From: a virus
Virus record (IMG/VR): IMGVR_UViG_3300021197_001630
Coordinates: 1-32,630 of that record
DNA: 32,630 nt
Reading direction: 5' to 3' (one strand)
This document shows positions 1 through 32,630 of the stretch, piece after piece; within the stretch, counting starts at the first letter, position 1; each line of letters starts with the position of its first letter. The notes beneath the pieces are model-generated. The model was not told where the DNA came from. It did no database searches and worked only from the letters and a program-made list of their open reading frames with translations. The position numbers and the translations under genes are program-made.

Positions 1-1221
1 GGTAACGTAGGTATTGGTACTACTAGTCCTTCCTTTGCTGCAGGTAGTGGTTTAGAAATAGAAAGAGCAGGAATAGCTACATTAAGGTTACAGAATACAA
101 GTACGGGAAAATCTACTGAAATAACCCAAGATACTAATTTTGAAATTGATACCTTAAATTCAGGTATGGATATTGTACTTGATGCTACTACAGACACTAT
201 TTTTGAAATAGCAGATAGTGAAATAGCAAGAATAAATTCTACAGGGTTAGGCATTGGTACTAGTAGTCCAAGTCAACTCTTATATGTTTCTGGTTCTGAC
301 CAAGGGTTAGTCACTTTGGATTCCTCTCATGCTGATGGTGCTTTTGCAACTTTTAAAACTGCAGGAACTATAAAAGGATATTTAGGTGGAGCCGCGGCTA
401 TAGCTAATGCTGGCCAAGATAATATTGCAGTTAGAGCTCAAAATGACTTAGTGTTTGCCACAGGAGGCGGTTCAGAACGTATGCGCATCGACTCAAGCGG
501 TAACGTAGGTATTGGTACTACTAGTCCTGGTGCACTTTTAGAACTAAAAGAATCTTCTGCTGCAGAAGGTGATGCTGTAATTCGATTAAGAGGACATGGA
601 CTTAACGCCGACAATACTGTTTTAGGTGCAGTTGAATGGTTTAACGCCGACAGTAGCGGTGACCAACCTGGTGTAGTAGCAAGAGTAGAAGCACAGTCCG
701 GCAACGCAAACGGTCATATGGGTGAATTGGTATTTAAGACTCATGACGGGAGCGAGGGTGGAGAAGGTTCAAGTCCGGTAGAACGTATGCGTATTGATGC
801 AACCGGTAACACTACAATTAGTGGTGATTTAAATGTAGTAGGAGCTTTAAGTAAGGGTTCTGGTACGTTTAAAATTAAACACCCAGATCCTGAAAAGAAA
901 GAAACTCAGTATTTATATCACTCTTTCGTAGAAAGTCCTACTGCCGGAGATAATATCTATAGATGGCAAATTGAAGTAGTAGACGGTACATCAGAAATAG
1001 AATTACCAGATTATTACAAATTCTTAAATGAAAATGATCAAGTATGGATTACCCCGGTCAAACATTTTGGACAGGCCTATGGAGAAGTAAATGAAGAACA
1101 GACACACCTTACAGTAACTGCTAACGCAGACGGTATCTACAACGTCCTATGTATAGGAACTAGAAAAGACGAAGTAGCTGTTAAAGCCTGGAGAGGTGTA
1201 GAAAGAAACGCTGCAGGGTAA
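1..1221 (+). CDS. Tail fibre protein, 3' portion (5' end outside window)
   Basis: The reading frame is open from base 1, so the gene starts upstream; the first ATG at 166 is internal. The visible 406 codons begin with GNVGIGTTSP, a short motif that recurs near codons 167-176 and throughout the large fibre gene downstream. SERMRID followed by GNVGIG is the usual repeat head of marine phage and FCB-group fibre or adhesin proteins. The last ~115 residues form a distinct globular domain (KIKHPDPE, LYHSFVESP, then a beta-rich stretch ending near the stop). I recognise it as the carboxy-terminal domain often found on such repeat fibres, probably for folding or trimerisation. Role inferred: receptor-binding or long tail fibre. 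A 276 bp block (253-528) is nearly identical to part of the 1676-8986 gene. Confident of fibre identity, not of which fibre. Confidence 0.8.
   Translation, partial: GNVGIGTTSPSFAAGSGLEIERAGIATLRLQNTSTGKSTEITQDTNFEIDTLNSGMDIVLDATTDTIFEIADSEIARINSTGLGIGTSSPSQLLYVSGSDQGLVTLDSSHADGAFATFKTAGTIKGYLGGAAAIANAGQDNIAVRAQNDLVFATGGGSERMRIDSSGNVGIGTTSPGALLELKESSAAEGDAVIRLRGHGLNADNTVLGAVEWFNADSSGDQPGVVARVEAQSGNANGHMGELVFKTHDGSEGGEGSSPVERMRIDATGNTTISGDLNVVGALSKGSGTFKIKHPDPEKKETQYLYHSFVESPTAGDNIYRWQIEVVDGTSEIELPDYYKFLNENDQVWITPVKHFGQAYGEVNEEQTHLTVTANADGIYNVLCIGTRKDEVAVKAWRGVERNAAG
253..528 (+). repeat. Duplicated 276 bp fibre block, copy 1
   Basis: This block matches 3230-3505 over the same length with no gaps and about ten substitutions by eye. 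It encodes the GIGTSSPSQLLYVSGSDQ segment through to the next GIGTTSP motif. Being in the same reading frame in two neighbouring fibre genes, it is a ready substrate for recombination between them. Confidence 0.9.
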
Positions 1222-1248
1222 GACGCTAGATTTTAATTACTCAGACTG

Positions 1249-1256
1249 TATTTATA
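1249..1256 (+). promoter_or_regulatory. TATTTATA octamer, candidate late promoter
   Basis: Exact TATTTATA in the gap between the two genes, 43 bases before the ATG at 1300. It is one of nine intergenic copies in the window. It overlaps a 12-base palindrome TATACTAGTATA at 1253-1264. Promoter function is inferred from position and recurrence only. Confidence 0.5.
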
Positions 1257-1299
1257 CTAGTATACAAAATATTAAAGTTAACTTAACACTATAACAACC

Positions 1300-1593
1300 A
1301 TGGATTGGAAAATAGAAGAACTAGAATATAACAATGACTCTGATAAAGGAGTTACTGTAGCTCATTGGTCTTGTACACATACTACTGGATCTTATTCGGC
1401 AAGACAGATTGGTACCGTAGGATTATCTCCTATACCAACTGCTTCCGGATATATTGCTTACGATAGTTTAACTGAAGCAGACGTAATAAGGTGGGTACAT
1501 CAAAGCGTAGATTCTGGCAGCATCTCTCAGTCTATAGCTAATAATATTAATCTACAAATTACTCCGGCTACTTTAAAAGGAATGCCTTGGTAA
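1300..1593 (+). CDS. Small conserved phage protein, DUF7936-like
   Basis: The 97-residue product has no signal peptide or membrane segment. The pattern MDWKIEELEYNN, GVTVAHWSC and an end with TP...GMPW resembles a small protein family common in marine T4-like phages, which I know as DUF7936; this is pattern memory, not a search result. Function unknown. It sits between two fibre genes and has its own upstream TATTTATA element and an A/C-rich leader (aacaacc before the ATG) without a Shine-Dalgarno match. An accessory tail or virion role is possible from context only. Confidence 0.65.
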   Translation: MDWKIEELEYNNDSDKGVTVAHWSCTHTTGSYSARQIGTVGLSPIPTASGYIAYDSLTEADVIRWVHQSVDSGSISQSIANNINLQITPATLKGMPW

Positions 1594-1641
1594 TTCAAGA
1601 ATTACTAAACTTACTGTTGTTTAATAAAGTATTCTAAACTA

Positions 1642-1649
1642 TATTTATA
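1642..1649 (+). promoter_or_regulatory. TATTTATA octamer, candidate late promoter
   Basis: Exact octamer 27 bases before the ATG of the giant fibre gene, in an 82-base gap that otherwise holds only a short TAATTC/GAATTA inverted repeat next to the preceding stop codon. Confidence 0.55.
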
Positions 1650-1675
1650 TGATATACCTTTAGAATATTTTTCTT

Positions 1676-4600
1676 ATGTCTATAACCTTACGTAATACCA
1701 AAGGCACCCCTCTGTCTCATGCTGAGATGGATGCTAACTTCTCAGTTTTAACCGGTTCTATCGATGCAGGAGATGGACTATCTGGAGGCGGTCCGAAAAG
1801 CGGTTCAATAGAGTTTGCTGTAAATACAACAGTAGCTCGTACAGGTTCCAATACCTTTACTGGACCTCAAAATATACAATCCAGTCTTACAGCTTCTAGT
1901 GCTGCTATTACTACTATATCTGGCTCTTCTGTCACTTATACATCTGGTTCAATAGACAGAATTGATAGCACATCAAGCGGTATTACTACTATAACCGGTA
2001 CTAATCTTACCTATACATCTGGTTCAATAGACAGAATTGATACTACTGCTGCAGGCATTACTACATTAACTGGAACTAATCTAACTTTTACTTCTAGTTC
2101 ACTTTCTCGTTTAGACGTATCCGGAAACGGAGAAGTACAGGGAAATTTAAACGTAGGCGGTACAGTTACTGCTCAAGAGTTCCATACGGAATTTGTATCT
2201 GGTTCAATCATATTTGTGTCCGGTTCAACTAAGTTTGGAGATACATCTAACGATATACATTCTTTTTCAGGATCTTTACAAGTTTCCGGTTCAGGTAATC
2301 ACTTTTTTACTGACGGTAACGTGGGGATTGGTACTTCTAGTCCTGGACAGAAGTTAGAAGTTAATGGCAGTATATTTGCCAATGGCGGGAATATAACAGG
2401 TTCTAATTTTAGAATAGGAGAGTATATCGTTCATAGCGGTGATACTGACACGTTTATTAGATTTCAAACTGACGATATAAGCTTAACTGCCGGTGGAAGT
2501 AATTTATTTAGAGTAGATAATACTGCACCTGTAAGAGAGATTATAGTTAATGAGGCCGGAGCTGCAACAAACTTTAGAGTTGAATCTGATACTGTAACGG
2601 CTGCTTTATTTGTTACCGGCTCTACCGGTAACGTAGGTATTGGTACTACTACTACTGACTCTCTTTTACATCTTTCCGGCTCTTCCAATAATGCTATTGT
2701 CACTCTAGAAAATAATGGTAACGGTAACGTATCCGGTATAGATTTTGTTAGAGAAAGAAGTTCCGGTACTGGAGTTAATGGTGGTTCAATTTTTGTTGAA
2801 TCTAATACTGGACATACCCATTCCTCTATGTATCTGCAGACTCAAACTGCAGGAGCTGAAGCAGGAGTTACTTCTGCGTTAACAGACGATAACGGTGTTA
2901 GAGTTATTTTAGGAGGAGGAAATGGAATAGGGTCCTTTATCGTAGAAAATGGATCAAGCGAAAGTTTAAGAATTAATAAAGACGGTAACGTAGGTATTGG
3001 TACTACTAGTCCAACATCTTACGGTTCAGCTGTAAGAACTTTAGAAATACGAGGGAATACAGGTACAGGTAGCGGATTAGTTAGAGTCTCAAATGCAGAT
3101 AATTCTGTAGGTACCTCGTTATATTCTAGTACTAGTGCAGGTACCTTAAATGTTCAAACTAACCATCCTCTTACTTTCGCTACTAACAACAGCGAACGTA
3201 TGCGCATCGATACAAGTGGTAATATAGGTATTGGTACTAGTAGTCCAAGTCAACTCTTATATGTTTCTGGTTCTGACCAAGGGTTAGTTACTTTGGATTC
3301 CTCTAATGCTGATGGTGCTTATGCAACTTTTAAAACTGCAGGAACTATAAAAGGATATTTAGGTGGAGCCCAAGCTATTGCTAATGCTGGCCAAGATAAT
3401 TTGGCAGTTAGAGCTCAAAATGACTTAGTGTTTGCCACAGGAGGCGGTTCAGAACGTATGCGCATCGACTCAAGCGGTAACGTAGGTATTGGTACTACTA
3501 CTCCTTCTTCCTTATTTGATGTACATGGTAGTAGCAAACTCGGTAATACTAATTCTCATAGGTTAGATATATTAGGACAAACCATAGCTTTATCCGGTTC
3601 TAATACTACTATAGAGCACAAAGCAGCATCAGGTAATTTAAGAATACAAACTACTGGAGGATCTAATAATAAACTTATTCTTTCGTCTTCCGGAGATATA
3701 GAAGTAGAACAATCAGTTACAGTTAAGAATTTAGACACCTCTATACAGTCATCAGGATACCAATCAGGATTTGCCGGTCAAGGCTTTGATATTAATTTTT
3801 CAGGAAAATCTTCGGCTGAGTTTGATGACCTTACTGTAAGAGGCTCTATGAGAGTATTCGAATTAATAATTAATCAAGTTAGAGCTACTAATGGTTCATT
3901 ATTTGTTAGCTCAACCGGTAAAGTTGACTCTGTTGAAGACTTAGGAAGTGGTAACTTTGCTCTTACTTTTGATACCGGTTCAGGTACTGTAGGACATGGA
4001 TTTACTGAAAATGACGTCATTAGAGCCCAGCAAGTTAATAGAAATGCTATTGCCAATGCCGGTCAAACTCAAAGCCTTGATGATAACCTAGTATTTAGGT
4101 CTGACCTAACGGTAACATCAGTTCAAGATTTAAAAATAGTTACTGCATCTTTATCTTCTAGCTCTACTCCACCTTCAGCAAGTTTTGATTTTGTAAGATT
4201 AGGGAATACTTCTAATACTAATCGTCAAGGGAATATTTATCTAACCTCAGACGATAATAAAGCCCCTTTTATAGATATAGTAGACGGAATTACTTCTCAT
4301 TCAGATTTTAATAATTCTGCTACGGAGGGCGGTACTAAAGTTCGTATCGGTAAAATAGACGGAATAAATTCTCCGATTTTTGGGGATTTAACCGGATTCG
4401 GTATGTGGGCGTCTGGATCTGTTTACTTAGAAGGAGGTATAAATGCTACCTCGGGCCTTGTAGCAGGTTGGGCGATAAATACTGGCGTAATTCAAAGTAA
4501 TAATATCTTTATACAGTCTTCTGGTTCAGCCGGTGGAGAACTTATTAAAATAGGGCAGACCGCTGGTATGTCAGGTAATGGTATATTCTTATCAGGATCT

Positions 4601-7600
4601 GGAGATTTCAATTTACAAAGCGATGGTAGTAATTTTATAAGAAAGAGTGGAACAGATATTCAAGTAAGATCTGAAAACTTTATACTTAATACTTCTAAAT
4701 TAAAAATAGATTCTACTGCTGGGGGTAGCGGTAGTATAGCCATGGGAGCTACTCCACCTACTAGCTTTAATTCAGGTACAGGATTTTTCGTAGACGGTTC
4801 TGGTAAGTTTCTATTAGGCAATTCAGGTGGTAGTAAGATAACTTTTGATGGTAGTAATGTTAATGTAGTAGGTTCAATAACTATTAGTAATCCTGGAGAT
4901 ATAGACATCTCTACCGTAAACAACGATTCAGGATTTACTGATGATACTGCTGCTACTGCAGCTAGTGCTTCTGCGGCTACAGTAAGTAGTTCTGAAGCTG
5001 CTATTAGAACCCAAGTTAGACTTACCTCAAATGGTATGGAACTTGCTGATCAAAGTAGTAATATATTAGCTAGTTACGGTACTACTACGACAATAGGTAG
5101 AGATGCTAATAATCAGTCAAGAATTTTTATAGATAGTGATTCAGTTGACTTAATAGTAGATAGTGGAGGAACAGATACCACTCAAGCCTCTTTCGGTGCC
5201 ACTACAGTAGTAGGTGCTACAGGCAGCGAACATATAAGAATATCAGGGTCAGGTTTAGAGATTAAAGATGGCTCAACTACTAGAATTTCAATGAACGGTT
5301 CTGGTATGCAAATAGGTTCAGTAGCTAACGGTATCACTTTAGATGCTAGCGGTAATGCAACTTTTAACGGTGAAATTACGATAAGTTCAGGTTTAGCTAA
5401 TTCTATTAGTGGATCTATTACCGGACAAACGGGTTCTCTTGATACAGCTATAAATAGCGCTCAGGGAACAGCAAATACTGCCACCGGCTCTGCTGCTACT
5501 GCTCAAGCAGCCGCCCTAGCTGCTCAAGGTACGGCAAATGCCGCCACCGGGTCTGCTGCAACGGCACAGTCTGCGATAGATACTATGGAGACTCAAGTAG
5601 TTCTTTCTAGTGCAGGGATGGACTTAAGAAATAATAGTAACGTAAATGTTGCTACTTTTGGAACTACTACCAAGTTTTTCGACGGAGTAGGTCATGCAGC
5701 CGCCAATAGAAAGTTACAACTAAATGCTAGCGGTATTACTGCTTTTGGAGACGATACTACTACTTATGCTGAAGTTACTTCTACAGGTTTAGGAATAGTC
5801 GAAAGCGATGTTAATGTAGCATCTTTTGGCTCTTCAGTAAGGGTAGGTAAAAACGCAGCTGATAAAACAGCTTTAAGGATAGATAGTTCAGGTAACCTAT
5901 CTATAGGTACCTCAGGTACTACTAATTTTTCAGCTGACAGTTCTGGAAACGTTACTATGGCAGGTACAGTTACTGCGACAGCTGGTGCTATAGGCGGCTT
6001 TGGTATTTCAGCTACTACTATATCCTCATCTAATGCTGATTTAATATTAAGAAACAACGGACAGATAACCGGCTCTAATGTTTTATTTGACGATGGAACC
6101 ATAGGTGGGTTCTCTATTACTGGAACTGCTATTTCGTCTTCGAATAATAATTTAATATTAAGGAATAACGGACAGATTACTGGTTCCAATGTTTTATTTG
6201 ACGATGGAACTATTGGAGGTTTTTCTCTTACTGCTACATCTATTTCATCCTCTAATAATAGTCTTATATTAAAAAGCAATGGTCAAATAACTGCTTCTAG
6301 TGCTGATCTTAGTGGAAAAATTACAGCTGAATCTGGAGAAGTAGGTGGTTTTGCTATTACTGCAACCGCTGTTTCGTCATCTAATAATAGCTTAATACTT
6401 AGAAGTAATGGTCAAATAACAGCATCTAGTGCAGATCTTACTGGTAAAATTACGGCAACAAGTGGGGAAGTCGGTGGTTTTGCCATTACCGGTACTGCTA
6501 TTTCATCTTCGAATAATAGTCTTATTTTAAAAAGCAATGGTCAAATAACTGCTTCAAGTGCTGATCTTTCTGGTAAAATTACTGCTACAAGTGGTGAAGT
6601 TGGTGGTTTTGCCATTACAGGAACTGCTGTTTCTTCATCTAATGACCAATTAATACTTAGAAGTAGCGGACAAATAACAGCATCTAACGTAGATCTTTCT
6701 GGTAAAATTACTGCTACAAGTGGTGAAGTTGGTGGCTTTTCAATTACAGGAACTGCTATTTCATCATCTAATAATAATCTTATCTTAAAAAGTAATGGTG
6801 AAATCACTGGTACTAGCGGTACTATTGGAGGATGGACGTTAGGATCCGATAGTTTTACAAACGGTAACGTTAAATTATCTAATGCAGCTGATAATAAAGG
6901 CCTTATAATTACTGCTGCATCAGGACCTAACATACTCCAGGTAGGTGAATTCGATGACGTTACTCCTACTTCTACTGTGTTAAGCTTTCCAGCAACTGTG
7001 GACGAATCAGCTGCTTCTTCAAGTCTATTTGTTAGTAGTTTTCCAAGAACAATTGGCTTTGATGGAACCGGTAACGCAGAAAAAGGAGCAAGATTATTAT
7101 ATGAAATAGATACTGCAATAAATTCAAAAGATACTATTAACATAGTACAGCCAGTATCTTTTGGGTACTTAATGGAAGATGGAAGTATAGCTGGTGTAAC
7201 TAAATTTGCTCACGTTACTGCATCGTTAATTAAAGGTACTGAAGTAGTAGCTCAAACAGCAGTACAAAGAAGTAGTATTTACCCTTCTTCCGCAGTACTC
7301 AACATACAACATTACTATACCGGAAGTAACGTAGGTTCTGGAACTTTTAAACTACAGATAGACTATAGATCGCACTATAATAGAAATTCAGATCCTGCTA
7401 ACTTTAATGAAGTAACGTTAACCGGATACCAAGGTACAAAAGATACAGCTTTAGTTAATATAACAAATAACCAAGCTTTATTCTACCAGGGACCTAATAG
7501 AAAATTTGAATGGACTCCTGGAGGACTCACCTTTAATGTGGGTGAGGTAGATATAGCTAATATTAATACTGAAGGTATTAAGTTAAAAGAATCAGGTTCC

Positions 7601-8986
7601 ATAAGTCTTGATGCCGGTAATATAGGTATCTTTAACGGCGGTATAGATGTAGGTGGAGATAATAGTCACGTATTCATTTCAGAAAATGATTTTGTAGATC
7701 CAGAAGGATATAAGTTCTTTGTAAACTCTGATAATTCAGAGATGATTCTACTAAATAAAGCTCAAGTTGGTACTATCTCAATGATAGTAGATGGAGCTGG
7801 AGGTCAACCTGAATTCGCTATTCGTCGAACTACTTCTAATACTGAAGTATTTAGAATAGACGAAAACGGTAAAGTAGGAATAGGAGGGGTAGATCCTAGT
7901 GAAAAATTACACGTAGATGGTAACGGTCTTCTTACAGGCAAATTAGGGTTAGGTGGAGTTACTCCTACTTCTACTTTAACTGTTAGTAGTGCTACCGGTG
8001 GAGCAGAAAGTTGGGTAGGAGGTATATTAGTAGAAAATACATCTACAACTACAGGAGAACCAGCTATAGCTTTTAGAAATGCAGGTTCCAGTGGAACTGG
8101 GGATAATAGATGGGTGTTAGGTTTAAATCAATCTGCTAATTTTGATATAGCATATGGTGATTCAACAGGTACAGTTTTTACTAATGCTAATACTGCTATT
8201 AGGATAGGCACTAATAAAAACGTAGGTATAGGCGGGGTATTTACAGGTGCTCGATTAGATATAGTACAGTCAGCAGATTCAGCCGGCGGTGGAATAAGAT
8301 TAAGAGAATCAGACGATACTAATGACTATTGGGATATATTTTTAGGTACAGACGATAAACTATTTTTCCATTATACTGGCGGGGGTAACGGAGGTTTTAT
8401 AGATGACGGCGTTACTTCAAATCAAATGAATTTTACTGGACAGCACCGTTCTAATATTTCTTCAACCTACGATAACATAACAGCAATTTCGAGCAGTGAA
8501 AGAATTGGTTTAATAGTCTCTGCTGACGGTACCTATTCCAATATTGACGGAGGTACTGATCCAACTATTAATGACTCTTTACCTAATATTACTCTCTCAA
8601 CTACAGCTAAAGATAAGAAAGTATTCGGAGTAATATCAGATGAAGAAGATCTAACTGATGGTATAAGAACCTACAGTCAAGGCAACTTTGTATCAACTTA
8701 CGAGGTTTCAGGATCTGAATCTGGTAGAACGTTTGTAAACTCTATAGGGGAAGGGGGTATATGGGTATCAAATTACTCTGGATCTCTTGAGAATGGAGAT
8801 TATATTACTACTTCTCCGTTATCCGGTATAGGTATGAAACAAGCTGACGATTTACTACATAACTATACTGTTGCAAAAATAACTCAAGATTGTACTTTTA
8901 ATGATGCAGGTAAATATACAGAAGTTGAATTCTCCGGGAGTACATACCGTAAGCAGTTTGTTGGCTGTACCTATCATTGCGGATAA
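1676..8986 (+). CDS. Giant repeat-rich tail fibre protein (2436 aa)
   Basis: The start MSITLRNTKGTPLSHAEMD is the standard opening of tail-fibre proteins in marine myoviruses (virion attachment end). The body is low in cysteine and rich in Gly, Ser, Thr and Asn. It carries many beta-type repeats: GNVGIGTSSP-like motifs (about residues 214, 319, 437, 515, 601 and degenerate ones after 2060), an alanine-rich ATGSAATAQ stretch likely to be helical, and seven tandem GGF...SSSN...LILxxNGQIT units (residues ~1440-1717). The last ~150 residues (GVISDEEDL, ENGDYITTSPLSG, LLHNYTVAK, ending CTYHCG) look like a fibre carboxy-terminal domain; resemblance to Peptidase_G2-type self-cleaving or chaperone domains is tentative. 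Likely role: host recognition or long side fibre. At 7.3 kb it fills over a fifth of the window. Confidence 0.85.
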   Translation: MSITLRNTKGTPLSHAEMDANFSVLTGSIDAGDGLSGGGPKSGSIEFAVNTTVARTGSNTFTGPQNIQSSLTASSAAITTISGSSVTYTSGSIDRIDSTSSGITTITGTNLTYTSGSIDRIDTTAAGITTLTGTNLTFTSSSLSRLDVSGNGEVQGNLNVGGTVTAQEFHTEFVSGSIIFVSGSTKFGDTSNDIHSFSGSLQVSGSGNHFFTDGNVGIGTSSPGQKLEVNGSIFANGGNITGSNFRIGEYIVHSGDTDTFIRFQTDDISLTAGGSNLFRVDNTAPVREIIVNEAGAATNFRVESDTVTAALFVTGSTGNVGIGTTTTDSLLHLSGSSNNAIVTLENNGNGNVSGIDFVRERSSGTGVNGGSIFVESNTGHTHSSMYLQTQTAGAEAGVTSALTDDNGVRVILGGGNGIGSFIVENGSSESLRINKDGNVGIGTTSPTSYGSAVRTLEIRGNTGTGSGLVRVSNADNSVGTSLYSSTSAGTLNVQTNHPLTFATNNSERMRIDTSGNIGIGTSSPSQLLYVSGSDQGLVTLDSSNADGAYATFKTAGTIKGYLGGAQAIANAGQDNLAVRAQNDLVFATGGGSERMRIDSSGNVGIGTTTPSSLFDVHGSSKLGNTNSHRLDILGQTIALSGSNTTIEHKAASGNLRIQTTGGSNNKLILSSSGDIEVEQSVTVKNLDTSIQSSGYQSGFAGQGFDINFSGKSSAEFDDLTVRGSMRVFELIINQVRATNGSLFVSSTGKVDSVEDLGSGNFALTFDTGSGTVGHGFTENDVIRAQQVNRNAIANAGQTQSLDDNLVFRSDLTVTSVQDLKIVTASLSSSSTPPSASFDFVRLGNTSNTNRQGNIYLTSDDNKAPFIDIVDGITSHSDFNNSATEGGTKVRIGKIDGINSPIFGDLTGFGMWASGSVYLEGGINATSGLVAGWAINTGVIQSNNIFIQSSGSAGGELIKIGQTAGMSGNGIFLSGSGDFNLQSDGSNFIRKSGTDIQVRSENFILNTSKLKIDSTAGGSGSIAMGATPPTSFNSGTGFFVDGSGKFLLGNSGGSKITFDGSNVNVVGSITISNPGDIDISTVNNDSGFTDDTAATAASASAATVSSSEAAIRTQVRLTSNGMELADQSSNILASYGTTTTIGRDANNQSRIFIDSDSVDLIVDSGGTDTTQASFGATTVVGATGSEHIRISGSGLEIKDGSTTRISMNGSGMQIGSVANGITLDASGNATFNGEITISSGLANSISGSITGQTGSLDTAINSAQGTANTATGSAATAQAAALAAQGTANAATGSAATAQSAIDTMETQVVLSSAGMDLRNNSNVNVATFGTTTKFFDGVGHAAANRKLQLNASGITAFGDDTTTYAEVTSTGLGIVESDVNVASFGSSVRVGKNAADKTALRIDSSGNLSIGTSGTTNFSADSSGNVTMAGTVTATAGAIGGFGISATTISSSNADLILRNNGQITGSNVLFDDGTIGGFSITGTAISSSNNNLILRNNGQITGSNVLFDDGTIGGFSLTATSISSSNNSLILKSNGQITASSADLSGKITAESGEVGGFAITATAVSSSNNSLILRSNGQITASSADLTGKITATSGEVGGFAITGTAISSSNNSLILKSNGQITASSADLSGKITATSGEVGGFAITGTAVSSSNDQLILRSSGQITASNVDLSGKITATSGEVGGFSITGTAISSSNNNLILKSNGEITGTSGTIGGWTLGSDSFTNGNVKLSNAADNKGLIITAASGPNILQVGEFDDVTPTSTVLSFPATVDESAASSSLFVSSFPRTIGFDGTGNAEKGARLLYEIDTAINSKDTINIVQPVSFGYLMEDGSIAGVTKFAHVTASLIKGTEVVAQTAVQRSSIYPSSAVLNIQHYYTGSNVGSGTFKLQIDYRSHYNRNSDPANFNEVTLTGYQGTKDTALVNITNNQALFYQGPNRKFEWTPGGLTFNVGEVDIANINTEGIKLKESGSISLDAGNIGIFNGGIDVGGDNSHVFISENDFVDPEGYKFFVNSDNSEMILLNKAQVGTISMIVDGAGGQPEFAIRRTTSNTEVFRIDENGKVGIGGVDPSEKLHVDGNGLLTGKLGLGGVTPTSTLTVSSATGGAESWVGGILVENTSTTTGEPAIAFRNAGSSGTGDNRWVLGLNQSANFDIAYGDSTGTVFTNANTAIRIGTNKNVGIGGVFTGARLDIVQSADSAGGGIRLRESDDTNDYWDIFLGTDDKLFFHYTGGGNGGFIDDGVTSNQMNFTGQHRSNISSTYDNITAISSSERIGLIVSADGTYSNIDGGTDPTINDSLPNITLSTTAKDKKVFGVISDEEDLTDGIRTYSQGNFVSTYEVSGSESGRTFVNSIGEGGIWVSNYSGSLENGDYITTSPLSGIGMKQADDLLHNYTVAKITQDCTFNDAGKYTEVEFSGSTYRKQFVGCTYHCG
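3230..3505 (+). repeat. Duplicated 276 bp fibre block, copy 2
   Basis: Partner of 253-528. Differences include four substitutions clustered where one copy reads gccgcggctata and the other gcccaagctatt. It encodes about residues 519-610 of the giant fibre. Confidence 0.9.
5993..6826 (+). repeat. Seven tandem fibre repeats (111-129 bp units)
   Basis: Seven in-frame units: two of 37 codons, four of 43 and a last one of 32. Each starts GGF or GGFxIT and contains SSSN and LILxxNGQIT. Units 5 and 6 share more than 40 consecutive bases at a 129-base offset (from 6563 and from 6692), so part of the array duplicated recently. Probably a beta-helical shaft whose length can change by unequal recombination. 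Confidence 0.9.
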
Positions 8987-8992
8987 TAAGTT

Positions 8993-9014
8993 GATCTTTA
9001 AAAGAATCTTTTTT
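8993..9014 (+). terminator. Weak possible terminator after giant fibre
   Basis: GATCTTT and AAGAATC form an imperfect stem (one mismatch, one G-T pair, 2-base loop) directly followed by a run of T. It is low in GC and may not act alone. Confidence 0.3.
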
Positions 9015-9067
9015 ATATTTAAGAATAATTATTAAAAATAACGTTATAAACAACCTCAAACATAATT

Positions 9068-9382
9068 ATGGCAGCTCCAATAACATTAGAACAAGAAGAA
9101 CTACAACGTATCGCTAGTATTCAACAAGTATCTCAAAACATTACTTTTGAATTCGGTAGTATTGAATTAGCTAAACGTGCTTTAGAAGCCCGTGAAGACC
9201 GAGCTGATGAAGCTTTAGAAGCTCTCAAAATTTCTGAAAACGAATTAGTACAATCATTATCTGAGAAATACGGAGATGGTTCTATCAACTTGCAGGACGG
9301 TACTTTTGAACCAAGCCCGCAAATGACAGTACCGGCAAGTCCGGCTGTACAGGAAGTAACCGAAGGGGTGTCTGCCGAATAA
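9068..9382 (+). CDS. Small coiled-coil virion-region protein
   Basis: The 104-residue product is acidic. Residues ~7-75 are a long helix rich in Glu, Ala and Leu (LEQEELQRI, ALEAREDRADEALEAL), followed by an EKYGDGSINLQDGTF turn and a Pro-rich acidic tail. Short coiled-coil proteins of this build (helix, then KYGxGxINLxxGxF) are frequent near tail genes of marine phages; function unknown. No signal peptide. It lies between the giant fibre and the sheath gene, with a leader (cctcaaacataatt) without Shine-Dalgarno. The AT-rich 9011-9030 stretch upstream has no exact TATTTATA. A role as structural or assembly cofactor is inference from context. Confidence 0.7.
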   Translation: MAAPITLEQEELQRIASIQQVSQNITFEFGSIELAKRALEAREDRADEALEALKISENELVQSLSEKYGDGSINLQDGTFEPSPQMTVPASPAVQEVTEGVSAE

Positions 9383-9387
9383 GGTAG

Positions 9388-9410
9388 ACCCTCTTAAGGG
9401 TTTCGGTTTT
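9388..9410 (+). terminator. Probable rho-independent terminator
   Basis: ACCCT/AGGGT perfect 5-bp stem with a CTTA loop, followed by TTCGGTTTTT, six bases after the stop of the 9068 gene. A second, looser inverted repeat TCTTCC/GGAAGA (9432-9463) follows before the sheath promoter motif. Confidence 0.55.
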
Positions 9411-9471
9411 TAAGTTCTATTTATTTAAGAGTCTTCCTGAAAAATACTCTCCTGTTTGGAAGATTAAATCA

Positions 9472-9479
9472 TATTTATA
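9472..9479 (+). promoter_or_regulatory. TATTTATA octamer, candidate late promoter
   Basis: Exact octamer 36 bases before the sheath ATG and downstream of the putative terminator at 9388, so sheath transcription can start afresh here. Confidence 0.55.
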
Positions 9480-9514
9480 TATAAGAATCTCAAAGAACTT
9501 AAACAAACCCTAAC

Positions 9515-11248
9515 ATGGCAGAAACAATTATTTCACCCGGTGTATTTACGAGAGAGAATGATTTATCTTTTGTAGCACCTGCACCCGCCGAAGCCGGAAC
9601 CGCCTTTATAGGTCCAACAGTTAAAGGACCTGTTGAGATCCCAACCGTAGTAACTTCATACGGGCAGTATCAAAGAATCTTTGGTTCTACCTTCGAGTCT
9701 GGATCCACAAAACAAGAATTTTTAACTTCTATTTCCGTCCGTAGTTTCTTCAACCAAGGCGGATCTACTGCATTAATTACAAGAGTAGTAAACGGAAGTT
9801 TTGCAGCAGCTAGCAATACCCATATCTCTTCTTCTGCTAAATCAAGCAGTCAGCCTTTCGAATTAGAAACTCTAGGCAAAGGAGTTATCTATAACAACTC
9901 AACCGGTGCAAGCGATTCAGGTAAGCAAAATGCTGATGGATCTCTAATGACAGGTTCTTTTGATAATTTAAGATGGGAAGTATCTAATGTTAGTAATGCA
10001 AAAGGGACTTTTACTCTCTCAGTAAGAAGAGGTGACGATAATAATAAAGAAAAAGTAGTATTAGAAACTTTCAATAATCTTTCTTTAGATCCTAATTCAG
10101 ATAACTATATCGAAAGTTCTATAGGTAACCAAGTAAAAAGTTTATCTGGCGATTATATATCAACAACTGGTGAATATCCAAATATATCGAATTTTGTAAG
10201 AGTTAAATCAGTTGATTTACCTACATTAAATTACTTAGGTAACGACGGTACTACAGTTCTTACTGATACTGCAGGAGCCAGTTACAGCTCTTCACTACCA
10301 ATAGTAGGATCAGGATCTTTCCACGGTGCTACTGGAGCAATAGATCAATCAGGTTCAGTATACTATAACGGATTTACTAATACAGATAGTCAAGGTTTAG
10401 TAGGAGCTAATTATAACTCAGTTATTACTTTGCTAGAAAATACAGATGACTTTCAATTTAAAGTAATAGCAGCACCTGGTCTAATTTCTGACGTACATTC
10501 AACTCAAGTCAACAACCTTATTTCACTAGCCGAGACTAGAGGAGATTGTATATTCGTATTAGATACAGCAGATTTCGGAGAAGCACCCGCAGCAGTAGTA
10601 GCTAAAGCAGATACATTAAACAGTTCCTATGCAGCTACTTACTACCCATATGTTCAGGTAGGTACTGAGACAGGTAAGAATCAATTCGTACCACCTTCAG
10701 TAGTAGTACCAGGAGTATATGTCGCTAACGATAATAGCTCAGCTCCTTGGTTTGCACCTGCCGGTCTTAATAGAGGTGGTATTCCTGGAGTAATTCAAGC
10801 AGAGAGAAAGGTAAGTAAAGCACAACGTGACTCATTATATGACGGTAACGTTAACCCAATAGCTACTTTCCCAGGTTCAGGTATTGCAATATTTGGTCAG
10901 AAGACATTACAGAAAAGACCTACTGCATTGGATAGAATTAATGTAAGAAGATTATTAATTGAATTAAAGAAATTCTTCGGCGACCAAGCAAGAAACTTAG
11001 TATTTGAACAAAATACAATTAATACAAGAAATAGATTCTTATCAGCTGTTAACCCATACTTAGAATCAGTGGTACAGAGACAAGGATTATTTGCTTACAG
11101 AGTAGTAATGGATGACACTAACAATACTGCAGACGTAATTGACAGAAACCAACTTGTCGGTCAGGTATTTATACAGCCAGCTAAAACAGCTGAGTTTATA
11201 GTACTAGACTTTACTATTGAGCCTACGGGAGCAAGTTTTACAGTATAA
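9515..11248 (+). CDS. gp18: Contractile tail sheath protein (gp18-like)
   Basis: The 577-residue product forms the contractile outer tube of a myovirus tail. The start has the sheath signature: ISPGVFTREND, then a FIGPTVKGPVEIPTVVTSY segment and FFNQGGSTALITRVV near residue 90, as in T4 gp18 and phage FI-type sheaths. The last ~130 residues hold the conserved carboxy domain (INVRRLLIELKKF near residue 477, NTRNRFLSAVNPYLESVVQRQG, then VIDRNQLVGQVFIQPAKTAEFIVLDF). It is shorter than T4 gp18 (659 residues), the middle decoration domain being Ser/Asn-rich and divergent. The tube gene follows immediately, the usual order. The leader ccctaac before the ATG lacks a Shine-Dalgarno. Confidence 0.95.
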   Translation: MAETIISPGVFTRENDLSFVAPAPAEAGTAFIGPTVKGPVEIPTVVTSYGQYQRIFGSTFESGSTKQEFLTSISVRSFFNQGGSTALITRVVNGSFAAASNTHISSSAKSSSQPFELETLGKGVIYNNSTGASDSGKQNADGSLMTGSFDNLRWEVSNVSNAKGTFTLSVRRGDDNNKEKVVLETFNNLSLDPNSDNYIESSIGNQVKSLSGDYISTTGEYPNISNFVRVKSVDLPTLNYLGNDGTTVLTDTAGASYSSSLPIVGSGSFHGATGAIDQSGSVYYNGFTNTDSQGLVGANYNSVITLLENTDDFQFKVIAAPGLISDVHSTQVNNLISLAETRGDCIFVLDTADFGEAPAAVVAKADTLNSSYAATYYPYVQVGTETGKNQFVPPSVVVPGVYVANDNSSAPWFAPAGLNRGGIPGVIQAERKVSKAQRDSLYDGNVNPIATFPGSGIAIFGQKTLQKRPTALDRINVRRLLIELKKFFGDQARNLVFEQNTINTRNRFLSAVNPYLESVVQRQGLFAYRVVMDDTNNTADVIDRNQLVGQVFIQPAKTAEFIVLDFTIEPTGASFTV

Positions 11249-11261
11249 TTTTTAACTAGTA

Positions 11262-11269
11262 TATTTATA
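11262..11269 (+). promoter_or_regulatory. TATTTATA octamer, candidate late promoter
   Basis: Exact octamer 17 bases before the tube gene ATG, in a 37-base gap. It would give the tube, needed in equal or greater copy number than sheath, its own start. Confidence 0.5.
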
Positions 11270-11285
11270 TTAAAATAAGAGAAAT

Positions 11286-11771
11286 ATGGCAGTATTAGAC
11301 GCAAATGAAATCATGTTTAGAGCATTTGAACCTAAAGTTCAAAATCGCTTTGTAATGTATTTCGACGATATCCCCTCTTTCATGGTAAAGACAGCTTCTG
11401 CTCCCTCTTTTACGGACGAAGTAATCAAACTTGACCATATTAACAGCTACAGAAAAATTAGAGGAAAAAGAGAGTGGGATGCTATTGACATCACAATGTA
11501 CGACCCTATTACTCCTTCTGGTGCTCAAGCCGTAATGGAATGGGCAAGAAGCTCTTACGAATCTGTAACCGGTCGTGCCGGATACTCAGACAACTATAAG
11601 AAAGATGTAACTTTAAATCAATTAGGTCCTGCTGGTGATATAGTAGGTGAATGGATTATTAAAGGTGCATTTATCGAATCAGCTGATTTTGGCGAGTATG
11701 ATTGGGCAAATTCAGATGTAGCTGAGCTATCAGTAACCATGGCAATGGATTATTGTATCTTAAACTACTAA
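11286..11771 (+). CDS. gp19: Tail tube protein (gp19-like)
   Basis: The 161-residue length is close to T4 gp19 (163). It has the T4-like tube pattern: an early FEPKVQNRFVMYFDDIPSFMVKTASAPSF strand region (residues ~15-43), EWDAIDITMYDPITPSGAQAVMEW in the middle, GPAGDIVGEWIIKGAFIESADFGEYDW and a closing SVTMAMDYCILNY. The product polymerises as hexamers inside the sheath to make the DNA channel. The gene lies directly after the sheath and ahead of a terminator hairpin at 11802. Confidence 0.94.
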   Translation: MAVLDANEIMFRAFEPKVQNRFVMYFDDIPSFMVKTASAPSFTDEVIKLDHINSYRKIRGKREWDAIDITMYDPITPSGAQAVMEWARSSYESVTGRAGYSDNYKKDVTLNQLGPAGDIVGEWIIKGAFIESADFGEYDWANSDVAELSVTMAMDYCILNY

Positions 11772-11781
11772 GAAAATAAAA

Positions 11782-11795
11782 GTATATTAATATAC
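11782..11795 (+). repeat. 14-base perfect palindrome GTATATTAATATAC
   Basis: Perfect inverted repeat with no loop in the gap after the tube gene, seven bases before the terminator hairpin. It could be a protein-binding site or a chance AT palindrome. Confidence 0.3.
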
Positions 11796-11801
11796 AATGA
11801 G

Positions 11802-11830
11802 AAGCCTGGCAGGAATGTCCGGCTTTTCTT
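11802..11830 (+). terminator. Rho-independent terminator after tail tube
   Basis: AAGCC(T)GG pairs with CCGGCTT through a CAGGAATGT loop, with one bulged T, followed by TTTTCTT. It is the most GC-rich hairpin in the non-coding DNA of the window and sits 30 bases after the tube stop codon. Confidence 0.7.
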
Positions 11831-11867
11831 ATATTATCAGTTGTAATTTAAAAAGTTTATTCATATA

Positions 11868-11875
11868 TATTTATA
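11868..11875 (+). promoter_or_regulatory. TATTTATA octamer, candidate late promoter
   Basis: Exact octamer 29 bases before the ATG at 11904 and just downstream of the terminator, consistent with a new transcription unit. Confidence 0.55.
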
Positions 11876-11903
11876 TTAAACGAGTTTTAACCAATCCCAA
11901 ACA

Positions 11904-12644
11904 ATGGAAAATCAGTTTCAATTCCCAACAGAAGTTGTAGACCTGCCTTCTAAAGGCTTACTTTACCCAAAAGACTCCCCTTTATCTTCCGGTACTATCG
12001 AAATGAAGTACATGACAGCTAAGGAAGAAGATATACTAACTAATGTAAACTATATACAAAAAGGTATAGTAATAGATAAACTTCTTCAATCTTTGATAGT
12101 TACTGAAGTTGATTATAATGAAATACTTATAGGAGATAAGAATGCTATACTTGTAGCAGCTCGTATTCTAGGATACGGAAAAGAGTATTCTATTAACTAT
12201 TTAGGTAGAAAGTTAGAAATAGACTTATCGACATTAGAAAATAAAGATATCGATGAAGACCTTTTCAAAGACGGTAAAAATGAGTTTAACTTTACTCTTC
12301 CAACTACTGAAACTCAGTTAGTATTTAAACTTCTTACTCACGGAGACGAAAAAGAAATAGAACAAGAAATTATAGGACTAAGAAAGATAGATAGTGAAAG
12401 TAGTCCTGAACTGACAACAAGATTAAAGAAAATGATCTTATCTGTTGATGGGGAAACTCAAATTGGGAAAATTGGTCAGTTTGTAGATAACTTATTTTTA
12501 GCCCGAGACAGTAGAGTATTCAGAGCTTACGTATCAGCAATTCAACCGGACATAGACCTTACAGTATATCCTCCTGAAGGTCCGGAAGGAGGTATTCAAG
12601 TCCCAATAGGGATAGACTTTTTTTGGCCTGACGCAGGAATATAG
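11904..12644 (+). CDS. gp26-like baseplate/tail assembly chaperone, short form
   Basis: The 246-residue product has the T4_baseplate (gp26-like) family pattern of marine T4-type phages: VDLPSKGLLYPKDSPLSSG near residue 13, MKYMTAKEEDILTN, IDKLLQSLI, ILGYGKEY, and an end in FFWPDAGI. No signal peptide or membrane segment. It lies exactly between tube and tape measure, the place of tail assembly chaperones in most long-tailed phages. Codons 239-240 are TTT TTT inside a run of seven T. A second frame open across this run continues for about 85 more codons (next entries), so this is probably the short product of a frameshifted pair, like lambda G/GT or Mu gp41/gp42. The leader cccaaaca has no Shine-Dalgarno. 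Confidence 0.82.
   Translation: MENQFQFPTEVVDLPSKGLLYPKDSPLSSGTIEMKYMTAKEEDILTNVNYIQKGIVIDKLLQSLIVTEVDYNEILIGDKNAILVAARILGYGKEYSINYLGRKLEIDLSTLENKDIDEDLFKDGKNEFNFTLPTTETQLVFKLLTHGDEKEIEQEIIGLRKIDSESSPELTTRLKKMILSVDGETQIGKIGQFVDNLFLARDSRVFRAYVSAIQPDIDLTVYPPEGPEGGIQVPIGIDFFWPDAGI
12618..12624 (+). other. Putative programmed frameshift site (seven T)
   Basis: TTTTTTT is read as TTT TTT T.. in the upstream frame. Moving forward one base, or back two, continues as GGC CTG ACG CAG GAA into a long open frame. The alternative frame is closed by TAG at 12613, so the shift must occur between 12616 and the upstream stop at 12642. The T run is the only slippery sequence there. Confidence 0.65.
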
Positions 12645-12882
12645 AGTACAAATTTTTGGTCTTATTCATGATATAGTTTTCCACGGTAACGGTGGATACT
12701 CATATAATGACGTTTACAATATGCCTGTATGGTTACGTAAATTTACTGCACATAAAATATCAGAATTCAATCAAAAACAGTCTAAAGAATACGAAAAAGC
12801 TAATAAGGGAAGTAAAACTACCGCTGCTCCTAAAGGTCCAGCTATTAAATCACCTACTTACAGTACTAAGGCTCGTAAATAA
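12619..12882 (+). CDS. Frameshift extension of the tail assembly chaperone
   Basis: This is the frame +1 relative to the 11904 gene, open from 12616 to TAA at 12880-12882, encoding FFGLTQEYR, then IFGLIHDIVFHGNGGYSY, VYNMPVWLRKF and a Lys-rich tail. The central part is typical of the downstream segment of such chaperones in marine phages. The first in-frame ATG is at 12721, inside the conserved VYNMPVWLRKF block, and has no ribosome-binding site, so independent initiation is unlikely. A fused product would be about 325 residues. The long form would be expected to bind the tape measure encoded next. An indel error in the T run is the alternative explanation; it would make one continuous gene. 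Confidence 0.7.
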   Translation, partial: FFGLTQEYRVQIFGLIHDIVFHGNGGYSYNDVYNMPVWLRKFTAHKISEFNQKQSKEYEKANKGSKTTAAPKGPAIKSPTYSTKARK

Positions 12883-12895
12883 TGCGGGCCTTAAC

Positions 12896-12903
12896 TATTT
12901 ATA
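12896..12903 (+). promoter_or_regulatory. TATTTATA octamer, candidate late promoter
   Basis: Exact octamer 19 bases before the tape-measure ATG, in a 39-base gap. Confidence 0.5.
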
Positions 12904-12921
12904 GGTATATATTATATTTCT

Positions 12922-15309
12922 ATGAACGAAGATTTAAAAAAATTATTAGAAGAAATAACTGATCCTAACAGTAAGGCTGCCGCTGAAGCTCTATTTAAAA
13001 ACATAGCCGGATCAGCTACAGAGGGTAAGAAAGTAACATCAGCGCTACTTACCGTTCGTAGAGCATTTATTGACGTTAACGAACAAGCTCAAGAATTTAC
13101 GGAGTCTTTTGCATCTAGTTTACAGGAAATAACTAAATCTAATATAGCCTTAGGGCAGGTAAGAAAATCAACGAGAAGTTTATTAAGTATTTCTCAAAAA
13201 CTTCAAGATAGTAATGCCGGGATAAATACTCTGTCTATTAAAGAGTTAGCAGCTTTAAAAGCCAAAGCTAGTATCGAGAAAGCAAGACTAATAGACTCAG
13301 CTAACTTTCTTAAAAATCAATTTGGTCTTAATAACTTAAAAGGTGAAGAACTAAAAACCCGAATACAAGCACTAGAGGAGTCTAATGCTCTCAGTAGCGA
13401 ACAAGCTAGTATTTTAAGACAGGCGGATGAAGGGTTTACTAATGTAGATAAATTTATTACTAGTATAGAACTTGCCGAAGAAAGCCAGGCACAACTTAAC
13501 CGTATGACTGGTTTAACTGGAGCTGCATTAAGCAATCTAAATAGAATTGGTGTACGTGCATTAGGTGGATTGGGAATTAATTTAGGTGCATTAGAAGAAG
13601 ACCTTAAAGGAGCCGAAAAAGCAGCGATTAACGCCGCTGAAAAAATAAGACTTGCTGCTGATGCAGCCATGGACCCCCCTAACGAACAAAAAGCTAGATT
13701 TGAGGCTTTAAAAGCAGCATTACCAGGAGTTGGAAAAGCTTTAGGAACAGCATTAATAGATCCTCTAACAATAGGATTAGTTTCAACTAAAAATCTTTTT
13801 GAAGCTTTCAAAGAATTAGATAAAGCTCAAACTGGTTTTAAGCAGTTAACTGGCGATACTGCTGATACTTTCGCACAGTTAACATCGAATGCAGCTACAG
13901 CAGTAGAAGTAATTGAAGTAGCAAGTTCATTAACTCGTCAGTTAGGTACTAATGCGGAGGCTATTTTTGGCCCTGAAACTCTCTTACAGATTACCGAGGC
14001 TAAAAATTTATTAGGCTTAACAGCCGAGCAGGCTTCTGATTTAGCTGTTCTAAGTAAAGTATCTGGTGTAAATGCTGAATCATTTCAACAACAGTTAGAT
14101 GCCGGAGCAGATAATGCAAACAGATTAGCCGGTTCTGCTATTTCATCTAAGATAGCCCTAGAGGACGTATTATCAGTATCCGACGGCATACAGCTTTCTT
14201 TAGGAGGTAGCGGAGAAAGATTAGGAGAAGCTGCAGTAGCTGCAAGGGCATTAGGTTTAGAACTTAGCGAAGTAGATGCTATAGCTAGTAGTTTACTAGA
14301 TTTTGAAAGCTCTATTGAAAACGAATTACAAGCTCAATTACTTACGGGACGGCAGCTTAATTTAACTCGAGCAAGGGAATTAGCTTTAAATAACGATTTA
14401 GCCGGTGTAGCTGAAGAATTAACTACTAATATAGTTTCTAGTGCTGAGTTCTCCAATATGAATCGAATAGCTCAAGAGGGTCTAGCATCAGCTATTGGAG
14501 TAAGTAGAGATCAATTAGCACGTATGATTATTCAGCAAGATATGAATAATAGTCTTACTGAAGAGCAAAGAGCTGAGATGTTAGGGATGACTTTGGAACA
14601 ATTTCGTCAGCAAGAAGCCGCTGAAGCACTTAGGAGGTCCTTCCAAGGAATAGCTCAAGCAGTAGCAGGTATAATTCAACCTATACTTAATCTTGTAGCA
14701 GGACAAGAAAAGCTTATACAAGGAGCAATAGTTTTTGCAGGAATTTTAAAAACAACAACGCTACTACAAAAAGGGTTTAACATTGCTGCAAGTATTGGTA
14801 CAGCTTTAAAAAAACAAGAAAATAGAGCTCTGGCTGCAGCTGGTAAACAATTGCTTATAAATAATTTGTTAGAGAAACAAGGACTAAGAACTTCGATGGC
14901 TAAAGCTGTAGCTTTTGCTGTTGCTAATCCTGCAAAAGCTGCCTTAGGATTAGCACTTGCAGGCGGAATTACTGCGGCAATAGTTAGATCTTTAACAAAG
15001 GTAGACGATGCAGTTATTGGTCCACAAGGCGGCCTTATAGTCTCAGGACCTGAAGGATCATTTCAACTCAACCCTAATGATAGTATTATTGCCGGTACTA
15101 ACCTTGCACCTGCATCTCTTACCCCTCCTCCTGGGTTATCATTAGAAGCACCTGATATGCAGCCGCAAACTACGACGACTATATCAATGAAGGAAGTCGA
15201 AAGCAAATTAGACCAGCTTATATCTATAGTTAAAGAAGGCGGGGACGTTTACATGGACGGAAATAAAGTAGGAACTGCTGTAGTTTTATCATCATATAAA
15301 AGTTCATAA
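12922..15309 (+). CDS. Tail tape measure protein
   Basis: The 795-residue, mostly helical product sets tail length and is thought to occupy the tube before DNA ejection. Long Ala/Glu/Lys/Leu helices fill residues 1-560. Two hydrophobic stretches follow, around 575-610 (AVAGIIQPILNLVAG, IVFAGIL) and around 670-690 (AALGLALAGGITAAIV), as in many tape measures that insert into membranes. The end, LDQLISIVKEGGDVYMDGNKVG, is the common terminus of tape measures of marine T4-like phages. The gene follows the frameshifted chaperone, the classical order. No lysozyme or peptidase motif was seen in it. Confidence 0.88.
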   Translation: MNEDLKKLLEEITDPNSKAAAEALFKNIAGSATEGKKVTSALLTVRRAFIDVNEQAQEFTESFASSLQEITKSNIALGQVRKSTRSLLSISQKLQDSNAGINTLSIKELAALKAKASIEKARLIDSANFLKNQFGLNNLKGEELKTRIQALEESNALSSEQASILRQADEGFTNVDKFITSIELAEESQAQLNRMTGLTGAALSNLNRIGVRALGGLGINLGALEEDLKGAEKAAINAAEKIRLAADAAMDPPNEQKARFEALKAALPGVGKALGTALIDPLTIGLVSTKNLFEAFKELDKAQTGFKQLTGDTADTFAQLTSNAATAVEVIEVASSLTRQLGTNAEAIFGPETLLQITEAKNLLGLTAEQASDLAVLSKVSGVNAESFQQQLDAGADNANRLAGSAISSKIALEDVLSVSDGIQLSLGGSGERLGEAAVAARALGLELSEVDAIASSLLDFESSIENELQAQLLTGRQLNLTRARELALNNDLAGVAEELTTNIVSSAEFSNMNRIAQEGLASAIGVSRDQLARMIIQQDMNNSLTEEQRAEMLGMTLEQFRQQEAAEALRRSFQGIAQAVAGIIQPILNLVAGQEKLIQGAIVFAGILKTTTLLQKGFNIAASIGTALKKQENRALAAAGKQLLINNLLEKQGLRTSMAKAVAFAVANPAKAALGLALAGGITAAIVRSLTKVDDAVIGPQGGLIVSGPEGSFQLNPNDSIIAGTNLAPASLTPPPGLSLEAPDMQPQTTTTISMKEVESKLDQLISIVKEGGDVYMDGNKVGTAVVLSSYKSS

Positions 15310-15315
15310 TTTAAA

Positions 15316-15323
15316 TATTTATA
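15316..15323 (+). promoter_or_regulatory. TATTTATA octamer, candidate late promoter
   Basis: Exact octamer 13 bases before the ATG at 15336. If transcription began about ten bases downstream, the mRNA leader would be only a few A residues long. Confidence 0.45.
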
Positions 15324-15335
15324 ATAAAAAAAATC

Positions 15336-15554
15336 ATGTCAATAATAGATAACTATAAAAAATCAGACTTAGGACTAAAAGGCGAAACTCCTAAAGTCAA
15401 ATTAGGAGCAACTTCATCCTCTCCTAATCTTGTATTTGATCCAACACCTGGTTCTCAAGGTGATGAAGAATACAATATTACATCTGAACTTGATTTAGAT
15501 GGAAAAAAGCCTAAAGCATACAGAGATAACACCCCTGAGGGAGCAAGCTTTTAA
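15336..15554 (+). CDS. Small baseplate-region protein, unknown
   Basis: The 72-residue hydrophilic product has no membrane segment. It reads like a linear linker: NYKKSDLGLKGETPKVK, a Ser/Pro-rich middle, then SELDLDGKKPKAYRDN. Short proteins with LGLKG...LDLDGKxP wording occur in tail/baseplate clusters of related phages as far as I recall, but no function is known to me. It is preceded by an A-run leader and followed nine bases later by the 15564 gene, so the two are probably co-transcribed. Confidence 0.6.
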   Translation: MSIIDNYKKSDLGLKGETPKVKLGATSSSPNLVFDPTPGSQGDEEYNITSELDLDGKKPKAYRDNTPEGASF

Positions 15555-15563
15555 TTATATTTA

Positions 15564-17234
15564 ATGTCTATAGTAAGAGTTAAAACGGACTTAAAGAGTC
15601 TTAAGTATGCTGATCTCAGTAGTAAGGTAGGACCACCGGTACAAAAGGATATAAATAATCCTCCTAAGTACAGTAGATTTAGTAAACCCATTACGGCTAG
15701 GGTTGATGATACCGTACGTATGACCCGTTTACTGGTAGCCAATAGAGGTACTTTAAGTCAAGCAGCTAGTAATTTTCAGGCTAATCAAGCTATTATTGCT
15801 ACGGTTAAGTCTATAAATGCAGTTCAAAAAGCAAAGAGAGATGCTACTGAAGGTAAGCAGTCATTTAAACAAGTAGCAGGTACGGTAGGATCTCAAATAG
15901 CAGGTTCGGCCTTAGATGCAGGTAAGACAGTTGCCGGTATCTTAGCCCAAGTACCAGTAGCTGGAACCGGTACCCATTTTATTTATGCTCCGGCTATGGG
16001 GACTCAATATCTTAAAAACTCCGGACAGAGTAATGATACTGAAAAAGGCCGTTTAGGTAGGTTCTTACAAGGTATAGCTCAATTCTCTGGCATAGCCGGA
16101 GGTGGTGGAGTTGATGGCGCAAGGAATGCATTAGCTGGAGTTACTATTATTGCCGACTCCGTACCGTCAAAAGGAGATAAAGGTAAAGTTACTTATAGTA
16201 GTTACGGTGCAGGTGAAAATAGTAATGCTAATGTAAAAGAAACCTTCACTAATTCAGATTTAAGAGCCGGTCTTGACGTATTAGACGAGGGGAGTAATCG
16301 GGCTACTAAATTACCTACCGGGGATAATAACCAAATTTTTAAAGAAAAGTATACCCGTTATTCTTCATTAGGATCAACAATGCAGTCTGACTCAGACGGT
16401 ACAGTTAGATTTGAAAATAGTATTACTGAAGAAGAAAATATCGTCAGAGAAAAAGATACATTATTAAAAAATAAAAAGTCAAACTTAAATCAACTTACTA
16501 AAGATCAAGAAAAATCTTTTATTAAGGATGTTAATGGCAAGTTCGATAAAAACTTTACTCAAGCCAAGTATACTGACGATACTGTTTCTATAAGAGTCAT
16601 GACTAGTAGAGGTAACTCTTCTCCTTTTAAGCTAGGTGAATCAACAGGGGATCAAAGAAATTTAGTATTTGAACCTACGGTAAAATTAACTGATGATTTA
16701 GCTGATATAATACCTTTCGAATTCCAGATACTCCAACCCGATAGAGACCCTCAATATGTTTTTTTTAGAGCTTACTTAGATTCATTTAATGATAATTTTA
16801 CAGGTAACTGGGCAGGTACAAAGTATATAGGAAGAGCAGACGAACTTTATGTTTATGATGGATTTTCAAGAGAAGTAAGTTTTGACTTTAAAATAGCAGC
16901 AATGTCTCAAGAAGAGCTCACTCCTCTATATAATAAATTAAATTTCTTTGTTAGTAGCACTGCACCTACGTATGGCGAAAATACTACTTTTATGAGAGGT
17001 ATTTATTCTAAAGTTACTATTGGCGATTATTTACAAGCCGTTCCTGGCTTTTTTAAGAATATTAGCCTATCTTGGGATAAGAGCTACCCTTGGGAGACAG
17101 GATTTAATGCTAACGGAGAAGAAAACGGCGCACCTCGTAACCCAACCGTTCTTAACGTTTCTACTACATATCAACCAGTCCATAACTTTAATCCGGCTTT
17201 CAATCAATCATTTATAGGGAAACCAGTTGGCTAA
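15564..17234 (+). CDS. Baseplate / tail-tube-initiator-like protein
   Basis: The 556-residue product has an amino region with DDTVRMTRLLVANRGTL (residues ~48-64), a wording shared by structural proteins in tail clusters of Bacteroidota-type and marine phages. A Gly/Ala-rich middle and a charged helix (about 290-330) follow. The carboxy half is beta-rich, with IIPFEFQILQPD, FRAYLDSFNDNFTGNW, YVYDGFSREVSFDFKIAA and PGFFKNISLSW. This half resembles the tube-like fold of baseplate proteins that nucleate the tube (T4 gp48/gp54 type). That match is by layout and motif feel, so moderate confidence. Its stop overlaps the TTG start of the next gene by eight bases, indicating coupled translation. Confidence 0.6.
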   Translation: MSIVRVKTDLKSLKYADLSSKVGPPVQKDINNPPKYSRFSKPITARVDDTVRMTRLLVANRGTLSQAASNFQANQAIIATVKSINAVQKAKRDATEGKQSFKQVAGTVGSQIAGSALDAGKTVAGILAQVPVAGTGTHFIYAPAMGTQYLKNSGQSNDTEKGRLGRFLQGIAQFSGIAGGGGVDGARNALAGVTIIADSVPSKGDKGKVTYSSYGAGENSNANVKETFTNSDLRAGLDVLDEGSNRATKLPTGDNNQIFKEKYTRYSSLGSTMQSDSDGTVRFENSITEEENIVREKDTLLKNKKSNLNQLTKDQEKSFIKDVNGKFDKNFTQAKYTDDTVSIRVMTSRGNSSPFKLGESTGDQRNLVFEPTVKLTDDLADIIPFEFQILQPDRDPQYVFFRAYLDSFNDNFTGNWAGTKYIGRADELYVYDGFSREVSFDFKIAAMSQEELTPLYNKLNFFVSSTAPTYGENTTFMRGIYSKVTIGDYLQAVPGFFKNISLSWDKSYPWETGFNANGEENGAPRNPTVLNVSTTYQPVHNFNPAFNQSFIGKPVG

Positions 17235-17535
17235 ACGATATAATAATATAACAACTAGAGTAAATGAAAATGGTAGACGGTATAGACGTAATCCTATCTA
17301 CCCTCAAATACCTACCACTTCAGAAGATATTTTTATTATAGCGTCGGAGGGAGATAGATACGATACTTTAGCTAATGTATACTATGGAGATCCATCTCTT
17401 TGGTGGATTATTTCGTCTGCAAATTCTTCATCTAATCGTGCTAGTTTAATTCCAAACTTAGGTACTCAAATTCGTATCCCGTACGACAAGCAAGTGGCAA
17501 TAAACTTATTTAATTCTCTAAATCTTAACAGATAG
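17227..17535 (+). CDS. Baseplate wedge gp53-like protein with LysM-like fold
   Basis: The 102-residue product has a start that is probably TTG at 17227 with AGGGA seven to eleven bases upstream, inside the end of the previous gene; no ATG is available nearby. Residues ~35-90 (IIASEGDRYDTLANVYYGDPSLWWIISSAN, then LIPNLGTQIRIPY) have LysM-like spacing: initial strand, helix with DTLA, DPSLWW, and a closing strand with a proline. T4 gp53 and P2-type gpX/LysM tail proteins share this build. It lies between two baseplate genes. It is more likely structural than peptidoglycan-binding, as in the phage relatives. Confidence 0.72.
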   Translation: MAKRYNNITTRVNENGRRYRRNPIYPQIPTTSEDIFIIASEGDRYDTLANVYYGDPSLWWIISSANSSSNRASLIPNLGTQIRIPYDKQVAINLFNSLNLNR

Positions 17536-17542
17536 GAGAAGT

Positions 17543-20035
17543 ATGAGTAGTTTTTTAGGCGAAAGTATAGATGAAAAAGTAGTTGAGCAACTTGAAGTCC
17601 GTCAAAAGGTTATAAGTAGAGATACTGAGTATATTCAATACTACTTTAAATACAAGTCAGTTAATAATGCCTGGATTCGACTAACCTCAGGTGTAGATAC
17701 TTTAGATGCTAATGGTAAATTTACTCCAAACCTAGCTAAAAATTTTATTTTATCCGGTGGGGTATTAAAATGGGATGGCAAACGTTTTGTTAGAAATGAA
17801 AATTTTGCCCCTACTGGTAATTCTGGAAGGTATAACGTAGACGAAACTTTCGGAGTTAGACCTGAACCAGGTATTACTTCATTCTCTATTCAACATAAAA
17901 ATTCTTTCGGAACTATTAGAGAAGCAGCAATTGAATTTGTAGTCTGGACTAAAGAAGATTTTGATAAAGCAGATAAACTATTTTTTAGAGCCGGATTTAC
18001 CGTAGTATGTGAATGGGGTAACGCAGGTTACGTTAGTAACAGTAACGAGTTCGTTGATACTACTTCAACTAATAACTATGATAAAATATTTGGCTATGAA
18101 AAGGAAGGGTTATCTAAAGTTGAATCGAATTTAGAAACTAATAAAGAAACTTCTAGTTTTAATTATGATGCTTTTATAGGTTTAGTAACTAACTTTTCTT
18201 GGAGTCTAAGACCAGATGGAGGTTATAATTGTAGTGTTAGAGTTGTTTCTAAAGGAGCAATTATAGAATCATTAAAGCTAGATACCGGAGAAGACTCTAG
18301 TACTGGTTTATCATTACAGCAAATCGAAGAAAAATTTTATTCTATTAAAGCTCCTAATCCTGAAAACGAAGACGACGAACCAGAAATAAATTCTAGTACT
18401 GAGATAGAGTTAAAACAAAGACGGACTTTGTTAGATTTTTTCTGTATAGGTGTAGAAAAAATTCCATTAGGAGATAAGTCCGAGGCCGGGGAGACTATCA
18501 CATACTCTAATTTTAAAAGTCAAATTTATACTACCGGAGCAAGAAAGCTTAAGCAGCAAAGAAATATAGTTGGTCGTAGCAAACCTGAAGATATAAAAGA
18601 GCTAAATCCTTTAGTAAATATTTTAAAGGATGAGGGTATAAAAGATGAAGAATTTTTAGTTACAGGATTCGATGGAGGAAGTACTCAAGATAAAGACACC
18701 GGTAATTTCAGATACATCTCTCTTCGAACTTTTCTAGCTTTAGTTAATGCATCTTTTATAAGCACCGACGATAAAGTTTTTCCAAAATTTTCTATCGATT
18801 ATAATGATTATAAAGAGTATGCTACCTTCGAGAATCATTTTTCATACGATCCGTCCTTAGTACTTTTACCTAAGACACCTACTCAACCGGAACTGCAAAA
18901 GCCTATAAAAGAGGTACAAAAAAGAATTGCAATAGAAAATATTTTTAGAAGTGTATTTCGTTTTCCTCCAAAAGTATTCGAAGCAAATGAGGTAATTGCT
19001 TTTCTTCAAGTAGTTATAAACAATACAAGTGAGAATATAGAAAGGCATTCGTCTAAAATTACAAAAAAAGAAACTGAAGAAGAAAAGCTTAATAATATAC
19101 TCAATATTCATATAAGTACTAAATTAATAAGAAATAGTTTAGACGCTAGTTTGTCATCGAACGAAGTTGAATCTACAACCTTATTAAGTTTTATGAAAAG
19201 CATTCTAAAACAAATAAATCAAAATTTAGGAGGCATTAACGAACTAGATGTGCATTACGACGATAGTACTAATTTATTTTCTATAGTAGATAGAGATCAA
19301 GCTAGCAGAACACTAGTATCTAAGAACGTAGCGACTATTAATCTTTCAGGATTAAGCTCAATTGTTTCTTCGGTTGAATTACAGACCAAACTTTCATCTG
19401 AACTAACCTCTCAAATAGCCATATCAGCTAATGCCAGTAATAGTAATAGCTTATCAGGCAATGCGAATTTATCATTCTTTAATAAAGGAGTTTTAGATAG
19501 ATTTAAGCAAGTCGAAGCGCCGCAGAGAACAGAAGAGGAAACGGACGCTGCATTAGATCAAGCCTTTTCAGATCTAATAGAAAAAAGAAATAAAGAAGAA
19601 GAAAGATTAAAAACCTTCTATAATAATTTGTTTAACGCTTATATGACTTTTAATAATCAAATAATTGATTTTACCTTTAAAGGAAAGTACGATAAGAGTT
19701 TATTTGATAAAATAAGAGGAGAAGCTTTATCTCGAACCAAAAAAGCCTATCTTGGAGGACTAACCACAGCCCCATCCGGTTTTATTCCATTTACTATCTC
19801 TATAAAAATAGACGGAATCTCAGGATTAAAGATAGGTCAAGTATTTAAGTTAGGAGATAAAGAGGTACCATCTCCACTACTTCCTGAAGCTTATAATAAG
19901 GTAGCGTTTCTAATTACCGGGCTTGACTCCTCTATAGAAAACAATAAGTGGTATACAACAGTAAGGGCGTTGACTTACAATCTACCATTAAATCCTAAAA
20001 AAGGTAATAGCGGGGGTAAATTTGTATCTTCCTAA
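17543..20035 (+). CDS. Large baseplate hub-like structural protein
   Basis: The 830-residue product is preceded by a clear Shine-Dalgarno (AGGAG seven bases before the ATG), unlike most genes here. Near residues 110-160 it has a pattern I know from tail proteins of marine and Bacteroidota phages: VRPEPGITSFSIQHKNSFGTIREA, then a FDKADKLFFRAGFTVVCEWG strand-turn. Residues 760-825 end in PFTISIKIDGISGLKIGQVFKL and TGLDSSIENNKWYTTVRALTY, the layout of a phage hub beta domain (gp27/gpD-type). A charged helical part lies around 680-720. Hub assignment is inference from layout and neighbours; no lysozyme domain is visible. Confidence 0.65.
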   Translation: MSSFLGESIDEKVVEQLEVRQKVISRDTEYIQYYFKYKSVNNAWIRLTSGVDTLDANGKFTPNLAKNFILSGGVLKWDGKRFVRNENFAPTGNSGRYNVDETFGVRPEPGITSFSIQHKNSFGTIREAAIEFVVWTKEDFDKADKLFFRAGFTVVCEWGNAGYVSNSNEFVDTTSTNNYDKIFGYEKEGLSKVESNLETNKETSSFNYDAFIGLVTNFSWSLRPDGGYNCSVRVVSKGAIIESLKLDTGEDSSTGLSLQQIEEKFYSIKAPNPENEDDEPEINSSTEIELKQRRTLLDFFCIGVEKIPLGDKSEAGETITYSNFKSQIYTTGARKLKQQRNIVGRSKPEDIKELNPLVNILKDEGIKDEEFLVTGFDGGSTQDKDTGNFRYISLRTFLALVNASFISTDDKVFPKFSIDYNDYKEYATFENHFSYDPSLVLLPKTPTQPELQKPIKEVQKRIAIENIFRSVFRFPPKVFEANEVIAFLQVVINNTSENIERHSSKITKKETEEEKLNNILNIHISTKLIRNSLDASLSSNEVESTTLLSFMKSILKQINQNLGGINELDVHYDDSTNLFSIVDRDQASRTLVSKNVATINLSGLSSIVSSVELQTKLSSELTSQIAISANASNSNSLSGNANLSFFNKGVLDRFKQVEAPQRTEEETDAALDQAFSDLIEKRNKEEERLKTFYNNLFNAYMTFNNQIIDFTFKGKYDKSLFDKIRGEALSRTKKAYLGGLTTAPSGFIPFTISIKIDGISGLKIGQVFKLGDKEVPSPLLPEAYNKVAFLITGLDSSIENNKWYTTVRALTYNLPLNPKKGNSGGKFVSS

Positions 20036-20528
20036 AAATAAATATAGAATCAAAAAAACCTTTGGTAACGAATTTAAAGATAAAGAAGGTACGGAGTATA
20101 TAGGAAGTTACATTGAACTTGCCGACGGAAGAGTTTTTGCAGGAGATAATTTAGCCTCTCCTAAAGGATTACTAACTCCTACAAAGAAAATAAACTTAAA
20201 AGTTATACCTCGTCCTTTCAATGATTACTACGGACCTACTATTTTTGATTACAAAAACGGTTTCTTTATAAGATACTTTATCAGAGATAAGAGAGATGGT
20301 AAGATAGTAGAAGTAGGTACTAGACAGTTTAAAGAAAAAAGAAGATTGAACTACGTTGAAGTTGGTAAGTTGGAATGGTTATTACAAGGGCCGGCAGAAA
20401 ATAGAGTTATAAACGATATACCGTTCATTGGAGCGGCAGAAAGAAATAAAGAAAGAGTATTAGAATTAGATAAGGAGTTAAAAGGATTAAAGAACTTCAT
20501 AAAAAACTACGGAAAGTTTGTTCGATAG
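20022..20528 (+). CDS. Baseplate-region protein, unknown
   Basis: The 168-residue product starts at TTG (20022), overlapping the previous gene by 14 bases, with GGGGGT just upstream acting as a ribosome-binding site; no in-frame ATG gives a better start. Opening YLPKNKYRIKKTFGNEF, then YIGSYIELADGRVFAGDN, IRYFIRDKRDGKIVEVGTRQF and a carboxy helix ending in GKFVR. Proteins with this opening and a GxY...DGxxFAG motif follow hub-like genes in related phage tail clusters. No enzymatic motif. Last gene of the structural block; a hairpin follows six bases after its stop. Role beyond probable baseplate component unknown. Confidence 0.6.
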   Translation: MYLPKNKYRIKKTFGNEFKDKEGTEYIGSYIELADGRVFAGDNLASPKGLLTPTKKINLKVIPRPFNDYYGPTIFDYKNGFFIRYFIRDKRDGKIVEVGTRQFKEKRRLNYVEVGKLEWLLQGPAENRVINDIPFIGAAERNKERVLELDKELKGLKNFIKNYGKFVR

Positions 20529-20534
20529 AAAATA

Positions 20535-20555
20535 GTTCTTATATTAGATAAGAAC
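20535..20555 (+). terminator. Perfect 8-bp hairpin at structural/replication border
   Basis: GTTCTTAT and ATAAGAAC form a perfect stem around an ATTAG loop, between the last structural gene and the polymerase. There is no downstream T run, so it may be a weak terminator, an operator or a processing site. Its left arm carries TTCTTATATT, repeated at 22378 before the SSB gene. Confidence 0.45.
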
Positions 20556-20571
20556 ACGGTTATATTAATAA

Positions 20572-21897
20572 ATGTTTTATATAGTAGAGACAAAAGATCA
20601 GTTACGTAATCTCTTAGAATTAAGAAAGGAGTCAGCATATGTTGAAGTTATTCCTGGTAATTACAACTACCACCCTAATCTTACTAATACTCTCGCCGTT
20701 TATATACGACCTTTGGAGAGGGGTCAAGGTTATATTCTCCCTATTTCGCACCCCGACGGACTTGGAATAGAGAGAGATATAGTAGAAAAGGTTCTATCTA
20801 AATTTACCGAACTTTATGTATGGGACAAGAAAGAGTTTCTCTATCACTTTGTCTTACCTAATCTCACCGATATACAGCTCTTAGTAGCGTTGGAGAAGTA
20901 TCAACGAATAGAATTACCAAATCCTCCTAAGACTTTTAGCTTTTACTACAATAAGTACTCCGGTCATCCGGAAGTAAATAAAATGATTCCGTTAACCAAG
21001 CTCTATGAAAGGTGTGATAATAACTTCGTTAGTTTAAGACCGTTTATGAACTTTGATAAAGACGAGTCATTTGACTTTTATAATAAGACTGCAGCTAAAG
21101 TATTCTTTCTACTAGAGCAGTCCGGGCTTAAAGTAACTTACCAATCCTTTATAAATTTATTTAAACCTAATAACCCAGATTACAATGTTTCTGAAAATAT
21201 TACGTATACTTACTATAATCTCTATAATACTACTTCTCGGCCTACCAATGCCTTTAATAGTGTTAATTATGCTGCTATTCCTCACAAAGACGAATATAGA
21301 CAAGCTATTTTACCCAAAAACGATAAATTCGTAGAGTTCGACTTTGATGGTTATCATTTACGGTTACTTTGTAATCAAATAGGTTACGAGTTAACTGAGG
21401 AGAGTGCTCATAAACAGCTTGCACGTTTATACTTCGGTAAAGACGAGATAACAGAACAAGAGTATAAACAAGCCAAGCAAATGAACTTTCAAGCTCTTTA
21501 CGGTAATATACCAGAAGAAGTTAAGCATTTAGAAGTATTTAAAAAAATACAAGATTATATAGATAGACTTTGGACTGAATTTAACGGTATAGGTTATATT
21601 AGGTGTCCTATATCAGGTAGAAAGTATACGGAAGACTTAGAAGATATGAATCCACCTAAGTTGATGAACTATACTATGCAAAATTTGGAAACCTCAAATA
21701 ATATTCTTATACTTAAAGATGTATTAAAATACTTAAAAGATAAAAAGACTACAATTGCACTCTATACCTACGATGCAATTTTATTTGACTATAATAAAGA
21801 AGACGGAGAACAACTACTTACAGAGCTAAAAGACATTATGAGCATGGATGGAAAATATCCTGTTCACTATAAGTTAAGTGATAATTTAGTTTTGTAA
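20572..21897 (+). CDS. Short family A DNA polymerase
   Basis: At 441 residues it is about half of E. coli Pol I. The polymerase motifs are in order. R223 lies in a TTSRPTNAF segment. Motif A is D257-FDGYHLR, with the catalytic Asp, where Pol I has DYSQIELR. Motif B is QAKQMNFQALYG (K302, F306, Y310). An N366...Q370 pair matches the Pol I NxxxQ helix. Motif C is TYDAI with D401. Unusual: Pol I E710 is His262, R754 is Tyr298, and the His-Asp-Glu of motif C is Tyr-Asp-Ala. Residues 1-200 look like a shrunken 3'-5' exonuclease: one Asp in an LTDIQLLVAL exoII-like helix remains and no DxE pair is seen, so proofreading is probably absent here. Both catalytic Asp remain, so it is probably active as replicative polymerase. 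Confidence 0.85.
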   Translation: MFYIVETKDQLRNLLELRKESAYVEVIPGNYNYHPNLTNTLAVYIRPLERGQGYILPISHPDGLGIERDIVEKVLSKFTELYVWDKKEFLYHFVLPNLTDIQLLVALEKYQRIELPNPPKTFSFYYNKYSGHPEVNKMIPLTKLYERCDNNFVSLRPFMNFDKDESFDFYNKTAAKVFFLLEQSGLKVTYQSFINLFKPNNPDYNVSENITYTYYNLYNTTSRPTNAFNSVNYAAIPHKDEYRQAILPKNDKFVEFDFDGYHLRLLCNQIGYELTEESAHKQLARLYFGKDEITEQEYKQAKQMNFQALYGNIPEEVKHLEVFKKIQDYIDRLWTEFNGIGYIRCPISGRKYTEDLEDMNPPKLMNYTMQNLETSNNILILKDVLKYLKDKKTTIALYTYDAILFDYNKEDGEQLLTELKDIMSMDGKYPVHYKLSDNLVL

Positions 21898-21907
21898 ATA
21901 AAATTAA

Positions 21908-21915
21908 TATTTATA
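21908..21915 (+). promoter_or_regulatory. TATTTATA octamer next to the 21917 start
   Basis: Exact octamer ending two bases before the ATG at 21917. As a promoter it could not serve that start unless the true start is downstream (for example ATG 21983). It may be a chance match. Confidence 0.3.
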
Positions 21916-21916
21916 A

Positions 21917-22369
21917 ATGGAAACATTAAAAAGTTTAAGCACGTTTCATTACGATTTTGACGATTTCAGTTACAACACCGACATGAGTAATAAGCTCTTC
22001 TGTACATTTACTGCCAAAGAAGATCTTGACGAATTACTCGATAGTATTAAGAGCAATTACATTATCCTCTATGATAAAATTTTCGTTTTAGAATGCGAAG
22101 ACCAGGATGAGTATATCTGTACCTATAATGTCGATTTTAATAACGTAGGAGATTTCTTAGAGAGTACTATCTTAGTACATAGAAAAAAACAAACTAATAC
22201 GTTATATACTATTAATGCTCTCAATGAACTTATAAAAGAGCTAAATAACGGTTATTTAGATAAGAGATTTATGGTAGACTGGGACGACTATAGAAACTCA
22301 GTCTTACTTACTAAGGATCATAAACTTCAGGTCCTAAAAACGAAATTATTTGATATAGTTGAAATATAG
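21917..22369 (+). CDS. Conserved phage protein of unknown function
   Basis: The 150-residue product is acidic at its amino end (YDFDDFSYN), followed by LFCTFTAKEDLDELLDSIK, DEYICTYNVDF, STILVHRKKQTNTLYTINALNELI and DWDDYRNSVLL. I recognise the HRKK(Q/E)TNTLYTINALN wording as belonging to a small protein kept in the replication region of marine T4-like phages, function unknown. No membrane segment or nucleotide-binding motif. The start at 21917 has no ribosome-binding site; Met23 (21983) is an alternative because the conserved part begins about there. It lies between polymerase and SSB, suggesting a replication-linked role (inference). Confidence 0.7.
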   Translation: METLKSLSTFHYDFDDFSYNTDMSNKLFCTFTAKEDLDELLDSIKSNYIILYDKIFVLECEDQDEYICTYNVDFNNVGDFLESTILVHRKKQTNTLYTINALNELIKELNNGYLDKRFMVDWDDYRNSVLLTKDHKLQVLKTKLFDIVEI

Positions 22370-22377
22370 AAAAATAT

Positions 22378-22387
22378 TTCTTATATT
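22378..22387 (+). promoter_or_regulatory. TTCTTATATT, candidate early/middle promoter element
   Basis: The same ten bases occur at 20536 before the polymerase and at 11826. Here they lie nine bases after a stop codon and 40 bases before the SSB start, in a gap without TATTTATA. A shared ATTAATAAA follows in both replication-gene leaders. Confidence 0.3.
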
Positions 22388-22427
22388 GATTAATAAATAA
22401 GTTATAAACCTAAAATTAGTTATATAG

Positions 22428-23225
22428 ATGGATTTAAATGCTATTAAGGCTAAACTTTCTGCAATGGAAGAGAAGTCTGGTAATAACAGAGAAAAGATAG
22501 ACTACGAAAAAGTATTCTGGAGACCCCCGATGGGTAAGAGTAAAATAAGAATCGTTCCTTCAGCGTTCGATCCTACTATGCCTTTTAGTGAACTAAAGTT
22601 TCACTACAACGTAGGCAAATACCCGATGCTAGCTTTGTCAAACTTTGGTAAACAAGATCCTGTTGAAGAGTTTGTAGCAGAGTTGAAAAAAACTAACGAT
22701 CGAGATAATTGGTCATTAGCTGGTAAATTAACTCCTCGTTCTCGTTTCTTTGCACCCGTAGTTGTACGGGATGAAGAAGATATGGGAGTCCGTGTATGGG
22801 GTTTTAGTCAAACTATCTTCAAAGCTTTGCTTTCTATGGCAGAAGATGAGGATATTGGGGACTATACAGACCCGGTAAACGGTTTTGATATGAACGTAGA
22901 AGTACGTCAAGGGAACCCTTACAACGAAACTTCTGTACGTATCGTACCAAAAATGACTCCGTTATCTGACAATAACGATTTAGTAGAGTCGTGGTTAAAA
23001 ACTCAACCAAACCCTTCCGAAGTTTATACTCAGTATGATTATAACTTTATTAAGAAGCAATTGCTTGAGTACATAGAACCAGGTTCTTCAGAAGAAGGAA
23101 AAGAAGAAACAACTTCTACTCCAGCTGCTCCAACTCAATCAACGTTTACATTAGAAACTGCATCTGAAGGTAAAAAGTCTACTGTAGATAAGTACGACGA
23201 TTTATTTGACGACCTAGACGATTAA
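22428..23225 (+). CDS. gp32: Single-stranded DNA-binding protein (gp32-like)
   Basis: The 265-residue product coats ssDNA at the fork and during recombination. It shows the T4 gp32 plan: a basic amino end with LNAIKAKLSAMEEKS (LAST-like cooperativity segment), an OB-fold core with FWRPPMGKSKIRIVPS (residues ~30-45) and RFFAPVVVRDEEDMGVRVWGFSQTIFKALLSM (~105-140), and a long Ser/Thr/Ala/Glu linker to an acidic tail (DKYDDLFDDLDD) for partner binding. It has no cysteine at all, so the zinc site of T4 gp32 is absent. UvsX follows after a single base, so the two recombination partners are co-translated. Confidence 0.9.
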   Translation: MDLNAIKAKLSAMEEKSGNNREKIDYEKVFWRPPMGKSKIRIVPSAFDPTMPFSELKFHYNVGKYPMLALSNFGKQDPVEEFVAELKKTNDRDNWSLAGKLTPRSRFFAPVVVRDEEDMGVRVWGFSQTIFKALLSMAEDEDIGDYTDPVNGFDMNVEVRQGNPYNETSVRIVPKMTPLSDNNDLVESWLKTQPNPSEVYTQYDYNFIKKQLLEYIEPGSSEEGKEETTSTPAAPTQSTFTLETASEGKKSTVDKYDDLFDDLDD

Positions 23226-23226
23226 T

Positions 23227-24282
23227 ATGGCTAAAAAAAGTACAGCAAGCAAAGCAAAGCAAGCCGTACAGAGTAATTTTAGCCTTGGAAAGTTTAAAGA
23301 TAAGAAAGGACTGTCTTCTGCTTCTGTAAAATTTAAGGAGCAAGGATGGATACCTCTCTCAAATGCTTTCCAAGAGATTACTTCTGTACCCGGTATACCA
23401 ACCGGACACATAACCCTACTACGAGGACATTCTGATACCGGAAAAACTACAGCGTTAATAGAAGCTGCAGTAAATGCACAGAAGATGAATATACTACCTG
23501 TGTTTATTATCACTGAGATGAAATGGTCTTGGGAACATGCTCGTGAAATGGGATTACAATTCGATGAGGTAACTGACGAAGCTACTGGAGAAATCGTTGA
23601 CTATGATGGTTTCTTTATCTATTCGGATAGAGGTACATTAAATACTATAGAAGACGTAGCCGTCTTTATTAGTGACTTAATGAACGAGCAAGATAAAGGG
23701 AACCTACCTTACGATCTTTGCTTCTTCTGGGATAGTATAGGTTCGGTACCTTGTGAATTATCCGTACGTTCTAATAAGAATAATAATGAATGGAATGCCG
23801 GAGCTATGTCAACCCAATTCGGTAATAACCTAAATCAGAAAATACTCTTATCTAGAAAAGAAAGTTCTAAGTATACCAATACTTTAGTGGCAATCAATAA
23901 GGTCTGGACTATGAAACCGGAATCTATGATGGGTTCTCCCAAGCTACAGAATAAAGGCGGTATGTCAATGTGGTACGACTCTACTATGGTAGTAACTTTT
24001 GGTAATATAACCAATCCCGGTACCAGCAAAATACGAGCAGTAAAAAATGGTAAACAAGTAGAGTTTGCCAAACGTACTAACGTACAAGTAGAAAAAAACC
24101 ATATCTCCGGAGTAACTACCAAAGGTCGAATCGTAATGACCCAGCATGGTTTTATACCGGACGAAAAAAGAGCTATTGATAAATATAAAGATCAATATAA
24201 AGAACACTGGCTGACTTTATTAGGTTCAGTTGATTTTGACTTAATAGAAGAAGGTGATCTTGAAGAGGATATGGGTATTTAA
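23227..24282 (+). CDS. uvsX: UvsX/RecA-type recombinase
   Basis: The 351-residue product is an ATP-dependent strand-exchange protein for recombination-dependent replication. Walker A is GHSDTGKT (residues 67-74). Walker B lies near 163-169 (DLCFFWDS). The conserved IPTGHITLLRG precedes Walker A and FIITEMKWSWEHA carries the catalytic-Glu region. Loop regions follow at ~180-210 and ~235-250. An acidic carboxy end (EEGDLEEDMGI) is typical. The amino end is Lys/Ser-rich (KKSTASKAKQAVQ). Its stop overlaps the ATG of the nuclease gene by one base. Confidence 0.93.
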   Translation: MAKKSTASKAKQAVQSNFSLGKFKDKKGLSSASVKFKEQGWIPLSNAFQEITSVPGIPTGHITLLRGHSDTGKTTALIEAAVNAQKMNILPVFIITEMKWSWEHAREMGLQFDEVTDEATGEIVDYDGFFIYSDRGTLNTIEDVAVFISDLMNEQDKGNLPYDLCFFWDSIGSVPCELSVRSNKNNNEWNAGAMSTQFGNNLNQKILLSRKESSKYTNTLVAINKVWTMKPESMMGSPKLQNKGGMSMWYDSTMVVTFGNITNPGTSKIRAVKNGKQVEFAKRTNVQVEKNHISGVTTKGRIVMTQHGFIPDEKRAIDKYKDQYKEHWLTLLGSVDFDLIEEGDLEEDMGI

Positions 24283-25304
24283 TGGGAGATATCCAAGACT
24301 TATTAGATAAATTAGAGAAAAAACCTCCAAGAAAGAGAAATGACCATGTGCTCATTGTTGACTCGATGAACACATTTATCCGAAGCTTTTCAATGGTAAA
24401 AGCTATGAATCCAAAAGGCCATCACATCGGTGGCCTTATTGGTTTTATGAAGTCGTTAGGATTTCTAGTAAGGACAATTGAACCTACAAGAGTTATTTGC
24501 GTATTTGACGGCAAAGGCGGGTCTACTAACAGACGGAATATGGACCCGAACTATAAAGCCAATCGTGATAATTTAAAAGTAACCCATTGGGGTATGTATG
24601 ACTCTAGAGAAGAAGAGAGAGCATCGATGGCTGCACAAATGGGAAGACTATTTGACTATTTAGAATGCCTACCAGTCGATTTAATCTCAATAGAAAAAGT
24701 AGAAGCAGATGATATTATTTCTTTCGTAGCACAAGGTCTTGCTGGTACTGGAAGAAAGGCAACTATTGTATCTTCTGATAAAGATTTTTTACAAATAGTT
24801 AAACCTGGTATAGAAGTTTACGCTCCTATAAAGAAACGTACGATTACATATGAGAATATATTAGATGAGATAAGCGTTCATCCTACTAACTACCTACTTA
24901 CTAAGGCGTTACTTGGAGATAACTCTGATAATTTAAGAGGTATAAAAGGTTTAGGTATAAAAACCCTTATAAAAGAATACCCAGAATTAAAAACTTCTGA
25001 CAAAATAGAGTTAAATTTTATATACAATCGAGCAGAGGAAAAATTAGATACTAAAAAAATATTCGCTCGAATGGTACATGACTGGAATCTTGTAGAGACA
25101 AATTACAATATAATGAATTTAGAAGATACACAGTTGGATGAGAACGAAAAAACTCATATCATGGATGTAATAAAAGGGGAGACCCCAGGACTAAATACAG
25201 GTACCTTTTTATACTATTTAGATAAAGATGCAATTGAGGGAGGAATAACTAAGAATACAGAATCGTGGCTTGAAATATTTCGACCTCTTACAATTTCACA
25301 ATAA
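24282..25304 (+). CDS. 5'-3' exonuclease, FEN/T4 RNase H family
   Basis: The 340-residue product removes RNA primers and 5' flaps during lagging-strand processing. All metal-site residues of the family are visible: D27 (IVDSMN), D76 (FDGKGG), R84/R85 with YK 91-92, the E141/D143/D144 cluster (VEADD), D166/D168 (SSDKDFL) and D213/D216 (GDNSDN). A helix-hairpin-helix RGIKGLGIKT (219-228) follows. Length is close to T4 RNase H (305) plus a short amino extension (residues 1-20). It belongs to the SSB-UvsX-nuclease-helicase run. Since the polymerase is short and has no 5' nuclease domain, this enzyme supplies that activity separately. Confidence 0.92.
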   Translation: MGDIQDLLDKLEKKPPRKRNDHVLIVDSMNTFIRSFSMVKAMNPKGHHIGGLIGFMKSLGFLVRTIEPTRVICVFDGKGGSTNRRNMDPNYKANRDNLKVTHWGMYDSREEERASMAAQMGRLFDYLECLPVDLISIEKVEADDIISFVAQGLAGTGRKATIVSSDKDFLQIVKPGIEVYAPIKKRTITYENILDEISVHPTNYLLTKALLGDNSDNLRGIKGLGIKTLIKEYPELKTSDKIELNFIYNRAEEKLDTKKIFARMVHDWNLVETNYNIMNLEDTQLDENEKTHIMDVIKGETPGLNTGTFLYYLDKDAIEGGITKNTESWLEIFRPLTISQ

Positions 25305-25313
25305 AAGTTATAC

Positions 25314-26657
25314 ATGGCAGCATTAGAAAAATTAACACATTACGGTAAGCCATTCCAAATAAAGGTTTTAGGCTCTCTACTAACCGATAAAAAGTTTATC
25401 CTAAATATAAGAGATATGATTAGGCCAGACTATTTTGATGCTGATTCTCATAAATGGGTTATAGAGACTATTATAAGTTATTTTGATAAGTATCATACAA
25501 ATATTACTATGGAGGTACTTAAAGTAGAGTTAAAGAAGATTGAAAATGAAGTACTTAAAGTAGCTGTAAAAGAAGAATTAAGACATTCTTATGAAGCTTC
25601 ACAAGCTGATACAGAATACGTACAAGAGGAGTTTACTAATTTTTGTAAAAATCAAGAGTTAAAATCTGCTTTACTGGAAAGCGCTGATCTTATGAAGTCT
25701 GGAGACTTCGAAAGTATTAGAGGGAAGATTGAGCATGCCTTAAGAGCTGGTATGGATAAGGATATAGGACATGAATACAATAAAGATTTGGAAAATAGAT
25801 ATAGAGAAGATTATCGGCCTACGATACCAACACCATGGCCGGCTATAAATAAAATGATACAAGGCGGATGGGGTCCTGGAGACCTATCAATCGTCTTTGG
25901 TAACCCAGGCGGCGGTAAGTCCTGGATGATGGTAGCTATAGCAGCTCATGCAGTAAAAATGGGCCATAATGTTATCTACTATACTTTAGAACTAGGAGAA
26001 GCTTATGTAGGTAAACGCTTTGATTGCTACTTCACAGGACACAGTATAGACGAGATTAATAACCATAGAGAGGAAGTACAAAGAGTACTTGAAGGATTAA
26101 AAGGTAATCTTATAGTTAAAGAGTACGCTCCTAAAACTGCTTCAGTTAGTACTATAAAAGCTCATATTCAAAAATGCGTTGATACTGATGTAAAGCCGGA
26201 CTTAGTTATTATTGACTACGTTGACTACTTACGAGGTCCTGTTCGAAAAAATGGAGAACGTAAAGACGAAATAGATGATGTATTTATTGCAGCTAAAGGC
26301 TTGGCTAAAGAATATCAAATCCCAGTACTTACTCCTTCTCAGGTCAACCGTATGGGTGCTAAAGATTCTGTTATTGAAGGAGATAAAGCAGCTGGTTCAT
26401 ACGATAAAATGATGGTTGCTGATATTTGTATTTCTTTATCCCGTCAAAAAGAGGATAAAGTTACCGGTACTGGACGTTTTCATATTATGAAGAATCGATA
26501 CGGCCAAGACGGTATGACTTATAATGTTAAAATGGATACTAATAATGGTCATATTGAAGTAGCTAATGAATATGACGGAGATGATATAATAAGTAACGAG
26601 CATCTAACTCCAACGGCAAAACAGATATCTCGTAAGTTTTTTGATTTAGAGACTTAA
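25314..26657 (+). CDS. gp41: Replicative DNA helicase (DnaB/gp41-like)
   Basis: The 447-residue product is a hexameric 5'-3' helicase of the replisome. Residues 1-150 match the helical DnaB amino domain (FQIKVLGSLLTDKKF opening; gp41-like). After a linker, the RecA fold starts: WGPGDLSIVFGNPGGGKSW with Walker A 196-203, IYYTLELGEAYVGKR, Walker B 296-301 (DLVIIDYVDYL), the sensor LTPSQVNR at 340-346 and the late SYDKMMVADICISLSR helix. Length close to T4 gp41 (475). No primase domain is fused and none is seen in the window. A TATTTATA element and the exported-protein block follow. Confidence 0.92.
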   Translation: MAALEKLTHYGKPFQIKVLGSLLTDKKFILNIRDMIRPDYFDADSHKWVIETIISYFDKYHTNITMEVLKVELKKIENEVLKVAVKEELRHSYEASQADTEYVQEEFTNFCKNQELKSALLESADLMKSGDFESIRGKIEHALRAGMDKDIGHEYNKDLENRYREDYRPTIPTPWPAINKMIQGGWGPGDLSIVFGNPGGGKSWMMVAIAAHAVKMGHNVIYYTLELGEAYVGKRFDCYFTGHSIDEINNHREEVQRVLEGLKGNLIVKEYAPKTASVSTIKAHIQKCVDTDVKPDLVIIDYVDYLRGPVRKNGERKDEIDDVFIAAKGLAKEYQIPVLTPSQVNRMGAKDSVIEGDKAAGSYDKMMVADICISLSRQKEDKVTGTGRFHIMKNRYGQDGMTYNVKMDTNNGHIEVANEYDGDDIISNEHLTPTAKQISRKFFDLET

Positions 26658-26680
26658 TAACAAGTTAAGACTTCAACTGC

Positions 26681-26688
26681 TATTTATA
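26681..26688 (+). promoter_or_regulatory. TATTTATA octamer, candidate late promoter
   Basis: Exact octamer 39 bases before the ATG of the T9SS-type protein, in the gap that ends the replication block. It suggests the downstream exported-protein block is transcribed late. Confidence 0.55.
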
Positions 26689-26726
26689 AGAAAGGTAACA
26701 TTAACCTAATTATCCTATAAATTACA

Positions 26727-28670
26727 ATGAAGTCGTTTCTTAGTATATTCTCTTTAATATTATTATGCTCGTTTAATGTTTTAGCACAAACATCAGGCAA
26801 TGGAGGAAGTACACCGTGGGTAGTACTTACTAACCAATACCAAACATCTCCGTTTAACGATACTACTAAAGTACCGGTTTATTATGATGGAACTAACTAC
26901 AGTGGTAAAGTAACTTCGTTACAATTTAAAATTGATTACGATGGAGTTACTTTCGATAGTTTATTTTCTATTACAAGCAAACTATCAGGAGACTATACCT
27001 TATCTTATAATGAAAATAAAACTAATGATGAGGTACTAATTAGTATAGTATATACAGGAAGTTCAACGACTACAACCTTTCCCGATACATCTATCATAGT
27101 ACTAAATTTTGACCACGTACCTGTCAAGTTACTTTACTCTAATGAACAGAATATAACAGCATTTACTTTTGCCGGATATACAGCAGCTGGTTCAAATGCT
27201 AATGGTACTGATATCTCTATAGGAACCCATTCTCACGGTGGAGCTGTTGATATACCGCATAGAAAATTTAGTGGGAATATACTAGAGTACGGTACTAGTA
27301 AAGGCCTTTCAGGGATGGAATACCAGTTATATAGAAACAACTCTTTAATTACTACTGTATTAGGTGGTAGCGCAACTACTACTAATAGTTCCGGATATTA
27401 CGAAATGGTATATTATGAACACTATTACGGTGCTATAAATAATAGTTCAACTGATTTTGATTTTTTATTTAAATCTGAACCTATAGATAGTGATGGAGGC
27501 ATTTCGACTGCTGATTCATATAAGCTATTACTAGCTGCAAATAATAAGTTACAGCTAAATGCATACCAAAGGCTGTCAGCAGACGTTAACCACTCTCATA
27601 CATTTTCGATTGCTGACTCCTACGTACTGTATAGCTACAATGCAGGAGCCTATTCTAACTGGACCGGTTTCGGAGCCGGAGGTTATAGAGACGTAATGTT
27701 TATAAAACCTGAAGACGTAAAGTATTTAAATGATGATAGTACAACGACTACTTCGGTTGGTGTTGGACCATTAGGTTTTTCGCCTCAAGAAACTAATTGG
27801 ACTTATGACCTAAATGCTTACAACGGTATAACTGATCTTACAGAGAATTTTTACGTAGTAGTAATGGGGGATGTAAATCTTACTTCATTAGGAGGCAATA
27901 GTATTTCACCTAAAATAGTTCCTTCCACTATCGGAAATACAAACAATATCAATACCTCTATCCTTGCCCAGTTACCAGATCAAAACGTTACTACTGGAGA
28001 TGAATTTTTAGTTGATTTAACTTTGTTCACAGACGGAGTAGATGTTCATTCATTCGACTTTGAATTAAAATATGATCCAGAGGTACTAGATTTTATAGAA
28101 GCATCAACACCCTACCTACCTAACGCTTGGCAACTTTACTTTAATACTGATAGCTTAGGTTTTATATCCTACGGTGGTTTAGATGCAAGTACTGGGGACT
28201 ATCCTATAAGAACTCAAGATGCAGAAACTATATTAGAATTTAAATTTAGAGCTAAACAAGTAACCGGAATCGGAGAAACACCTATAGAATTTGGAGATAA
28301 CTACAATACCGGAGATAGAAGAGGTGATGACTTAAAAACTATCGTTTATAATGGCAAAGTCTACTTACATGTTATAAGCCCAGTCTTAGACCCAATAGAC
28401 TATCCTGAAGGGTTTAAATTAGACCAAAACTACCCAAACCCATTTAACCCAGGAACTAAAATAGGATTTACAATAGTTAATCCTCAGATAGTTACTATTG
28501 ATGTTTACACATTAGACGGCAGGTATGTAGATACAATCTTTAATAAATTAGTAGGTACTGGTTACCATGAAACTTATTTCGATGCTACTAATTTGCCTTC
28601 CGGAATTTATTTTTATAAATTAAACACTACTACTGGTAGTATAACCAAAAAAATGACGTTAATAAAATAA
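26727..28670 (+). CDS. Secreted modular protein with T9SS sorting domain
   Basis: 647 residues. Signal peptide at 1-20 (KSFLSIFSLILLCSFNVLAQ). Residues ~45-180 are cohesin-like beta, ~181-230 a Cna-B/CarboxypepD-reg-like repeat (SGNILEYGT, NSSGYYEM). Dockerin-like calcium loops occur at ~253-270 (DSDGGISTADSYKLL) and ~286-303 (DVNHSHTFSIADSYVL), with a partial one at ~381. A second cohesin-like domain spans ~413-548 (FDFELKYDPEVLDFI). Residues 565-647 are a type A T9SS sorting domain: LDQNYPNPFNPGTKIGF, VYTLDGRYVD, FDATNLPSGIYFYKL, KKMTLIK. The product should cross the inner membrane by Sec and the outer membrane by the host T9SS, then be anchored or released at the surface. No catalytic domain seen; adhesion, masking or receptor modification are guesses. 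It lies in a phage operon with codon use like its neighbours, so it is phage-borne. Confidence 0.85.
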   Translation: MKSFLSIFSLILLCSFNVLAQTSGNGGSTPWVVLTNQYQTSPFNDTTKVPVYYDGTNYSGKVTSLQFKIDYDGVTFDSLFSITSKLSGDYTLSYNENKTNDEVLISIVYTGSSTTTTFPDTSIIVLNFDHVPVKLLYSNEQNITAFTFAGYTAAGSNANGTDISIGTHSHGGAVDIPHRKFSGNILEYGTSKGLSGMEYQLYRNNSLITTVLGGSATTTNSSGYYEMVYYEHYYGAINNSSTDFDFLFKSEPIDSDGGISTADSYKLLLAANNKLQLNAYQRLSADVNHSHTFSIADSYVLYSYNAGAYSNWTGFGAGGYRDVMFIKPEDVKYLNDDSTTTTSVGVGPLGFSPQETNWTYDLNAYNGITDLTENFYVVVMGDVNLTSLGGNSISPKIVPSTIGNTNNINTSILAQLPDQNVTTGDEFLVDLTLFTDGVDVHSFDFELKYDPEVLDFIEASTPYLPNAWQLYFNTDSLGFISYGGLDASTGDYPIRTQDAETILEFKFRAKQVTGIGETPIEFGDNYNTGDRRGDDLKTIVYNGKVYLHVISPVLDPIDYPEGFKLDQNYPNPFNPGTKIGFTIVNPQIVTIDVYTLDGRYVDTIFNKLVGTGYHETYFDATNLPSGIYFYKLNTTTGSITKKMTLIK

Positions 28671-28675
28671 AAGCT

Positions 28676-28987
28676 ATGAGCGAACAAGAACAACCACTAA
28701 ACTCAGGTTTCAAGGACCTACTTAATGCTACAATGAGCCGCCGTTGGGCTATAACTTTAACAGTACTTATTACCTTTATGCTACTAGCATTAGGTATACT
28801 TCTTTCTATTAGAACTGAGGCAACCGTTTCCGGGGAGTGGAAAGAGTTACTATTATTAATGCTTGGTGCCTTAATTGGTTCGTACGGTAAAATAATAGAT
28901 TATTGGTTCTCTGATACTGATAAAGATAAAATGCTTGTTCAAAAAATGGATGAAGAAGACGGAGTTTCACTTTCAGACACTATGTAA
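28676..28987 (+). CDS. Holin-like small membrane protein
   Basis: The 103-residue product has a charged amino end followed by two predicted membrane helices (about 24-45 and 56-75, WAITLTVLITFMLLALGILL and LLLLMLGALIGSYG), then GKIIDYWFSDTDKDKM and an acidic tail. Small two-helix proteins with a GxYGKxxDYWF-like junction are common in marine phages and usually called holins. Start five bases after the T9SS-type gene, three bases before the secreted nuclease. No endolysin gene is recognisable beside it. Holin is the best reading, but a generic membrane protein cannot be excluded. Confidence 0.6.
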   Translation: MSEQEQPLNSGFKDLLNATMSRRWAITLTVLITFMLLALGILLSIRTEATVSGEWKELLLLMLGALIGSYGKIIDYWFSDTDKDKMLVQKMDEEDGVSLSDTM

Positions 28988-28990
28988 ATT

Positions 28991-29575
28991 ATGAAAAAAT
29001 TAATTATAATTTTTATATTAATGCTTCCTTCGACCATTTTTGGTCAGGAAGTTAAGATTGTTGAAACTGATTTATTTACAATTGGATATTCCGAACAACT
29101 ACAACAACCAGTTTGGGCTGAATATGTTGTAAAATGTCCTAACGGTACGGCTAGTAGATCTGGAATGGACTTCTATGAAGATAAAGAAATCTTTACTTCG
29201 GACGATGACGACTATAAAGGTAACGTATGGGATAAAGGGCATATGGCTCCTGCAGCAGCTTTTTCTTGCACCAGAGAGATGCTTAGAGAAACTTTTACTT
29301 TTCTTAATTCTGCCTTACAGCACCAAAGTCTTAATAGAGGAGTCTGGAACAGATTAGAAGCTTTTGAAAGAGACTTAGCTAACTTCTATGAGGTAAGCGT
29401 ATACATAGCTGTAATCTTTGACGAAGATTCCGAAGTTTTAACTACTGGTGCAACCGTACCCTCTGGTTTTAGAAAAACTATATATTTTGATGATAATACA
29501 GTTGTGTTTGAATTTCCAAACGAACAAATATCCGGCAAACGTTGGATTGACTTCAAATTAGATAACTTTAACTAA
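28991..29575 (+). CDS. Secreted DNA/RNA non-specific endonuclease (NUC family)
   Basis: 194 residues. A signal peptide ends near residue 19 (KKLIIIFILMLPSTIFGQ), so the mature enzyme is extracytoplasmic. The beta-beta-alpha-metal site is complete: WDKGHMAPAA (81-88, His84 as base; the usual DRGH is DKGH) and FLNSALQHQSLNRGVWNRLE with N106, N115 (metal ligand) and E123. Spacing matches Serratia nuclease (H89, N119, E127). Expected to cut single- and double-stranded DNA and RNA with Mg2+. Shorter than Serratia nuclease (245 mature), close to small NUC members. It lies in the exported-protein block. Possible uses: degrading released or incoming DNA outside the inner membrane, or nucleotide scavenging; the sequence does not decide. 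Confidence 0.9.
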   Translation: MKKLIIIFILMLPSTIFGQEVKIVETDLFTIGYSEQLQQPVWAEYVVKCPNGTASRSGMDFYEDKEIFTSDDDDYKGNVWDKGHMAPAAAFSCTREMLRETFTFLNSALQHQSLNRGVWNRLEAFERDLANFYEVSVYIAVIFDEDSEVLTTGATVPSGFRKTIYFDDNTVVFEFPNEQISGKRWIDFKLDNFN

Positions 29576-29582
29576 TAAAAAA

Positions 29583-29909
29583 ATGAGCGAAGAAAAACAG
29601 GAAGGTTTCCTTTCACAAATTAAAACTCAAATTGTAGCCGGGGTTGGTATTGTACTAGCCGGACTAGGTACTGCTTTTGTAGACGAAATCAAATCCTTTG
29701 TAGGAATCGAAGACGAAGCAGCAATAGAAGCACCAGCTGTTAATGCTGAACAGAACGTTAACGTAGAAGGTCCAACTATTAACCTTACTATACCTCAAGC
29801 AGCTCCTATTCAAACTATAATAAAAGAAGTTAAAGCCGAGCCTGAGACTGTAAAAGTTGAAGAGCCTACTGCCACAGATAGATTACTAAGATACAAAAAG
29901 AAAAACTAA
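29583..29909 (+). CDS. Small membrane-anchored protein, unknown
   Basis: 108 residues: one likely membrane helix near 14-33 (IKTQIVAGVGIVLAGLGTAF), then an acidic, Val/Pro-rich region (VNVEGPTINLTIPQAAPIQ, EVKAEPETVKVEEP) and a basic end (RLLRYKKKN). The layout, an anchor plus an extended periplasmic or cytoplasmic arm, would fit a spanin-like or scaffold role, but no family is recognised. A leader of seven A residues precedes the ATG; its stop overlaps the next ATG by one base (TAATG). Confidence 0.55.
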   Translation: MSEEKQEGFLSQIKTQIVAGVGIVLAGLGTAFVDEIKSFVGIEDEAAIEAPAVNAEQNVNVEGPTINLTIPQAAPIQTIIKEVKAEPETVKVEEPTATDRLLRYKKKN

Positions 29910-30154
29910 TGAAATTACCAAATATACCTTACTACATCGAACACGGCCTGATTGCTTTAGGGATTACTGTTCTAGCCTTTTTAATTCCTAACTTTGCAAT
30001 AGTATCTGCAGGGTTCTTTTTCTACCTTGGTAGAGAAATTAGAGACTTAGAAAAACTACATGACTGGGATATGGAAGGTTTTGATTGGCCTGGAATGTTG
30101 TGGCCAGTTTATGTTACTGTAGCTCTTTGGATTCTAACTTTTATATTTCTATAA
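29909..30154 (+). CDS. Small integral membrane protein, unknown
   Basis: 81 residues with two or three hydrophobic segments: about 12-41 (HGLIALGITVLAFLIPNFAIVSAGFFFYL, possibly a hairpin) and 62-80 (WPVYVTVALWILTFIFL). Between them a charged GREIRDLEKLHDW loop. Translation is coupled by one-base overlap with the gene before, and the stop lies one base from the CsgG-like gene. Similar small proteins with FYxGREIRD-type loops are seen in marine phage genomes; function unknown. A holin or antiholin role is possible given context. Confidence 0.55.
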   Translation: MKLPNIPYYIEHGLIALGITVLAFLIPNFAIVSAGFFFYLGREIRDLEKLHDWDMEGFDWPGMLWPVYVTVALWILTFIFL

Positions 30155-30155
30155 C

Positions 30156-30848
30156 ATGAATAAATTTATACTTTTCTTTACAGGCGTTTTTCTTTTAGTT
30201 ACTGGCTGTTCTTCTTCTGTATTAGTTGAAGATTTTCAAGCAGGATATGAAGAGCAAAAATCAATCTACGACATAGAGTATAATACCGGAGAAAGAACTC
30301 CTATTCAATTAGCTAATCTTTCAGTTACTAAAGAGATAATAGAGCAGTACCCAGAACTTGGAGACAAAAGAGTAGGTTTAGGATTAACTAACCGTATTCT
30401 TGAAAACTTTGAAGAGACTGGTTTCTTTAGATATACAGAAGAGAAAGAAGATATACTAAACCAAATGATAGATAAATGGGAACTATCAGATGCCGGTTTA
30501 GCTACTGATGGTACTGAAATTAATACAGGTACTTTAGTACTTCCTAAGTACTTTGTGTATGCCGAACTTTACGAATTCTCTGTATCAACAGAAGAAGTAG
30601 TAGACAAGTTTAATACTATAACCCGTAATACTACAAGAGTTGGCTTCCAAATTAGACTTGTAAGCGTAGAAAACGGAGAATACATTATAGCATCAGGCTT
30701 AGGAGAATCAACTCAAACCGGCTTAGGATTTTTATCTAGTCCAGAAATGAACTTTAATCAATCCACCGTAGGTATAAGTACTCAAAAGTCTCTTGAAACT
30801 GCTACTGTTACTCTTATACGCCGTGCTCAAAGGAGAGGCTGGCTGTAA
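30156..30848 (+). CDS. CsgG-like outer-membrane lipoprotein
   Basis: 230 residues. Lipoprotein signal with lipobox VTGC (Cys18). The body matches the CsgG/curli-secretion-channel plan: LANLSVTKEIIEQYPELGDKRVG, GLTNRILENFEETGFFRYTEE near 90-110, YVYAEL-like strand (YFVYAELYEFSV, ~149), FQIRLVSVENGEYIIASGLGES (~180-200) and a terminal helix with A..T.IRRAQ. CsgG forms a nonameric pore for curli export; this is shorter than E. coli CsgG (277). CsgG homologues have, to my knowledge, been seen in other marine phages without a known role. It is followed by a putative outer-membrane barrel gene, suggesting an outer-membrane complex. No CsgA/B curli subunit is present. Confidence 0.8.
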   Translation: MNKFILFFTGVFLLVTGCSSSVLVEDFQAGYEEQKSIYDIEYNTGERTPIQLANLSVTKEIIEQYPELGDKRVGLGLTNRILENFEETGFFRYTEEKEDILNQMIDKWELSDAGLATDGTEINTGTLVLPKYFVYAELYEFSVSTEEVVDKFNTITRNTTRVGFQIRLVSVENGEYIIASGLGESTQTGLGFLSSPEMNFNQSTVGISTQKSLETATVTLIRRAQRRGWL

Positions 30849-30853
30849 GAGGA

Positions 30854-31774
30854 ATGAAACGCCTCTTATTTATACTTACCTTATTACCGAGTTTCTGTTT
30901 TTCACAGACTACCCTTAAGTTTAACTATACTGAGGTTTGTAGTGAAGAGCAGAGACAGATGGTCGTAAATATAGATCCTAACTCCAATAGCTACTCTTTT
31001 TTCGGAGAAAATAAATCTTTTACATCTCAAGAAATAGCAGATGGTACACCATATGAATGGTTAAATACAGTTTATAAAAGATGGTCGGAGTATTACCCGT
31101 GTGCTGAGATTAGAAGTTTAGTCGCAGCTTCTACTAAAAGCTCTTCAGAAAGTTCTAAAGTAGATATAAATGCTCCGATAGTCGTAGTGCAATCAGATTT
31201 AGGGTACTTAAACTCTTTCTTTACAACTTCAGCCGGCTTCTCTAATACTAATTTACTAACAAACGAATCTGAGGGGTATACTTTTAACGGTTCTACCTCA
31301 AGAGTCTTTGGTATTGGTTACTATAGAGTTACTCCTTTTGCAAATAATATTAAAGGAATAACTAATACTAATGTTATTCTTTTTGAAAACGACTTTTTGG
31401 GGAGTTTATCAACAGGGTTAACTGTAAATAAAGGAGATTTATTTGCTTTTATTTTTAATGCATATATTTTTGGTAATTTAAACGGCTACGGATTCCAAGA
31501 CAGCTCTGTACTTTTAGGACTTAGTTATCCATTTTTTAAAACAAGAAATATAGATCTAACCGGTCTCCTTTTAACTTCATATACCTACAGAGTTAAAGTA
31601 TTTAAACTAGATTACTGGTTCGAGGATTACGTTTCTTTCTCACCATATATCAATTTGACATACCGCCTTACGCAGACGTTTGGACTTAACCTCTCCTACA
31701 CTAGTACTTTAAGAACAGATATTTATAAGAAAGATCAGTACGGTATATTACTTGGAGGTAGAGTATTTTTCTAA
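30854..31774 (+). CDS. Putative outer-membrane beta-barrel protein
   Basis: 306 residues. Signal peptide ~1-18 (KRLLFILTLLPSFCFSQ). An amino domain (20-90) has two cysteines that could pair, C29 in NYTEVCSEEQ and C83 in YYPCAEIRS. A Ser-rich linker leads to alternating hydrophobic/polar strands (GIGYYRVTPF, FLGSLSTGLTVNKGD, SVLLGLSYPFF, YINLTYRLTQTFGLNLSYTSTL) ending in GRVFF, with the terminal Phe typical of barrel proteins. A good AGAGGA ribosome-binding site lies in the two-gene junction. I recall the NYTExC amino domain next to CsgG-like genes in other marine phages, but cannot verify it. Likely partner of the CsgG-like protein; function unknown. Confidence 0.65.
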   Translation: MKRLLFILTLLPSFCFSQTTLKFNYTEVCSEEQRQMVVNIDPNSNSYSFFGENKSFTSQEIADGTPYEWLNTVYKRWSEYYPCAEIRSLVAASTKSSSESSKVDINAPIVVVQSDLGYLNSFFTTSAGFSNTNLLTNESEGYTFNGSTSRVFGIGYYRVTPFANNIKGITNTNVILFENDFLGSLSTGLTVNKGDLFAFIFNAYIFGNLNGYGFQDSSVLLGLSYPFFKTRNIDLTGLLLTSYTYRVKVFKLDYWFEDYVSFSPYINLTYRLTQTFGLNLSYTSTLRTDIYKKDQYGILLGGRVFF

Positions 31775-32244
31775 TGAAGCTTTTATTTTTTTTACAGGTA
31801 TTTACTGTTTGGGTAGCACCGGCAGAAAATAGTACTCATATACAGAACTTAAGTAATACTTTAGTTCAAAGAACTACTGCTTTAGTCGTAGAAGAGTATT
31901 TACAAGACATTGACGATTTTAGATTAGTTCAAGATAGATTTGAAGCTGATATTATAGTAACTCCGTCTTTTATAGGATATAGAAGACCTAATACTGATAT
32001 AAGCTTTTCAGTACTTCAAGTACAAGAAGAAGAAGTTTTTCTGACTATGAGGATAGAATTTTATTCTGTTAACTATTCTTTTTCTCAATCTTTAATTAGT
32101 CAGGCGTCTTTAGTTAGAAAGGCAGGTTCTAACTTTCTGGATATAGAAGACTCTCAAAACGATTTTGCTGAAAGTTCTGTCTTTAATTTAATAAAGAAAA
32201 CGATTAATACTTGTTTCCAAGACTTCGATTCGTTAATCTTTTAG
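31774..32244 (+). CDS. Exported protein of unknown function
   Basis: 156 residues. Short signal peptide ~1-17 (KLLFFLQVFTVWVAPA). The mature part has an early helix (LSNTLVQRTTALVVEEYLQD), FEADIIVTPSFIGYRRP, alternating strands and a late helix (FAESSVFNLIKKTINTCF). The helix-strand order, FEADIIVTPSF and helical end recall the periplasmic part of CsgG/LpoB-type proteins, but with no lipobox Cys; weak resemblance. Start overlaps the stop of the barrel gene by one base, so it belongs to the same unit. The 3' end overlaps the convergent minus-strand gene by 12 bases. Confidence 0.55.
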   Translation: MKLLFFLQVFTVWVAPAENSTHIQNLSNTLVQRTTALVVEEYLQDIDDFRLVQDRFEADIIVTPSFIGYRRPNTDISFSVLQVQEEEVFLTMRIEFYSVNYSFSQSLISQASLVRKAGSNFLDIEDSQNDFAESSVFNLIKKTINTCFQDFDSLIF

Positions 32245-32630
32245 TATCTCGGTCAAATCAATTAAGTTATAAGTTATTCCTATTCCAACAAAAGGAGTTA
32301 GTCCCTGAGAAGTAAATCCATACCCACCATGTAATCCTAAGCTTACTCTACTTGGAACTTTTCTCAAAAAATCCTTACCAGTTAATTTATTACCTCCTAT
32401 ATAAGTAATCTTTACAAAATCAGTTAACGGTAATACGTCTATTTCATAACCAGCAGATAAAGGTTTTAATTTAGTTGTTACATTAAGATTTACTCTAAAG
32501 TTTTTTATATTAAAAGTTTCTTCGTATGGCTCATTATTAACGTAATCCCACTTAAAAGAACTTATTGCTTGCAGCTCAAAAGCACCACCATTAAATTTTA
32601 CTACTTCATTTATTAGCAAATCGTAACTAT
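32233..32630 (-). CDS. Partial protein with barrel-like C-terminus (5' end outside)
   Basis: The frame is open to the window edge (upstream of a TTG at 32619 it continues SYDL), so the gene starts beyond 32630. The visible ~130 residues are beta-rich with FRVNLNVTTKLKPL, PSRVSLGLHGGYGFTSQGLTPFVGIGITYNLI. The last motif, GxxxGYGxTxxGLxPFVGIGIxYNL, is typical of small phage or prophage proteins in Bacteroidota that carry an amino-terminal membrane anchor, often near lysis genes; I know similar ones as DUF6808. It is the only minus-strand gene, converging on the + strand block. Spanin-like or envelope role is a guess. Confidence 0.6.
   Translation of the reverse strand, partial: SYDLLINEVVKFNGGAFELQAISSFKWDYVNNEPYEETFNIKNFRVNLNVTTKLKPLSAGYEIDVLPLTDFVKITYIGGNKLTGKDFLRKVPSRVSLGLHGGYGFTSQGLTPFVGIGITYNLIDLTEILKD

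Follow-up and report, generated by a model that had tools for sequence, protein, structure and literature searches.

Why does a phage carry a gene for a protein addressed to the type IX secretion system (T9SS) of its host, and what would such a protein do to the infected cell? The question is posed by a complete plus-strand reading frame at 26727..28670 of the window, the 32,630-base stretch analysed here, which is an entire virus record. The record is a myovirus fragment that encodes a tail sheath, a T4-like tube and baseplate proteins, and its replication genes specify gp32-like and UvsX-like proteins, a 5'–3' exonuclease and a DnaB-type helicase. The tail gene block also holds a 2,436-residue protein (window 1676–8986) for which no convincing Pfam match was found.

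ORF calling and Pfam and TIGRFAM matches identify the product of 26727..28670 as a 647-residue T9SS cargo, or scaffold, of a 33-member family (A3). Its upstream neighbour is the DnaB-type helicase gene, a profile match that bears out the helicase placed beside it in the initial annotation of this DNA. The gene on the other side (28676..28987, plus strand; family F5, present at 43 module loci) had been described as holin-like. Its 103-residue product does look like a protein with two transmembrane segments, and its likeness to a holin is one of topology only. The cargo matched none of the PHROG families, and no enzyme domain was found in its 647 residues, as first annotated.

Domain architecture of the cargo

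The reading frame and the curated profile matches agree with the original description of a 647-residue product that has a Sec signal and a T9SS type A tail. The signal peptide comprises residues 1–20 (26727..26786), with cleavage predicted before an invariant Gln21 from hydropathy and the 33-orthologue alignment. On inspection of hydropathy, used in place of a dedicated predictor, a Sec signal is plain in 33/33 orthologues, and the mature part opens with the invariant Gln throughout the alignment. The C-terminal sorting domain (residues 565–647, beginning LDQNYPNPFNP; 28419..28667), whose boundaries had been proposed from the letters, exceeds the curated cut-offs of both profiles searched: PF18962 (34.8 bits, cut-off 27, residues 569–643) and TIGR04183 (46.1 bits, cut-off 23). 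The cargo profile also matches a solved T9SS cargo tail, 8glj_D (E 1e-3). Positions invariant across the 33 aligned sequences include, in the tail, PNP, G598, G612, G626 and Y628, and the second dockerin-type loop is also among them. Judged by sequence, the cargo carries both T9SS export signals, Sec and type A tail, which makes surface display through the host T9SS the natural reading, and a well-supported one.

Four modules lie between these signals, all on the plus strand. An N-terminal beta-sandwich module (residues 30–176; 26814..27254) was delimited with an AlphaFold2 (AF2) model and an HMM, N1, that matches gp014 of the cultured Flavobacterium phage Immuto, so that the module is present in phage relatives. 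We considered this module as a second cohesin and rejected the assignment (hhalign of N1 against cohesin, 9.4%, not significant). Residues 177–250 (27255..27476) form a transthyretin/CarboxypepD_reg-like module by family profile and AF2 model; the suggested check for Cna-B gave a weak result, and transthyretin/carboxypeptidase-regulatory-like is the description that stands.

Residues 250–310 (27474..27656) form a dockerin-like loop-helix pair with the motifs DSDGGISTADSYK and DVNHSHTFSIADSYV. Dockerin_1 matches 11/33 orthologues (best E 8e-5), the window protein alone giving no significant match, and the family profile matches the solved dockerin 4uyp_B (E 0.004, residues 252–303) with both loops visible. 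The dockerin-like module of the initial annotation is thus a putative dockerin, weak by Pfam. The cohesin-like module was upheld without such qualification: the domain at residues 410–549 (27954..28373) matches PF00963 at 44.1 bits (cut-off 24.1, residues 416–545) and resembles solved cohesins in sequence and in fold, its AF2 model having a target-normalised TM of ~0.85 to cohesins in the PDB. Across the 33 aligned orthologues, Por_Secre_tail was matched in 33, Cohesin in 29 and Dockerin_1 in the 11 above.

An AF2 model built from four sequences was too poor to use (pLDDT 40); that built from 33 sequences (pLDDT 73) comprises a beta-sandwich, a transthyretin-like domain, a helical dockerin region, a cohesin and a tail. 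The best viral match of this predicted structure is a full-length one (E 2e-49) to UniProt A0A6J5M064 from an uncultured Caudovirales phage, an entry whose annotation goes no further than the name of a domain, 'Secretion system C-terminal sorting domain'. Two further viral matches, of 363 and 243 residues, we take by their lengths to be Immuto gp014 and gp015.

Tail type and candidate hosts

The tails of the window clade have 41–42 of ~88 residues in common with randomly drawn Bacteroidota tails and ~24/75 with the tails of other phage cargos that are homologous in their bodies. A wider cellular set gave up to 47/89; because it had been drawn with the query motif, the random set was added as an unbiased second sample. 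The simplest reading of these sequence comparisons is that the tail has been matched to, or acquired from, the host's own cargo, and its motif type points to Balneola-, Ignavibacteria- or Marinimicrobia-like candidate hosts. Hits in a genome scan with the window protein fall mostly on the tail (residues ~545–647), so that the scan says nothing firm about the cargo body.

The tail motif NYPNPFNP is encoded in 39 viral-contig stretches (L096–L134), some of them in large contigs; additional T9SS cargos of phages may lie among these, as may host DNA. Another T9SS-tailed protein of a phage, unlike the cargo and of ~1,140–1,240 residues, with GCMDPDSFNYNPDATVDDGSC-type repeats, is encoded at L397:4476-7901 and L398:3714-7445. 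It is followed by an outer-membrane-type protein of ~355 residues in contigs that are helicase relatives, and constitutes an independent T9SS cargo.

A genuine phage gene

A search of related viral contigs, which had been proposed from the outset, recovered the gene with both of its flanks. The helicase–cargo junction on the left recurs in contig L006 and the junction with gene 28676 on the right recurs in contigs L002 and L003. The cargo orthologues of L002–L005 are 49–69% identical, and the comparison of L215 with L002 (dN 0.06, dS 0.76) indicates purifying selection.

The window helicase and its Immuto (NC_055915) counterpart share 70% identity, and in Immuto the scaffold is split between two genes. 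Immuto gp014 comprises the N-terminal, transthyretin-like and dockerin modules and gp015 the cohesin and T9SS tail (46.5 bits), each with a Sec signal of its own. The dockerin body and the cohesin-tail anchor are therefore two chains that must meet again. In tblastn searches with the L250 cargo, gp014 and gp015 together cover 94% of the query at 32% identity; with the window protein the Immuto match is weak and partial, and the tail alone, too short a query, matched nothing in cultured phages.

The initial annotation had named failure of the sorting-domain profile and an assembly chimera as the findings that would undo it, and neither was encountered. T9SS cargos are normally bacterial, tails being found in 48/61 Bacteroidota genomes and usually by the tens in each, but fusion of bacterial DNA to a phage contig can be dismissed almost outright, given junctions that recur in other contigs, a cultured, complete phage that has the module, and phage records that usually hold a single T9SS tail. 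We conclude that the cargo gene genuinely belongs to the phage and is conserved at this locus.

The cargo heads a conserved module with a CsgG-like gene

The genes that follow 28676 in the window are all on the plus strand. The first (28991..29575) encodes a secreted DNA/RNA non-specific endonuclease (PF01223, E 9e-28), a mobile neighbour outside the core that is present at 19 loci. It is followed by a ~108-residue protein with a transmembrane segment and a Pro/Ala-rich part (F1; 29583..29909), which belongs to the module core (73/81 loci), by an 81-residue membrane protein without a detected family (29909..30154), and by a CsgG-like protein (F0; 30156..30848), which has a lipobox in the window phage. 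Next are a secreted, probably outer-membrane beta-barrel protein (F2, 73 loci; 30854..31774), the Immuto homologue of which has no Pfam match, and an F4-like secreted paralogue of the CsgG-like domain (~156 residues; 31774..32244; F4 HMM, E 1e-5). A minus-strand reading frame at the contig end (window 32233–32619), possibly beta-barrel-like, faces the module.

Conservation was surveyed with gene 30156, the CsgG-like gene, as the query and anchor, taking the best 80 loci of 216 relatives in viral contigs. Gene order is nearly constant: a ~640-residue cargo, the ~108-residue membrane protein, the CsgG-like protein, a secreted barrel-like protein of 306–625 residues and a CsgG-like paralogue of ~157 residues. 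Among records with the CsgG-like gene, 37/50 have a T9SS tail above the cut-off, and 46/50 at E <= 0.001, mostly as one tail-bearing gene per record lying directly upstream of the CsgG-like gene; helicase-matched control records have an above-cut-off tail in 8/50 (Fisher p 7e-9, the records being related and including some duplicates). Cargo counts likewise include near-identical contigs, 56 being distinct among 77. Gene content and order thus place the cargo first in a conserved envelope module of several genes, which is not seen when the gene is read alone.

In 395 Bacteroidota genomes a single, weak match to the CsgG-like family was found, and this near absence marks the module as phage-borne. 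It is accessory, since many helicase relatives are without it. Frequent neighbours are the holin-like F5 gene (43 loci) and an endolysin gene, F6 (36 loci). The position of the PF01223 endonuclease near the module varies, the gene being present also in L002, L003, L009 and Immuto (gp012), and a phage nuclease targeted to the periplasm or beyond is odd in itself.

The likeness of gene 30156 to CsgG is moderate, as judged from profiles. Its family aligns with bacterial CsgG at 84.6% by hhalign once signal peptides are removed, which was done because the 95.7% obtained with them is inflated partly by the signal peptide. PF03783 matches 1/27 family members (E 0.0012), and the family profile had no CsgG hit in the PDB. 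For the second CsgG-like gene, hhalign of A4 against F4 gave 95.7% with signal peptides removed, and F4 showed no direct match to bacterial CsgG.

Exchangeable, mostly lectin domains on a second protein of dockerin type

The transthyretin-dockerin module of the cargo recurs in a second secreted protein encoded downstream at 53 loci (51/67 of those with enough sequence). Its N-terminal part is mostly a lectin, the domains matched being Lectin_C, Lectin_C with Laminin_G_3, GEVED, or Ig_7 with Lectin_C. EPN and W[ND]D motifs, which are known from sugar-binding C-type lectins, are present in 27/35 distinct proteins. Immuto gp013 (L086:10527-11525) is likewise a secreted C-type lectin, with the cargo's transthyretin-dockerin module as its C-terminal half; in this phage its gene lies upstream of the scaffold genes.

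The binding parts change while the rest of the module does not. L225 and L241 are 93% identical in their scaffolds, 98% in the CsgG-like protein and 80% in the dockerin parts, yet 26% in the binding parts. L222 and L233 have scaffolds that are 84% identical, one bearing GEVED where the other bears a lectin. That sugar-binding domains are exchanged while the scaffold stays nearly constant suggests that selection has recently acted on what is bound. The module is conserved in many aquatic phages, where display of sugar-binding proteins appears to be its role. In the window clade (three records, ~160 kb) no lectin and no second dockerin protein was found, and the lectin-display reading is therefore borrowed from relatives and does not yet extend to the window phage.

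A sister group with the tail-like domain on its own lipoprotein

At 13 loci the body stops after the cohesin (hhalign to the cargo family, 98.8%) and the tail-like domain is encoded apart, as a lipoprotein. This lipoprotein aligns with the cargo tail (hhalign 92.8%, E 4e-7) and matches Por_Secre_tail below its cut-off (E 6e-4), which shows that T9SS is not required for the fold to exist. Acidic residues that closely follow the Cys in 13/13 distinct lipoproteins resemble the Bacteroidetes lipoprotein export signal, which is SDDFE in F. johnsoniae and C-X-K-(D/E)2 in Capnocytophaga (PMC5080379). Taken together, these sequences suggest that surface placement is the conserved property, achieved through either a T9SS tail or a lipoprotein. 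A module variant in L259 (6791–8701 and 8701–9412) has two tail-like lipoproteins in tandem, and a C-type lectin match (a 640-residue open frame, G089:7627-7938) lies within its tail-less body.

Proposed function

The cargo is probably a phage-made cohesin-dockerin scaffold that is displayed through T9SS and coats the infected cell. As in known T9SS biology, Sec would carry it into the periplasm and the host T9SS would take it over the outer membrane, the tail being cleaved off and the body remaining on surface polysaccharide. Assembly through cohesin-dockerin contacts is suggested by the domain content and by the Immuto split. Such contacts could link scaffold copies to one another or, in most relatives though not in the window clade, recruit the separate secreted lectin-dockerin proteins. 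The CsgG-like and outer-membrane-type proteins may form an envelope complex that aids display.

From this arrangement we infer glycan masking or superinfection exclusion as the role of the module, the best fit to lectins that are swapped on a constant scaffold. Specifically, and with somewhat less than even confidence, we propose that the lectin coat binds the envelope glycans of the infected cell itself and masks receptors, leading to superinfection exclusion, to progeny being kept off the lysed envelope, or to both.

Exchangeable lectin domains on a conserved scaffold would also suit adhesion, the main rival, whereby lectin-bearing infected cells stick to siblings, algae or particles and new hosts are near at the burst ('sibling capture'). 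The same idea has been put forward for pelagiphage curli genes (PMC7029224), but a phage with CsgGF genes gave no clumping (PMC9004378) and the window clade lacks a lectin partner, and we consider adhesion unlikely.

In another reading the module serves lysis or egress: late in infection its CsgG-like and outer-membrane-type proteins would breach or weaken the outer membrane, with the cargo as a structural part. A lysis role has been proposed for phage CsgGF (PMC9004378), and the holin-like F5 and endolysin F6 genes are frequent neighbours. This reading is improbable here, as lectin partners and a T9SS tail fit it poorly, the constant core is without lysis genes, and the CsgG of HTVC008M does not match the CsgG-like family of the module.

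The sister group, with its homologous domain on a separate lipoprotein, raises the alternative that the C-terminal domain is an Ig-like fold retained for structure and unused by T9SS. We give this little credence, given scores above the curated T9SS cut-offs, matches in 33/33 relatives, invariant key positions and window-clade tails that follow the cellular tail type. Virions often bear Ig-like and lectin domains, and the cargo could be a decoration of capsid or tail, but with a Sec signal in every orthologue, no PHROG match, and a gene that lies in a replication/lysis neighbourhood outside the structural block, a virion protein is very improbable.

Relation to known systems

The initial annotation knew of no characterised phage T9SS cargo, but earlier reports exist: crAss-like contigs with T9SS domains were noted in 2019 (PMC6949934), and a Cryophage T9SS cargo was described in 2020 (PMC7468147). 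The Cryophage genes resemble the present one in their type A tails, and hijacking of the host with competition or superinfection was proposed for them. They differ in that they lie in variable islands and encode an endoglucanase, a GH39 protein and a PA14 protein, whereas the scaffold described here is non-enzymatic, with cohesin and dockerin, and lies in a conserved module.

Immuto gp013–gp019 is the cultured member of the module: a lectin-dockerin protein, a body, a cohesin with T9SS tail, a small transmembrane protein, then the CsgG-like protein, an outer-membrane-type protein and the CsgG-like paralogue. It differs from the window in its two-gene scaffold, and the annotation of its products stops at hypothetical, cohesin and lectin proteins, none being given a function.

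CsgG genes have been described in pelagiphages and in an OM43 phage, in curli operons (CsgF, CsgG) that resemble the module in having CsgG-type envelope genes near a replication module, but have curlin-like neighbours and no reported T9SS cargo (PMC7029224, PMC9004378). By hhalign, no HTVC008M gene significantly matched a module family, and by this comparison the module does not belong with the pelagiphage curli operons. Cellulosome scaffolds share the cohesin, in sequence and fold, and dockerin-type partners with sugar-binding domains; the module differs in being viral, T9SS-tailed and without enzymes, and in its weak dockerin match. The T5 Llp and Cor lipoproteins (PMC9586334), phage-made envelope blocks on later adsorption, are alike in purpose only: each is a small periplasmic lipoprotein that acts on one receptor, and we claim no homology.

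Implications for phages of Bacteroidota

Little is understood of phage interference at the cell surface of Bacteroidota. In the literature searched, which was not exhaustive, we found no report of a phage cohesin-dockerin or T9SS scaffold module, and we know of no earlier viral use of the cohesin-dockerin architecture. A broader proposal, which we put forward tentatively, is that large phages of Bacteroidota and related phyla use a cellulosome-like display, with a T9SS-exported or lipoprotein-tethered scaffold and plug-in lectins, to re-coat the host against competitors. Because Immuto grows on Flavobacterium sp. LMO8, T9SS-based rebuilding of the surface during infection is directly testable. 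If confirmed, the module would represent a superinfection exclusion or adhesion system of a new class and, to our knowledge, the earliest example of a cohesin-dockerin architecture in a virus.

Follow-up and report, generated by a model that had tools for sequence, protein, structure and literature searches.

Phage-encoded cargo of the type IX secretion system (T9SS) has been reported previously in Cryophage (PMC7468147), so its occurrence in a phage is no new principle. In the sections of that report that deal with these genes, the phage proteins carry T9SS type A sorting domains and are presumed users of the host T9SS. The cargo described there consists of endoglucanase, GH39 and PA14-domain proteins, unlike the protein considered here, and in the text concerned the host is not deduced from the style of the domain.

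Two cultured phages offer further comparison. Flavobacterium phage vB_FspM_immuto (genus Immutovirus; NC_055915) is the nearest cultured relative of the phage described here, a kinship overlooked in the initial annotation of this DNA. It has a secreted nuclease, a cohesin and sorting-domain protein and a lipoprotein-like gene, all with counterparts in our sequence. Rhodothermus phage RM378, whose host belongs to the Rhodothermia, is contractile-tailed and shares a sheath, a tube and a DnaB-like helicase with our sequence. To our knowledge, little has been learned about the phages that infect Balneolales, Rhodothermia and Ignavibacteria; a literature search for a Balneola phage found no paper.

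A phage of the immuto-like group

The window (the whole stretch of DNA analysed, a 32.6-kb IMG/VR virus record) carries tail fibre-like, sheath, tube, hub, tape-measure-like and replication genes. The combination pointed out in the initial annotation, a T4-like gene set plus a polymerase of family A, is borne out: sheath, gp32, RecA/UvsX-like, exonuclease, DNA_pol_A and helicase genes were all identified. The tail sheath and tail tube (9515–11771, + strand; assigned by profile and protein matches) are 64% and 74% identical in amino acids to those of immuto. The replication block (20572–26657, + strand) encodes polymerase A, a hypothetical protein, gp32, UvsX, a 5'-3' exonuclease and a DnaB-type helicase. 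The order pol-gp32-uvsX-exo-helicase is that of immuto, which also has sheath, tube and hub genes, and identities to immuto are 58% (polymerase), 57–58% (gp32), 69–71% (uvsX), 57% (exonuclease) and 70% (helicase). By common gene order and homologous core proteins, the window belongs to the Immutovirus-like phage group. Nucleotide-level similarity to the type phage, by which membership of the genus itself would be judged, was not found: megablast of positions 1–25000 gave no match to immuto and no close DNA relative in the phage collection.

More than 500 IMG/VR stretches have related helicases. A tree built from five replication proteins of 118 contigs places immuto within a clade of 73 contigs (support 0.999) and the window apart from it, with L008, L061, L010, L011 and L202 (support 1.0). 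Among the viral loci scanned, a sorting domain was present only in the window, L002–L005, L204/L205 (which sit on the L004/L005 contigs) and immuto.

The polymerase and the T4-like set had also been thought to recall RM378. This resemblance did not hold up: the RM378 polymerase gives no match, and the sheath, tube and helicase are 34%, 37% and 27% identical. Several other features of these proteins deserve mention. The family A polymerase (20572–21897; 58% identical to that of immuto) is only 441 amino acids long and has dozens of IMG/VR relatives at 34–40% identity. The tail fibre-like protein (1676–8986; 2436 amino acids) has many GNVGIGTTSP and GGFxITGTAISSSNNxLIL repeats. Microcystis phage Mel-JY01 (PP395634.1), recorded as a cyanophage, has a sheath 48% and a gp32 31% identical to those of the FCB-associated immuto-like group, and its host record merits checking given this likeness.

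The cargo gene and the style of its sorting domain

Directly after the replication block lies a gene for a 647 amino acid long protein (26727–28670, + strand) with, in order, a probable signal peptide, an N-terminal beta-rich, possibly dockerin-like part, a cohesin domain and a T9SS type A sorting domain. The N-terminus (MKSFLSIFSLILLCSFNVLAQT) resembles a Sec signal peptide on reading by eye, the probable peptide being MKSFLSIFSLILLCSFNVLA, followed by QT (26727–26786). The cohesin domain (amino acids 416–545; 27972–28361) matches Pfam PF00963 with 44.1 bits (E=3e-11). The sorting domain (28419–28667) makes up the last 83 residues of the open reading frame, in frame; this C-terminal stretch includes LDQNYPNPFNPGTKIGFTI and runs LDQNYPNPFNPGTKIGFTIVNPQ...SGIYFYKLNTTTGSITKKMTLIK. 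Over amino acids 569–643 it scores 34.8 bits against Pfam Por_Secre_tail (PF18962; cut-off 27, E=2.1e-8) and 40.6 bits against NCBIfam TIGR04183 (cut-off 23, E=1.8e-10). As in other members of the family the domain is C-terminal, and since both scores exceed the curated cut-offs, the match is no chance event. The AlphaFold model of the protein has a mean pLDDT of 49.0, with values of about 65–84 in the cohesin and sorting-domain stretches alone. In immuto the cohesin protein is split into gp014 (corresponding to amino acids 1–388 of the window protein) and gp015 (amino acids 406–647), which are fused in the window; the two genes occupy the equivalent position in the gene order, although immuto has RNR, endonuclease and lectin genes separating its helicase from the cassette.

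The motif NYPNPFNP (28428–28451) followed by TKIGF, pointed out in the initial annotation, is indeed present in this C-terminus. It represents the YPNPFNP sub-style of the TIGR04183/PF18962 family, typical of Rhodothermia and Ignavibacteria and not of Bacteroidia. We surveyed genomes with a degenerate DNA pattern for YPNPFNP, in which the phage was not used as a seed and for which the reversed control gave zero throughout. The motif is present in 64/80 Rhodothermia genomes, compared with 2/246 in Flavobacteriales and 2/198 in Bacteroidia, in agreement with the earlier proposal that this style marks Ignavibacteria, Balneolota/Rhodothermota and Marinimicrobia-like genomes rather than Flavobacteriia. 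Across the GTDB phylum that contains Balneola the distribution of the motif is bimodal: 121 of the 296 genomes are positive, mostly with tens of copies, and the others have none. The Flavobacteriales centre of the survey was identified by a uL2 stretch with 56/57 residues identical to PDB 7JIL, which we take to be F. johnsoniae. Missing sorting domains do not explain the rarity of the motif in Flavobacteriales, because the family is above cut-off in 36/40 genomes of this order, with up to at least 109 copies per genome. Sampled Ignavibacteria domains and some Marinimicrobia and Zixibacteria domains also have YPNPFNP. In the four rare motif-positive Bacteroidia genomes, one match is not in a sorting domain and the three others lie on short contigs and may be binning errors. 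The rare YPNPFNP sorting domains L320, L321 and L322, on short contigs of genomes filed as Flavobacteriales or Bacteroidia, are possible bin contamination. An earlier genome scan for the best 80 domain matches had the pattern DQNYPNPF as part of its seed; as evidence of style it would be circular, and the pattern and HMM surveys were used instead.

The whole domain shows the same preference as the motif. Clade HMMs were trained on 49 Flavobacteriales, 20 Balneolales and 20 Ignavibacteria domains, and in cross-validation they separated the groups nearly completely, the training domains being the best-scoring family matches from a limited number of genomes. When the better of the Balneolales and Ignavibacteria scores was compared with the Flavobacteriales score, Flavobacteriales domains gave margins of −57 to +8 bits, Balneolales domains +66 to +97 and Ignavibacteria domains +75 to +101. 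The window domain scores 104.4 bits with the Balneolales, 97.0 with the Ignavibacteria and 41.5 with the Flavobacteriales HMM; the corresponding values for immuto, whose domain is of the flavobacterial style (KVYPVPTDAL...), are 19.3, 24.8 and 44.4. The sister contigs L002/L003 also have the non-Bacteroidia style (margin +60 bits; protein identity 69%), as does L005 more weakly (margin +32 bits; protein identity 50%).

A phylogeny of the domain had been proposed in the initial annotation as a check. Immuto groups with Flavobacteriales (SH-aLRT 98), and in the free tree, an under-resolved one of 85 columns, the window and L003 group with 10 Ignavibacteria rows (SH-aLRT 97), on the non-Flavobacteriales side; however, a constraint that placed the phage domains among those of Flavobacteriales could not be rejected (p-AU 0.64). 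Because so few columns do not reject the constrained alternatives, we base the style on the motif and the HMMs rather than on the tree. By its YPNPFNP motif and whole-domain HMM preference, the sorting domain of the window is of the non-Bacteroidia (Rhodothermia/Ignavibacteria) style. The domain searched alone against known phages gave no match.

Start signals and the host

Ribosomes of Bacteroidia as a rule start translation without Shine-Dalgarno pairing (PMC9976891). We counted GGAG, GAGG or AGGA at −16 to −5 before the leftmost ATGs, with phage sets dereplicated at 70%. Such motifs precede 14/434 starts in Flavobacteriales, 40/316 in Rhodothermia and 43/139 in Ignavibacteria. Among the phages, they precede 13/377 starts on the immuto side and 16/110 in the window lineage, a set to which some contigs were assigned on sheath or cargo similarity alone (in the tree, L004/L005 and L203/L006 do not stand firmly with the window). 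The window lineage carries Shine-Dalgarno-like signals at a Rhodothermia-like rate (p=0.63), unlike the immuto side (p=8e-5) and Flavobacteriales (p=3e-5). The window alone has 2/21 starts with a signal, which is not significant, and just one of the sites, before position 17543, seems convincing. A looser count of 4/21 was discarded, as three of the four sites seemed misplaced or within the preceding gene; we rely on the clade-level result alone. A phage bS21 gene could alter start-signal use. Codon usage of the window is nearest to Flavobacteriales, which is uninformative on the host because codon usage tracks G+C.

CRISPR spacers, suggested in the initial annotation as a check, gave no match in Rhodothermia or Flavobacteriales genomes. 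The search covered positions 12000–31990, with only two candidates scored per genome. In 244 Rhodothermia genomes all DNA matches above 46 bits fall on the sorting domain, and nothing else spacer-like was found above this level. In 296 Flavobacteriales genomes there were, besides a phage contig and the nuclease described below, only short matches, judged together rather than singly to be chance. In the absence of a spacer match, we infer the host from the signals above.

The useful result, in our view, is that two related phages have orthologous genes whose sorting domains differ in style, which makes the guess at a host testable. That the immuto version of the cargo has the flavobacterial style suggests that style tracks host class. 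If the domain of each lineage matches, and was taken from, its own hosts, which is the simplest cause, the window host is likelier to be of the Rhodothermia/Ignavibacteria type. We therefore regard the gene as probably phage T9SS surface cargo whose host is of this type rather than a flavobacterium, and the non-flavobacterial FCB host named in the initial annotation is, on balance, the probable one. Domain style and clade-level start signals speak for that host, and kinship with immuto and the lack of a spacer match speak against it. Homologues in flavobacterial phages, which the initial annotation took as a sign to the contrary, do exist, since immuto is the nearest isolate (57–74% amino acid identity), but its cargo has the flavobacterial style.

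Phylogenetic bracketing favours Flavobacteriales, given that the nearest isolate grows on Flavobacterium and that a gp32-bearing immuto-like contig occurs in one of the 296 Flavobacteriales genomes, a MAG (G401); gp32 was found in none of 238 Rhodothermia genomes. The G401 contig (C32; L384, L385) is more distant from the window than immuto is. The host might accordingly be a marine flavobacterium like that of immuto, with the foreign-style domain acquired horizontally and functional because the T9SS tolerates different type A domains. The matching gene order of immuto and the nuclease relatives in Flavobacteriales chromosomes fit this possibility as well. We consider it unlikely: YPNPFNP is nearly absent from Bacteroidia genomes, from which it seems that acquired copies do not persist there, three contigs of the phage group have kept the style despite their divergence, and the start signals of the window lineage are Rhodothermia-like. 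Another FCB-superphylum group with the same style (Marinimicrobia, Zixibacteria, Calditrichota or KSB1) is a rather improbable host. Such genomes are among the best 80 domain matches of the scan seeded partly by DQNYPNPF, and domains from some of these groups contain YPNPFN, but the window scores higher with the Balneolales than with the Ignavibacteria HMM, in a set of models that covers Balneolales, Ignavibacteria and Flavobacteriales. It is very unlikely that the domain is a relic unused for secretion, in a virion or periplasmic protein. Secretion of the cargo is itself a prediction, and the gene lies among the accessory rather than the structural genes of the window; against a relic, the protein has a signal-peptide-like start and a full-length domain above both curated cut-offs, and the C-terminal domain is conserved in L003, L005 and immuto.

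If the cargo is indeed secreted, the protein would be exported by Sec, and the host T9SS would recognise the C-terminal sorting domain, carry the cargo across the outer membrane and attach or release it. The cohesin and dockerin-like parts would thereby be displayed on the infected cell. As a scaffold on its surface they could keep out rival phages, attach the cell to its neighbours or retain other secreted proteins, the adjacent nuclease for example. Immuto-like phages may even have crossed between classes (Bacteroidia and Rhodothermia/Ignavibacteria), the cargo swapping its sorting domain to suit each host T9SS so that the domain serves as a label of host class; we see this as an evenly balanced possibility. 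If the cargo domain does match the host T9SS, it would give a spacer-free signal of host class usable across metagenomic phage collections. The window and immuto orthologues, with their differing styles, also make cross-class acceptance of sorting domains by the T9SS directly testable.

The accessory cassette

The cargo gene is part of an accessory gene cassette found in immuto-like phages of the T4 type, beside a secreted nuclease and a lipoprotein-like gene. The cassette genes downstream of it (28676–32628), which encode secreted and membrane proteins, are shared in part by the otherwise divergent L003, L005 and immuto (L065). Two small membrane proteins (28676–28987 and 29583–29909, + strand) are common to L002/L003. 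Between them lies a secreted DNA/RNA non-specific endonuclease (28991–29575, + strand; Pfam PF01223, E=8.8e-28), whose protein is 64% identical to that of L003, 49% to that of immuto and 48% to proteins of Flavobacteriales chromosomes. At the DNA level, relatives of the nuclease gene occur in genomes of Flavobacteriales, but none above 46 bits in 244 Rhodothermia genomes.

The conserved lipoprotein-like protein (30156–30848, + strand) is 39% identical to immuto gp017. It has no Pfam or PDB profile match, so a suspected resemblance to a CsgG/curli pore was dropped; its AlphaFold model is poor (mean pLDDT 48.2), and a search of IMG/VR for relatives of this gene and of 17543–20032 found none. It is followed by a secreted, possibly outer-membrane, protein (30854–31774, + strand; by eye), a protein assigned to the cassette by comparison but to no family (31774–32244, + strand) and, on the − strand, a DUF6808-containing protein cut by the window end (32233–32628; Pfam PF20647, E=2.6e-8). 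In L003 (13547–14296) and L005 (1967–2644), open reading frames that by eye resemble GIY-YIG homing endonucleases form insertions close to the cassette and between the exonuclease and helicase genes.

Follow-up and report, generated by a model that had tools for sequence, protein, structure and literature searches.

What does a phage build when it encodes a relative of the curli channel protein CsgG beside a candidate outer-membrane barrel? The question is raised by the 3' end of IMG/VR virus record IMGVR_UViG_3300021197_001630 (positions 1 to 32,630, the whole stretch analysed, hereafter the window). The 32,630-base record carries tail and replication genes, the roles outside the module discussed here being assigned by inspection and from the annotation of Flavobacterium phage immuto. 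An earlier note, made from the DNA letters, had placed three overlapping or adjacent genes at 30156–32244, encoding a CsgG-like lipoprotein, a barrel candidate with a two-cysteine amino domain and a third exported protein, and had proposed a nonameric pore serving secretion of phage-made proteins, nutrient leakage or outer-membrane disruption at lysis. The three open reading frames lie exactly there on the plus strand, and we refer to them as G (30156–30848, 230 aa), B (30854–31774, 306 aa) and T (31774–32244, 156 aa). G opens with a hydrophobic leader followed by the lipobox VTGC, and B and T each have a signal-peptide-like start, in keeping with the exported third protein of the note. G and B are 5 bp apart, and B and T share a 1-base stop/start overlap.

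Single-sequence searches of Pfam, PHROG and NCBIfam with G, B and T returned nothing useful. The three are real genes: profiles built from other phages, with the window sequence excluded, and run against the 49 window open reading frames ranked each of them first by a wide margin (E = 5.7e-71 for G, 3.9e-29 for B and 1e-7 for T). They end a compact plus-strand gene run (26727–32244), directly 3' of the replicative helicase gene, in which neighbours are spaced by 1–7 bp or overlap by 1 base and whose order is C, h, N, S, a protein with two membrane segments, G, B, T. C (26727–28670) is a secreted surface protein with a dockerin-like region, a cohesin and a type IX secretion C-terminal sorting domain; h (28676–28987) is a conserved small membrane protein of 103 aa with one strong hydrophobic segment; N (28991–29575) is an exported DNA/RNA non-specific endonuclease (Pfam Endonuclease_NS, 8.8e-28); and S (29583–29909) has one membrane segment and an acidic, N/Q/P-rich, probably disordered tail. 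All four were ranked first by the same leave-one-out procedure (E = 7.6e-71, 1.2e-46, 1.4e-73 and 3.4e-6, respectively). An 81-aa protein with two membrane segments predicted from hydropathy (29909–30154) completes the run. The three-gene module thus stands as to its members and falls short as to its limits, since the unit starts at 26727 with type IX cargo and takes in, between 26727 and 30154, a nuclease and three small membrane proteins that the note had not included. On the minus strand, a DUF6808 protein (32233–32628; Pfam, 2.6e-8), its 5' end cut by the window, is convergent with T and of uncertain membership; in the closest relatives, L004–L008, a protein of this family follows T on the plus strand, overlapping it in L004 (9253–9948), L005 (4466–5155) and L006 (3562–4275). 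Elsewhere in the window, positions 1676–8986 hold a highly repetitive, fibre-like open reading frame of 2436 aa, in which GNVGIGTTSP and GGFSITGTAISSSN recur many times in near-identical form.

Scans of viral contigs with single proteins found no relatives. A two-sequence alignment of G from the window and immuto retrieved 210 from IMG/VR, and the best 80 of these, together with immuto, the window and three metagenome-assembled (MAG) contigs, make up the set of 85 loci examined; the best 80 matches are related phages, and counts over the set are not independent events. B is present in 66 of the 71 loci with at least 1.5 kb of downstream sequence and T in all 62 with at least 5 kb, so that the co-occurrence of the three genes in related phages, proposed by the note as a check, holds. 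C is found in 52 of 52 well-covered loci, S in 46 of these 52 (66 of 85 overall) and the nuclease N in 28 of the 85. The usual arrangement of G and B is an overlap, often of 4 bases, a gap of at most 5 bp, or a single small gene between them. Among cultured phages, only the Flavobacterium phage immuto isolates were found to carry the module. Their gp012–gp019 hold the same set (nuclease, lectin protein, C as gp014 plus gp015, S, G, B and T), and gp017, a hypothetical protein in the annotation, shares 37% identity with window G. In a tree of G, the phage proteins fall into a single clade (support 0.998) whose neighbours are the G proteins of KSB1 and Chitinispirillum, and window G groups within this clade with L004–L008 (support 0.857). 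A match in Vibrio phages BD1/BD5 (E = 0.03) was discarded as lying inside a lysozyme-domain protein among virion genes. Just downstream of T, L053 encodes an exported, conserved 150-aa protein (10114–10566) with homologues in 53 loci.

The AlphaFold model of G (pLDDT 76, from a 44-sequence alignment) found CsgG (4uv3) as its best Foldseek match (E = 5e-8) and superimposes on the CsgG structure with Z 13.1 over 152 residues (rmsd 3.0); PelC comes next at 10.4, ahead of LptE, FlgT and others at about 9. As modelled, G has the alpha/beta fold of CsgG, and the description of a CsgG-like lipoprotein is borne out by these scores and by the lipobox. The profile relation to CsgG is divided. Neither window G nor immuto gp017 matches the Pfam CsgG family (PF03783), whereas cellular G relatives pass its cut-off of 20.8 bits (25.7 for L084, 30.1 for L094), and a G profile aligned with a profile of 18 canonical CsgGs at a probability of 66 (E = 5.6e-5). 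Because a search of PDB sequences with the G profile gave no match, the link to CsgG rests on structure and on the intermediate cellular relatives.

Sharing the fold of the CsgG periplasmic domain and, in the window, its lipoprotein signal does not make G the curli channel. The nonameric 36-strand barrel of CsgG requires two transmembrane hairpins per subunit, which we take to be residues 134–154 and 184–208, and we compared the corresponding segments of G with those of the 18 canonical CsgGs. The first is shorter in G (21–22 vs 27 residues) and more charged (fraction 0.29 vs 0.20); the second has 29 vs 31 residues and a hydrophobic fraction of 0.30 vs 0.46. In the AlphaFold monomer only three long strands (132–149, 153–170 and 176–192) precede a helix and the fourth is missing, and in cellular relatives including L094 and L095 the second hairpin is lost. 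Taken together, hairpin composition, the three-strand model and the loss of the second hairpin make a CsgG-type pore from G unlikely, contrary to the nonameric pore first proposed; we do not put this more strongly because hairpin amphipathicity, scored as hydropathy alternation, gave overlapping ranges for G and CsgG with no clean separation. As the note had said of curli subunits, neither curlin nor CsgF or CsgE was found among the neighbouring genes scanned with Pfam in the window and representative loci, and a separate barrel gene lies next door. Real CsgG is encoded by phages HTVC008M and Melnitz (PMC9004378, PMC7029224), phage CsgG having been published for pelagiphages and Melnitz (PMC7029224, PMC9004378, PMC9599517), where pore functions close to those of the earlier note were already proposed (PMC7029224, PMC9004378, PMC9599517). 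These CsgGF (type VIII secretion) modules resemble the trio in being multi-gene envelope modules of aquatic phages with a CsgG-fold lipoprotein. They contain recognisable CsgG, CsgF, curlin repeats, FecR and a cyclase, however, whereas the trio has no CsgG-model match, CsgF or curlin and comes with a separate barrel and type IX cargo. The trio is thus distinct from published phage CsgG in sequence and partners and probably also in architecture. Even with CsgG as the best fold match of G and with these phages as precedent, we regard a 36-strand nonameric channel of the pelagiphage kind as very improbable here. We found no published description of the trio in the open-access literature, which omits most subscription journals.

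If G does not itself span the membrane, B is the candidate to do so. Its signal peptide is followed by a small amino domain, modelled as strands and short helices and holding the invariant cysteines C29 and C83, then by a linker and a C-terminal barrel. In most relatives the linker is G/N/S/T-rich, and it runs to about 100–460 residues; in the window it is short. The AlphaFold model is of moderate confidence (pLDDT 65, pTM 0.49), with 11 strands, and its barrel best matches KdgM/NanC porins, autotransporter translocators and FapF (Z 13–16), from which we predict a single-chain outer-membrane barrel, in keeping with the two-cysteine barrel protein described before. FapF and the autotransporters likewise place an amino domain and linker before a C-terminal barrel (Z about 13–15), but the likeness of B to them is structural only, at 10% identity, and B has no amyloid subunit in view and adjoins CsgG-fold genes.

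T is, by profile comparison, a second CsgG-like protein. The T family profile matched the G profile with a probability of 98.3 (E = 2.6e-14) when the window sequence was left out, a repetition made because the window had seeded the first profile, and 98.4 when it was included. Window T is a divergent member, matching the T family on its own with a probability of 81 (0.2 for the reversed sequence), and its pairwise match to immuto gp019 is not significant (E = 0.19), so that the family is established by the profile test. These profiles make T a distant paralogue of G that has a CsgG-like domain and lacks a lipobox.

The constant neighbour of the trio, C, carries matches to Pfam Cohesin (3e-11) and Por_Secre_tail (2.1e-8) and to TIGR04183 (1.8e-10) behind a hydrophobic leader. 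With a type A C-terminal sorting domain and a signal peptide, it has the predicted features of type IX cargo. Amongst 41 non-redundant C relatives, 39 have the sorting domain, 34 a cohesin and only 4 a Pfam Dockerin_1 match; 51 of 80 C proteins and 22 of 39 downstream proteins show a dockerin-like motif, vs none of 1686 other open reading frames. C-family proteins downstream of G bear C-type lectin (17 of 26) or LamG (11 of 26) domains. In immuto (L002, 9865–11689), C is split into a dockerin-like gp014 and a gp015 with cohesin and sorting domain, which suggests possible binding between the two halves. The type IX system belongs to Bacteroidota and the FCB group, and the signal on C accordingly fits the Flavobacterium host of immuto. 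Between C and G, six of the closest, marine relatives of the window encode an outer-membrane protein of the PorV/PorQ family (L004, L005, L007, L008, L009 and L059; for example L009, 6188–7042), adjoining the type IX cargo gene; the one member tested, that of L009, scored 103 bits against a curated cut-off of 90. The module resembles known type IX cargo and PorV/PorQ proteins in its sorting domain and in a relative's above-cut-off family match, and differs from them in being phage-encoded and in combining cohesin and dockerin-like parts. A 95-aa open reading frame with a ferredoxin cysteine pattern also lies between C and G in L006 (765–1052) and L008 (7685–7972).

T and G also occur adjacent or nearly so on MAG contigs of KSB1, Chitinispirillum and desulfo-bacteria, with no obvious phage genes nearby. 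A barrel-type gene stands beside several of these pairs, in the order G-B-T in L084 and T-G-barrel in L094 (barrel domain, 1e-6); by inspection, L091, L092 and L095 are similar, and in L087 T/G follow FecR-like and FlgT-like proteins. The neighbourhood of T/G in L093 includes a repeat protein and another protein whose FlgT_N match (4.8e-5) is below threshold. None of the cellular T-G loci examined has C. Searching by phylum with cellular G brought back mostly longer proteins, open frames of about 300–400 aa, which we took as other CsgG paralogues and left out of the trio counts.

The nearest known arrangement is PelBC, which exports exopolysaccharide in Pseudomonas aeruginosa and whose lipoprotein forms a dodecameric ring on the barrel. 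Like PelC, whose lipoprotein ring couples to a barrel protein distinct from it (PMC12141448), G is, on its model, a CsgG-fold lipoprotein paired with a distinct single-chain barrel. Unlike PelBC, the trio has two CsgG-fold proteins, its barrel has about 11–12 strands with a two-cysteine domain and a G/N/S/T linker in place of fused TPR repeats, and it is found in phages, with no exopolysaccharide genes seen. We tentatively favour, at a probability of roughly 0.4, the reading that G, B and T form a PelBC-like outer-membrane complex for export or anchoring of phage-made surface proteins rather than a CsgG pore. It is favoured by the fold of G with PelC as its next-best family, by the barrel gene right after G, by a trio fixed across phage loci with C in all 52 well-covered ones, and by the bacterial T-G pairs, sometimes beside FecR-, FlgT- or repeat-protein genes; display is favoured by the sorting signal on C, the PorV/PorQ proteins of six relatives and the lectin/LamG and dockerin-like proteins. 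Computation shows which genes are present and in what conserved order, how G and B fold, that T is paralogous to G and that C has a secretion signal; the ring, its contact with B, the exported partner, and the timing and purpose of the complex are inferred. Lipid-anchored G and soluble T would assemble into a ring or collar against the outer membrane on its periplasmic side. B would span the membrane, with its two-cysteine domain and flexible linker extending either into the periplasm or, through the barrel, to the outside. The task of such a complex would be to export, gate or anchor surface proteins that the phage makes and displays on the infected cell. C, sent out via the host type IX system, would be the constant one, and the lectin proteins encoded downstream of G in many of the relatives would be others. 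Against this count the moderate confidence of the B model, the absence of C from the cellular loci, and C's own type IX route, for which it would not need B. We are more doubtful of a fuller picture, a surface-display machine in which two CsgG-fold proteins and a tethered barrel, with a PorV-like shuttle in some phages, serve a cohesin/dockerin-type secreted pair that re-coats the cell, one member anchored via the host type IX system and the other bearing a lectin.

Two other roles would use the same parts differently. One is superinfection exclusion or masking of the receptor: the trio together with the surface proteins would repel other phages, and incoming DNA would be degraded in the periplasm by the exported nuclease. 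All module parts are exported or membrane proteins, the nuclease is in the same gene run, the module lies downstream of replication genes in the window and immuto, and the G fold also resembles the ring of the surface-exclusion lipoprotein TraT (Z 7.3); yet that likeness is far below the one to CsgG and within the range of common arrangements, and the nuclease is found in only 28 of 85 loci. We think this role unlikely.

Slightly less probable again, in our view, is lysis, in which G, B and T with S and h would disrupt the outer membrane late in infection as a spanin replacement in Bacteroidota phages. It draws on the small membrane proteins directly upstream of G (S, h and one of 93 aa), on the S protein and the long B linker, which could bridge the envelope, and on the DUF6808 protein that follows T in the closest relatives, whose membrane anchor and coiled coil could make it i-spanin-like. 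A phrog_181 endolysin (E = 1.5e-69 for the representative tested) within the fetched flanks of 45 of the 85 loci also fits this role and counts against the export complex, and an endolysin of any kind is present in 37 of the 52 well-covered loci. The phrog_181 gene is upstream on the opposite strand in 21 loci, downstream on the same strand in 20 and upstream on the same strand in 4, however, and because position and strand vary we regard it as a neighbour of the module and not a fixed member; the window record has none. L071 (4356–5186) shows the gene beside the module as a GH19 plus peptidoglycan-binding endolysin with homologues in 45 loci. The small membrane proteins tested gave no convincing holin or spanin family match: h had no holin match, the 81-aa protein no family match in Pfam, PHROG or NCBIfam, and one coiled-coil protein of relatives weak Rz-like matches (E = 0.004). 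Known o-spanins are small, unlike the folded domain of G at about 210 residues, and the trio's constant companion, a secreted surface protein, has no obvious use in lysis. Type IX cargo adjoining the trio favours secretion or surface display over leakage or disruption.

The trio thus resembles the curli pore protein in fold and is probably not itself that pore. A G/T pair of CsgG fold is common to phages and several bacterial phyla, is mostly missed by current family libraries, and forms a family set apart from the true CsgG proteins of pelagiphages. That a conserved trio and a type IX surface protein travel together in viruses of Bacteroidota-type bacteria suggests that the surface of the infected cell is rebuilt, in a phage group known almost only from metagenomes that devotes about 5 kb to the host outer membrane and surface. 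Through the host type IX system, phages would have a testable route to changing adhesion, superinfection or lysis, all of them poorly understood in Bacteroidota, and Flavobacterium phage immuto, as a cultured carrier, makes the experiments possible.
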